From: Brachionus manjavacas
Lineage: Eukaryota > Rotifera > Eurotatoria > Ploima > Brachionidae
DNA length: 64,000 bases
Assembly: GCA_019054805.1 (NCBI GenBank)
Contig: JAHQIY010000004.1
Span: 5,022,001-5,086,000, forward strand
Direction of reading: 5' to 3'
Below are positions 1 to 64,000 of this stretch, piece by piece (position 1 is the stretch's first letter; each line of letters starts with the position of its first letter). Under the pieces are notes generated by a model. That model ran no database searches, was not told the DNA's origin, and saw only the letters and a list, made by a program, of their open reading frames with translations. The translations under genes were made by a program, and so were the position numbers.

Positions 1-21
1 GAGTGTGTGTGTGTGTGTGTT
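1..21. repeat. (GT)n microsatellite
   Basis: Simple dinucleotide run at the very edge of the window, so its full length is unknown. Read directly from the sequence. Confidence 0.9.
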
Positions 22-187
22 TGTTACTAATACAGTTATAGTTTTTTGAGTTGGTTTATTTTCGCTTTTTGAATGCTTGAATGGATGAATGAATGCAAAA
101 ATATAACGCGTATTAATGAAAAAATTTATAATTTTTGTTCTAGTCTTTGATAAAGTATGATCATCATTGAGCCGAGTTAAATGAAGT

Positions 188-420
188 GTGAGAGAGAAAG
201 AGAGAGAGAGAAAGAGAGAGAATGGGATGCTTGGATCTTGAAATATTGCAAGTGTGAGACAAGAGTAGGCCCTGCTTAGCTGGTCGTGCTAGGGCTTCTC
301 GGTTTCGGCTCTCGAGCGAACACTTGAATCGCAACTGTTCGTCTCAACTCGCAATTTTTCTCTACCTCTGAACAATGAAATTGTCAGTGAGAGCTTTTTA
401 TCAGCTCGAATGAGACTCTC
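188..420. other. GA-rich run followed by CpG-containing block (possible promoter/5' flank)
   Basis: A GAGA-type purine run at about 190-223 is followed by roughly 200 bases that are much less AT-rich than the surroundings and contain several CG dinucleotides. I find no open frame in it. By analogy with invertebrate promoters this could be the 5' flank of a gene lying to the left of the window, but no start codon or splice site supports that. Function is inference only. Confidence 0.3.
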
Positions 421-1074
421 TTTATGAAATTTATTATTTTTTGATACGCTTAATGAGATAAGAAATTTATGTTAGCTATTCTATTGAATCTTGTTTGAAC
501 GCATTGTGTGCTCGTAGTCATACCAAAACTGCTTATTCACATGTTTTGAAATTTTCTCGCTAAAATATATTGATTCGCATCCCTGTACTCGAGTGTTTTA
601 GGCTCTGAGTGATACCTTGATGTTTGATTTTGGCTTTAGCTCACGGATCTTGACTAAACACAGCTTGTCGTCGTGTTGCTCAACAATTCGGCTCCAAAAT
701 TTAGTTTCATATGATTTAAATGTAAATTATCTTTGAAGCGAATAGACTAATAATAGAAAAAACAGCGCTCAATTGGTTCAAATTTGTTCAAATAATTTCG
801 TTTATCTTTCTAGGATTTAATTACCATGAATCAACATTCGTTGAATTTGAATTAATACCTTTACGGCTCAAATATGCTCGATTCACCTTCAATAACTCTT
901 TTTTTCCATTATTAGTTCACTCTCCTTATCTACTTTCGCTAATCAAGTTACTTAGCATAGCTGGCAAATTATGGTTTACTTATGCGCAAAACAATGTGAT
1001 ACGATCACACAGTAATGGCAAGCTTATGCCATCTTTAAAACTGAAATCAAAATACCTTGAAGACTTATTTAGAA

Positions 1075-1460
1075 ATGTTATTCAATAAGCTTTGAATTTA
1101 AAAATTAAAATTTTTTTTTTCTAACTTGACCTGATAAAAAGGTTTTTGTAAAAAACCTTGACAAAGACTATACCTTTGTTTATTTAAAAATATCATTTGA
1201 TAAGCTTAAAATTAACAATTTGTTTTTCTAACTTGACTTGAATTTAAAAAGAAAAAAAATTAAAAACCTTGAAAAAGACTATACCTTAGTTTATTTTAGA
1301 ATATCATTTACTAAGTTTTGAATTTAAAAATTAAAACATTTTTTTCCTATCTTGACCTGACAAAAAAAAAATTTAAAAAGAAAAAAAATATTAAAAATCT
1401 CGAAGAAGACTATAACTAGGCTTATTTGGAAATATTATTTAATAAGCTTTGAATTAGAAT
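1075..1460. repeat. Tandem repeat, about three diverged units of ~120 bp
   Basis: Each unit carries the same ordered landmarks: CTTGA..AAGACTATA, a TTTATTT..AATATCATTT block, TAAGCTTTGAATTTAAAA, then a poly-T run leading to CTAACTTGACCTGA. I compared the units by eye. They differ by substitutions and small indels, so the array is old. Confidence 0.75.
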
Positions 1461-2878
1461 TTTTTCTTTAAAGATAAAAAAATAAAGTATTTTTTACTAA
1501 AAATCTAGATTTAATTTAAAAATTTAATAATCTTATATTTAAAATATATAATTTTTCCAACTTATCCTGGTAAAATTTTTAGTAAAGAAAAAAAAACTAA
1601 AAACTTTATACTATTCTGAGTCCTGATCGATCTCTCTTTATAGCAGACCTGGTCTATTTCAAGCATGAAAAAATTAACTATTTTGCACGACGTTCTCACC
1701 GTTCTAATTCTCAAAATTTCAAACAACGCTTAATCTTTGTGCCAAGTCGATCATGAAAAACCTATGAGTAAACTTGGTAATTTCTTGAAATTTTGAACGC
1801 ATGAAAGAAATTTCAGTATATTAAAAGAATTAAAAAAAAAGCGGTGACAAAATGAGAAAAAAACATAAATTATAAAAAAGAGTTATAATATTAAACAATA
1901 AAATGCAATATTAAAATTCAATTACAAAAAAATTATCATGTTGGCTTCAAACTTTGTGACCGAGTGGCCAACTAGTCAGCAGTAAATAATTAGAACTTGC
2001 TGCGATCGAAACCGCATCGCTTCCATTAAATTCTAGTAATGACTTTTTTGTTCAGCATTTTTTGCTTCAACAATCCAGTTCAAGATTTATTATACCGTTA
2101 AATTAAATGAAGCATTTAAAATGTTTGAAAATTTATTTTAGATTTTTTTTGCTGAAGAAAATTGAAAAAAAAAACAAGAGAAGAGAAGAATCGAGACTGC
2201 ATCTATAATTTAATTTATTTCAATTATTATTTATGGTGCTGTTATTTGAACACAAAAATTAATGAATAAGAAAAATTATTAGATTTTTTTTGTTATACTA
2301 TTTAAGCCAGCCGAATCACCATTATAATAATTGAAATAATAATAATCACTTTTGCTGTCATTAGTACTTGCATTCATCGCAATCGAGCCGTATTTCAGAG
2401 CACCTATCAAACCCCTAAATGCTTGACTAAGCTTTTGTTTGATTAAATAGGTAGAAATATATATGTGTGTGTATGTGTCTATAAAAAACGTATTTTGCTG
2501 TTATCTCAAATCCATAAATTCAAAAGCCCACTTGACCAGAAATTTTAATCTCTCAAGTCCTTTTTTAAATAAATATTACTGTTAGATAGATAAAAGGCTT
2601 CGTTTATTAATGTAAATATTGATAGTCATGCCAAAGCTAGTCCAATTAAATTGTCTATCTACCAAAGCGTAGAGACAAAAAAACTAAATTTTCTTATTTT
2701 TTATTTGACATGTTACGCATCCATGACTTTGCCAAGTTAACAACCATTCAAAAAATTTTTAAATTTCTTCTTTAAAAATTCGATTCGTCAACCAAAATCT
2801 AAAATTAGTCTTAGGCACCAAATTGTTACCTTTTATTCTTTGCAAAAATATTAATGTAGTTTTTTCAATTATTTAATT

Positions 2879-3400
2879 CTTCTAGACACCAATGACTTAA
2901 AAAAGGGCTTTTTTTCACTAAACCAGATTCAAAACAAAAATTTGATATTCTTTTCTCAAAAATTAATTTTTTTTTTTAACTTTAGCTAAAAGATGTCCAA
3001 CGATGAACATTCAAACTAATTATAAATTTTTTAGATTGTTTTAATTCTATTATCATTCTGTTTTATAATCTTTATTGAGTCGCTAGGCTGCAAAGAAGGA
3101 CCCTGATCCATCGTCAACAGCCTGAGGTTTTGCCTAAATCTATTAGATACAAATTTAGTTCTTCTAGACACCAATGACTCAAAAAAAAAGGGCTTTTTAA
3201 AAATTTAATAACCTTTCTACGAAATTAAAATTTTTTTAACTTTAGCTGGAAAATGTCTAACGATGATCAGCCAACCTAATTACTATTTTATTATTATTCT
3301 GTATTTAATTATTAGCGAGTCGCAAAGAAAGACCCTGATCCATTCTAAGCAGCCTTGGGTCTCGCCTAAACCTATTAAATAAAATTTAATTCTTCAAGAA
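2879..3400. repeat. Tandem duplication, two units of ~240-280 bp
   Basis: Unit 1 begins at about 2879 and unit 2 at about 3159, both with TTCTTCTAGACACCAATGAC. Both contain a block reading AACTTTAGCT..AAATGTC..AACGATGA and both end with a GAGTCG..AAAGA..GACCCTGATCCAT block followed by CAGCCT. The similarity is moderate. There is no coding frame across either unit. Confidence 0.75.
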
Positions 3401-6400
3401 CATTTAGAACACAAGTGACGCTCAAAATTGATAAATTTCCCTTGAATAAAGACCATTACATAAATCAAATTGTTGTCAACAAACAGCCCATAAAATTAAA
3501 TGACAAATCTACATTAATTTATTCATTAAACGCTTAAAAAGCACTTAATTTCCGTTTTTTTTAAATTAAAGTTTTTGTTTGCCAAAAATTGGATGCTTTC
3601 TTAGCTATTTGTCATGCGCATTTAAATTGTCTTTTTTGATGGAGAAAAAAATTCAAATTAAATTTAAAAATATTTGTTGAATTCACGCCACCGAATACTC
3701 AAATGGCACTTATTGCACCATTTATTGATTTTTGACTATTCAAATTATAAAAAATAAAGAAAAAAAAAATTAAAAAATTTGACAATTATTAATCTGTATG
3801 AATTGGTTAAGCAAGCTTTGAATTATGTTCAAAAAAGGAGCCAAATCAATTAAAATTAAATGCGATTAATGAAAAGTAGTATTTTCGAAATAATTTAATC
3901 AATTTTAAGGCAACCTTGGAGAAAAAACTCAAGCGAGTCTATTTAGCTTAGTCTAAATGCCATTATAATTTTTCTTTTCATTGATTTTTTTATTCCCTCA
4001 AAATCTATGGTTTTCATTTATTTAGAAGAAAAAATTGGTTTATCTCATTTTGAGCACTTGAAATGAAAAAAAGAGAAAAAGAAAAAAAAGAATAGAGATC
4101 GACGTGGAGAGAAGATGATCATAAATTTATTTTTGTGAATTCTTCCATTTTTCTATGAAAGCAGAAAATCAATTTGAAATAATAATAAATTATTATTTGA
4201 AGCCAACTAGTCATCGAAGCATAAATATGAAAATTAGTTCTAGACGGAATCGAAAACAATGCTAAGCCCGGAGTAGTTAGGAAAATCTGATCACTCTTAA
4301 AGGTTACCTTTTTTACCTGAATTTCGAATTGTTTAGAACACTTGCAGTCAAAACTAGAAAAACACTCATACTTCGAACTTAAATACGATGCAAATGATTA
4401 ATTAATGTTAGAATTTAAATTTTTAAACAACAAATTGTAGCACTGAATATTGGATATTGAAGAAAAAAAAAGATTTAGATTGAAGAGGAATAATTAAGGA
4501 GAGAAATGAGCCAGGACAGGTCGTGTATGCTTTTTTTAAATCTCGGCATGTATCAAATTGCATTTAATTTTATTGATGATCTATAGTATTTTGACCAACT
4601 TGACTTGGAGATTTTAATTAGAAAATAGAGCTTATTCAGTTAGGTCAATTTTGTTTGTGGAAAGAAACGAATCGTTTCGTTTAGATGCTTAATAGACAGA
4701 AACGAAATTGTATATGCCACCTAGAACTGTCCATTCACTCGGGCATGCTATCATCCAATTTAATTTCTGGATAGAAGTTTCAAAGAAAAACTACAAATAA
4801 AAAGATTACCATAACCATTTAAATTAAGATAGCAAGAAATATTTAGATAAACACTTGAAAATACTTGATTGAAATTTGTACTTTAACAATTTGTTTGATT
4901 AGCATTCGAATTGACTTTTATATCGTTTCGAGTATATTGTTTCTAGATTAATGAACGGTTATTTATCAGAGTGTGGGAAAAATGTAGACCCTAAATTCTT
5001 GGCATAGATGCTCATCGTGGCCATGAAGCGCTCTATTCTTTTAGCGGAAAATTAATTTCATTTCATTACCGTTCAGTTTAAATGATCTCTAAATTCTCGA
5101 TAACAAAATATTTTTGAACACTTTTGATTAACTTGATAAGACTCATAAAAAATGTACTAAATAAATTATTTAGAAACAAAATAATGATTTAGATCAATTG
5201 ATCTAATAGGTTTTTGATTCGACTTAGTAATTTAATGATGGGCGAAGTGCTGTTTAATAATTTCTAAAACATTAGCAATCAATTTTCTATTTCTTATTAT
5301 TTAAAATAAAAATATTGAATTAAACTTTAATTTAATTTATCTTTCATTTATTTTTTTTTTCTAAAATCAATAATGTTCAATGATAATCTTTATTAAATAA
5401 TGAAATTTTTAATTGTCGAGACCTTTTCATATTTTTGAATTTTAAAATTCTTAAAAATTCTTAAAATTAAAAAAATTAATAAATTAATAAAGGAAAATAA
5501 TTTAATAAGTCCCAACTGCTCTTAGAAACAAGGCGAACTAAGACTTGATATGTATGTTTTTTTTTATTCTAGAAATAAAATTTAATTTAACTTATCTTTG
5601 ATTTAATTAATAAATTTTGATATTCGCGTTTATTCTAGCAAAAAATTTAACTTAATTTTAAACTTAATTGTAATTTTTTAATTAACTTTAAAAATTGAAT
5701 TTTTATGACAAACATTTGACAATGTTAATTTCTAAAAAATTAATGAAAATTAGCTAAATTTAAAAAAAAATTAGAAATAAAATCAAAAAATTGTTATAAA
5801 ATGGTTTAGCTGGTAATAAACTGAAAAATTTAAAAATAAATTTTTGTAAAAAAAAAGTTAATTAAATGACGGCAATCAAACGGATCAGCTCAAAAACAGT
5901 TGTTTTACTCAATAGGTGAAAATGTTTTATTGATCAAACTATGATCATTTGTAAAGATCTTGCTAAATGATACTCTGATTCTTTACGATTCTCTCAATCT
6001 AAATATCTATTTCAAATAAATATTTAACTTGTTAATATTTTGTTTTTATCATAGAAGTTAACATTGATTTCAAGCCTTTATTATTTCTTATGATTTCACT
6101 AGATATAATTATTGCAATTTAATAAAATAAAGTCAGAGAACTCTTTTCGAATAGAGATATTTAAAGCTGGTTTGGATAAACAAGCTTGAAATATTTGAGC
6201 ACAAAAACCGACGATAATTCATAATTATCTATTATAAACATATTTTGTGCCTAAGCTGTTTTCTATGGTCTATGGCGTGAGCTTTTTTTTCTATTGCTAA
6301 ATGCCAATCATTCAAGTGTTTATCCAACTCGAAAAGACCAAATACAACTGCCTAGCTGAACAGCATTTAAAGCAAAGTTTGGCTTTATGTTGTGCACGCT

Positions 6401-7577
6401 CTCTTCACATTGTTTTCTATTGAGCCTTCATAAATATTTTGATTGATTTTTATTATTAACTTATCAAGTCGATTTTTTCTGTGTTTACTTTTCGTGTATT
6501 TGATCTAAAATTTTTGATTTTATATGAAATGAATGAAATATGAATTAATTGATTTTATAATAATGTTGAAATTTTGCCAAGCTTAACAAGTATTTGATGC
6601 ATGCCTCAATTGTTTGCCAGCTAGCTAGGATAGCTTGTAATTATCACGCGTCAGAGCTAGCATTTAATCTATTCGGTTTTTGAAAGAGGCCTATCTAGAA
6701 ATGCCATTATAAATTTAAGCCTTTTTTGCACTCAATTTAACTTGATTGATCCCGAAATTACCTAAATCCATAATTTGCAATAATAAATTTTCGAAGATAA
6801 ATAAACAATTTTACAATAATTATAATCGAATAAAAGCAATGAGAGAGAAAAAAAGATATGATGAAATAAAGCAGTGAGAGAGAAACAATTCTTTGCTAAT
6901 AGATTGATATTTGTTTTGAGATTAAATAAAAAACTTAGAGTTGTACTTGAAATTTAAATTATACTTTGGCAAATAGTGACTGTGTAGACCAATTTCTAGT
7001 TCTAGTTGCGCAAGAACTCTGGCGCAAATTTGTCAAACTTTTCGAGATAAATTTAATCTTTTATTCAAATAATAAGTAATAAAAAAAAATTTAATTTGAT
7101 AATAATCCTGATCTAAAAACTGGCTCGTATCATTTTATTATCCCAAATCCAGACACATATAATTTTAAGAACTATTTAATGACACTTCATCCCCGAAATT
7201 CCTGGACAACAAAAAAAGTTATTATCATATTTTAGACGGTTCAATTAATTATCAAAGATTTTCAGATTTTTAGTCATACACTCTAAAAATTTCTTTTTAT
7301 CTAAATAAAAGCACACGTTATTATCTTTAGATTGAAAAGTCTAGTTTATAACATAAACAAGACTGTTAATGCCAAGAGATTAAGCGTCCTTGGAGAAAGC
7401 TTATATAATTTTCAAATCAAAAAGATTAAAAACCTTTTAATAAACTAAATTTATTTTATATTAAAATTAAAAGAGGCTTTTTTCTTGGGTTAATTTTGAA
7501 AATCTTGGGTTTTTCAAAATTTCCAATGGAACTAGATTGTTGGACTGGTACAATATTAACATACCCACAAATTCACC

Positions 7578-7766
7578 ATCAACTGATTGTCCAACTTTCT
7601 CCTGATGTTCTTCTATTTATTTTAAATTTTTTAAAAATAATTTGGGAGTAAAACCCGAATGACAGTTAGACTTCGTTTAAACTATCTTTTTTGGTGAGCC
7701 TTCTTCTTTAAAAGACCTACAAGTTAATTATCAACTGATTGTCCAAATATCTCCTGATGCTCTTTT
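7578..7766. repeat. Short direct repeat pair (offset ~153 bp)
   Basis: A block of about 35 bases reading ATCAACTGATTGTCCAA..TCTCCTGATG occurs at about 7578-7613 and again at about 7731-7766. It lies in non-coding DNA; the origin is probably a local tandem duplication. Confidence 0.6.
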
Positions 7767-10700
7767 AGTGAAGTCAAAAAATCTATCTACGAAGGAAACA
7801 TTAACAGCTACCATTGCGAGCCTTTAAGGTGTTGATTTACTGGTAAACCGGTCGTAGCGTATTCTTATTATTAATTTATATTATTCATCAAACTAGTTTT
7901 GTATTACAATTAACAATAAACAAGATGAAGTACTTTCTAGTAACACAGATCACAACTGAATGTCGCCAAGATAATTTTAATTTTGTCCTAAATTTTTTTA
8001 TTTTTATTTTTTAATTATTTTTTTTTAATTTGTTGTTACAAAAATTACAAACAATTTTTATTTTTTTAAATAAGAAGATTTTTGATTTAATTTGATTTTA
8101 AATTTTAATTTGAAAAAAAAAATCTATTTAAGTAATTAATACCGGATCAATAGATCAATTAAGTAAGATAACAAAATAAATAGAATTTATAAAATTTAAA
8201 TAAACTCGACTGACGACTTTAAGAATAGTAAATTTAAATTTGACAAATGGCTCAATTAAGTTACATATGACACCAAATTGTACACAAATGGGCTATTAAA
8301 ACGATATAATGAGAATGGATTCAAGGCTTACGGAAAAAAAGGCAAATGAGTCATCACGGAAATGAATAGAACAAATGATAGACAACATAAAAATTTAAGT
8401 AATAGCAAGCTAGATCTACACAATCTGCATTATAATTTGAAATTAGAAGAACTTGAACGATTCAGATCGTAGATATGAACTCAAGTGCTGTTTTATAATT
8501 ATCTGATCGAATCAATAGCAATTTGTGTTAATTTTTTCTATATTGAAATTTATAAGGTGTAATTACCAAATTCGAAATGAAGGCATAAAGATGAGCAAAC
8601 ATAAAAAAGTTTAGACAAGCTTAGATCAAACAAAGCAAACGAAAGAGTTAGAACAGCATAAAGCCAAAAAGGGTATTAGATATTGAGCACACAGATCTAT
8701 CTAGTACGATTCTTTTTCGTTTGATTAGATCAATATTGAAATTTAGTAGTTTTAGCAGAGCGATATTCATATCTAGTATTTCAAATACGTACATATTTTT
8801 GTAATTGATGATTACAATCATCATCATCAGCAGCAGTAGCGGCAGCGAGAGGCGAACACATACAAGAAAGAAAAAATGCAGAAAAGAAAAACCGAGTGAT
8901 TGATTTCTATCATTTATGTTATTAATACACAAGTGAAAAACCATTTATTTATTTTAATATTTTTAAATTAAAACAGGATTTTTCTAACTTGTTTTCTTGC
9001 TCTAAATCTTGATATAGTTGTTGTTCAATAAATTCAAATTTACACTTGCATGCATGCAATTTAATCAATAATCTTGAAATAATTTTATGCGATTAGCATT
9101 GCTTTGTTTTTCGATTGAAAACAAAAGAACAAGAGCTTCAATAATCTTCTAGCAATAGCAATAGTGATGTTTGCTAACGCCAAAAGACCATTTGCACCTT
9201 AATCCTAGATTTTGATCAATTTTCTCTTTTTTCACAATTTGAAACTTTATTATAATAAAACTAAAATCCTTAATCTAAATTACAAATAAATTTATCTTTT
9301 AATTAAATTAAAAAAAATCGCCCGAGTGTCAAATTGAAAATCTAGTCTTAATTTTCATGGATATACAGTGAGATTTATTTTAAAAAATCATTTTCATTTT
9401 TGTACTTTTTTGCAGTTTATCAGAATTTTATTTTATTTGACCCTGTACCTTTTTAAACCTAATGGTAATTCTAGTCCTGGTTTAGGAATTCGGATATGCT
9501 GAAGATAAGAGAAATATTAGTTAAAATTTTAAATTAATATTTTAACTTTTGATTAATTAAAATATTTATTTTAATTATCAAAAATTACAAAAAGTACAGA
9601 AAGTACAAAAATGATTTTTACTTTTTATATTCTCATTGTCTTTACCTCAAATAATTGTCTCATTAAAGATCGAATAATTTTTTCAATAAAAATAAAATAA
9701 AATTATTCAAATAAAAAAAAAATTAATTTATTTAATTATTTATGAAAAATTTAGTAAATTAAAAAAAATTCAATAAATGTTCAACTTACTATTTACATTT
9801 ACATTGTGTGCTACTATTGTAAATAGTAAAATATTGATATACCTTTGGATCGCTTGTGATCGGTAGCATTCAATCATTCTCATTTAATAACACTACGTTT
9901 AATGTTATTTTATTTGATTAGTAAATTTAAAAAGGAGTTCGATTTGGATAGAAAATGTTATAATTTGATATTAGAGCAAAAACACAAGAAAACCCTAAGT
10001 GACGCTGCCAGGTTATTAAATATTTCGTCGCAAAATGGATAAATGAAATTTCGATTTGGTCTAAAGCAGAGAATTGAGAATTAAAAAAATTAGAAAAAGA
10101 AAAAGCAATAAAATTATGTGACACACTAGACTAATTTTTTTCAAATTTTAGAAAATTTCTCAAATGAATTTTGAATTAGAATTAAAAAAAAATAGTAACG
10201 CCATACTCAAGATTATGTTACTTAAATCATTCACCTTTAAAAAATTCTTAAAAAGCTTTTATTTCAAACAAAGAAAGCGCAAGACATACAGCTTCATTAA
10301 AATTAATTACCTAAAAAAATTCAAGATTTTCCAATATCAAAGAAAAAAATAATGATAAAATTTTTCAACCTGCCGTATGTTTAAATATGCTTGTCGTAAC
10401 TAAACAACCGTTAATTTTTTTTATTTTTTAAAGAAATTTTAACTTTGAGAAAATTTTTTTTTTTATGTTAACCTTAAGTAACAAAAAAAATCTAAAAAAA
10501 AATGATTTATCTAATTTAATCCGAACGCAAAGCTTTTAGTTCAAAATACTTGAAAAACAATGAGAAAAGATAAGTTACCTCTAAATTTTAATAATATTTA
10601 TGTTGCTAAATACGTGTCAAATCCATAAATTAAAAATCAAAATTTTCAAATTTTTTTATACTTTGCCCAAATAAGCATGCTCTCTCATTAGGAAAACCGA

Positions 10701-13700
10701 AATAAAATTTTTAACATAAAACCAAAAATCTTTTGATATTCTTGAATCTATGATAATTTGCATTCGAATCATAAGACGTGAAGCATCAAGTTGCGTAAAT
10801 CATTAATACTGAACTTTTTTCCTATTCATATTTTTCTAATTAACTTGGCCAAAATCTATTTTGCCTTGAACCCTTCATTATTCATTCTTTATCTAGTTTG
10901 TTTTTCTCATTTTTCTAATCATCAAATTAGAATGACAATTTTTGTTTAAAGAACTCAAGGTTTAGTTCCTAAGACAAGCAGTTTATTTTTCATCAAAAAA
11001 AAAAGGAATTAAAAATTTTCTCAATTCACCTAAAAGGAATATATTAAACACTAATAATTTAAAATTTTAAAAATCAATTAATTAATCTTAATTTTAGAAA
11101 TTATGTTCTTTGATTTTTTTCTATTAAATATGCAGTCTTTCATTGAATTACTGGAAAAGTCTGATATTTTTGAATCCATTCAAATGCTTCTAAGATTTCT
11201 TAAAAACAATTCGACTAATTGCTAATTCAATTTAAAAACAGTTGAGGATCATTTAATGACAGAATGAATTTAATTTGCAAAAGGTGAAAAAATTTGATTG
11301 AATTTCAAAACTTCAAGTCCTATGAGCAAAATTCCGAATCGAAAGATTAATACAAATGAGTGAAGTATGGAAAAGATAAACCATGAAAAAAAATAAAATA
11401 TGTTGTAATACGTGTTTTGAGAGTCGTTTGAAGGCTATAATAGCTAGGCAAACATTAGAACTTAATTTAAGCCAAAAAATTTGAAAACGAGAAAGTGATT
11501 AGTAAGCAAAATAAAGAGAAAGCGATTGATTCTTGTTTATTGTGAAATTTTGCAAAGAAAATTGGTAAATAGCGAAAAAGGTAATCAAAATTTGAAAATT
11601 AGAAATCATTTAGCCCCGCTTATTTTCACTACTTTTGCTCTCTTTGCTTAATTTAAATTTTGATGGAATTTGAATATTTGAAAATTTTGTTTCTCGAAAC
11701 CTTGAGCTTGATCCAAAGATTAAATAAGAATTTAATACGCGTTACCTTTTTATTTTGTTATTCAACTAAAACAATTTTTATGAGCTTTTTTTAGTCTTTA
11801 ATCAACACAAAGACATCTTGCGCTTGAAACTAGAAATATAACCTTAACATATCAAAAAGAAAAGAATCATTAAAACCCCGTTAATAGATAATTTAACCTA
11901 TCTCACCAATTTTCCTAAGTTTTGCATAACTCTAAATATCAACTTAACTCAGTTATAAAAAGAAATCTTTTTTAATGATACCAAAGGTTTGAAATTTTGA
12001 TTAACTAGGGAATAAATGAACAAAAACCTTCTCTTCATTAATGACAAATATTCGACTTTTTAAATTTTTCTTAGAATACAATAAAGAAACTAAAACAAAT
12101 AAATATCGGCTTAAAACTTAACCAAAGCATTAACTTTTGTGAACAGAAATAAAGGCTTAACACAGTTAGAAATTCTATTCTTGCCTTCATTTCCAATTTC
12201 TATTCTTGGCGAATTATCATTTTTAATCAACCAAGATCCAAAGTATCTAGACAAGTAAACAACTTGAATTTTTTTCAACTTTTTTTTGTCCCTTAGTTCA
12301 AAAGACTAAATTTAACCTTAATACAAAGTTGGATTCTGAATCATTTCAAAACTAATTAGAAATTGATTTTACATGATTTTTATTCTATTGAAACAACGGG
12401 CCGTGTGACAATTGAACGCAAAAATGCTTTTTTCTTAGTCATTTTAAAATGTTTGAAAAGCTTTAAGCACAAATATTTAACATGCTTAGATATTTTTGAA
12501 GAAGTTTATTTATCATTATAAAGAGTGTATGTGTACATTTAATAAAGGTAAATTTATTTGCCTTCATTTGAAGCTGAATCTACCTTATCCAAATTTTGTG
12601 ACCAATTTCAATCAAGAGTAAAATTTCAAACAAAAGCATAAATAAATTAGTGCAAATTTTGCTAAATCAGCATCATTGTAAACTAACCCAGATTAATAAC
12701 TATCTTTATCCGTTCGATAAAATTTAATGCAAATTTTTAGTGATAAAAAAAAAGACTTGGTCAAAATCTGTGTTAAAGCAAACTTTGAATGGATTTAAAT
12801 TTTTAATCTTATTTTATGATTTGTCAACAAATTTGATAATTTATTAAAATTTGTTCTTTTAAAGTCTCGAAAAAGTTGATCAAATATCTGTCATTTGTGT
12901 CAAAAGAATAAAATTTTATGCATCATAGTACTTTCTGGTAATAGATTGATTAAGATTTAAAATAAAATTTCAAAAATAAACAAAAATTTTTGGGCTGAAC
13001 CAAAGTAAAGATTGGTAATGAATAATTTGATATCAGACTTATGCTTTGGATGTTTTTGTTTTCTTTTTTGCGTTTAATTTTCATCAGCAAAATATTGCAA
13101 AATGGTAAATGCAAATGACACTGGTCTAGTTTCGATAAAAATAAAAGCCTCTTAAAATGATTTTCATTCAAGTTTTTGAGAGTAAGCTTGTAGAATTTTC
13201 AAATATAAATTTTAATGGTGACTAACAGCAAGCGCTTCAAAACTTTGACATTGAAATGAAATTAAAATTTTCAGACTTCTCCGATGTTCCGATGAAATTA
13301 AAGTTCCTTACCAATAGAACATCATAAATGGCTAATTTAGATTGTACTTCCTTTGGCGAGCTATCAAATCTTGATCCATAGAAATAAGAAATAAATAGAA
13401 GAAATAGATGACTTATTAGGAACTTTATATTGTTGAAAAGTGTAACTGTCTGCCAACTAATTTCGATTGTAACATCGATGTTCATCAAATTAATTTCATC
13501 GTTTTTTTCGGTGCGATGACATCAAATTAATAAATTTTCAATTTCTATTTTTTTGATTTCTTTTACAAATTAATGAAAATTTATTAGCAGTTTGAAGTTT
13601 ATGAAAGATTTAATGATGCTCAAAATGGTCATAAAATTTAAGCTTTAATAAATTATTATTTCTTGAAAAAGTTAATGTGAAGATACATTTTGGAATCTAC

Positions 13701-13767
13701 CATGCTTTATTAAATCTTAAAGTATAATCTGCAAAATCCTGCAAAAAATTCCCAGCAGATAATCGAG

Positions 13768-13862
13768 AAGTGCTCGTTTCCCTTTTTAGTATCTTTTTGA
13801 GCAAGTGCTCCGATCTGACACAGAAGTTATTGCATCGAGTTGATCATCTACACCGTAATTCT
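13768..13862 (+). repeat. Partial copy of dispersed repeat (Y module)
   Basis: About 95 bases match the inner module also found at 27491-27677 (opposite strand) and 62505-62657 (same strand). The shared blocks are CTTTTTGAGCAA, TGCTCCGATCTGACACAGA and GTTGATCATCTACACCG. It is a decayed fragment without the terminal parts of the element. Confidence 0.7.
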
Positions 13863-15915
13863 GCAAAAAATTACTCTTTTAAAAATTAAGATTGTGTGTT
13901 TTCTGCATTGTGCATTTTTATATTTTTTTATTTAACATAGTATAATAAATTCAAAACGTAGCTCTGCATTGATACTACTAAGAAATAAAATTTATTTCAT
14001 ATTTAAAGCTTGATTTAATCATTTTGAGCATCGTAAAATTGTTCATAAACTTCTAAGTGCCGATTTATTGCCTTTTTAAAATTTGCTTCATAAAGTCTTC
14101 ACATAAAAAGAGAATTAAAACTTTTGAAATCATTTAATTTCTTAATAAATATAAATTTTAGAAAAGTATGTTGGAAAAATCGAGTAAAGTGAAATTTCCG
14201 AAAGATTAAATATTTATTATTTTTAATTAAAATAATTTAGAAAAGTTAAATTGAATAATAGGATTGTAAATGGTGGAATGAATCTTACCCGCAGCCAGCT
14301 AACCGATTTGGCGATCAAAAATTATGATCACCAAATCATCCATCAGTTGGTGCACATTATTTTTTCCAAATATTTTCAAATATTATTTATGTAGTGCTGC
14401 CATCGATAGAGCCAACAGCCATCAATAAAGTCTAATAAAATCATTTTTTTATTTTATAATTAAAAAAATCTAAGGCAATGGCCAGAATTTTTACCGCCAT
14501 TTGGTTTGCCATTTGATTGCGAAAATCTTAACCAATTTGACCGGTTAGTTCTTATTGAGTTCAACATTAATTCTAAGTGATTCATATTTGTTAACACAAT
14601 TTTATAATTTATTATAATTTAAATTTGAGTTCAAAAATCAATTTTAATAAGTTTTACGCTTTTGTTTTTATATATCTATTATATAACATTAAAAATCAAT
14701 TAAATCATATCAAGAAACAGTTCGCATAAAAAATTCTTAAATTAAATTTCCAAAATTTTTTAATATTTCCATTATTTATAATTCAAGATTTTCAATAAAT
14801 AATTCCTTTATAAGATTTCCTAAAGTTATAATTCCATTCAAACAATGTTTTAATTTATGTCATTTGTTATTTTTAAAATGAAAATTTGAAAAAACTAGTT
14901 TTATTGTGAAAAACAATTTTTATTTTAACTAAATTTATTTAGTTGAAAATTTCGTTGACACAAAGTAGCCAAAAAATGCTAGATATTAAAAACCGAGGTA
15001 GTTTTTTCCTTGTTCTTGTTCTTTAAAAATAGTCACTTTTTTGTAATTAAAAAATATTGAGGCAAATGGTAAGCCATAATTTAGTTAGAGATTAATTATT
15101 AGCGAAATTTAATCTCTACAGGGTTCTTATTATTGATATTTATAAGCATCAATTGTGTTTAATTAAAATTTTTCCATTTGTTTCACACAATTTTTAATAA
15201 TATTTTTTTTTCAATTTAAGTTTAAGTTCTCGTTTAAAAAATCTTTCATGATAAAAAAATTAATCAAGATTAGTTTCTATGAAACAAAATCCAATAAAAA
15301 TTTTGTCTTATTTTAAATATACTTAATTAACATTAAATTTACAGAGAAATAAAATTTTCTTTTTATAATCTAAGTTATACATTTAAATGATGACAAATCA
15401 ATACTCAATAGTCAAAACGTTATAATATCTTCTTAATTTTAGCAATCATAATTTTTTTCATTTCATGATATTTTAATTGTTATTTTGGAGAAGAAATTAA
15501 TTATTTTCTTTTCCAGCTAATAATAGCAAATCTAATTAGAATTTTTTTCAAAAAACTGAAAAAATTGTAAGACATTCATGTTTTATAATTCTTAAGTTTT
15601 TGAACCAAAATCTTTTGTCAAAACACAAAAGAATTTTCCTAATCAAGCTTCTTGAGACAATAACAAGAATTTTTTTTCCATATAGATCATTTAATTTTAC
15701 TGCATTTTTCTAAACCTAATTTATTAATGCCCTGAAAGAATTGGAAAAAAAATTGAATAAATAATTTTAAAAAATTATTTAAGTTTTAAATTTTTTTTTA
15801 CAAAAATTGCAGTTAAAAGACCACTTGACGAATTTTGCATAACAAAAACACAAATTTTTTTTTGTTTTAAATTTGACATAATTTAATTTTTTCATCAAAT
15901 TCAAAAATTATTTAG

Positions 15916-15930
15916 ATTTTTTTTTTTAGC
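15916..15930 (+). promoter_or_regulatory. Candidate 3' splice acceptor directly before the fucosyltransferase ATG
   Basis: A run of T ends in AG at 15928-15929, one base before the ATG. It could accept a 5' UTR exon or a trans-spliced leader. I did not find the donor exon. Confidence 0.4.
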
Positions 15931-17355
15931 ATGAGTATAATTCGACATGGTTTTCGTTTTCGAAGTATACGTTCGAATTTTTTCCTAACAGGCCTCGTTT
16001 TTATCACATTTTTATCATTTCTAAGTTATCGTAATAGCATTAATGATGAATCAAGCTACAACGAAAGAGCTATTCCACTCAGAAACAAACCAGCGGGATC
16101 TCATTTAAACTTAAAATCAGACATAGATGAGCTAGAGACTAACAAAGCTGAAGTGCAAAGTCTTCTGGAAAAGAATAATTTAAAAAGTTATAAATCGATG
16201 TACACCTCCATGCGAAGACTAAAGTCCTCATCAGAAAAATATCTAATTCTAGAGTACACTAATGTTTTTTTTAAACCGAAATTTTGTGACAAAAAACCAG
16301 AGGAAATATTCAATTCTGAGTTCGAAACCTGTGAGTACACCAACTGTGATTACACCTGCGACAAAACTGGCCAATTGAGCAAAGCTGACGCGTTGATATT
16401 TCACCAAAGAGATTTGGAAGCAGAGTTCGAGAGGAGCAGAAAAAAATTCGAAAATTGGTTCAAGACAACAAGGCAATTTCCGTTCAAAACAATTAAGGAA
16501 AAGCTTCAAAATAATCCTGACCAAGTATGGATCTTGTGGAACGATGAAGCAACGGCAATTGATCAAAATTTTAATTCCATTAGTCAATTTTTTAATTGGA
16601 CTCTTTCTTTCAAAACAAATGCAGAAATATTCGAGGGGTCCTACGGATATTTCCGAAAAAATACTGATCTGACAAAGACAAATGCTCCGAATTACAAATC
16701 GGAGATTTTAAAAAATTTCATACAAAGACAAAACGCCATACTTTGGTTTGTGAGCAATTGCAAATCTAAATCTAGAGAAAAAATTGCCCTGGAAATAAGT
16801 CGGTATTATCCGGTTCATATTTATGGGAAATGTGATTTATCTGACCAGATGAGTGATAAGCAAATGCAAATTCAGTATCCTTTTTTGAAAATTTTTAGTG
16901 GCAATGAATTTTGCCAGCGCGGATCGCAGTGTGAAGATGAAAAATTTAGATCTTATAAATATTATTTAGCTTTTGAGAACAGAAATTGTTCAGATTATAT
17001 TACCGAAAAGATTTGGAAGGCATTTAACAAAAATTTGATTCCAATTGTGTTCCAGCCTAGCCGTGATTCGTACCGCAGATTCTCAATACCCTCCAAATCT
17101 CTGATTCATTTAGAAGATTTTGAAAATGATATAAAAAAAATGACCGACTATTTGACCAAAATAGACTCAGATTTTGATCATTATTTGGATCACATAAAGT
17201 GGACATTTATGTATTTGGAAAGCATCGATGATCCTAAACAAACCGAGCCGCATCGAATGTGTCAGTTATGTAAACAGCTAAATACAATGCGAGATAGAAT
17301 AACCTATGACAAAATTTCAGATTTTTTTAACGAAAAGTGCAGTAAAATTTATTAA
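15931..17355 (+). CDS. Alpha-1,3-fucosyltransferase-like enzyme (GT10 family), type II Golgi membrane protein
   Basis: Single uninterrupted frame of 474 residues. A short basic N-terminus (residues 1-16) is followed by a hydrophobic segment at about 17-34, as expected for a type II Golgi anchor, then a polar stem. The catalytic region carries the GT10 donor-binding signature at residues 348-360 (FEN..-DYITEK), followed by an aliphatic IPIVFQP stretch. Upstream, a SYGYF segment near residue 235 fits the GT10 N-terminal domain. A CQLC pair lies near the C-terminus. Family members move fucose from GDP-fucose to GlcNAc or the chitobiose core of glycans. The acceptor here cannot be told from sequence, so I give no number. 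The start was chosen because it is the first ATG and gives the expected anchor. AG lies two bases upstream after a T-run, which looks like a 3' splice site. The gene converges on the TACC gene 1.8 kb downstream. Confidence 0.9.
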   Translation: MSIIRHGFRFRSIRSNFFLTGLVFITFLSFLSYRNSINDESSYNERAIPLRNKPAGSHLNLKSDIDELETNKAEVQSLLEKNNLKSYKSMYTSMRRLKSSSEKYLILEYTNVFFKPKFCDKKPEEIFNSEFETCEYTNCDYTCDKTGQLSKADALIFHQRDLEAEFERSRKKFENWFKTTRQFPFKTIKEKLQNNPDQVWILWNDEATAIDQNFNSISQFFNWTLSFKTNAEIFEGSYGYFRKNTDLTKTNAPNYKSEILKNFIQRQNAILWFVSNCKSKSREKIALEISRYYPVHIYGKCDLSDQMSDKQMQIQYPFLKIFSGNEFCQRGSQCEDEKFRSYKYYLAFENRNCSDYITEKIWKAFNKNLIPIVFQPSRDSYRRFSIPSKSLIHLEDFENDIKKMTDYLTKIDSDFDHYLDHIKWTFMYLESIDDPKQTEPHRMCQLCKQLNTMRDRITYDKISDFFNEKCSKIY

Positions 17356-17359
17356 TAAA
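17354..17359 (+). terminator. AATAAA polyadenylation signal overlapping the fucosyltransferase stop codon
   Basis: The hexamer shares its first two bases with the TAA stop (17353-17355). If used, the 3' UTR would be only about 15-30 bases. Confidence 0.4.
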
Positions 17360-19180
17360 CATTTAATTAAATATTTGATTCTTTTTTTTTAATGAAAAAA
17401 ATGTAAATTAAGTGTAACTAAATCTTTTTGTCAAACTTGTTCTGACAGATCATAAAAACAAAAATTTTTAATCAAGTGATCTTTTCAAAAATTTTCAAAT
17501 AATTTTGAAGAGATCCAAGCTGAATATGATAGAAATAACCTTAGAATATAAAGTTCCTCTACACAGATAAAAGTTGATTAATAAGTTAATCAATTTAATA
17601 ATTTGGCTTTTTTTATTTTAAATTTAGAGTTTTAAAAAATTTGCTTCATTGACTCAATCGTAGCAAAATATTACTTCAAGTTTCAAGACTAATCAACAGG
17701 TTAATCGAAAATTATTTAAAAAAAGGTTTTGTAGTATTTTTTCATTATAAAATTAAATTTAGCGACAAATTTTCATGTTAAACATATCTTGTTCAGACAC
17801 AATCAAGTATTATGAACAATTCTGTATTTTTTGCAGTTTTCAAGAGTTTTGCAGATTTCAAAATTGAATTAAATCATTGAATGATTATTGTAAAAAAATG
17901 CTTATGCGATAAATATGCAATTTTAAAAATCAATTAGATAAAAAGATGAATTGAGTATAGTAATCGAAATGAAGATAAAGAGAAGATTCGAAATAATAAG
18001 ATGATGAAAGAAGTTATAAACAAAATTATACACAATATCTGAATTATTAATCATCATTTTTGAAACTAAATATTTTTGATGGTTTTCAAAAATTCGATTA
18101 GAATTCGTTTGTATGAATTTAAAATTGAATTTTTCTACTAAAATTTCACGTTAACCTTTCTTAAGGTGTTTTCTTATATTAGAAATTAAACAGTAAATAG
18201 TTATTTCTTTTATTAATAAATAATAATACTATAGAAAATCTTGAGACATTATAAAAATAATAATAAGCTACAGCAAGCAGGCTTGCGGAGAAGACTTACT
18301 ACAGAAGCCGTCTATGGTAGCTGCTTTACATTGACCTCAGAGAATAATTGTTGTTTATATCTCTTTAATACTTGGAGTGGAGACGGCGCTGCTGTCTCGG
18401 CGGTCGTTAAGGAATAACATCATTTTTTTTTAAATAAAATAGTAATTGAAATTGAGTTTACCAATGTATCTAAAATATTTATCGTAAATGGTGTGGCTTT
18501 TTGAATTTATTAAAATGCAAAAATTAAAAAAAAATCAGATTTAACGAAATTGAATTTCAAAAAATCAAGCAATTGATGTTAAGCAAAAATAACTACTTTT
18601 CTAAAAACATGGCTAGATGAATTTTTTTAAATTTTGTAATCAGTTAAAAGTTGTTGTTATTTTCATAATAAAAAAAAACTATAATTTTAAAGAGATCATA
18701 AAATATCATTTGTTTGAAAATTAAAACATTTAAAATTTATCAATTTATATTTTATTTTACAAATAAAAATATCTTTTATTATAAGAAATATTTAATTACA
18801 ACCAAGATAATATTTTTTAAATAAAGGTCTCAAATTTAAAGAATTAAACTCCTGAATTTTTCAATAATAATAAAGCATTTTGCCTCTGGTTTTCAAAGAT
18901 ATAAAACTTTTGATTTTTAAAAAAAAATAGAAAAAAAAAATTCCAAATTTGTTTTTTCCTTAAATTCTAAATACAATTTCTCTAAATTTTAAACAAATAT
19001 ATGAGATAAAACGATTGAAATAAAAAAAAAAAATAATTCCTTAATTTATCAAGATAGTCTTTGAACTGTGCACCTTAATTTAAAAAAAAAGAGGATTCAA
19101 AACTTAAAAGTTTTTAATAGAGAAAGAATTTTCTAAAATTTTACATTATTTCACCACAGCTCTATTCAGCTAGATATTAG
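17360..19180. other. Intergenic region between convergent genes
   Basis: AT-rich and non-coding, except for the GC-richer structured block at about 18265-18425 listed separately. No frame or splice-consistent exon was found on either strand. Confidence 0.6.
18265..18425. other. GC-rich block with nested hairpins, possible structured RNA or SINE
   Basis: About 160 bases stand out from the AT-rich surroundings. AGCTAC (18266-18271) can pair with GTAGCT (18317-18322) and encloses the small GCAAGC/GCTTGC hairpin. A second hairpin pairs GAGAC (18380-18384) with GTCTC (18394-18398). A T-run follows at about 18424, which would suit a Pol III terminator on the + strand. I found no second copy in the window. 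The RNA identity is unknown. Confidence 0.35.
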
Positions 19181-22100
19181 CTACTTTTGATTTGGCTTAA
19201 CTTTTGACAGCAAGTCCTCTAGAAGATTCGTCAATTCATTGTTCTCTTGATCCTTGTTTTCAATTTTTTATTTATTTTATAATAAAAAGAATTAATTAAG
19301 AAATACTTTCTGCTGAACGGTAAGTTCCAAAGATGAGGTTTTTATCTCGGCTTTTCTGAGTTCTGCTCTGAGTGTTTGCAACTCGATACTTGTACTTTTT
19401 CTCAATTTTTCAATTTCGTTGTTTGCGCTTCATTGATTTTTAATTTATTTAAAAAATAAAGCAAAAAATTGGTTCAGTAATTAAACTTTATATTTTTTAA
19501 GAAATGCGCTTTGTATAAAAAATGTGTCAAGTTTGAAATGTACAAAAAACTTTTATGTACATTTCAAATTAAATTCTTTTAAGTTTTTAAGTATCAATGA
19601 TTAGGCATTGTGAATTTTGGAGCAAAGATCAAAAACAAAAATTTTCAAATGAAATAACTTTTTTACTTTGAGTCTAAAAATTGTTCTGCAAAGTGATACA
19701 AACCTGATACAAACCTTGTAACACCCTAATTTAGTCTCTGCAATAACTCTGCAATTTAATTTTAATGATTTTCTAATGCATCTAGTGCTTTGCAGACATG
19801 CAGAGTTTTACTTGTAGATTCATAGTAAAAAATATATTTTAATATGAAAATTTTTGTGTTTGTTCTTTGCTCCAAAATTCACAATGCCAATGATTATTTA
19901 TTCTAATTTAGCGAATTCAGTTATAATTATAAATTATTAGTAATTGAGTTAAATTTAATTTTAAATTCAAATTTCATAATTTAAATCTTAGATTTAATTT
20001 GTCTAGTAGTCCTCTAAGATTATCGGCAAGAAATTATTTAAAAATTATCGTTATATAAATATAAAATTTTAAAATTTTGTTAAATTTTTTAGAAAACACG
20101 AAAGGATGTAATTTAAAGACAAAAAGTATAATAATATTCTCACAACTTTCTAGATCTTTTTTTTACTTTTCATTGAAATAAATTAATAAAAAAAAATAAC
20201 GGTTTTCAACACATTTAAAAAATATTTTAGTTTAGGGGGAAAATTTTAAATAATTCCGGCTGATATTAATAAAGCTGAACATAATTGAATAAAAGTTAAT
20301 TTTAACCTCTTTCATGAAAAAATTACACTAAGTTTGATGATAATAAAAAATCTAAAACAAGTGATATTGCATCATAAAAATATTTTAAATTTTCAAATTT
20401 TTTATTTTGTTTTTGGTTAATGAATTTTATAACCTTTGGCAAAAAAATTGTATTTCGATAAAGTAAATTTAATGATTAAAGAATTGAATTTGATTCATTA
20501 TTTAAATGTCTTTTCATTTCCTTAAATAATTGTTGATTGAAAGTATTTATTATTATTTATAATTATAAAATTATTACAAAACATAAAGTTTAAATTAAGC
20601 GAAAAAATGTTCAGTTGGGATTAAAAGCTGCTTATTAAAGGCGAATTTTTTAAAAACAAAATCATTTTTATTTTTTTATTCTAATTTTAAATGATTGTAA
20701 TGCTAATTGTAAATTTAAACAAGTTACGATCTTGTAAATATATAAATGGAAAATTTGTTCTAAATTTTTGTCAATTAATATTGACTTTGTATTTTCAGGA
20801 CTTGAGTGAATGGTGTATGGTGAAAAATTACTTTTTTACTTATCATTATGTCAAATAAAAAAGTTCAAATGAATTGATGTTTTAATATTCGATAAATTCC
20901 GTATTTAGTTGTTCTATAATCTTTAAAAATAAAAACTCTACACTTTTCTTTTTCTAATAATTTATTTTAAGGAATTCATTCAAAAATCTTAATCTTATTA
21001 TATAAATAAAAAAATTACTTTCAAATCGTCATGATCTGAACTAAATCTAAAAAATTTAATTCAGAAAATTTTAAGATGTCTTTTAATTTTTGTACATATT
21101 TTTTTAATAACAAGCGATCTTCCTCTCTAATATTTATTTGAACCAATTTTTTGGTCGATAATTATCTCATTTTTAAATAATTAGAACTTCTTTATTTTAA
21201 TTATTGAACCAAAGAAAAAAAATTTCCAACTCACAATTCAAGTTTTTCCTCTGCATGTTTTTTCAAAGTGGAATATTTAACTCGTTCTTTGTCCAACTGC
21301 TGCTTATAGCTCTCAATTGCATGCTGCAGACCATCTTCATTTTTTTTAAATTCCTCCACTTTGATTTTAAGCTTTTCGAATCTTCTATGCAAATCATCGA
21401 ACGCTCGTTCGACGCCAATTACATCTTCCTGTAAATGATCTCTTTCTTTGGTCAACTCCAGAATTTCACTTCTTAGTTTGGTCTCGTTTTCCTCTCTATT
21501 ATTGTCCATATTTTGAATAATAGTCTCGAATTCAACAACAATGACCTGGAATTTTTTATTCTCCTCATCTAATGATCTTATTTGATCCAAATAAGACTTT
21601 TCTCTTTCCCTGGCACTGCTCAATTCGGCAATTAGCTTAGACATAGACGGGTTCAACGAGGTGTCATCATCACTCAGACCAGTCACAGAGGTCACTGATG
21701 AAGTCAGACTGCTATTGCATTTTTTTTCCAAACTCTTGGTCATCTGAACCCTAGGCTTTGAATTCACCGAGTTATTTGGATTTGACTTGTTCAGCAAGTG
21801 GATGTCGTCGAGCATGGACTCGTCAGTCAAAAGTCTAAAGCTTTCCGTGGTCTCGTTAGGATTTGTTTTTCGAGAAATGTGCATCCGGTCTAAGTCTAAA
21901 ATGGAACTATTTGGACCCTGTGAAGCAAAAAATAGAAAAAAAAGCGCATTTTATATCCTAAAATTACATTCTCATTTATTTTCGAATGGTCCAGTGAGAT
22001 ACTTGAACAGAGAGATGACTTTCGCTTTGAATCATCAGCCTGGGACAAATTTTTTTCGCCAAAATGCTCGTCTGGGTTAATGGTTGATTGAAATTCTGAT

Positions 22101-25100
22101 TTTATCTCCGAATTATCAGCTTGATTTGTCAGAGTCGAGTTATCCATGGCTATTGAGCTTCGTCTTGTCACGTTTATATTTTTGTGTGTATTTTCATTGT
22201 TGACCAAGTCTGATTTTATTGTGTTGGTATCCACCAGCGACTGATTATCTGTACTAGTCGCGTTCGTCGAAGGTGTCTGCTCGTTTTCTTCTTCGACTAT
22301 TTCGCTTAGGAAAAATTTTATAGATTCTTGTTTATCGCGAATAATACTCAAACGTTTTATCTTTTCAGCTGAGCATTTTTTTTTAAATGATAAATTTTTT
22401 TAGCAGAATTTTAATTAAATTAAAAAGCGGGTCACACCGCGCTCTCAAAAACAGTTAATAAATAATCATCAAAAATTAAATTAATCCCCAAAAATGTAAT
22501 GTTCAAACAAATTTGGATTTAAATGGACTAGAATTTTGGCTAAAAAAGATAAAAATTCTTTCTTTTAATTCAAAACCTAAACGAATTTAGAACAAAAATT
22601 AATTTAAATCAATTTGAAAGTCTAACTAAATTGAAAATAGGCTACGCCTACTAGATGAAAGACGACCTGACTATTTTTAATAATTAAATCAACAAAAAAA
22701 TATTTTTTTTCAATAAAATAATAATTTGTAGAATTTCAAGTAAAAAATCGTAACAAAATTTTTTTTTTCTAAATTTAAAAAAAAAAAAATAGAAAATTTT
22801 TTTTTATATATTTCAATCCTTTTTTATAAGATGTCTAATAGAAATCTATTCAAGAGCTTAAAAAAAAAAGTAAAATTAAAGATTGAAGAGACTATCGTTG
22901 ATGATTAAATCGACAAAAAAATTAGCATTCTTTAACAATAAAAATATTCAGTAATTTATCTTATTTTTAAGCATCGTTAAAATTTAGCAGAGTATTAAGT
23001 AAAATAAGATTTTTCTTATTTTAAAATCTATTGCAAATTAGAATAGAATTTTTTTTATTTTATTTTAAATGTTCACTAATCTATCTAAGAAGCATTTATT
23101 AAAATCTTGATTTTCTTTACTGGATTATTTAGTAAAAATATTAAAAAATTGTAATTTAAAACCTATTGAAAATCAATTAAGAAAAAAATTTTTTTTTATA
23201 AAATAATTAATTTTGCTCATTTAAAAAGCCTAACAAAAGTAACAAAAAATAGGGTACACCGAGTATATTTTCGATGAAAGAGACTATCTTTAAGAAAAAA
23301 TGTAAAATTAATTTAAAAGTAATTTAAAATGATATTAAGATCTTGATTGGAGAAAAAAAATTGATAATAATCCTAAAGGCCGTCTCGCGGCATTTAAGGT
23401 TAATATAGCTGTCTTGAGTCGGTAAATTTTGTTCTGATAATTTGGGTCAAATGAGTTTTTTAGCGAGAGAGCGTTATGAGCCAAACATGGTACTTACGAC
23501 TCAATGAGCGGCAATTTTGTATGATTGGATCAAACTGGAGGTAAAGCGACTTTCTGGCGAACTCGGAGAATTTTGTCGGTGATTTCTTTAAGTTAAAATT
23601 TATTGTTTGTAAGTCTAAAGAATAGGACTAAACAAAAACGAAAAAAAAAAGAAATTTTCTTTTAAACAAACAAAAACAAGACTTTTTTCCAAAAAAAAAT
23701 TAAGCTTCCCTCAATATTATTCGCAGTGTCGAAAGCAAAAAAATTTAAATTTTGAATTTCTATCATAATTTTAAATCAATATAAATAAGAAAATTAAAAT
23801 TTTTCTTTTTTTGATTTTGGTAGTTGTCGAAAATATTCATAATAATTGCAAATATAATTTATATTTTCAAGTAACCCGAGACCTATAATTTTAGTCTAAA
23901 ATAAAAGTTTCTTTTTTTTCAAAACAATCTTAGAGCTAATTTAGTTAACATTTTTCGACGCCGCTTACTTTAACTGTGTTGTCTTTCTCCTTCTTTTCCA
24001 ACAAATCCAAAAACGATTGAAACTCTAGAGAGAAAAAAAAACAGGTGAATAATATTTTTTTTTACGGTCATTTTGTGTGCAGGGCGGAAAGAGCAATAAA
24101 CCTAAATTAAAGATTTTGTTATGCTCGCCTAATCCTTAGACTTGAATTTAGGACACGAATTTAGCAAGCCAACTCGAGCTTTAATTTAAATTTTAGCTCT
24201 CTCTTTCGACTAGTTGTAAATATTTGATGGGGACAAAAAAACCTGGTCACAACTAATAAAATCGATATTGTTCGATTTGGATTAAAAATGACCTTTTGAA
24301 AAAAAGAGGAAAATTTTCTCAAATTTTACCTGATTCATTTGAAAATATCGAGTCAAAAATAACACTGTCCGGAGGCAAGAAAGAACTAGTGTTAACTGAT
24401 GTATTGTGGTTCGAGTTTTCCAAGCTGAATTGGGTGGTATTGTCATCATTGTCGGTCAGAGTAGTTGACAAAGATTTTCGACTGGCAAATTTGTTGGTTT
24501 TTTGCGGGGTTTGAAATGGATCATTTAGGTCCTTGGACTCGGTGTTATCTGGATGTTCTTTTTGCATTTCCTGAGGGGACACAGACGACGTCGATGATAA
24601 ATCGGTGGTCGAGGAGACCACCGAAACAGATGTAGATTGGTTGGCAGTAGGCGAAGATGGTTGATTGCTGCGTCTAGAACTGTTGCCAGAGCGCTTTTTG
24701 TGACTCTCCCACTCGTCTTCGTTAGTGGTGTTTGGGCAGTTCTCTTCCTGCTGGACCCTTAGTCTGCTCGGAGATGGTGATCTGGTCAAGCCTCGCCTAG
24801 AGTTGAACGGGTTTATGTCTTCTTTGAGAAAGTATTCCGAGTTGTTCTCATTGGAAATAGATGAGGATGAGGACGTGGCCGAGTCGAAACCAATTTTTGG
24901 TTTGCTCTGAAAGGGATTTATGTTTTCGTCGAATTCGTATGTTTTGTCTCCATTTTCGCTTGAAGGACGTGACACTCTGGCTGGCGGTCGAATCGGCTTG
25001 ACTATTTTTGGCCCAGTTGTTTTTGTCGTGTTCGGAGATACAGGTGTCTGATTTTGGATGTCTTTATTTTGTTGAGGAGCTAGCTGTCTGGTAAAGAGCG

Positions 25101-25547
25101 GCGTTCCCGGATCTACCTCCATTGGTTCTTCGTCAAAATTACTAAATTTTAAAGTTTACTTTTTTTCAAAATTATTTTTTATTAATTGTTTATTAAATTA
25201 TTTGTACAAATAAAAATGCAAAATTGAATTATTTTAATTAAAATAATTGATTTTCAATGTATTTTATGCTCCAATGGTCAAGTAGTGTTCCTAATAAAAA
25301 TGAAAAAAAAAATTCGCTTTGATTTGACTTAAAGTATGCGCAATTTGGCCAGATTTGCAGTGAAGATAGAATTAAATTAAAATAAAAAATGATAATAGAT
25401 GCTGCCGATTTGGAATAATGCAAACAAATATCGACAATAACAAAAAATTCAATTCAGCAAATGCAAAAAAAATGATGGATGAAAAATAATTTTTTTTATT
25501 CTAAATTTTATCAAAAGCATAGATTACCTGACGTTGTTTATAATCAT
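19181..25547 (-). CDS. TACC: Transforming acidic coiled-coil protein (TACC family), complete eight-exon gene
   Basis: TACC proteins bind microtubule polymerases of the XMAP215/ch-TOG type and act at centrosomes and spindles. I assembled eight exons with GT..AG borders and consistent phase: 25547-25528, 25141-24330, 24024-23969, 23585-23498, 22368-21968, 21917-21235, 19427-19307 and 19252-19181. The sum is 2253 bases, giving 750 residues. The N-terminal half is Ser/Thr/Asn-rich and acidic with two INPF motifs (about residues 81-84 and 116-119), as in animal TACCs. Exon 4 holds a FARKSLYLQFDP segment (about 305-316), a conserved TACC block. Residues from about 551 to 750 form the C-terminal coiled-coil TACC domain, with the family-typical VERAFDDLHRRFE and FKKNEDGL stretches. 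It ends LTNLLEDLLSKV and a short tail. The start ATG lies 22 bases after a TTTCATTTAG acceptor-like site, so a further 5' UTR exon or leader is possible. Intron 6 (21234-19428) is about 1.8 kb, much longer than the others. Confidence 0.9.
19428..21234 (-). other. Long intron 6 of the TACC gene
   Basis: GT at 21234-21233 and AG at 19429-19428 flank about 1.8 kb of AT-rich DNA with no coding frame. The donor lies within a GTGAGT consensus. Short inverted segments near 19600 and 19885 (ATTGTGAATTTTGGAGCAAAG and its complement) suggest a decayed insertion. Confidence 0.7.
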
Positions 25548-27366
25548 TTTGGTGCAAATATCACTTTGTCTAAATGAAAAATTACTAAATTAGTCTTGAA
25601 TTCAGGATTTATTTAAATTTGTGTTCAACTCAAGTGTTCGTACTTGTTTTCATAATTTTCCAAGACTGCATTTGTGCGAACTATGAAAAAATGCATTCAC
25701 TTTAGGAAAAAAAATTGCTTAACACGCAGTTTTAGCTTGGTTTGTGTCAATTGTTTAAGAATGGTTAAAATAATTGCACACGATAAGAGAATATTTACTC
25801 TGTATTAGAATTAAATTTTGGTTTAATCATGGTTTTTTGAGTGGCTTTAAAATAGCTAATTTTGTACAATTTTAGAAAATAGTCGAGGAAATTTTTTCCT
25901 ACATTTCCCGCGCTAAAGATCTCTTAAGTATTTTATGGCTTTGGTTACAAAACAAGCTTATACAAGTATTCCATAATCTTAGATTTAAATTTTTTTAAAT
26001 AATTGCATAATAAACCTAGTCATAGGGCTATATTTATCCAAGCTATTAAGTCGAAAATTTACTTTTATTTAATAATCAATTTTTGGTTCTATTTTCTATG
26101 CATTTCGAAAATTAATTTTTTGTTTAGAGAAATTAAAAAAATATTCTATTGTATTTACTTGGTAACAAAAGAAAAAATTAGGTCTTGAATTATTCCACCT
26201 CATATTGACAACTTAATTATCAGAAGCATTGTGGGGTCTGCTGAAAAAAAATAATTTTAACTTTAATTTATTTGATTAATTTGATAAAATTGCTGGTTTG
26301 TATTTTAGCAACTAAATGCATAGTTAATTAGGTCTGTTGAAATTAGACTCTTCGAAGAATTTTAGACTAATAAATAATTTTAATTTATCTTACTGTTTTT
26401 AAAAGGTTGATTTTTAATTGATGGAATTACTGATTGTTTAAATGAATTTTGATTAATGGATTTATGGAATACATGGCAGCTCTAAATGAATATAAAAAAT
26501 TATTTCACTATAAAAGCTATGTAGCTCAAGAACTAGAACAAAAACAAAAGTTTTTATTTCTTATTTTTGTGGATAGTTAATTATAAGGTAGAGTAGATTA
26601 AAAAAAGTAGAAGATCTATCAGCTCAGTGAAGATTCGAATTTTTATCTCGCATTATTTACTAGTCGATAACTAAATATGAAAAAAAATTAAATTAATCAA
26701 ATTAAAACATAAGAGAGACGAAAATAATTATCTATTCTACTAAATAAACTCTTAAGCCTTAGTAAAATTGAATTTGGAAATTGTTCAAATTTTAAATTCA
26801 TTTGAGAAATGCATTTGTAAAAGATTTTTTTGTTATTGAAAGTCAAATAAATAAAATCTTGAAAAAATTAGGTTATCTTCTTTTAAATTTTTTCGTATTT
26901 AATTCAGCGATTTTTTTTAAAATACTTAATATGTAATTTTTAATTTAATCAAAAAAATAAAGGACTAGAAAGGACACGTAAATTTTGATGATTTACTCAA
27001 CTTTTAGATAAAATGGATACTTTAGAGAATGAACATATCAAAACGTCTTAAAATCAAGAATATTCTGATAAGATCATTCTTTTAATGTTGATTAATACTA
27101 TTCGATTGATGATGGGACCGAAAATTTAAATCTTTCTATAGCATATACCTTAAAGTCGTCAGAAAATTTTCGAAATTGAATTTTCTAATCATAAATCATT
27201 GTTGCTAAGTCATATTTCATTTATCATAAAATAAAAATGTTGTCAGAAAAAAACCTTTTTCATATCAAAACTAGACTAGTTATCTTTGAAATAACTAATT
27301 TGTCACTAAAAAATGAGAAAAAAAATGTTTTTGTAAGTGAATCCAAGTAATTAACCATAAAAAAAA
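25548..27366. other. Upstream flank of TACC and intergenic DNA
   Basis: No gene found. The segment next to the TACC start should hold its promoter. I recognise no specific motif beyond the acceptor-like site near 25570. Confidence 0.5.
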
Positions 27367-28410
27367 ATGGTTTAATTTTTTGTTTTTGAATTACAGCATG
27401 CATCCAATGTTGTAATCAAATAGAAAAAGTGCGATTTTCCAATATTTTTTTCAGTTTCAAAAAAAAATAATTCTAAGTTAATATTGGAATGTTTAAACCT
27501 CTTTCATCATAAAAATAGGCGGACCAGTTTCGACTTAGTTGGGTAATAATTGCGGTGTAGATGATCAACTCGATGCAGTAGCCTCTGTGTCAGATCGGAG
27601 CCATTGCTTAAAAAGGTACTTGAAAAGGAGATGAGCGCCTCTCTTTTATCCACTAGAATAGAATAGGGACAATTATTAATATTGGAAACATCATCATATT
27701 TGAAATTAAACTCTTTTGGGAAATAGAATGAGTTTAATTTTTATTTGGAAATTTGAAAAAAATATTGAAATTTTTTTTTTAATTTTTAAACAATTCATTT
27801 ATTTATATTTTACCGAGCAATGCCTCCTTCCGAATAAAAACATTTGAAAAAACTAAAAATAAAGTAAAATAATATAAAATAAAAAAAATGAATAAAAAGG
27901 AAATAAAAATAAAAATAATTCATTAAGATTAAAGTTTATATTCAGTGGTTGAAAAACTGGATCTAGTCGGTTAGGCGAACCATAGTTCACTTATTATCCT
28001 TGTTCTATGATTTTGTGAACTATTGGTTCATCCAATTTTTTTGTTCAAAATAGAATTAGTGTGAACCAAAAGAAAAACTTTGTTTTCTTCTTATAAAATT
28101 TTGACTTTAGTGATAATTTACTTTCTTTTGGTGCATTTTAACAAAAACTATTTAATTTTTTAATTTTAATTTTAATTATGAAAAATGGAAAACAAGTTTT
28201 TTAAACTACAAAAATTATCTTTAAGAATCATCATGTCACAAACTCAAAGTCAAAATTTATAAAAAAAAGACTGAGTTTTTCATGTTTGCAATGCTAACTT
28301 AAAATTATTTTTTTTTTGAAACTGAAAACAATATTTGAAGCATCGTACTTTTTCAATGTTATTTCAACAATGGATACATTTTGTAATTCAAACACAAAAA
28401 ATTAAACCAT
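27367..28410. mobile_element. Non-autonomous element with long terminal inverted repeats (~120 bp)
   Basis: The left end starts ATGGTTTAATTTTTTG and runs through GAATTACA, AAAAAGTGCGAT and TCAGTTTCAAAAAAAAATAA. The right end (28410 backwards on the minus strand) repeats the same ordered blocks. Between them lie module Y (27491-27677) and module Z (about 27920-28010, ACTGGATCTAGTCGGTTAGG..AACCATAGTTCAC). A second copy in inverted orientation, with the same order of right end, Z and Y, lies at 61127-62657. There is no open frame, so it is non-autonomous. The TIR identity looks moderate, so it is an old insertion. I could not define a target-site duplication. Confidence 0.65.
27491..27677 (-). 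repeat. Dispersed repeat module Y inside the long-TIR element
   Basis: It shares blocks with 62505-62657 and 13768-13862, in opposite orientation to both: CCTCTTTCATCATAAAAATAGG, GACCAGTTTCGACT, GCGGTGTAGATGATCAACTC and CTCTGTGTCAGATCGGAG. It is GC-richer than its surroundings and has no coding frame. Confidence 0.75.
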
Positions 28411-30225
28411 ATGGAAAAAAATTAAAATTTATTCAGACAAAATCAATTTATGATTTTTGAGATCTTAATATCTTATGAGTAAGATCAATTCTTTTCAAGA
28501 ACGTTTAACATATATTTTAATATTTCTTTATATTTGAAATGAATTTAGTTTTTTTAAGTATTTCAATTTTAGTTTCAATTTTGAGCCATCATAATTATTA
28601 TATGTATTTAAATCTCAAGAAGTGTGGTATAAAACCTACTTTTAAACATTTAAATTAAGATCAGACCTTGATGAAAGTATGACAGACCTTATTCAATTAC
28701 AATTAATTTTTTTTTCAAAATTTGACTAATTGGAATATAATTTTAACATTGAAAAACGCTCAATAAATTGACATAAATATTCACAAGAGTTGATGCGTGT
28801 GATTAAATATATTTCAACTCTATTTATTTTTTATTTCGGAATAAAAATTAAAATTAAAATAAAATTAAAACAAAAAAAGATAAGCTAAAATTAATCAAAA
28901 TAAATTTTCAAGGTTTTATTAAGTTTAATATTTATTATAATTTTAAAATTTAGACTCCATTTTCATTTGACAGTATTTTAGTTTAATTTAGAAATGCTTT
29001 TTTACAAAACAAGAACATCACTTTTTACAACTTTTAATTTTAACCTGCAGCTTCTGCTTGATAAAGATAATCTAATTGAAAAATAATAAAAACAATATCT
29101 AGTCGAAAACCACAATATCATTATTGAGAAATATAATCCTTTATTTCAATTGTTTGTTGTAAATTCCAAATGAAAAATAATTTCAATTTTTTGTTTTTGC
29201 GCATCTATTTTAAAAAAATTGTGTCCATTAGTTTGGTTATTTTGATTATTAAGTTTGTCATTTTAATTTGCCTAAAAACAAAAAAAAACTTTAGAATGAT
29301 TATTTCAATTTTTAAAATTTCAAAATTTTACGTAAGTATAGATTATTTCAAGTTTTTACACAGTTGATTTGACCAAGCTTCATTTTATTTTGCTTGCAAA
29401 TTGTGTACCATCATAATTATCCTACATCATCATGTATATATTTAAATCTCAAGAAATTTGATAAAAAACCTGCTTTTCAAATATTTAAATTATGATCACA
29501 CTTGATTCTTTTTCACTGGCCTTAACAGCCGAGGAATGCAAACGATCGTCCATTTTTAAAAATATTAAATAATAATAAATAAATTAAGTTAGAAATTAGG
29601 CATTTAGTTTTGTTTCCCTAGAGCAGCATGTCCCGTCCTCTCAATATTCAAAGCTTTAAATTTTCCTTTATTTGTTGATAGTTTGAGTTTTTAATCATTT
29701 TTACATTCGAATAAGATCTCACCTATTTTGTTCTTTAACAAGGTTTGTTTTTCCTATTAGGGTTACCAACTTTTGAAAACCACATTCAATCTCTTTCTGT
29801 TTTTGATTATTCACCAAAAAAATCCATTTGATTTTAAGGTTAAAATGGGTCTTAAAAAGATCTGTATTCAGGATAAAAAAATAAATTTTCATGTTATCAA
29901 TTTAATACAGCACTAATTTGTTGCCGAAATATGAAGAATTTTAGCAGTAATTACTGGATTTTACGCAAAAAATGTAAAAACAACAAAACTCCAAATATTT
30001 AAAAATTTAAAAATTTAATTTTATAGGTAAATAATAAATGCTATAAATGCGAAATTTCTTAAATTTTATTTAAGTTTTTTTTATTTAGGTGAAAAATTTA
30101 AAAAAAAGAAGATTTTTAAATTTATTTATTTTTAAATTATAATTATTAAGTTCTTAGGTTTTAGTGGTTTTTGCAACTTCAATTTTAATTGCCTTATTAA
30201 ACAATATTTTTTTGAATCACATTTT
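28411..30225. repeat. Non-coding stretch with a diverged direct repeat pair
   Basis: About 85 bases at 28586-28668 (CCATCATAATTAT..TATTTAAATCTCAAGAA..AAAACCT) recur at about 29408-29500 in the same orientation. No gene is supported. A 65-codon frame near 29170 is low-complexity I/F/K. Confidence 0.55.
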
Positions 30226-30657
30226 ATTTGAAGCAATTTTTAACAGACCAGTACCTTGGAGATAAGTTCTTTAATTATGAATTTCTCTTATTTTCATTTC
30301 ACTTTATATTATCCAATTTTAAGTATTTAAATCAAAAAAATCTGATTTTAAAATAATCCATTTTAAATAAAGCAAACTTATTCATTATGGACACATAAAC
30401 TTTTCTTTTATGTTTTATTTTAATTTGCAATTTATGAATTTTTTTAATTTTTTTTTTTTTGTCACCCAAAAGGTATTTTTTGAAATAAATAAATAATTAA
30501 TTAATTATTTATTTATTTCAAAAAATCAGATTCAGATTTTTTTGATTTAAATACTTTAAATTGGATAATATAAAGGGAAATGAAAATAAGAGAAATTCAT
30601 AATTAAAGAACTTATCTCCAAGGTACTGGTCTGTTAAAAATTGCTTCAAATTAAATA
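30226..30657. mobile_element. Foldback MITE with ~125-bp near-perfect terminal inverted repeats
   Basis: The left arm (30226-30350) and right arm (30530-30655) are complementary almost base for base. They run from TTTGAAGCAATTTTTAACAG through CCAGTACCTTGGAGATAAG to the ATTTAAATCAAAAAAATCTGA block. Only a few mismatches are visible. TTA flanks both ends, which would fit the 3-bp target preference of PIF/Harbinger elements, but in such AT-rich DNA this is weak. There is no coding frame. The high arm identity implies a recent insertion or arm conversion. Confidence 0.8.
30475..30526. repeat. 52-bp perfect palindrome
   Basis: The bases are symmetric around 30500/30501 with no spacer, and the sequence is entirely A/T except for one G and its partner C. 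It sits in the spacer of the foldback MITE and can extrude as a cruciform. Confidence 0.9.
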
Positions 30658-31225
30658 ACTAGTTTTAAAAAACCAAAAAATGAAGGTTAATTTGATAGTG
30701 AGTTTGATAGTTTGTTAAATAAAAAATGGTGGTCTAGCTTGGATTGGCTTTAAGTAAGCGAAAAGGATTAACTTAACTTAGCTTTGGTTTAATTTTACAA
30801 TCTAAAATAAACTGATTCTGGATTTATTTATTTTTTAAAAATCCATTTTTTTGTCCAAATTAGCTTTCATTTAAACCTGATTGTGAAAATTAATTTTAGT
30901 CTTATTCTTAAAAAGCAAAGTTAAAGAAAAAGATAAAGTGGTCCTTGTTGATGTTACCAAGTTCAAATTTTTAGAATTAACCAGAACACAACTGAGTGCA
31001 TTTACGAGGCTTTTTATCAAATAGTTGACTGAATATGTGAAATTAAATGTTAACTTAAGCTAGAATATTTCAATAACTAATTATTCAATTCTAAAGACTG
31101 GTGCCTCAAGAAGAAACAATTTATGTAAACAGTCTAGCATCACTTCCTTTTAGCTAGTGTCAGTTGGCGCTTTTCCATTCTTAAAAAGTTCAATAATTTT
31201 GAGCTTTAGTCAAAGAGCATGATTA
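30658..31225. other. Non-coding gap
   Basis: No frame, repeat or motif that I can support. Confidence 0.5.
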
Positions 31226-32600
31226 CAGTATTTTTTCGAATTTACCTTGATATGCACAAGACGATCAAATGCCTCTGTCTTATCGATTAGTTTTTCAGGT
31301 CCTCCCTCTATGTCGCTAATCAATATAATGCCATCGGCGTAAAGAATGTTGTCAACTAGAATCGAACTCGGATCATTAAATATTTAAAGCATTACATTTA
31401 TTTATTAATAAATTGAATAACCTCCTTTTAAAGAGAAGTAAATTTAAAAGTTCCAAAAAAAAAGAAAATTAAGATAAAATTGAATTATTAATTGAGAATT
31501 AAAAAAAAATTCAAAAATATAAAAAATTATCTTTATATAATTGAATTATAATACTTTATAATCAAATATTTAAAAAATTAATTTACAAAAAGAATAAAAT
31601 CTAAATTTATTTAAGAATTTTAGAGGGGAGTTATCGAATTTTAAACTATTGAATCTGGCATGTCACACAACCAAATTGGAAATATGAAACATAATTAATT
31701 TAATTGATTGATTGAAGTCGAAAAATATTGAAAATGTTGTTTGTTTACATTGACATCAGTTATAAAATTTCAAGAATAAATTGAATTCGTTTAAGTCAAA
31801 GAAAAAAGTAAAAAAAAATGTATTGAAAAATTAGTTTTTTAACACTCAATTCAAAAATTACACTTTAGTCTTTGATAAGTCATTAATTTCTTAAATAAAA
31901 AAAAAACAAAATTTATCTTTTTAATTATTTATACGTTTCCCATTTAAGTATTTTTTCGTAAGACCAATACTATCTAATAAAAAGAAAATTTTAACAAACT
32001 TCAATTAAAGCAAAATATAATGCATACTTGCAATAGAAAAAATAAAATAAATAAAGATAAATAAGACAAATACCATCACTATTTAAAGGTGGAAAACAAT
32101 ACCCTGGGCCTTGTGGAACCACTGCTTTAATAGGTTGTTGATCACTTAAGTTACCATTTACTTTTTCTCTAAAAGATCTAAAATGAAACGATTTTATCAA
32201 TAAATAAGATTAGCTTTTAAATTAGTCTATCGTGCCAAACTCTATCAAAAGCTTTAAAAATGCCAAAATACACAAAAAAGTCTTTTTTCTTTTTATTAGA
32301 AAACTCTATTACATTTTGAATAAGAAAACGGAGATTATCTGAAGTGCGTCTATTATTTGTAAATTCTGATTGCTCATGAAAAATTAATATTTAATTGTTC
32401 TCATGAAAATTATAGATTCTAGTGCAAATAATATTCAAAGTTACTTTTCCAGGCAACTTGTTATACTAAATGGACGATAGCTATAAGGGTCTTGTGTGTG
32501 AGAAGATTTCTTAGGTATCATGGTTAAACTTGAATATAATTGATTATCAACATTTCCTTGAAATATCTAGGAAAATTTCAAAAGGAAGTTCAATATATAG
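31226..32600 (-). pseudogene. Decayed LINE reverse transcriptase (non-LTR retrotransposon)
   Basis: Reading from high to low coordinates, several short frames together trace RT: a MIPKKS..DPYSYRPFSIT segment near 32520-32450 (the family PxxYRPISLT block); NNRRTSDNL..AFDRVWH near 32360-32230 (the KAFDxVWH block); VNGNLSDQQPI..VVPQGP near 32160-32095 (the VPQGS block); and ILYADGIILIS near 31350-31300, where the catalytic YADD has become YADG. Frameshifts and stops separate the blocks, and the order is correct for one element with internal losses. It is a dead copy of a jockey/CR1-like LINE. I did not see the endonuclease part. Confidence 0.8.
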
Positions 32601-33385
32601 TTCAAACAAGTAACTCAAAACTCACAGTTCAGTCTATCCTAAACTAAAATTCAATTGTCCCTCCAACAATCAATTTATGAATCACGAAGCCTTTAATGAA
32701 CTTAAATTAATAATAGTCTCGAATAGACTTTTTGAGTTGAGCGAGAGATATTTTAGGATTGGACTGAGCCATTCTATCCCACTATTTGTAAGACTAGTAA
32801 AAGAATAAAAATAAGGTCTCTTATTATTTCCAGTCTTAGTCTCATAATGAAGCTTTTGAATTGATTGCAAAGCTTAAGTTATTATTATTCTATACCAAGT
32901 GATACAACAGCTACAATTGCAAATCTTAATCAGATTGAGTTAAACTTTCTTGATTTATCCAAAAAAAAAATCAAAAAAAGCAATAAAGGACTTCATCATT
33001 AAAACCTATAAATGAATTTTCTTTAATTAATCATATTTTTCTATTGTTTTCTTTTCAAAAATAAAAATTTCACAATTTAGTAATACTTATTTTTAATTTT
33101 TTCTACTTACGGTTAAGTCGAAATTTTTTACAACCGCTTATAGCTTCGATTAAACCGGGTTTTTCTGTATGATATTATAATGTTTAAAAAAAACCTCTGA
33201 GATAAGAAAAATTTAGCTAGATTTTTAAAATTAATATAAAAATCTAAATCTTTATAAAACAAATAATTTTTAAAAAACCGTATGTGAGGCCGAATACAAA
33301 TTTTCTGAAGTGTAGGTCTTAATGCTTTTATCGAAAAATTTTTATCTGATTACCAATAATATTTTTAAAAATAAATTAGAAAATT
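32601..33385. other. Gap between the LINE remnant and the duplicated segment
   Basis: A 62-residue frame at 32870-32682 (-) may be upstream LINE linker sequence, but it has no clear motif. The remainder is AT-rich and featureless. Confidence 0.4.
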
Positions 33386-34495
33386 ATTATTTTCTGAGGT
33401 TTTATTTGTCTCCTTAAATTCTTAAAGAAAAAAGCCCTTTTTTTTTAAATAAAAAGCTTGCAATAAAAAATCTAATCATATTATCATATTAAAAGAATTT
33501 TATGAAAGATTTTATGGTAATTTATTTCAAAGAATAAATTATTCAAACCAATTTTGAAATTCAAAACATTTTTTTAATTAATTTTTTCTAAATTAGAATT
33601 GGCTTTAAATTTGATCTATCATGAAAAAAATAAAGTATATTAAAATAATTTGCTTATATTCTTAGTCAAAGAATCGCAAATCGGCAAATATTATTTTTTT
33701 CTAAATACTAAAATTTATTAAAAATTAAAAAAAAATTAAGAAGCTCATTTTTGAATCCTTTTTTAAATATATACTAATTTTAAACTAAGTTTTAATTTAT
33801 TTCATATAATTACATGAAATAATTTTGAAATTTAGTCTAAATTTATCTAGCTAAAATTTCACAACTTAACTTATTTAAATGAAATAAAAATTCGTTTATA
33901 AAAATGTACAAATTTTGTTTCAGTTATCCAAACAAACAAATAGAAAAACAGAAAACAAAACCAAGCTCAGTAATAAGTCTTAAATGATGTCTGCGGAAGA
34001 ATTAAGGGACATGTACAAAAGTTCCAAGCAATCCAATGATTTTAAGCTAAGATTGAATGGTTCGACTTACAGAAAAATTCGAAGTGAATTTTGTCACACA
34101 AAATTGGGCAACACAGTCGTAATTAAAGATAATGGCAAAATGAATGATTTGGAAGATTTGAATAAAAAATATGAAATATCCGAGCCCAATATAGTATATT
34201 CTTTAAATAAAAAAAAAAGATGGCAAGTGGCCACCGAGCTTACCAAAAATATGGAAGATTTTAAAGATGAAAATATTGATGTTACACTTTACGAAACAAG
34301 AAACAGGAACGAGAAAAAGCAAACTGTGTTGCTATTCATAAGAGTCAAGGAGACCAAATAAAAGTTAAAAAAACTTTTGCCAATTTAGAATCAATTAAAG
34401 CTAAAGATTCAAAATGTGATAATCTAAAAAATGTCCAGTATCAGATTGAGTATGCGCCAAAAAAAGATATTTTGAAATATGGGAATAAAAAATTT
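33386..34495. repeat. Segmental duplication, copy 1 (partner 48658-49593)
   Basis: It is nearly identical to 48658-49593 from TTTTCTGAGGTTTTATTTG up to GGGAATAAAAAATTTT. It differs by a segment of about 175 bp present only here (about 33417-33592, bounded by TAAATT direct repeats), one G/T substitution and one lost A in a run. The match includes about 500 bp of 5' flank plus most of the small gene. Confidence 0.85.
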
Positions 34496-34624
34496 TCATA
34501 TTTAATAGAAAGAGATAGAATTTTTTTTATGAAATGTTCAAAGCCTCGTAATTCTGAGAGAAAAAATAAAAAATTCTATTCTGAAAATGATAAATGTCTG
34601 AGTGTTTTGAGTGAGTCCTCATAG
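33984..34624 (+). pseudogene. Unidentified small gene, frameshifted copy
   Basis: The first 111 residues match the 210-residue product at 49082 almost exactly. Then one A is missing from the run near 34315, which shifts the frame, and the frame ends at 34361. If the shift is ignored, the correct frame continues to a stop at about 34624. The part after about 34495 is only distantly similar to the partner: an SRPRNSERKN..KFYSENDKCL segment here against ARSRKELGKN..LYFEYDECL there. The copy is therefore a mosaic of a recently copied 5' part and an older, diverged 3' part. I do not recognise the family: no signal peptide, membrane segment or catalytic motif is visible, and the product is Lys/Asn-rich. 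Confidence 0.6.
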
Positions 34625-35321
34625 ATAATCATTTAGATTCAAAAAATGGAAAAATAACAAAGAAAACAAAGAATATAAAACTAAATTAGAATAATTATGA
34701 AAAAATAAATTTTAAATTTTTGTAAATTATTTTTTGAATAAACAAAATATATTATTTTTTTTTTTGTTTTCTGTCCCATGCTATAGCTTCAGATTAAAAA
34801 AATTATAAATGAAATAAAGTTAAATAAGTTAAAATTAATTAAAATAAGGTAAAGTATTATAAAAATAATATAGCTTAAAATAGAAAAAAATTAAAAATTA
34901 GATATATTAGAATAAAAAGTTTCAAGTTGTCATGATGCAAATTTTTAAATGCTTGATTGTTCAGGGAAAAAAGAAGAAATAGTAAGGTAGCAATTTCACA
35001 GTGGGGTTGGGTATTCGAGGCATCTGTTTAAGCACTTTGATCACTTCTAACGATTTTTAAAAATAATTCTTATTTTTTCAAAAAATTGAAAGTTTAGGAG
35101 AGTTTTAGGTGGGTAGTATAGACTAAAGTTAAAAAATTGGAAAGTCACTCTAATACTAATTAATTCTGATTGAAATTTGTCAAATGATTTAGATTCTATT
35201 CCTTCTTTTTTTCTACCCATCCTCCATACTTATTGAGTGGTTAAACAACAGATTAGTAATTTTTAAAGTATAAGTGAATATTTAATTTACTCGAGTCAAT
35301 TTTTATTTCATTGCGCAAAAC

Positions 35322-36257
35322 GACATCTAGAATTTGACGAAGCGAAAATATAAATTGCATCTAATGATGAGGTCACGAAATGGATGTTTGGCGCTAAAAG
35401 ATGAGCAAAAGTCAACATTTAATGAGCTTAAAATATTGGTCAAGTTAACGCGAATATCTTTTGAAAAAAAAATTGTCCCAGAATGTAAAAACAATCCAAA
35501 AGCTATTTTCTCTTACATCAATAATCAAAGGAAGAGTAAAGATAGAAATAAGATCACTAGTTAACCAAAATGGCGATTATTTCGTAGACAAGGAGACAAT
35601 TGCGAACTTATTAGACGATCAGTTTCAAAAAGCATTTAGTATTGATACCAACGCAGAACTTCCTAGTTTTCAGCCTCGATGTATATATTCCTGTTTGATT
35701 GATAAAAATTTTTTCTCAGAAGCTAATATTGCATTTTAATTGCCTGAAGCATTTAAATTTACTTGATAGAAGGAAATCTTGTGGGAAGGAAGGCATACAC
35801 CCTTATCTATTAAGAAGCTGCGCAATAAACTTTGCCAAGCTTTTGGAACCTATTTTCAAGACTAGTTTTATGTCCGGCAAGTTACCAAATGAGTGGAAAG
35901 AGGCAAATATTACTCCTAAGCAAAGAAGGAAAGAAAACCGAACCGGAAAATTACAGACCAATTTCACTGACATCAGTTACATGTAAAATAATGGAAAGAA
36001 TTATCAAGAAAGAAATGGTTGCCCATCTTATCAAATTTGACCTGATTGCGCCCCAGCAACATGGTTTCGTTTCTAAACGTTCATACCTGACAAACCTCCT
36101 TGAAACAATAGACTCAGTAACAGAAGCATTAAATCGTGGTTTCGCTTCAGCGGTTGTGTTTATGGATTCGGCTAAAGCATTTAATAAAGTTTCACATAGA
36201 GCTCTGATCAAGAAACTTGAAGCTTATGGTTTCAGAGGTAACCTTCTTAATTCCTGA
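35322..36257 (+). pseudogene. LINE reverse transcriptase fragment (unit A)
   Basis: Three overlapping frames make one RT when read across two frameshifts. They are a linker with NNPKAIFSYINNQRK (about 35485-35525), the CGKEGIHPYLL and LPNEWKEANITP blocks (about 35780-35915), then the ENYRPISLTSVTCKIMERI block (35950-36000), QQHGFVSKRSYLTNLLE and VFMDSAKAFNKVSHRAL (to about 36210), ending truncated at 36257. The second half, from 35832, stays open for 141 codons. The catalytic FADD block is absent because the element stops before it. It is a different family from the - strand LINE beside it. Confidence 0.85.
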
Positions 36258-36558
36258 ATTTTTGTCACGTGATTAACACACTGTCAATTCGTGATGACTG
36301 CTATTTGAAATTTTACATTTAGGTCCCGATCCTTAAAGCAGTGGTTACAAACATCATTTTACGAACGGCACTAGTTTTATTCTTGTATAATTAGTTACAA
36401 TTTTAAATAAGAAATTTATTCATTATTTCTTTCTATGAAATTATTATTTGTTCTCTCTCTCTTGTATTTAACATACTAAGCTTTTGCCACAGAGTGACCA
36501 CTTTCTATTTTAAACTTTAATAAACTATTAAACAGTACAAGCTAGTTTTTTTATATAT
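36258..36558. other. Spacer between two oppositely oriented LINE fragments (unit A)
   Basis: AT-rich, no motif; probably the shared 3' flank of the two elements. It is repeated in unit B at 39041-39341. Confidence 0.5.
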
Positions 36559-37391
36559 TTAACAATAAAAAAAAAACAAATATTTATCAATTCCTTTCTG
36601 ACTTTTTAAAAAAATAAAATTAAAGTTAATAAAATTAGATAAAAAAGGCAGAAAACAAAGAGTTGTTCTTGGCGATAAGTGCTCAGAATGGAAAGATGTA
36701 TTAAGTGGTGTACCCCATGTATTCTGAATTGCTTGTAGTTTTTTGATATCATTTTCTGAAAATGAATTTAAGCAAGGAAAAGAATAGTCTAAAATAGATC
36801 CGACTAAAGATTTATATAAATTTCCTAGTGTGTTTTGAGTGAGACCCCATTTTTTATTTGACAATATCTTAATAGATTTAGCCTTTTGTTGCAGCGTAAT
36901 TTCGTCTACTAATGTATTAAAATTTTATTTAGAATCAAATTTTATACCAAGAAACTTGTTTTCTTTTTGGTTCATTATTCTGTTTCCATAAATTTTTAAG
37001 TTTAGATTATCACTCTCGTTTTTGTACCTAGAAGACTACTGAACACGACTTTTCAACTGATATCTTCATTTTCCATTAAATAAGCCATTGTTCTAGTTCG
37101 TTGGTGTGCTTATTAATTTTATTTTCTAGGTTCCCTTTTTTGTTATAAATGAAGAATGTAACTAGATCATCTGCGAAAAGCAGAAGGTATTCGTTATTTG
37201 TTTTGTTTCTTTTTGGGATGTCATTAATATATATACTAAATAAAAGAGGACTAATTACTGAGCCTTGAGAAACACCTGCAGTTATTTTATATTCTTCGTT
37301 CGAATATCATTCACATTTACCTTAAATGTCCTTCTATCTAAAAAGGATCCATTGCAGTTAGTCAAGTATGAGGTGGATATGATGTTAGCCG
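36559..37391 (-). pseudogene. 3' half of a LINE reverse transcriptase (unit A)
   Basis: Reading downward from 37391: a GVSQGSVISPLLFSIYIND block (about 37280-37215), the intact catalytic FADD in a LLLFADDLVTFF context (about 37180-37150), then a linker with stops and the C-terminal LYKSLVGSILDYSFPCLN..NDIKKLQAIQN segment (about 36820-36720), ending at 36559. It is the duplicated tail of the larger element at 39342-42572. Confidence 0.85.
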
Positions 37392-40182
37392 GTGAGTCCT
37401 CATAGATAATCATTTAGATTCAAAAAATGGAAAAATAACAAAGAAAACAAAGAATATAAAACTAAATTAGAATAATTATGAAAAAATAAATTTTAAATTT
37501 TTGTAAATTATTTTTTGAATAAACAAAATATATTATTTTTTTTTTTGTTTTCTGTCCCATGCTATAGCTTCAGATTAAAAAAAATTATAAATGAAATAAA
37601 GTTAAATAAGTTAAAATTAATTAAAATAAGGTAAAGTATTATAAAAATAATATAGCTTAAAATAGAAAAAAAATTAAAAATTAGATATATTAGAATAAAA
37701 AGTTTCAAGTTGTCATGATGCAAATTTTTAAATGCTTGATTGTTCAGGGAAAAAAGAAGAAATAGTAAGGTAGCAATTTCACAGTGGGGTTGGGTATTCG
37801 AGGCATCTGTTTAAGCACTTTGATCACTTCTAACGATTTTTAAAAATAATTCTTATTTTTTCAAAAAATTGAAAGTTTAGGAGAGTTTTAGGTGGGTAGT
37901 ATAGACTAAAGTTAAAAAATTGGAAAGTCACTCTAATACTAATTAATTCTGATTGAAATTTGTCAAATGATTTAGATTCTATTCCTTCTTTTTTTCTACC
38001 CATCCTCCATACTTATTGAGTGGTTAAACAACAGATTAGTAATTTTTAAAGTATAAGTGAATATTTAATTTACTCGAGTCAATTTTTATTTCATTGCGCA
38101 AAACGACATCTAGAATTTGACGAAGCGAAAATATAAATTGCATCTAATGATGAGGTCACGAAATGGATGTTTGGCGCTAAAAGATGAGCAAAAGTCAACA
38201 TTTAATGAGCTTAAAATATTGGTCAAGTTAACGCGAATATCTTTTGAAAAAAAAATTGTCCCAGAATGTAAAAACAATCCAAAAGCTATTTTCTCTTACA
38301 TCAATAATCAAAGGAAGAGTAAAGATAGAAATAAGATCACTAGTTAACCAAAATGGCGATTATTTCGTAGACAAGGAGACAATTGCGAACTTATTAGACG
38401 ATCAGTTTCAAAAAGCATTTAGTATTGATACCAACGCAGAACTTCCTAGTTTTCAGCCTCGATGTATATATTCCTGTTTGATTGATAAAAATTTTTTCTC
38501 AGAAGCTAATATTGCATTTTAATTGCCTGAAGCATTTAAATTTACTTGATAGAAGGAAATCTTGTGGGAAGGAAGGCATACACCCTTATCTATTAAGAAG
38601 CTGCGCAATAAACTTTGCCAAGCTTTTGGAACCTATTTTCAAGACTAGTTTTATGTCCGGCAAGTTACCAAATGAGTGGAAAGAGGCAAATATTACTCCT
38701 AAGCAAAGAAGGAAAGAAAACCGAACCGGAAAATTACAGACCAATTTCACTGACATCAGTTACATGTAAAATAATGGAAAGAATTATCAAGAAAGAAATG
38801 GTTGCCCATCTTATCAAATTTGACCTGATTGCGCCCCAGCAACATGGTTTCGTTTCTAAACGTTCATACCTGACAAACCTCCTTGAAACAATAGACTCAG
38901 TAACAGAAGCATTAAATCGTGGTTTCGCTTCAGCGGTTGTGTTTATGGATTCGGCTAAAGCATTTAATAAAGTTTCACATAGAGCTCTGATCAAGAAACT
39001 TGAAGCTTATGGTTTCAGAGGTAACCTTCTTAATTCCTGAATTTTTGTCACGTGATTAACACACTGTCAATTCGTGATGACTGCTATTTGAAATTTTACA
39101 TTTAGGTCCCGATCCTTAAAGCAGTGGTTACAAACATCATTTTACGAACGGCACTAGTTTTATTCTTGTATAATTAGTTACAATTTTAAATAAGAAATTT
39201 ATTCATTATTTCTTTCTATGAAATTATTATTTGTTCTCTCTCTCTTGTATTTAACATACTAAGCTTTTGCCACAGAGTGACCACTTTCTATTTTAAACTT
39301 TAATAAACTATTAAACAGTACAAGCTAGTTTTTTTATATATTTAACAATAAAAAAAAAACAAATATTTATCAATTCCTTTCTGACTTTTTAAAAAAAAAA
39401 TAAAATTAAAGTTAATAAAATTAGATAAAAAAGGCAGAAAACAAAGAGTTGTTCTTGGCGATAAGTGCTCAGAATGGAAAGATGTATTAAGTGGTGTACC
39501 CCATGTATTCTGAATTGCTTGTAGTTTTTTGATATCATTTTCTGAAAATGAATTTAAGCAAGGAAAAGAATAGTCTAAAATAGATCCGACTAAAGATTTA
39601 TATAAATTTCCTAGTGTGTTTTGAGTGAGACCCCATTTTTTATTTGACAATATCTTAATAGATTTAGCCTTTTGTTGCAGCGTAATTTCGTCTACTAATG
39701 TATTAAAATTTTATTTAGAATCAAATTTTATACCAAGAAACTTGTTTTCTTTTTGGTTCATTATTCTGTTTCCATAAATTTTTAAGTTTAGATTATCACT
39801 CTCGTTTTTGTACCTAGAGAAGACTACTGAACACGACTTTTCAACTGATATCTTCATTTTCCATTAAATAAGCCATTGTTCTAGTTCGTTGGTGTGCTTA
39901 TTAATTTTATTTTCTAGGTTCCCTTTTTTGTTATAAATGAAGAATGTAACTAGATCATCTGCGAAAAGCAGAAGGTATTCGTTATTTGTTTTGTTTCTTT
40001 TTGGGATGTCATTAATATATATACTAAATAAAAGAGGACTAATTACTGAGCCTTGAGAAACACCTGCAGTTATTTTATATTCTTCGTTCGAATATCATTC
40101 ACATTTACCTTAAATGTCCTTCTATCTAAAAAGGATCCATTGCAGTTAGTCAAGTATGAGGTGGATATGATGTTAGCCGGTG
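37392..40182. repeat. 2.78-kb direct tandem duplication, unit B
   Basis: Second unit, joined head to tail to unit A. Offsets between matching positions grow from 2781 to 2788 through four small indels in runs. Beyond 40182 the - strand LINE continues, so unit B carries the original right border and unit A the original left border. Confidence 0.9.
38105..39040 (+). pseudogene. LINE reverse transcriptase fragment (unit B)
   Basis: Same content and same two frameshifts as the fragment at 35322-36257. The translations I can compare are identical. The shared defects show that the duplication followed the decay. Confidence 0.85.
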
Positions 40183-42572
40183 TTTCCTAAATCCAGATTG
40201 CTCCTGGATAAGGAGTGAATTTTTTTCCAAATAATTGTAAAATCTTGAAAATACTTTTCGTTCCAGTAACTTTACTTAGCAACTCGTTATACTAATTGGT
40301 CTATAATTTAAAGGATCTTGTAAAGAAGAGGCTTTTTTATGAATCATAGTAATGTTCAATATTTTCCATGCTTTAGGGATTATCCCTTCTCGAAGAAATA
40401 AATTAATAAGTTCTATTATTTCTATTAATGAATTTCTAGGTAAGTTTTTTAACATTAGATTATGAATTTAGTCAGGTCCTGATGCCGCATCATTTTTCAA
40501 TCTTTTTAAAGCCATAATTTATTCATTTAAGCAAATTGAATAATTAAAATTAGACTGATCATAATTTCTAAAGAATTCAGAGTTAGATTTAAGTATTTCG
40601 AAATCTTTATCACAATCTATTAAATCAGAATTAGGACTAAATATTGAAGATAGGAGTTCTCCAAAGCATTTTCCCTTTTCTTCATTAGTTTTGAATTCCT
40701 TCATTCTGGAATCAAACCAATTTTGATTCCAGAATTTTTTAATTTGAATTTTTTTTATAGAGGCCTTAGGCTCAAATGTAAGTTGATTAAATTTTTTCTT
40801 GAGATTTTGACAGCGAGTTTTTTGAAAGTTTCTACTAACTTTCCTGCGTTCTTTTATCAGAATAACAATGTTCGTGGGAAGACTGGTTTTGTAGATTTTC
40901 TGAAAATGATAAGGAATACTTTTATGAGAAGCAGAAATGATTTTTTCTGTAATTTTATCATTTAATTGATCTATTGTGAAGGAACTTTCAGTGATATTCA
41001 CTATTTGAAGATTCAAAATCTCGCTAAATAATTGCCAGTTCCCTTTCTTATAGTTAAACTTTTTAGCTGCTGATTTATTTTCTAATTGATAGCCCATAGA
41101 AATCGATGCTTCGATTGGGAAATGGTCACTAGTCATATCTTGACTATTTAGAACAACTGTTTTAAAAAACTCTAAGTTCAGAAGCATATTGGGTGGATTA
41201 TAAAGACTGAATATAAACAATTCATTATTCTTTCCTAAGTTCATTTTTATACAAAGGAGTTCGGAATTGAATTCCTCGTAAGAAAAATCTTGTATAAATT
41301 CGATTCCTTCTTTAATTAAAATAGCTACTCCTCCTCCGTACTTGTTGCGTGGTTTTGTTAAGAACTGATAATTTTGAAAATCAAGATAAATATTTGCCTC
41401 ACTCAAATCTATCTTTAATTCATTGAGCAAAACAATGTCGGGACATTTTTGAGCTAAAAAATTGTCTAAGAGATGAACCCTACTAGGTAAATGAAGACAA
41501 TTTTAGTGTGTAATTACTAACCTTGTTTTATTAAGAGGTTTTGTTCTTAAAGTTGATTTATTTATCTTCTTGTTCATTCTAAATTTTCTTCAATGCTGTT
41601 TTGACTGGCAGTTTGCTGACCAATTTCGTTAGATGATTGATCTACTTGAATTGAACATTCAGTTGTTGAACTGTTTGATTCAGACTCGAAGGTACTGTCG
41701 TTTTGATTTTCTAAGACAACTAATGGTTTCTTTGATTCATTTTCGGTGAGCTCTTTTTCATTTGGATCAGATTCGGGAAATTTCTTGGTTTGATTTCTGG
41801 TTTGGAAAAAATTCTCAGTCTCATTCTGATCAATTGAGCGTACATTGACACGTGACTGGCATATTGGTAGAAAATCGTTTAAACGACTTACCAAAGCTTC
41901 TTCTAAAACTGGAGTTTAAAGGTCTTTTGGGCTTTTGGGATATTACGTCATTGAAATTTGTTGGCTGATATCCAGGTGTTTTTGGCATCACATTTTCATC
42001 ATTATCTTTTTGTCAGCTTCAATTATTGATTGCGTTTCTTCTTGGTCGATGTAAAGATTATTGTAGTCAGTCTTTTTACTTTCAAACGATTTAAGCTTTT
42101 CTCTCAACTTCTTTTGGGAATGATATTCTCACTCTCTGACACCATTTTTCCTCTCGGGTCTATCTTTATATTTTTCTTCAGCAATGTGTTCAATATAAAG
42201 TCCATCAATTCGAACAGCATTAAAGAAGGTTTCAAGTCTATGATTTTCGAAATCAGAGGGCAATAAGTGAAAACGAAAAGTACAATACTTTCTGAGATCC
42301 AGGACTTTATTTGCATCTTCAAATCTGAAAATGGTTCCATTGATATTGGTGTCACGATCGAAAATTTTGGCAACATTAAAAGCAGCATTAAACTCTATTA
42401 TCCAAACTTTGTTTGAAGAGAAATTGTAGATACTTGTGATCGCATCATTTTCCACTTGGTTCAGGACGACCTCTAGTGCACTAAATAAGACTTTATGACT
42501 AATCGGTTTGTCTAACCTCTTCAAGTTTAGCTTGACCGAACTGAAGCAACATTGCCAACACACAACTTTCAA
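39342..42572 (-). mobile_element. Near-full-length but defective two-ORF LINE
   Basis: ORF1 (about 42572-41574) has a ferredoxin/RRM-like part (WIIEFNAAFN..YCTFRFHLLP) and a polar tail. It is broken by one in-frame TGA near 42130 and one frameshift. Its TGA stop (41576-41574) overlaps the ORF2 ATG (41577-41575) as ATGA. ORF2 begins with an apurinic-type endonuclease: VLLNELK, GGGVAILIKEG, FSLYNPPN and TSDHFPIE are visible. A Trp-like position is now a stop, and the central GDxN segment is deleted. The RT follows with PLNYRPISITS, EQSGFRKHR, GVSQGSVISPLLFS and FADD, interrupted by stops and missing the KAFDxVWH block. It cannot make its own machinery. Confidence 0.85.
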
Positions 42573-43188
42573 CGGTTTTTTAAATCACGTGATGACGCTT
42601 TTAATTAAATTTTGATTTTTCAAATTTGCTGAGCCAAACGACAATTTTTAAAATTCACAAAAATCGCGTTAATTTTTTTAACACATTTTAATGGTAAATT
42701 GCTTACATTCACCACATGTAATAGACTTATCAGCACAAATTTAGCAACAAATTTTACAAAAAATCAAATATTTAAAAACGAACTAATATTATTTTCTAAC
42801 ATTAACAAACTTTTAGTTGTGAAATAATCAACCAAAATATCTTTTTTGACACTATTTGTTTCAACGTAAACTGAGTCTAAAATTGACATAGGTATCGATT
42901 TCGGATCAACAGTTACATGCTCTTCGTCTATCATTTTTTTTTTGAAATAATTAAATTGAAGTTTTCGGCTGAATTATCAATCAATATTGCTTGAATAAAA
43001 TCATATAATTTAGTGTTGATTGTTTCTGAATTGTAAACGCTTGTGATGCTGCATTTCTTTTTCTCTCTTTCAAAGTTGGAGCTCTTCGTTTTGTTATTAG
43101 AAAAGTGTCAAGGCTTATATGTGAATTGATTAATTTATTTATAGTTAACCTCTTTCAGGAGAAGTAAAGTAAAGAAAAAATTTTTTAA
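42573..43188. other. Non-coding gap 5' of the LINE
   Basis: Probably the LINE 5' UTR plus flank. No conserved frame was seen. Confidence 0.4.
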
Positions 43189-43440
43189 TTAAATAAATGT
43201 AAAATAGTCAAAAAAAAAATTACGATTAATGTACCTTTTAGTTGTTATATTATCAATCGCTCGAAAATGGACGCATTTTAAATGGTTGTATTTATAATCA
43301 CCAGTTTCTTTTATCTTAAAACTTGTGATTGTTGAAAATATTATATATGACAGTCTAGAGTAATCATTCAGTACTTGTTGAAAGGCATCATATGAATCAA
43401 ATAGTTGACCATCAAACAACATATTATTCATTTTTAACAA
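43189..43440 (-). CDS. Small frame of unknown function (83 residues)
   Basis: Starts at a real ATG in a MLKMNNMLFDGQLFDSYDAFQ context and ends at TAA. The FDGxxFxSYxxFQxxL pattern and a later KCVHF resemble the N-terminal part of some MULE/SWIM-type transposase-derived proteins, but the match is by eye and weak. No further exon in phase was found. It may be a transposon fragment. Confidence 0.3.
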   Translation of the reverse strand: MLKMNNMLFDGQLFDSYDAFQQVLNDYSRLSYIIFSTITSFKIKETGDYKYNHLKCVHFRAIDNITTKRYINRNFFFDYFTFI

Positions 43441-43694
43441 AATGAAAAGGAAAATTTGTATTAGGGTTAAACTGAATATTTAGCATGTTTAGTTAAATTT
43501 TGTATTAAAGAGACTGAGGGCTTCCTATAAATTTTGCTTGTTCAACTTCATCTTCCAAGTTTTTTTTTGAAATTATTTTTCTAATAGACTTCAATTTATT
43601 AATAATTATCAATTATCACGATGTCGATAAATCAGTTTTGTTTTGGTTTGAACAATTTCAAAATATAATTAACACAGTGACATAAAGTGGCAAT

Positions 43695-44166
43695 GATATT
43701 CAGCTCCAAGAATTAAATTTGCGACCATGTTGGGCCATAGTGAATAAAAATAAAGCTGGTAAAGCTGGATTGGTCGATCAAGCTAGCGTTCAGAATTGGA
43801 TTTCAAACGTTTTACCCGAATTGTTAAGAGATAATTCTGCCCTTTTTTACAAAGCTTTGCCCATCAAAACAAACGTGCACAAGAACTTGAAAGTAGACAA
43901 TTTATAGTTTTAAAATAGCGAACTGCATTTCTGTTTTGAAGTCTTTGGACAATGGTAATTCAATCGTCTAAAGTAAACAACCGAACAGATGTTGCCCGTG
44001 AAAAGTTTCATGCGATTGAGTTTGCTTCCGAAATGCCCAAAATAGATATTCTCTAAGCGATTTAAAAGATAAAAAGAGCTTAGGATGGTGTCTCTTCACA
44101 AACAATCCAAAGTTGTTTTCGGAAAGCTGGTTTCAATGGTGATTTTTTATTAAGACAGCCACAATA
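43695..44166 (+). pseudogene. Tigger/pogo-like (DDE) transposase remnant
   Basis: The translation carries LQELNLRPCWAIVNKNK, then SVQNWISNVLPELLRD joined directly to ALFYKALPIKT. In intact Tigger proteins the FNADETG catalytic segment lies between these two, so a short deletion has removed it. After stops and a frameshift, VAREKFHAIEFASEMPKIDIL and IQSCFRKAGFNGDFL match the C-terminal end of the family. It is dead: catalytic residues are missing and several stops are present. Confidence 0.7.
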
Positions 44167-45137
44167 ATTGAAGCAAAAGGCTTTTTATCTGATCTCGAAT
44201 TAGAGTCTCTTTTATTTATTTCTCACTAAAATAAATAAAAGAGACTCTCTCTTTAATTTAATTTTCTTGAAATTTGAAAAAAAATTCCTCCGCCAAGAAA
44301 TTCTTGCACTTTCACAAGCAAAAAACTAACAATTTTACAAAATTACAATCTTAGTAAACTGAAAAAAAAAAATTGTAATTTTGAAATAAAATTTCTTTTT
44401 GAAATAAATTTTTTTCAAAATCTAATAATGTGAAGTAATTTGAATGATTAAAATCCTCAGATGGTTTCTCCAGTCTTGAAAGAAAAATGTTTTGTATTGC
44501 AGTATATGAAAAAAATTGAGAACAAAATAATTTTCCAAGGAAAAAATTTTTCGACATCGGTGTAGGAACTGTGATGAGGACATCACTGTGTATTTACCCG
44601 ATTCGCTGTGCAGTTGCATGCACTCGTATTTCATATTTCTTTGTATATGTATAATGTGTTCTATATTTCCGCCCGGTGTTCAGTCTACGACGACAACCGG
44701 GCCCGGTTTTCTTTTAGATTTAATAAACAAAGTAAACTTTATTAAATAATTGTTAACTTCATTTTAGGAACTAGAGAAAAATCATCATTAAAGATATAAA
44801 CTTGGGCAGCAATTAGCCATAAAGAACCACCATGATTCTGTGTAAAATATTTCAAAATTTTTATAACTTTTATTTTTAATAAAGTCTCTTACAAATAACC
44901 TGAATAGCTAAAAATCCTTACTATTTAAAAATCAAAAGTGTGAAAAAGTTAGCTAAAAAATTAAGAGAATCAGAGAAATAAATTTTCCCACGCTTATTAA
45001 CTGTGTTACTTTTTTTAAATAAAATCACACTTTTTACAATGAAATTTTCTGATGTTTTTGTAAAGTAAGTTAAACTTTCAGTCAATTATTCAATTACATT
45101 AAAATAAACCAATTTTTTTAATTTTACTAAAGCAAAA
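44167..45137. other. Non-coding stretch with two hairpins
   Basis: GTGATG/CATCAC with an AGGA loop lies at 44571-44586. GCCCGGT (44671-44677) pairs with ACCGGGC (44696-44702) in an otherwise AT-rich region. No coding frame is credible here. Confidence 0.45.
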
Positions 45138-45473
45138 ATGAATACCAAAAAACAAAAAAAAACAAAGAAAACTGATTTCAAGAATCTAGCCCTGATAATA
45201 GCCAAGTATAACACAGAGCAACAAGAACTCAAAAACCTCAAATTGCGGATTAAACGAAAGCAACTGTCTCTTGAAAAAAAACTAAAATTTTATTCAAAAT
45301 TTGGCAAAAGGCAAGTTTGGTTTTGTCTTAGACAATGATTTAAACAAAATTGACGTAGAGGAGTCAGATAATGAATCCGATAATGAGATGATCGCTAATT
45401 TGGATATGTCTAAGTTTGAAAAGTCTCAACTCAACTCAACAACAGTTCTAGACGTATCAAATATTAATTAAAA
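45138..45473 (+). pseudogene. N-terminal exon of a Helitron-like ORF (frameshifted)
   Basis: ATG at 45138 opens a Lys-rich, coiled-coil-like segment (NTEQQELKNLKLRIKRK). Near 45305 the frame shifts, and the second frame runs through FGFVLDNDLNKIDVEESDNE, an acidic stretch, to TAA at 45473. The placement upstream of a Cys-rich and a helicase segment suggests one decayed transposon gene. Alone it is not diagnostic. Confidence 0.4.
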
Positions 45474-45691
45474 GAGGAAAAAAAAACTCTGATTTTTTTA
45501 ATAAATTTTTATTTTTATATTTTATATTTATAATAATTTTATGAATTCTACTCCCAAAAAAATACACGCTACAATCTGTCAAATAAACATAGATGTAGAC
45601 TATTGCACTCCTGATTCCTTTAAAAGAAAACCCGTATTTAAACAAAAATTTTCGAAATTTTAAACTTAAAATCTACTACTTTCTATAACAA

Positions 45692-46205
45692 GGAATTATC
45701 TAATCAGTTACAAGCGAAAAAACGTCGCCTAATTAATCAAAATGTCACTCCTGTTAATGTTGTACAAAGACAAGTCTTCCAAAAATCACATCATTCACAT
45801 CAACCAGTGGATTTTAGTTACGCATCAGCCTCTGTCCCACAACAACAACTATTTAACATTTCAAACAACTTTAGTCATGTTAATGTTGCACAACCACAGC
45901 TTTTTCAGTACCCAAATAACTTTAGTCCTGTCCATGAACCACAACAAACCAATTTTATCTACACACAATCTTATAGTCCTGTTAATGCTACACAACGATT
46001 TTTGTTTGATCAAAAGCATACTTTTACTCCTACTCATGTTGAGAATAGAACTGTCCAAAGTCCGAACTACTCAATTCAACCTAATACAAACTCACTCATT
46101 CCCAATATCTCAACAATACAAAATCCATATACTCCAATGCAAACTAAAAAAAATATCAATACAGTAGTAAATTACTCTGATATGAAACCGAAATTGCTTT
46201 TATAA
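45692..46205 (+). CDS. Gln/Asn-rich repeat-containing segment, probably Helitron N-terminal region
   Basis: Open from about 45692 (ELSNQLQAKKRR, after an acceptor-like ACAAG) to TAA at 46205. It contains four or five degenerate repeats of about 17 residues with an F-S-P-V-N/H core followed by Q and F (TPVNVVQ, SHVNVAQ, SPVHEPQ, SPVNATQ). This is low-complexity, prion-like composition with no enzyme motif. The context suggests it belongs with the exons at 45138 and 46500; it could also be an independent gene. Confidence 0.4.
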
Positions 46206-46499
46206 GTCAAAGTAAAAATCCTGCTCAAATTTTATTTTGCTCATTCTTGCTCAACATTATTAAATATTGAATAGAATTTTTACTTTGCCTTTTATATAAT
46301 CAATTAAAATCTTTTAGGCTGACAAATCACAAATGGGAGTTCGAAATCTGAATTTAAAATTCGATACTTTGATATCTACCCCAATACAAACTATCCCAGA
46401 GACACGAAATCTAAACGTAAAGTCATGCAATAAAATATATTACTTTTTTTAGCTTTTAAGTCATACTTTTCTAAAATAAAGCCCTCAGTTAATCAAACT

Positions 46500-46640
46500 A
46501 ATTTGAATAATGATCCAAACATAAAACAAAAGCCTCCGTGTAAGTGTGGTAGCAAAACACATCAAAAAGAGCTAAAGGATTTCCAGTAGACAGTGTCGAT
46601 TGAATCCAAATAATCAATCTAAAAACAACGTAATTTAAAA
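46500..46640 (+). pseudogene. Cys-rich CKCGSxTH motif segment
   Basis: KPPCKCGSKTHQ at about 46527-46560, followed after a frameshift by CRLNPNN. This resembles the C-x-C-G-S-x-x-H..C-x-L-N element that I associate with the N-terminal regions of Helitron proteins. The association is from memory of the family, not from a search. Confidence 0.4.
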
Positions 46641-46699
46641 TTTAAAATTTAATAATTTAAAAAAAGAGAAATGAAACAAAATTAATTTTTTTATTCGTA

Positions 46700-47919
46700 T
46701 GTTAGAATGTTGATATTGATCAATTAAATGAAGAAACTTCTTCAGATGTTCAAATTTTACCAGAGTTGTTTTTAAATCACAAGTCTTAAGTCAAGTCAAG
46801 TCAATGACTTAAAAATTTTTTTTTTTTTTTTTAAGTCAAGTCAATGACTTACTTTTAGCCGTTCAGCTTGGCGGCCAGAATTTGGGACTGCGGCGCTGAA
46901 AAAAAAGATGCCAAAATATCATAAAAAATTAAAAAGTTAAGAAAATTAAATATGTTTATTAATTAAAAAAAAACCATAATTTTATTAAAAAAAAAAAACC
47001 AACGGCCAACAATCATCCACTACCAATAATACTCAATTTTAATGAAATAAATAATTAAAAGTATTTCTAATCTAACTCATGACTTGACTTAAAAAAAAAA
47101 AAAAAAAATTTTAAGTCATGACTTTGACTTAAAAAAAGAAAAAAAAAAATTTAAGTCATAACTTTGACTTAAATTTTTGTGACTTAGACTTAAAACTGTG
47201 ACTTAAAAACAAGTCTGAATTTTACCGACTGAAAACATAGAAAAAAAGTTTTTTTTTGTCGTGTTGTTAATTGATTGATTTGTTTATTATTTAATTTGAA
47301 AGTTAAAATGCTTAACATCTGATAAAGGTTATGATGACTTAATTGAAATCCCAGATACTTTGCTTCACAACTTGGACAAAGAAGGATTAATTAAAAAAGT
47401 TTATCCAACTCTAGAGACAATGTAAATACAAAAAAAAACAGAAAATAACAAATTATCTTAACTCTTCTTTTCTTATAGTCCCGACCCAGATTCTTTGGTT
47501 AATTCAGCTATCCTTTGTCCAACCAATGAAGATGTTGACTCAATCAATGAGATAGCGACCAAATTTCTCCCCGGAGAGAAAATTGAATACCTATCTACTG
47601 ATTCAATTGTGAACGATGCTATTTAAAAGGCAAAGCTGTTCACATACCAAAAGTTCCACTAATTCCATCAGATTCCGGACTCCCCTTTGAATTCAAAAGA
47701 TGCCAATTTCCTATACGACCTGCATTTGCTATGACAATTAATAAATCACAAGGTCAAACACTAAGAAAAGTTGGAATTTACCTTAATAACCCAGTGTTCA
47801 CCCATGGTCAGTTGTATGTCGCACTATCAAGAGTATCAGATTTTGAAGACATCATTATAAGTTTAGAAAAAAACTCTAATCTTACCCGGAATGTTGTCTA
47901 CAATGAAATATATTCATAA
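46700..47919 (+). pseudogene. Helitron helicase (Pif1-like C-terminal part), interrupted and deleted
   Basis: From the acceptor-like TTAG near 46727 the frame reads NVDIDQLNEETSSDVQILP and is then split by the MITE. Downstream, GYDDLIEIPDTLLHNLDKEG (about 47330-47400) is followed by an intron-like GTAAAT..TTATAG (about 47420-47489) and NSAILCPTNEDVDSINEIA, a Pif1/Helitron helicase block. A deletion then joins to KAVHIPKVPLIPSDSG, and the C-terminal MTINKSQGQTL..VFTHGQLYVALSRV box ends at TAA 47919. Walker A/B motifs and the Rep domain are not present. This is a relic of a rolling-circle transposon. Confidence 0.8.
46761..47217. mobile_element. hAT-type MITE, 457 bp, with 8-bp target-site duplication
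   Basis: The termini are CAGAGTTGTTTTTAAATCAC (left) and the complement of CAGACTTGTTTTTAAGTCAC (right). AATTTTAC flanks both sides (46753-46760 and 47218-47225). The 8-bp duplication plus CAG-starting TIRs is the hAT signature. Inside, subterminal AAGTCA/TGACTT words repeat many times around poly-T/poly-A runs. Removing the element with one target copy joins an open frame (..DVQILPTENI), which shows that it landed in coding sequence. Confidence 0.9.
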
Positions 47920-48107
47920 ATTTGTAACTTAGAAACAAACAAAATTAAAATTTGAAAATTATTTTTGTGTTCTAATTATTATCATAATAAAATTTTAAAA
48001 ACAAACGAAATTTTAGATTTTGAGCCATACGTTTACCATTGAGGGGGCTTACTAGTATATATTAGAGTTTACCTTAAGCCTTAATTGATTTCAAATTTTA
48101 ATGAGGA

Positions 48108-48480
48108 AGAATTAGAAGGTTGCTACCTAACCCAAGATAATGATCCAAAAACACTTCGAATCTTTGTCCTGAATTCTTAAGAGAAAATAGTATACACTGG
48201 GTAAATAAAAATATTAAATATCATTTAATATTATCAAAATAATTTATTTTAAAGCTAAAAGCGCCAGCGAACTCAGCTGACTTCAATCCTATAGAGATGT
48301 TATGAAGTGACCTCAAAATTTTTTGTGAGGAAGAAACAAAGTAGAACATTAAGTGAGCTGACAGAGACTATCAGAAGTTACGTAAGAAATTTAAATGCCG
48401 AAAAATGAACAAAACATGTGAGACATTTGAAAAAAGCCAGGATGGAGGATGGATCGATAAAGACTCAGTTAGATCAACAA
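48108..48480 (+). pseudogene. Tc1/mariner-like DDE transposase C-terminal remnant
   Basis: QDNDPK near 48140 (second catalytic D block), then after a frameshift CPEFLRENSIHW to 48200. An intron-like GTAAAT..TTTAAAG (48201-48254) follows, then LKAPANSADFNPIEM with the third catalytic E, then a stop. Further family-like residues (SELTETIRSYVRNLNAEK) continue with more stops. It is inactive. Confidence 0.7.
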
Positions 48481-48657
48481 ATTTTTTTCAAAAATACCGC
48501 ATTAGTTTTTAGCAAGATTCAATATCCAGTAGTAAATGCAAATGCTCAAACTAATCATAAAGTCCAAGGTTAAACCTTCAAACGATGACACACTACTTTT
48601 TACAAAAATATTTTTTTTCTAGTGGTCAAGCCATTTGCTTTAAGCATTATGAAAATG

Positions 48658-49593
48658 TTTATTTTCTGAGGTTTTATTTGTCTCCTTAAATTAGAATTGG
48701 CTTTAAATTTGATCTATCATGAAAAAAATAAAGTATATTAAAATAATTTGCTTATATTCTTAGTCAAAGAATCGCAAATCGGCAAATATTATTTTTTTCT
48801 AAATACTAAAATTTATTAAAAATTAAAAAAAAATTAAGAAGCTCATTTTTGAATCCTTTTTTAAATATATACTAATTTTAAACTAAGTTTTAATTTATTT
48901 CATATAATTACATGAAATAATTTTGAAATTTAGTCTAAATTTATCTAGCTAAAATTTCACAACTTAACTTATTTAAATGAAATAAAAATTCGTTTATAAA
49001 AATGTACAAATTTTGTTTCAGTTATCCAAACAAACAAATAGAAAAACAGAAAACAAAACCAAGCTCAGTAATAAGTCTTAAATGATGTCTGCGGAAGAAT
49101 TAAGGGACATGTACAAAAGTTCCAAGCAATCCAATGATTTTAAGCTAAGATTGAATGGTTCGACTTACAGAAAAATTCGAAGTGAATTTTGTCACACAAA
49201 ATTGGGCAACACAGTCGTAATTAAAGATAATGGCAAAATGAATGATTTTGAAGATTTGAATAAAAAATATGAAATATCCGAGCCCAATATAGTATATTCT
49301 TTAAATAAAAAAAAAAGATGGCAAGTGGCCACCGAGCTTACCAAAAATATGGAAGATTTTAAAGATGAAAATATTGATGTTACACTTTACGAAACAAGAA
49401 ACAGGAACGAGAAAAAAGCAAACTGTGTTGCTATTCATAAGAGTCAAGGAGACCAAATAAAAGTTAAAAAAACTTTTGCCAATTTAGAATCAATTAAAGC
49501 TAAAGATTCAAAATGTGATAATCTAAAAAATGTCCAGTATCAGATTGAGTATGCGCCAAAAAAAGATATTTTGAAATATGGGAATAAAAAATT
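48658..49593. repeat. Segmental duplication, copy 2 (partner 33386-34495)
   Basis: Partner of the copy at 33.4 kb. It lacks the ~175-bp segment, a loss that fits slippage between TAAATT repeats or an insertion in the other copy. Confidence 0.85.
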
Positions 49594-49714
49594 TTGTGCT
49601 AGGTCTCGTAAAGAATTAGGAAAAAATAGAAAGCTCTACTTTGAATATGATGAATGTCTGGGTGATTTCAGTGAAGAAAGTGAATTGGGAGAAAATTTTT
49701 CATCTGAAGTCTAA
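49082..49714 (+). CDS. Unidentified protein, 210 residues, intact copy
   Basis: Open from ATG to TAA. Hydrophilic, Lys/Asn/Glu-rich, no signal peptide or membrane segment, acidic C-terminus (residues about 190-208: GDFSEESELGE). A DFKLRLNGSTYRKIRSEFC segment near residues 19-37 and a KKKRWQVATEL segment near 77-87 could be a small folded domain. I do not recognise the family. The 5' flank is shared with the broken copy at 33984, so both may have had the same promoter. It lies in a transposon-rich region, so it could be a transposon passenger or an accessory ORF, but there is no direct sign of that. Confidence 0.55.
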   Translation: MMSAEELRDMYKSSKQSNDFKLRLNGSTYRKIRSEFCHTKLGNTVVIKDNGKMNDFEDLNKKYEISEPNIVYSLNKKKRWQVATELTKNMEDFKDENIDVTLYETRNRNEKKANCVAIHKSQGDQIKVKKTFANLESIKAKDSKCDNLKNVQYQIEYAPKKDILKYGNKKFCARSRKELGKNRKLYFEYDECLGDFSEESELGENFSSEV

Positions 49715-50200
49715 AAAAATAAAAGCGAATCAATTTAAAAATTAAAACTTAAACAGATAATAATTTATGTTCAATTTAGGAAAAAATTCAAGAAAACAAA
49801 GAAATAAAGAACACAAAATAAAAAATCTTAATTAAAAATAAAAATAATTTAATTAATTTATTGTTAATTTTTTTTTTTTGAATAAACATTAAATTACAAA
49901 AAAATATAATTTAAGAATATCCTAAAATTTAATTATCGAAAAATTAAAAATTAAAAACAAAAATTTGATTTAAAAAAAAATTAAATCAACATCAGTTAAT
50001 GAAAAATTTTGAAAAATTTTCAAAACAAACCAAAGACAGACTCACAAAAATAAATGATAAAGTTGTTAATTTGATTGATCCACTGTTTGAAGAGAAAAAA
50101 ATTTTAATAAATAATTTTTAAAAACTTTCATAAAGAATTAATAAAAAATTTTGATTGGAATATGATTAAAAACCTTTTTACATAGAAAAACGAGCCATAG
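49715..50200. other. Gap between the small gene and receptor gene A
   Basis: AT-rich. It holds the 3' ends of the two convergent genes; no other feature. Confidence 0.5.
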
Positions 50201-53200
50201 CTAACCAAGAACAGGAACAGCAAACGAATTTTTCGAAATAATTTCCTTTTTTTTCGAGAAATCTGGTTCTTGAGAATTAGGCAAATAGACCTTTTCGATA
50301 AAAGTCGAGTCCTTGAAAGCATTCGGATCAATCTCGAGAATTTTGAAATAGGACTGAGCAATGCCTTTTTGTATGATTGAGTTGAATTTGCGGAAGTAGA
50401 CAAGCATTAACAATATTTCATCACATGTGATCTCTTCGTTTCGTCTGGCTGTAAATAATTTATTTTTGAAGAAAATTAAGTTAAATTGATGGAAATAAGC
50501 AAAAATTAATAAGGACTCACCAATCATGTATTGGCGCAGTGCGGTTCCTATCTTGTCTCTGGTGTCGGTGATTGAGCTGTAGTCTTTTAAGTATTTGCTT
50601 CCTTTTAGGAAAAAATTTAAAAAAAATAAAAATATTAAAATAAAGATATTAAAATAAAAAGGTAAAAATGGAAAGAAAAAATTTAGTGAACAAGAAATAC
50701 CTGATGATATGACTAAAAGTGCCGAATACAAAGCGTATTCTTTGTCATCGAGTTTGAATTTTTCAAATTTTTCATGAACAGTTTTCATGAATTGAGATGT
50801 TTTGTAAAAGACTGGAAAAATTTTTAAAAAATTTTCCAACTTTGTTTGATCGCAATTGAAGTAATTGTAGTGTTCGCATTTACGCTGTAGAGACAGCATA
50901 ATGACAGAATGAATCGAGCACTTGATTAGTTCTTCTTTGTCCAAAGTGCCAAATTGAATGAATTCTTTTGAGAGTGTTATTTAATTGTAAATATTTATCG
51001 AAAATAAAACAAAATTTAGGTAAAAAATAAACTTACCAGGTATGTTTCCCAAAAAATTGGCCAAATGTACAGCATACTTGTAGAAATACTTCAGCACTTC
51101 GCTCAGATACATGTAATAGTTTTCAGTGGTGGTTGGCGAAAAATTGAACGAGTTGACAGGCTGATAGCCATTGTAAGTCAATGCCAATTGTGATGTCTGA
51201 TACGATTTGCCGAAAAAGTCCTTGTTGATCAAAATAAGCGGATTCAAATTCAAGTGGTAAAATTTGTAAATTGTTTTTATTAGATCCTTGATCGAGTCAC
51301 TCAGTGAATCTTCGATTGATGTTGACAAAGGTGGTAGACTTTGAGAATACATCAAATTGCTATTTGCGCTTGAAGTTGGCATTTCTGTGGACAACAGTTC
51401 ATTTTGTCCAAATTGGTGGGTACCATTTGGCCAACCGTAATATCCGTTGTAATTTAGATTTAGATTGTTAAAACTGGGTGCATCTCCAATCTTCAGATTA
51501 TCTGCATTTATGTTATTGATTATGTATGTTTGGTTTGTGTATTGATTTACGTTTATTATTTGTTGGCCACTATTCGCAAGATTGGATGTCTGATAGTTCA
51601 TATTGGTCATTTCGTATTCAGATAGACTTGTGCTTGTACCATTTTCACTTTTGACTCGCTTTATTTTACGCTGTGTAGCCAAATAATCTGCATTTGGTCG
51701 AACTCCTCTGCTTTGCCATTCGAGAATGTTGTGCTTGAATAAATTGGACTGACGACCAATTCTGCTGTCTTTTATGAATAAATTTTAAATTTTTAATTTC
51801 AAGTCTTTAATTAAAAATAAAAAAAATAAAAAAAAATTAAGCTTGAAAATTGATGCTTCTTTTTTTTTCACATTCAAGAACTTTACTGACTAAAACTCCT
51901 TTTTGAATACGAAACCAAAATTATATTCTCTTATTGTCTTTACTAATTTCTCGATTTGAAAAAAAATAAATTTTTAATGAATTCAAATTTAGATTGAAGA
52001 TAGGCTATTCAAATATATCACTTAAACCAGATTATCACGGAAGAGACTATACAGGCAATTCGTTAAAAACTGCTCACCGAGAGACAACTTCTTTTCCAAT
52101 AGAACAGTACCCCTATGGAATGAGCTACCACCAGAAGTTACGAGTGCACCAACAGTGAACGCATTTAAAAATAGATATGATGATTTCAAATCAAACTAAC
52201 ACTTTTAATTTTATCTTTATTTTTCATTTCTTGAATTTATATTTAAAACTTGTTGTTAAATCACACTACTTATCTGCCATAGCCATGTACTTGAGGTACC
52301 TAGCTCCGCGGTTTAAAACCCGTTGCAGATTAACTTATAATAATAATAATAATAAACAAAATCTAGTTAAGTACTTGTTTTTTTGAGAGTAACAATTTTT
52401 TTTGTTACAACAAAGACAAAATGAGTTTTTTTTATCAAAACCATGTAAAAAATCGGTTAATAAGTTTCCAATAAATTTAGAAAAATAATTTAGCCATCAC
52501 TTGCAGTATTTAAATTTAATTTTGTATTAAAAAATAAAATTAGACTTTTTGACAAATCTGGTAATTAATTTTTTAAATAAATACATCGACCTATGCTTTG
52601 ATCGTTTCCTTAGTCTTCTTTATTTATATCTTTTTTTGCATAAAAGTTTATCAAAAATTGGAAGATGTATCTATTGTTAAAATTTCAATTGAAGATAATT
52701 TATTGAAGGAGCTATGCCGACTTGTTATTTAAAGGGAACATTCCAAAATTCAAATTAAAACATGTAAGATTCATTTGATGTTTTTTATTTAAATTTTTGA
52801 AATTCAAAAATAGATTTAATTAAAGAAAAAATAATGAAAAAAAAAGATCTAAACTCTTAGTGATTCGAAAGCTACGAGGAAAAAATCATCCTTAATTTTG
52901 ATTCATTTTTGTATAAATAAAAAACGAATTAAAGGATCTTAAAATATCAATTTTGACTAATACTTATTTTTTTCAGTTTTCTTAAAGTTTTTGAAATCTT
53001 TTTACTTTAATTTTACATGTTCATGTCTTTTACTTCATAAGAGCAGTGTTGAAGCTTTTATCTTAGAATGGGTCAAATAGATAAAAAAAAACAAAATTAA
53101 AAAAGAATAAGTTTATCATAAATATATTGAATAACAAATCTGATTTCTCGCAAAATTTTTAGAACTCAAAGCAACTACAAAATCTTAAGTTGAATATCAT

Positions 53201-56037
53201 ACTTAGATTATATTTTTAATTAATAAAAGTAAGTAATAGTTAGATTTACAGTATCAATTGCCAAAAAAAAAATTTGATTGAGGCGCTTTAACACTAGAAG
53301 CACCAACGAGTCAAAATGACTCTTTTTCGATTTTTGGCCGCTAAAATCTAAGTTAATTTTTGCTATTTGATCACAATTTTTTTTTCAGCATAAAAATAAG
53401 AATAACTTTCTAAATTAACTAAATTCAAATAAAAAAAATATTTCCTTTGTACAAAATCAAGTATATACTACCAGAAGCACCAAAAAGAGTCATTTTGGCT
53501 CGTTTTTTAATTAAAATTTTGAATTTATCTACAAATTAATTTTAATGGATGAGTCATAAAATATTTATAAAAAGTATACAAATCTTTAAAAACTGACTTA
53601 AATCCTAATACTTGAAGGAAGATAAGCAAATGAAGATAAAAAAATGCAAAAATTAAAGTTTGCGTATTTTACATGAAAGACGAAAAATTGGTTAAAAAAA
53701 AAATGAATTCATTAGAAGATAAAATTTTTGCAAGATACTTTTTTTTAGCCAAATTTTTATTTTTACTCAATTAAAATTAAGTTTTGAATAGATAAATAAT
53801 AAATTATTATCCATTTTATCCATTAGATTCTATTAAAACAAGTCATTTTGACTCGTTTTGGTGCTTCAAGTAGTTTCAAATTTTCGTGCTTCTAGTGTTA
53901 AAAAAAATATGACAACTAGATAAAATTCTATCATTTAAACCTTTAAGCCTTTAAATTAGGCTGACTTCCTTTCTGAGATGCCTGAGACTGATATAAAAAT
54001 AAGTTCTAAAATAACGTAAATAAATTCTTTCAAAAAATAAAGTTTAATATCTAGTTGCATTTCAAAAAGTTAATTCAGTTTAAACTATTTGCATGATCTT
54101 GCTTTAAATTCAGATATCTATGAAATCAATTTTTGTTATTTTTGTTGTTAATTAAATGTCTTTTAAATAATTAAAAACAATTTTATCCGTTAAAATATGT
54201 AATGTGTACAAAAATAATTTTTTTTAAAAAAAGCTTGACTTTAATCTCATTTGCTTGCTTACAACTTTTTCTGGCTTGACTTTAACAGAAAAAAATAATT
54301 TAAGCTTGATTTTCCCAGTTTAGATATTTTTGGCTTGACTTTCTCGGTGAGACTGATAAAAAAAAAATTTGCTTGACTTTACCAGATTTTAGCTTGATAT
54401 TTCCCTTTACTCTGAAATCAAAGGTTTTTGCCATGAAATATAATTTATTTTTGTTCGAAATTTTTACTTTGAAATAAAATGAACATTTTAAAGATACGAT
54501 TTAAAATAGAATTTAAAATCAATAACAGAAATAAATCGAAATAAAAAATTTAATTACATTACACGATCAATATTAGATTTGTTGATAAAAATTCGAAATT
54601 TTAATCTTAATCAAATAATTTTAACAGTTATAATTGGTGATTTTTTTCAAATAGAAAACTATAATTTTTTAGTAGTTCTAGTGTTTTAATTTTATTTGAT
54701 TCCTTTTATTATATTTTTTAACTACCAGGATCAATTTTTAAAAATGTTTTTATTTCACCATTTATTTTTTTACAATACATAATTTACTTAACAAATGTAT
54801 GTTAACTAAAGAAAAATAAACTCACCTAATCAGCCTTAACTTGGTGTACTTCCTCAAATACAAGTAACCAAAAATAGAAGAAAATTGCTAATATTTAAGT
54901 TAACAATTTTGTTTAATTTAATTGATTTTTTTACAAAAAATAAATTCTGTTTTAAATAAAATTCATGTAAAAATGTTTTTCTTATTATTTCTTTCTAATA
55001 GAAGAAACGTTAAGATGACCGCACTTTTTGTTTGAGAAAATACGGTAGTTTTTATCTATAAGATAAACTTGATTATCATACCACATAAAAGACCATAAAA
55101 AAAATTCAAGAATTTTAAGAAATTGAACTTCTTTATCACCCAACACATGGTAAAACATTGTTTTTTATCTTTTCCTGAAAGACTCACTCGTTCAAAGAAC
55201 GATATTTTACTAACCAAGACCAAATTGAAGCTAATAGTGAAGGTATTTTTAGCTTATATGGTTAAAAATGAAAGAAAAAAATATTTAAAATTCATACCAA
55301 ATGGTATAAATTTTCTAATTTTAATTCTTATGATATATTAGGAGAAGTAAAAATTTACTTTGTGCAGACATCTTAGCTTTCAGACACTTTTGAAATCTAC
55401 AGTATCTGCACATATTTCGAGTGGCAGCGCTAATCTCACAAGTACCATTCTCCATGCACCGATATCTTTCTGGCGCTCTTTCCTTTATACTTCTTCGAAA
55501 AAAACCCTTAAATTTTTTTAAATTTCAGGACTTTAAAAAAAATAAGAAAATCACTTTGCATCCTTCACAAGTAATGGCTCCAAAATGAATGCCAGAAGAT
55601 GGTGCCTTACAAACAGCACAAGGAAAACGCTTGAAAATTTCAGCCACAGGAGGATTATTTGTGTTCTCTTGAGGATAGAAAAATAAATTTTTGGTAATTC
55701 GATTAATCAATATTCAATGGTTTACCACTGTTGGTCATGCCAACTTCTTTGCATTTTTGGAATCGACAAAATTGGCACTGTGTCCTCGTTGTTCTGACAA
55801 TTACACAATCTTGATTCCGAATACACTTGTACTTGGCATCTTCTCCATTGATGCTTCTCAAAAAAAATTTCTAAATAAACCCATAAATGTTTGGCAGTAA
55901 AAAAAATTCAAATTTACTTTGCATGCTTCGCAGGTAACAGCTCCACAGTGCCATCCGCTAGACGGTTCACCACACACTTTGCATGGCTCGAATTTTTCGC
56001 CCGTAAAACTCAACAGCGTTGCATTTCCATCCGACAT
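50201..56037 (-). CDS. Nuclear receptor with two DNA-binding domains (2DBD-NR), paralogue A
   Basis: Ligand-regulated transcription factor family. Exons, all with GT..AG borders in phase: 56037-55918, 55870-55726, 55667-55555, 55506-55359, 51768-51037, 50964-50701, 50601-50521 and 50448-50201. Total 1851 bases, 616 residues. The first zinc-finger domain (from about residue 19, CKVCGEPSSGWHCGAVTCEACKK) has the CEACKK P-box; the second (from about residue 105) has CEGCKG. This is the combination described for invertebrate 2DBD receptors. The first domain reads KFFLRSI after the P-box and ends CQFCRFQKCKEVGM; the second ends CRYCRFQKCLKAKM. The ligand-binding domain spans exons 5-8 with the LGNIPEFIQFGTLDKEELIK signature helix region. 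Intron 4 (55358-51769) is 3.6 kb and filled with transposon sequence. The C-terminus after NSQE (PDFSKKKEIISK..) is unique to this copy. Confidence 0.9.
50267..51790 (-). repeat. Homogenised tract, receptor A copy (partner 56974-58496)
   Basis: Exons 5-8 with introns 5-7 are almost identical to the partner. The only difference I noticed is one A in a run near 51025. Similarity ends abruptly at both borders: inside the last exon after TTCTTGAGAATTAGG, and just past the exon 5 acceptor. Confidence 0.9.
52010..52356 (+). mobile_element. 5'-truncated LINE 3' end inside receptor A intron 4
   Basis: The frame ending TAA at 52197-52199 reads KNCSPRDNFFSNRTVPLWNE then LPPEVTSAPTVNAFKNRYDD, the usual C-terminus of jockey/CR1-type RTs. 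A short 3' UTR with a GGTACCTAGCTCCGCGG block is followed by an (AAT)n tail (about 52335-52355), typical of LINE insertion. It lies antisense to the host gene. Confidence 0.85.
52400..53287. other. Receptor A intron 4, featureless part
   Basis: AT-rich; no motif or frame. Confidence 0.5.
53288..53901. mobile_element. piggyBac-type MITE (606 bp) flanked by TTAA
   Basis: TTAA at 53288-53291 and 53898-53901 flank inverted ends CACTAGAAGCAC. Inside are three copies of GAAGCACC..A followed by a palindromic GAGTCAAAATGACTC word (53308-53322, 53487-53501 variant, 53840-53854 variant). TTAA target duplication with C-starting ends is the piggyBac hallmark. There is no coding frame, so it depends on a transposase elsewhere. 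Confidence 0.85.
54231..54405. repeat. Cluster of six GCTTGACTTTA-like motifs
   Basis: Copies start at about 54233, 54274, 54304, 54333, 54371 and 54392, all in the same orientation. The consensus is GCTTGA-C/T-TTT followed by A/C/T-rich CAG. Spacing is irregular (21-41 bases). It lies in receptor A intron 4. It could be a decayed minisatellite or a transcription-factor site cluster. Confidence 0.6.
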
Positions 56038-56219
56038 TTTATCTTCAAAAAAAATTATATTCAACTACCTTGTTGGTTCTATTCAATTAATTTTCATAGA
56101 CTTTTGGTTCACTTTTACAGCCATAAAGAGATAATTTTTTAATTCGGATCGAAACAAAATCTGAGAAAAAAATTATTATTTTTAAATGTATTTTTAATAT
56201 TTTTTTATTTCCGATCATA

Positions 56220-56262
56220 ATATCTGTCCTGAAATTGAGTTCACCTCTTTTTTGGACAAGAA
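56220..56262 (-). promoter_or_regulatory. Conserved upstream block of receptor gene A
   Basis: About 43 bases, 183 bases upstream of the ATG, are shared with receptor B (59565-59608): TTCTTGTCCAAAAAA, AGG, and AATTTCAGGACA followed by ATAT. TGTCC and GGACA form an inverted repeat around a variable centre, which here contains AGGTGAAC, resembling a nuclear receptor half-site. Confidence 0.6.
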
Positions 56263-56934
56263 GTGTTTATTTAATAATTACTCTGTTTAACAATTTTTAA
56301 AAATCGAATTGGTTGGTTTTGTAAACAATAAAAGGTATAACAAGTTAGATTTAAAATGGAGTCAACTTTAAGAGAGATCCATGGCTTCGGTCTAGATGAA
56401 TTATTCACTTATAGATAATATTTGGAATATAAATATATCTATGCTTTTTTTAAAGCAAAAATTTAGTTTTATTCTATAAACCAATAAACTGAATAAAGCA
56501 TAATAAAGTGAAAAGTCCCAAGTATCCGAAAACTTGGTCAAAAATTTACTAAAACTATTCTAAAAAGGCATTTAATTAAAAAATATCACGCATAATTTTT
56601 TACATTTTTGATATTTGTTAAAATTTATTGGATGAAAATTATTCTTTTGTTTTGAGTTAATTTAGTAAAATTTTCAATCAAGCAAGATTTTATTGGATAG
56701 AAAGTATTAAAAATAATTTAAAAAATTTATATTTTTTTTAACTATAAAACATGATGTATCCTCTAAGATTTTAGAAACAAGCAAATTAAGATAACATTAG
56801 AAAATGATTTTGATTATTTTAAGACTTTATTTAAAATTATAAAAATAAAATTCAAAAAGCTCGCCGACAACAAAATAAATAGGTTCTAAAAAATTTTCAA
56901 AATCGGAAGAGAAATAACAAATGTAGGTTCAAAG
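56263..56934. other. Spacer between the two receptor genes
   Basis: About 670 bases, AT-rich. It must hold the promoter of receptor A and the 3' end of receptor B. AATAAA on the minus strand at about 56825 could end the receptor B transcript. Confidence 0.5.
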
Positions 56935-59232
56935 TTAACAAGAATTGACTTTTGAATCATTAGACTTTTCAATTTCTTGAGAATTAGGCAAATAGACCTT
57001 TTCGATAAAAGTCGAGTCCTTGAAAGCATTCGGATCAATCTCGAGAATTTTGAAATAGGACTGAGCAATGCCTTTTTGTATGATTGAGTTGAATTTGCGG
57101 AAGTAGACAAGCATTAACAATATTTCATCACATGTGATCTCTTCGTTTCGTCTGGCTGTAAATAATTTATTTTTGAAGAAAATTAAGTTAAATTGATGGA
57201 AATAAGCAAAAATTAATAAGGACTCACCAATCATGTATTGGCGCAGTGCGGTTCCTATCTTGTCTCTGGTGTCGGTGATTGAGCTGTAGTCTTTTAAGTA
57301 TTTGCTTCCTTTTAGGAAAAAATTTAAAAAAAATAAAAATATTAAAATAAAGATATTAAAATAAAAAGGTAAAAATGGAAAGAAAAAATTTAGTGAACAA
57401 GAAATACCTGATGATATGACTAAAAGTGCCGAATACAAAGCGTATTCTTTGTCATCGAGTTTGAATTTTTCAAATTTTTCATGAACAGTTTTCATGAATT
57501 GAGATGTTTTGTAAAAGACTGGAAAAATTTTTAAAAAATTTTCCAACTTTGTTTGATCGCAATTGAAGTAATTGTAGTGTTCGCATTTACGCTGTAGAGA
57601 CAGCATAATGACAGAATGAATCGAGCACTTGATTAGTTCTTCTTTGTCCAAAGTGCCAAATTGAATGAATTCTTTTGAGAGTGTTATTTAATTGTAAATA
57701 TTTATCGAAAATAAAACAAAATTTAGGTAAAAATAAACTTACCAGGTATGTTTCCCAAAAAATTGGCCAAATGTACAGCATACTTGTAGAAATACTTCAG
57801 CACTTCGCTCAGATACATGTAATAGTTTTCAGTGGTGGTTGGCGAAAAATTGAACGAGTTGACAGGCTGATAGCCATTGTAAGTCAATGCCAATTGTGAT
57901 GTCTGATACGATTTGCCGAAAAAGTCCTTGTTGATCAAAATAAGCGGATTCAAATTCAAGTGGTAAAATTTGTAAATTGTTTTTATTAGATCCTTGATCG
58001 AGTCACTCAGTGAATCTTCGATTGATGTTGACAAAGGTGGTAGACTTTGAGAATACATCAAATTGCTATTTGCGCTTGAAGTTGGCATTTCTGTGGACAA
58101 CAGTTCATTTTGTCCAAATTGGTGGGTACCATTTGGCCAACCGTAATATCCGTTGTAATTTAGATTTAGATTGTTAAAACTGGGTGCATCTCCAATCTTC
58201 AGATTATCTGCATTTATGTTATTGATTATGTATGTTTGGTTTGTGTATTGATTTACGTTTATTATTTGTTGGCCACTATTCGCAAGATTGGATGTCTGAT
58301 AGTTCATATTGGTCATTTCGTATTCAGATAGACTTGTGCTTGTACCATTTTCACTTTTGACTCGCTTTATTTTACGCTGTGTAGCCAAATAATCTGCATT
58401 TGGTCGAACTCCTCTGCTTTGCCATTCGAGAATGTTGTGCTTGAATAAATTGGACTGACGACCAATTCTGCTGTCTTTTATGAATAAATTTTAAAAAAAA
58501 ATTTTCTTTTTTTTTAAGCTTACTTTTGGCAGACATTCCTACTGAAATGCATTTCTGGAATCTACAAAATCTACACATGTTTCTAGTAGCTGCACTGATT
58601 TCACAATTACCGTTCTCTAAGCATCTATATCTTTCAGGTGCTCTTTCTTTGATACTTCTTCTAAAAAAGCCCTTTTAATTAAATAAATGATTAAATGATA
58701 TTTTTTTTTATTTAATTTATTTTACTTTGCATCCTTCACATGTAATTGCTCCAAAATGAATACCAGATGATGGTGATTTGCATACATAGCACGGAAATCC
58801 TTTGAATATCTCAGCCACTGTTGGACTATTCGAATTGTCTTTTTTATAAAAAAAATATATAAAATCAACTGGTATTCAATTTATTTTTCAATTATTTTAT
58901 ACCATTTATTGTCATTCCAACTTCTCGACATTTTTGGAATCTACAATATTGACACTGAGTTCTGGTGGTTCTGACAATCACACAATCTTTGTTTCTTATA
59001 CATTTGTATTTGGCATCTTCTCCATTGATACTCCGCAGAAAAAATTTCTGTCATAATTAAACTATTAACTTTGATTATTTACTATTTTCACTAGATTTAA
59101 ACAGTATTTTACCTTACAAGCCTCACAGGTAACTGCACCACAATGCCAGCCACTCGATGGTTCCCCGCATACTTTGCAAGGCTCAAACCGATCCTCTTGG
59201 ATCATCGAAAAAGTGTTTATTTTATGAGTCAT
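56935..59232 (-). CDS. Nuclear receptor with two DNA-binding domains (2DBD-NR), paralogue B
   Basis: Exons: 59232-59113, 59047-58903, 58838-58726, 58671-58524, 58474-57743, 57671-57408, 57308-57228 and 57155-56935. Total 1824 bases, 607 residues. The lengths of exons 1-7 (120, 145, 113, 148, 732, 264, 81) equal those of paralogue A exactly. DBD1 has Cys19/22/36/39 with a CEACKK P-box; DBD2 has Cys105/108/122/125 with CEGCKG. The hinge and ligand-binding domain fill residues 176-607. Intron 4 is only 49 bp, against 3.6 kb in A, so B keeps the compact ancestral form. The DBDs differ from A at many synonymous and some amino-acid sites, whereas exons 5-8 are the same except for the last residues (EIEKSNDSKVNSC here). 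I chose the first in-frame ATG; frames further upstream have no ATG. Confidence 0.92.
56974..58496 (-). repeat. Homogenised tract, receptor B copy (partner 50267-51790)
   Basis: Mirror of the tract in receptor A. It covers hinge, ligand-binding domain and three introns. The ends coincide with loss of all similarity on one side and return to diverged homology (exon 4) on the other. Confidence 0.9.
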
Positions 59233-59564
59233 TTTGATATTTTCCAATTTTTCTAGAAATTAAAAAAATTGAAATTTCAAAAATGTTCCAACCACTTTAA
59301 ATGTAGAAAGATTGTATTGAAAATATCTTCATGTATCAATCAATATCTGGGCACTTAAAATTCTTGATTTGGATTCAATTTGAGACAGTGAAATCAATTA
59401 TTCTGTAAACTTGGTGGTTGATATTTTCGGGTTGACCAGGCTTGCTTCTGTTGACAACTTTAATTGGTAAACTTATCACTTATTAAAAATAATTTAACTC
59501 TTTTGTTAATTTTCGTTTTTTCTACATAGTTTAAAATTCTTGTTGTTTATAATTTTAAATCAAG

Positions 59565-59608
59565 ATATTTGTCCTGAAATTCGGCACATCCTATTTTTTG
59601 GACAAGAA
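59565..59608 (-). promoter_or_regulatory. Conserved upstream block of receptor gene B
   Basis: Counterpart of 56220-56262, placed 333 bases upstream of the ATG. The outer arms are the same; the centre reads AGGATGTGCCG and has one base more. Confidence 0.6.
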
Positions 59609-61126
59609 AAAAACTTGAATGAATTTTTTTGTTAAATGAATCGTTTCATATTAATTTGGTTACCAAATAGCCTTAGATAAAGCAGATTTTACAATTTAAT
59701 GTTTGATTAACTCTAGATAAAATTAAATAATTTTAATCGAAGATATCTATTGCAAATTGTAACCAGTTTCATTTTTTATTCAAAGGCAAAATTTTATTTT
59801 TAGTTTGTGTGCAATGACTCTGGTATCCGAAAATTGGTTGAAATATGATTTGCCGAAGCAATTTATTTTTGTTTATGTATTGATTTTTCTATCAAAATTT
59901 TTTCATACAGGTCTGATAGATTTAATCAATTGATTGGCCATCTAGAATAAAAAGCTGACCATAAAATTACACTCTCTCACAATCTTTAAAATAAACTGTG
60001 CTATTTTTTGGATAATCTGGTTAAAAATATTAAATGGTCAACATTTCTAAACATCTTTTTTTTTCCAAGGAAACCATTTTTTTTAAACAAATGATTGATA
60101 TCAGTACTATTTTCGACTATTTATTTATTAAGAATTTTTATTTTTAGTTATAGATAAATTAAAAATGTTCTATCTTTCAAAATTCTTTATTTCTAAAAAA
60201 AGCTTTAAGTTACAAAGATTGTTAAATTTTGCTTCAAAATTCAATTTTGTTAAATTTTTCAAACATTTGTTTTGCAGAGAGCAATAAAAAATTGAATTTA
60301 AAAAAATTTTTGATTTTATCGAGTCATTTGATTACTACAATGCGAAAACTTGAAAACTTTGAATTTTAAAAGAATTTGGATAAAAACACAACTTCGTTTA
60401 GTGCACCCAGTTGCATTCAAAAAACTAATTTTCAACTTGTTGAAAAAAATTTATTATAGATTTTTTATCATTTTTCTCTATTCTTTTATACTGAATTAAA
60501 TAAAATCTTTAAATAACTTTTTTAAAAATCAGCTGTTCAATTAAATCCCTCTGCCTTAAGATTTAGGCTAATTTCTTGAGAAGCGAGATGGATACAAAAA
60601 TTGATGCATGAACCAGTTTAAAGTTTCAAAAAGAACTCAGAAATAAAAATGTAAGTTAAATTCTTAAAAAATTAAATGCTAAAAATTGATCTAAAAAAGT
60701 CTGATCAAAAATGGTCTTTTGTTGCACCCAATGATTAAAACTACAAAATGCTAAAAAATTGAACTAAAAAAGAGGATGATGGTTAGGTAAAAATTACAAG
60801 AAAATTATATTTGAATTAAATTATAACGTTTAAAATATTTTTCTTTAAAAAAAATGTATTCCTAAATAAAATTTTGATTTTTTTAAAAAGGAAATATTAA
60901 GGAAGTTCTTGTTTTTTCAACAATTTTCGTAAAATATATTAAATTTAGGATTTTTGTTTTTTTTTAATTATCAAAATTTGCTTTATTTTCCGTAAATTAA
61001 GGTAAATTTACCATATTTTAAGAAACATGTAGTAAGAAACAAAACGCGGAAGACCACTGTACGTTCTCAAAAATTGTTAATAATAATCAAAAAAAAATTT
61101 TTTTTTGTATAAATTTCTTTATACAA
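59609..61126. other. Non-coding stretch upstream of receptor B
   Basis: AT-rich. No frame, exon pair or repeat that I can support. Confidence 0.5.
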
Positions 61127-62657
61127 ATGGTTTAATTTTTTGTGTTTGAATTACAAAATGTATCCAATCTTGAAATAACATTGAAAAAGTGCGATGCTTC
61201 AAATGTTGTTTTCAGTTTCAAAAAAAAATAATTTTAAGTTAACATTGCAAACATGAAAAACTCAGTCTTTTTTTTATAAATTTTGACTTTGGGTTTGTGA
61301 TAAGATGATTCTTATGTTCACCTAATCTAAAATACCAAAATCTTTGGTTTTGGTATTCCTAATTATTAATTTGAAGGGTGAAAAATTAATTTTAATTATT
61401 TTAATTTTTATTATTTATGCTGAAAGACAAATATTTAACAGGTATTAAGAACAGGTATTAAGTGGCCAATTATTCTGTCAGTTTTTTGAGTCAAAATCAA
61501 AAAAGTTTACAAATGGCGGAATATCTTTTGGAAAGAGATGATTGTTTCTGTTGAAACAGGACATAGATTTTAAGTGGCAAACACTTCCTTTTCGTAAGCT
61601 CTATAAATTTATTCCAACAATAAATAAGTAGAGGACCATCTTGTGTCATATTCACATCTAAGCTTATATTTTTTTATTGAATGTAAGCTTTATAATATAT
61701 TTATAAAAGAAAATGAAGATAAAGGAAAATTCTAGTTCTATAATATTTAAAAAGTATTTTAAAACACTTAATATTCGATTATTATATTTTCGAATATTTT
61801 CCTGATTAACTTGAGTTTGATCGGCTAAGAAACATGGTAATTTCGAGGTTATATCGACGGTTTAAAATTGCTTTCGGATAATGAGTGAACTATGGTTCAC
61901 CTAACCAACTAGACCCAGTTTTTCAACGATTGAATATAAATTTTAATCTAAATGAATTATTTAAAATTTTTTGCATCAAAGTTAAAATCAAAAAATTTTA
62001 AATTTAATAAATTTTGATTAAAAAATATTTTTATTTTAATACAATAAAAAAAAGTATACGTTAAATCCGAAGAGAGTTTTTTTGGACCTTCCAAAAATAT
62101 TGCATTATTTTTAGTAAAATAAAGTAAAGACATGTCTAATTTTCCTTTTAATTCCAAACTCTACTACATTTCAATAATTCCTATAATAAATAATATTTTT
62201 TTGAGCCAAGTCTCGATGAAAACTACCTTACAAGCTCTTGAACTTCTTAGAAATGCGGATGATATCCAACAAGAAGTTCTGGTGATATGAGGATAACTAA
62301 AACTTTGTTAATGATTTTGAAGAAAAAATGGAATCACCAAATCAAACTAATACCGAATATGAATCAGATGAATACTCAGGTAATTAATAGCCTAAAGAAG
62401 AATAAATAACTTACATTGGCAAAAATTCGAAATAAAGAACGATTTGGGATTGACTAAGAACGGAGAAGTGGCAAGTCTTATACTAATTGTTCCTAATCTA
62501 TCCTAGTGGCGCTCATACCCTTTTCAAGTACCTTTTTGAGCAATGACTCCGATCTGACACAGAGGCTACTGCATCTGAGTTGATCATCTACACCGCAATC
62601 ATTACCCAGTCGAAACTGGTCCCCCTATTTTTATGATGAAAGAGGTTTAAACATTCG
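61127..62657. mobile_element. Inverted, incomplete copy of the long-TIR element
   Basis: It starts ATGGTTTAATTTTTTGTGTTT (the TIR) and matches the right part of the 27-28 kb copy through AACATGAAAAACTCAGTC. It contains Z near 61885-61945 (GAACTATGGTTCACCTAACC) and Y at 62505-62657, ending GAAAGAGGTTTAAACATT, where the other TIR should begin but is lost. The central part is longer than in the other copy. Confidence 0.65.
62215..62394 (+). pseudogene. Possible transposase N-terminal fragment (weak)
   Basis: A broken frame reads LQALELLRNADDIQQEVLV, then after stops DNFVNDFEEKME, then TNTEYESDEYSGN. Acidic N-terminal segments like this occur in piggyBac-type transposases, but there is no catalytic motif. 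It may be part of the surrounding repeat. Confidence 0.2.
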
Positions 62658-62693
62658 CCCTGTATTGCAGAGATATTTTGAAGATTTTTTTTT

Positions 62694-62775
62694 TAACCCT
62701 CAATGGGTTTTGAACACTCGATCCTCTGCTTGCATGAATAACACGCAAACCATTCGGCTTTACGGGCTATAAGTC
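62694..62775 (-). repeat. tRNA-like SINE candidate
   Basis: On the minus strand, GCCCGTAAAGCCGAATGG resembles a Pol III A box, and GTGTTCAAAACCC about 35 bases on resembles a B box with two mismatches. TTGCGTG/CATGCAA can form an arm between them. It is followed by an A-rich tail. The cloverleaf is poor, so it is not a functional tRNA. Copies of a Y-module end (CACTAGGATAGAATA) lie on both sides. Confidence 0.4.
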
Positions 62776-62779
62776 TTAA

Positions 62780-62846
62780 AATAATTGTCTCTATTCTATC
62801 CTAGTGGCGAGGCGCTCATATCCCTTTCAAGTACCTTTTTGAGCAA
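62780..62846. repeat. Second partial copy of the Y-module end
   Basis: TCTATCCTAGTGGCG..GCGCTCATA..CAAGTACCTTTTTGAGCAA repeats the start of 62490-62560 in the same orientation, bracketing the tRNA-like unit. Confidence 0.65.
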
Positions 62847-62849
62847 GTC

Positions 62850-63750
62850 TTAGGAAACGACAAATTTTAGATGAGAAAATTAAACAAACAAGTAAATTGA
62901 TGAGACCAAAATGTTAGAATTTTTCATGATTTTTGACTTGTCGCTGAAAAATTTACATTGAATCGTACCAATTTCCACCAAAAAGCAGTAGATCCTAAAC
63001 TTTCATTTAAAAAAGAGATACATTAGCTTGTATCGGCATCTTTTTTGCAAGAAGTGTTTATTGCCAAAATTTTCCTCTCAAATTCATGTTATCAAGAATT
63101 TATAAAGTTCAATTTGTTTCCGTAATGGGAACATAATTTTTTTTTTTAATCAAATTAAAAATAGACATTTATTTTTGTATTCAGTATATTTTTTTAACAT
63201 ATTTTGACTAATTATGGTACTTGATTTTATTAAAAAGGCATATTTTTTAAAGAAGTCTTTTGAACCTCTTTAGGACATAACGTGTAAAAAAATATTCAGT
63301 GTTTGGGTGTTAAAGAAACACAACTTTGATCTTAAATAAATCTTTTATGTTGATTTTTTTAAAAGTCACAAATTGGACCATCTTGTCTGATTTTTAAATT
63401 CAACTGTTCAAACTCTTTAGTTAGATTTCAATTTTTATCTTTGTTTGTTCAAAATATTTCTCTTTGATAGTTAAAGTTTTCAACTAATCGTATGTTAGCA
63501 ATTATGACACCAAAAAAGTCTTTAAAAAAACAATTTCCGCCGGAATTGTGCATTGGCCATGAGAAAAAAAGGTTGCCCGAACTTTGACGAGAATTCTGTC
63601 AGAATCACGCCGTTAATAGCTTTTAAAATGGTCAAAATACATTAAAATATACTATAAATACAATATAAAAGTAATTTTAATTTTTTAAATATTTAAAAAA
63701 TTAGTTGAATTTAAAAGTTTTAAGAACTAATGCTGAAGTCTCTTGTGGTA
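62850..63750. other. Non-coding gap
   Basis: AT-rich, with a small GC-richer island at about 63535-63615 (CCGCCGGAATTGTGCATTGG) that has no supported identity. Confidence 0.4.
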
Positions 63751-64000
63751 GTAGTAGTAAGGGGTAAACTACAAGTCGCGAATTACATGCAGGATGTTGC
63801 AAAATGCGATGGGTGAGGATGCCCTGTGTGGTAGCCACTTGCCGTAATTAAGTTGCTGTTTTGTCAAGCTTGCTTATGAAGTCGTTGGTACTTTTGGCAG
63901 TGATGATGGAGTTGTAAAGATCGTTCCAGTCATTGACAATTCGGTTGCAGAAAAAGTTATGTCGTTGATTACAGTTCTTCACCAATTCTCGTCTCAATCT
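63740..64000 (-). mobile_element. 3' end of a LINE (RT C-terminus and 3' UTR), cut by the window edge
   Basis: Minus-strand frame 64000-63848 reads LRRELVKNCNQRHNFFCNRI then VNDWNDLYNSI and stops at TAA (63850-63848). This is the R-x-x-FF-x-NR-x-x-x-x-WN pattern of non-LTR RT C-termini. A 3' UTR with a TAC triplet run follows (about 63750). The frame is intact as far as visible, so the upstream part may be better preserved. Confidence 0.8.

Follow-up and report, generated by a model that had tools for sequence, protein, structure and literature searches.

Partial gene conversion is a known process, and at the locus described here it most likely alters which protein modules combine. The paired receptors Siglec-11/16 are kept alike by conversion. 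As in the genes reported below, the ligand-binding part of the Siglec pair is common and the output part is different; however, these are cell-surface immune receptors with opposite signalling, whereas in the present genes the DNA-recognition stretches are the same (PMC8198044). In C. elegans, where conversion is reported most between direct repeats a few kb apart, the tandem paralogs col-12/col-13 and fog-2/ftr-1 have been read as gene conversion, and there, as here, a near-identical tract that includes an intron lies between dissimilar flanks. Those are collagen and F-box-type genes, with orthologs at hand for testing conversion, and homogenisation of col-12/col-13 is ORF-wide rather than confined to one domain half (PMC3966223). 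The paralogs GOT1p1/GOT1p2 of the copepod Tigriopus californicus likewise form a mosaic of high and low divergence via conversion, with new combinations as the result, although in this case the product is an enzyme, population data are at hand, and no transcription-factor modules are split (PMC3728101). Among the matches listed from titles and abstract starts in the open-licence literature, none appeared to describe conversion between nuclear receptor paralogs; the two top matches concerned GC-biased conversion or cited conversion in passing.

The closest described receptors are the 2DBD nuclear receptors of group A (Wu and LoVerde 2023), which are characterized by the P-box pair CEACKK-CEGCKG, the G-box RXGRQ(P/S) and an AF-2 core in which a fixed position is E, Q or R (PMC10497141). 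The rotifer subgroup A1 has an H five residues after the G-box, and the published table gives two A1 genes for B. calyciflorus and one for B. plicatilis; the accessions are CAF0776353 and CAF0776371 for the former and RNA38473 for the latter (PMC10497141). Two DBDs, the P-box pair, the G-box and the H position are common to that group and to the pair reported here. In the passages available from that source "gene conversion", our reading of the present pair, has 0 occurrences, and its tree is built from DBDs only, so that any independent history of the LBD would stay hidden (PMC10497141).

The window is the whole stretch of 64,000 nucleotides of Brachionus manjavacas DNA that was analysed (contig JAHQIY010000004.1, positions 5,022,001 to 5,086,000), from an assembly of 114 Mb with low GC (GCA_019054805.1). 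Analysis of the window confirmed a tandem pair of receptor genes with diverged front halves and near-identical back halves. The gene models, in window coordinates, are as follows.

50201..56037, minus strand: gene 1, model of a 2DBD nuclear receptor with 8 exons, 616 aa (spliced frame open, introns GT-AG, Pfam)
56037-55918, 55870-55726, 55667-55555, 55506-55359, minus strand: gene 1 exons 1-4 (gene model)
51768-51037, 50964-50701, 50601-50521, 50448-50201, minus strand: gene 1 exons 5-8 (gene model)
56935..59232, minus strand: gene 2, 8-exon 2DBD nuclear receptor, complete, 607 aa (open spliced frame, GT-AG introns)
59232-59113, 59047-58903, 58838-58726, 58671-58524, minus strand: gene 2 exons 1-4 (gene model)
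58474-57743, 57671-57408, 57308-57228, 57155-56935, minus strand: gene 2 exons 5-8 (gene model)

Both frames are open, and every one of the 14 introns in the two models has GT-AG borders. A Pfam scan of gene 1 identified two zf-C4 stretches (E 9.6e-48) and Hormone_recep at 34.7 bits (cut-off 23.5), and the same layout, a single LBD preceded by two C4 zinc-finger DBDs, was found in the gene 2 model. Both genes carry CEACKK-CEGCKG, and in both exon 5 opens with the G-box RIGRQS, followed by NLFKH with H in the fifth position, where the related receptor on contig C15 has Q. The candidate AF-2 core, FIEKVY, has K where group A has E, Q or R. Set against the published table, the gene 1/gene 2 pair (contig C4) is A1-like, the C15 receptor A4-like and the receptor on contig C14 A5-like.

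The two DNA-binding halves are compared first.

55359..56037, minus strand: diverged half of gene 1, exons 1-4 with both DBDs (393/526 bases identical to gene 2)
58524..59232, minus strand: diverged half of gene 2, exons 1-4 with both DBDs (compared with gene 1)

Exons 1-4 are equal in length in the two genes (120, 145, 113 and 148), as the preliminary description had stated. Over their 175 whole codons pS was 0.845, which is saturated, pN was 0.105, and 142/175 residues were identical; the longest remaining identical run is 20 bp. DBD identity was 87.5% between gene 1 and gene 2, 59-60% to C15 and 45-46% to C14. The first 175 residues differ at 33 sites. Residues 2-15 account for 13 of these; the other 20 lie in the linker, in the D-boxes and elsewhere in the two DBDs, either scattered or at their ends. 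The P-boxes, CEACKK at residue 36 and CEGCKG at residue 122, are identical in both genes together with the 22 residues counted from each start. The G-box, a C-terminal extension that contacts DNA (PMC10497141), is borne by the homogenised tract and is also the same. The claim of different DNA-binding surfaces is thus overstated.

The ligand-binding halves gave the opposite picture.

50267..51789, minus strand: homogenised tract, gene 1 copy (1 gap and no mismatch over 1,523 aligned positions; edges exact)
56974..58495, minus strand: homogenised tract, gene 2 copy (aligned to the gene 1 copy; edges exact)

The gene 1 copy spans the final 21 bp of intron 4, all of exons 5-7 and their introns, and exon 8 as far as the private tail, and encodes the G-box, hinge, LBD and candidate AF-2 core. 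Its sole difference from gene 2 is a homopolymer indel in intron 5 (72 vs 71 bp), and the edges are abrupt, with not one more base identical at either side. The near identity of exons 5-8 and their introns was therefore as first described, and the predicted contrast in synonymous divergence was obtained, with exons 1-4 saturated and the tract without any substitution. The private C-terminal tails, said earlier to comprise the last 15-28 residues, are of 21 and 12 residues in the gene models. A genome-wide DNA search with the tract returned two full-length copies, gene 1 and gene 2, and no additional full copy; the other five matches were pieces of 52-77 bp at 78-85%. Chance plays no part in this identity. 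Purifying selection at the protein level is ruled out, because the three tract introns and every synonymous site are equally identical, in agreement with the original argument. The LBD is not slow as such, since that of C15 (24/56 and 17/53 in two blocks) is more diverged than the C15 DBDs. As a clue to the donor, third-position GC of the DBD exons was compared with that of the tract (p 0.18 in gene 1, 0.005 in gene 2), but base composition is unlike between the modules in any case.

No paralogous flank was detectable 3′ of the tract: the alignment score was reached by 517/1,000 shuffles, and the tails are unrelated. Unequal crossing-over was rejected on this ground, as it would have brought along the donor's downstream sequence. 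Low-stringency blastn of the flanks was uninformative in this AT-rich DNA. Upstream of the genes a common element was located.

56225..56262, minus strand: upstream element of gene 1, TTCTTGTCCAAAAAA..AATTTCAGGACA (one of the 2 genome matches of the pattern)
59570..59608, minus strand: upstream element of gene 2, same pattern TTCTTGTCCAAAAAA..AATTTCAGGACA (the other genome match)

The pattern was built from these two sites, so that its two genome matches show uniqueness and not significance, and the alignment score of the upstream regions is weak (24/1,000 shuffles reach it). An old tandem duplication of a single 2DBD nuclear receptor gene is supported as the origin of gene 1 and gene 2, because the two are closest to each other, have the same exon structure and have the upstream element in common.

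The genes differ conspicuously in the intron that adjoins the tract, a contrast absent from the preliminary description.

51769..55358, minus strand: gene 1 intron 4, 3,590 bp, against 49 bp in gene 2 (gene models)
53288..53901, strand not assigned: high-copy MITE-like repeat inside gene 1 intron 4 (bounded on either side by TTAA, with inverted terminal repeats starting ACACTAGAAGCAC)

The other 13 introns of the pair measure 47-99 bp. The repeat, which we take to resemble the piggyBac type, has 39 further scored copies at 90-94% and 314 first-look candidates. A tblastn search of intron 4 with the LBD (E up to 10) gave no match, and survival there of a remnant of an older gene 1 LBD was rejected.

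These data are probably best explained by a recent, non-reciprocal interlocus gene conversion of about 1.5 kb between old tandem duplicates. The preliminary description had proposed "recent gene conversion or replacement"; recent homogenisation is upheld by the inclusion of the introns, and the equation of conversion with replacement is not, the two being distinct things. A segment reaching from the last part of intron 4 to the point where coding conservation ceases would have been copied from one gene onto the other, presumably during repair of a break with the neighbour as template. A near-identical tract with sharp edges and introns included is what conversion leaves, and diverged paralogous sequence is present 5′ of the tract, although in gene 1 the 3.6-kb intron lies between. 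The borders are where the genes stop aligning, at this heterologous intron and at the unconserved C-terminal tail, and loss of alignment may be what stopped the tract. Paralogy on the 3′ side is not strictly required, since in a pair of this age the non-coding flanks could no longer be aligned in any case.

The conversion reading is supported by two parallel cases, of which the first is a second homogenised tract in the window.

33589..34496, plus strand: pair Y, copy Y1, second homogenised tract in the window (906/907 to Y2; past the tract, the 3′ end of the gene has diverged)
48687..49595, plus strand: pair Y, copy Y2 (intact 210-aa ORF at 49082-49711)

Y1 and Y2 match at 906/907 positions inside the tract and 61/90 in the adjoining flank, a flank homology better than 2,000/2,000 shuffles, while a third copy, Y3, matches Y2 at 805/907 in the tract and 83/95 in the flank. 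This conflict between tract and flank trees was shown only for pair Y, inside this genome. The second case mirrors gene 1/gene 2 and is found in two tandem receptors on contig C7: 264 bp of DBD exon with one synonymous difference are joined to LBD segments 38% identical over 145 residues.

Conversion would have had a hard start if the LBD halves had been as diverged as exons 1-4, with identical runs of at most 20 bp; an earlier conversion that kept the LBD halves alike would remove this difficulty. Further observations count against it. The 3′ paralogous flank is missing, and pasting of the half would equally account for the 3.6-kb intron 4. In another C7 receptor pair, L031/L032, 1.2 kb at 99.2% has abrupt edges and unrelated flanks, indicating that this genome does undergo local copying where the flanks show no homology. 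A tandem duplication of 2.8 kb in the window (34611-40188) is likewise evidence that local duplication occurs here. It is accordingly conceivable, though rather unlikely, that the 1.5-kb half was duplicated 3.6 kb downstream of gene 1 by template switching or another local duplication requiring no prior homology, and pasting beside the gene 1 DBD exons is possible given the unrelated 3′ flank and the long intron at the other edge. This premise requires that gene 1 had lost, or never had, its LBD half and is now a new chimera or a split locus, and the lack of an LBD remnant in intron 4 agrees with it. However, one edge lies in the 49-bp intron 4 of gene 2 and the other within its last 12 codons, with the orientation and splice phase right and the frame open to a new stop, which would be a coincidence for random breaks; and long purifying selection on the gene 1 DBDs suggests a working receptor before the event.

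With either origin, conversion or pasting, exon 4 of gene 1 might remain unjoined to the distant exon 5; gene 1 would then make a short protein with DBDs only, which may compete with gene 2, and its LBD half would be silent. The exceptional length of intron 4 and a stop soon reached on read-through beyond exon 4 favor this outcome, which we nevertheless regard as doubtful given the GT-AG sites, matching phases and a frame open through all exons to a stop past the tract. Collapse, misjoining or over-polishing of the assembly is very improbable, for although near-identical copies elsewhere differ mostly by gaps (9 mismatches and 50 gaps in 9,255 bp on contig C11) and indel error is possible, the 1.5-kb repeat has unique sequence on 4/4 sides in an 8.9-Mb contig, which presumably needed long reads, and the differences retained by other receptor pairs (8 in 1,200, 9 in 287 and 38 in 1,064) indicate no general homogenisation by polishing.

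Under gene conversion, the predicted products would share the ligand pocket, LBD dimer surface, G-box and DNA-recognition stretches and would differ in the N-terminus, D-boxes, linker and tail. As flatworm 2DBD receptor LBDs homodimerise (PMC10497141), mixed dimers of the two products would be expected. If both genes are expressed, two receptors would read the same signal while upstream regions, dimer geometry and tails evolve separately, a natural domain swap that is testable. Partial conversion can give the ligand-reading module of a transcription factor a history apart from that of its DNA-reading module, and receptor phylogenies built from DBDs alone, as in PMC10497141, would then conflict with those from LBDs alone and mislead orthology and naming. 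More tentatively, recurrent conversion may reshuffle receptors module by module in both polarities, here placing two DBD sets on one ligand pocket and on C7 one DBD on two pockets, with the 3.6-kb intron as a barrier that frees the DBD halves and with mixed dimers formed; this broader scheme is possible but not favored.

One other pair of receptor loci, L040/L044, is 96.4% identical over 1,064 bp and lies on two contigs; it was not used as a parallel case. The ORF beside L044 is presumably transposon-like.

The two tandem receptor genes lie on contig C4 (8.9 Mb) of the 114-Mb, 61-contig assembly, in a window (C4 5,022,001-5,086,000) with a GC content of 26.7%.

Tandem 2DBD nuclear receptor genes
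59232-56935, minus strand: gene 2, 8 exons, 607 aa
56037-50201, minus strand: gene 1, 8 exons, 616 aa, lying after gene 2

All 14 introns of the two models were bounded by GT-AG, and exons 1-7 were equal in length between the genes. Introns 5, 6 and 7 of gene 1 (within 50449-51036) measured 72, 99 and 72 bp, each divisible by three; intron 5 of gene 2 measured 71 bp owing to a one-base indel. The gene 1 protein contained two zinc-finger stretches of the C4 type and a nuclear receptor ligand-binding domain (LBD) above the Pfam cut-off, and the best PDB matches of the shared LBD were LXR-beta chains (E 1.1e-5). By the class criteria in the parts of Wu and LoVerde (PMC10497141) drawn on here, the predicted P-boxes (CEACKK and CEGCKG) and G-box (RIGRQS in both) place both genes in 2DBD-NRA, and the H five residues beyond the G-box points to rotifer subgroup A1. 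The 2DBD gene on contig C15 carried Q in place of this H, as an A4 member might have, and that on C14 carried the P-box pair CEACKK-CEACKG, the module assigned in the same parts to rotifer A3 and A5; A4 and A5 are given there as monogonont-only, so this gene set points to a monogonont rotifer, probably Brachionus.

The preliminary description held that exons 5-8 and their introns were identical save for one homopolymer base. Indeed, alignment of 50267-51789 with 56974-58495 revealed a single homopolymer indel, in intron 5, as the sole difference in 1,523 positions, and identity ended immediately at either edge. With 0 substitutions in 1,523 bp, divergence of the tract was bounded at about 0.2% (rule of three). 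In contrast, exons 1-4 were identical at 393 of 526 positions, with pS 0.845 and pN 0.105, which marks an old duplication under purifying selection. DNA-binding domain (DBD) identity between the genes was 87.5% (140/160), and 59-60% to the C15 gene and 45-46% to the C14 gene, the pieces of both these genes having been joined by hand. Two LBD blocks compared with C15 were identical at 24 of 56 and 17 of 53 residues, below the DBD identity. The LBD is thus not inherently slow to change, and a diverged LBD pair would be expected where an identical pair was observed. Partial homogenisation between these tandem nuclear receptors is a real and clean case.

The 5′ edge of the tract fell 21 bp ahead of exon 5, in an intron 4 of 49 bp in gene 2 versus 3,590 bp in gene 1. 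The longer intron carries a high-copy repeat that has inverted termini and is TTAA-ended on both sides, and what we take to be the 3′ end of a LINE. The 3′ edge fell past a candidate AF-2 core, FIEKVY, followed by LPNSQE; beyond it the C-terminal tails (21 residues in gene 1, 12 in gene 2) were unrelated. With these edges, the G-box, hinge and LBD all lie inside the shared block; on one side a large heterology limits it, and on the other it stops where conserved coding sequence ends.

The homogenisation is probably best read as interlocus gene conversion. The main rival, that the ligand-binding half was pasted beside the gene 1 DBD exons without prior homology, is unlikely. Three observations counted against conversion: no homologous paralogous flank was found 3′ of the receptor tract, identical runs within exons 1-4 reached no more than 20 bp, and a further receptor pair, at 1.365 and 1.353 Mb of contig C7 (L031 1393-2590 and L032 1393-2592), was 99.2% identical over 1,200 bp at a distance of 12 kb with no alignment of its flanks. 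The C7 pair was counted as neutral, since pasting could equally have produced it. A 38-39-bp element containing TGTCC and GGACA as inverted halves lies upstream of both genes (56225-56262 for gene 1, 59570-59608 for gene 2); a pattern built from these two sites matched the genome twice, once ahead of each gene, and its reverse 0 times, which fits whole-gene duplication. That gene 1 yields a DBD-only product is rather unlikely, and as a question of expression is compatible with either origin; an artefact of assembly is very unlikely. Interlocus gene conversion is well known (PMC3966223; PMC3728101, in excerpt), and no precedent in nuclear receptors was found in searches of an open-licence literature collection at title and abstract level.

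The window contained a second homogenised paralog pair, pair Y.

Copies of the pair Y gene
33589-34496: tract in Y1, identical to Y2 at 906/907 gap-free columns
48687-49595: tract in Y2, the other member of that comparison
C4:7,580,420: Y3, third copy, 2.5 Mb off (L057, C4:7579401-7582400)

The tract formed the 5′ part of the gene, and in its last part Y1 and Y2 agreed at only 61 of 90 positions. This flank is genuinely homologous: its local score of 74 exceeded the highest score among 2,000 shuffles, 52, and the protein comparison gave E 5.5e-6. Y2 and Y3 agreed at 805/907 tract columns and 83/95 flank columns, Y1 and Y3 at 93.4% over the part aligned by blastn, and the opening 94 bp or so of the tract lacked a counterpart in Y3. 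By eye, the edge at the diverged 3′ end fell together with a Y1 insertion of roughly 39 bp. The other edge was less clear because 34 further identical bases followed, in Y1 beyond an extra 170 bp or so. Y1 looks damaged and carries a frameshift of one base in an A homopolymer. The gene had no Pfam match above the cut-off. A 2.8-kb tandem duplication (34611-37400 versus 37392-40188, 99.7% identical) starts in the last codons of Y1 and presumably carries reverse-transcriptase-like ORFs. This retroelement-bearing duplication was one of three pairs in the 64-kb window that were 800 bp or longer and 99% identical or more; the single control region, a 60-kb stretch of contig C2, contained no such pair, only a minisatellite and diverged repeats.

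The receptor search gave 56 matches, and 27 loci, some overlapping, were compared all against all, the C4 genes entering this comparison only through their DBD regions and portions of tract copy 2 (that of gene 2). At 80% identity or more over at least 90 bp, four matches were obtained: L031/L032, L037/L043, L040/L044 and one of 90 bp at 84%.

Tandem receptor pair on C7 (2.7224 and 2.7249 Mb)
C7:2722430-2722716 (L037 1531-1817): shared DBD exon
C7:2724926-2725212 (L043 1504-1790): shared DBD exon

These tandem receptors have 264 bp of the DBD exon in common with one synonymous difference, an LBD segment 38% identical over 145 residues, and N-terminal parts that gave no alignment. By sequence, the pair is the mirror image of the C4 receptors, and the occurrence of this opposite pattern within one genome stands out as the result of greatest interest. 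L040 851-1914 (C29) and L044 839-1902 (C11) are two copies of a DBD-bearing ORF, 96.4% identical over 1,064 bp, and one presumably adjoins a transposon-like ORF. Four stretches taken separately (L047-L050, C11:2069001-2115000) repeated receptor-bearing segments several times in near-identical form, with copies as long as 9 kb in direct and inverted orientation that differed mostly by gaps; this pattern is that of ordinary segmental duplication.

The predicted products differed at 33 of the first 175 residues, 13 of them at residues 2-15. The other 20 were spread over the D-boxes (IRNQD/IRNKD and MENGT/LENGN), the linker joining the two DBDs, the end of DBD2 and scattered positions within the DBDs. 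A stretch of 22 residues from the start of each P-box was identical, so half-site preference is likely the same for both receptors. The different DNA-binding surfaces first proposed would thus hold for dimer geometry, spacing, N-terminus and tail, but not for the recognition stretches. Because the LBDs are identical and flatworm 2DBD LBDs reportedly homodimerise and do not pair with RXR (PMC10497141, in the parts drawn on), mixed dimers of the two products would be expected.

Elsewhere in the window, 30221-30656 is self-complementary over 448 aligned columns at 77% and is probably an old palindromic element.
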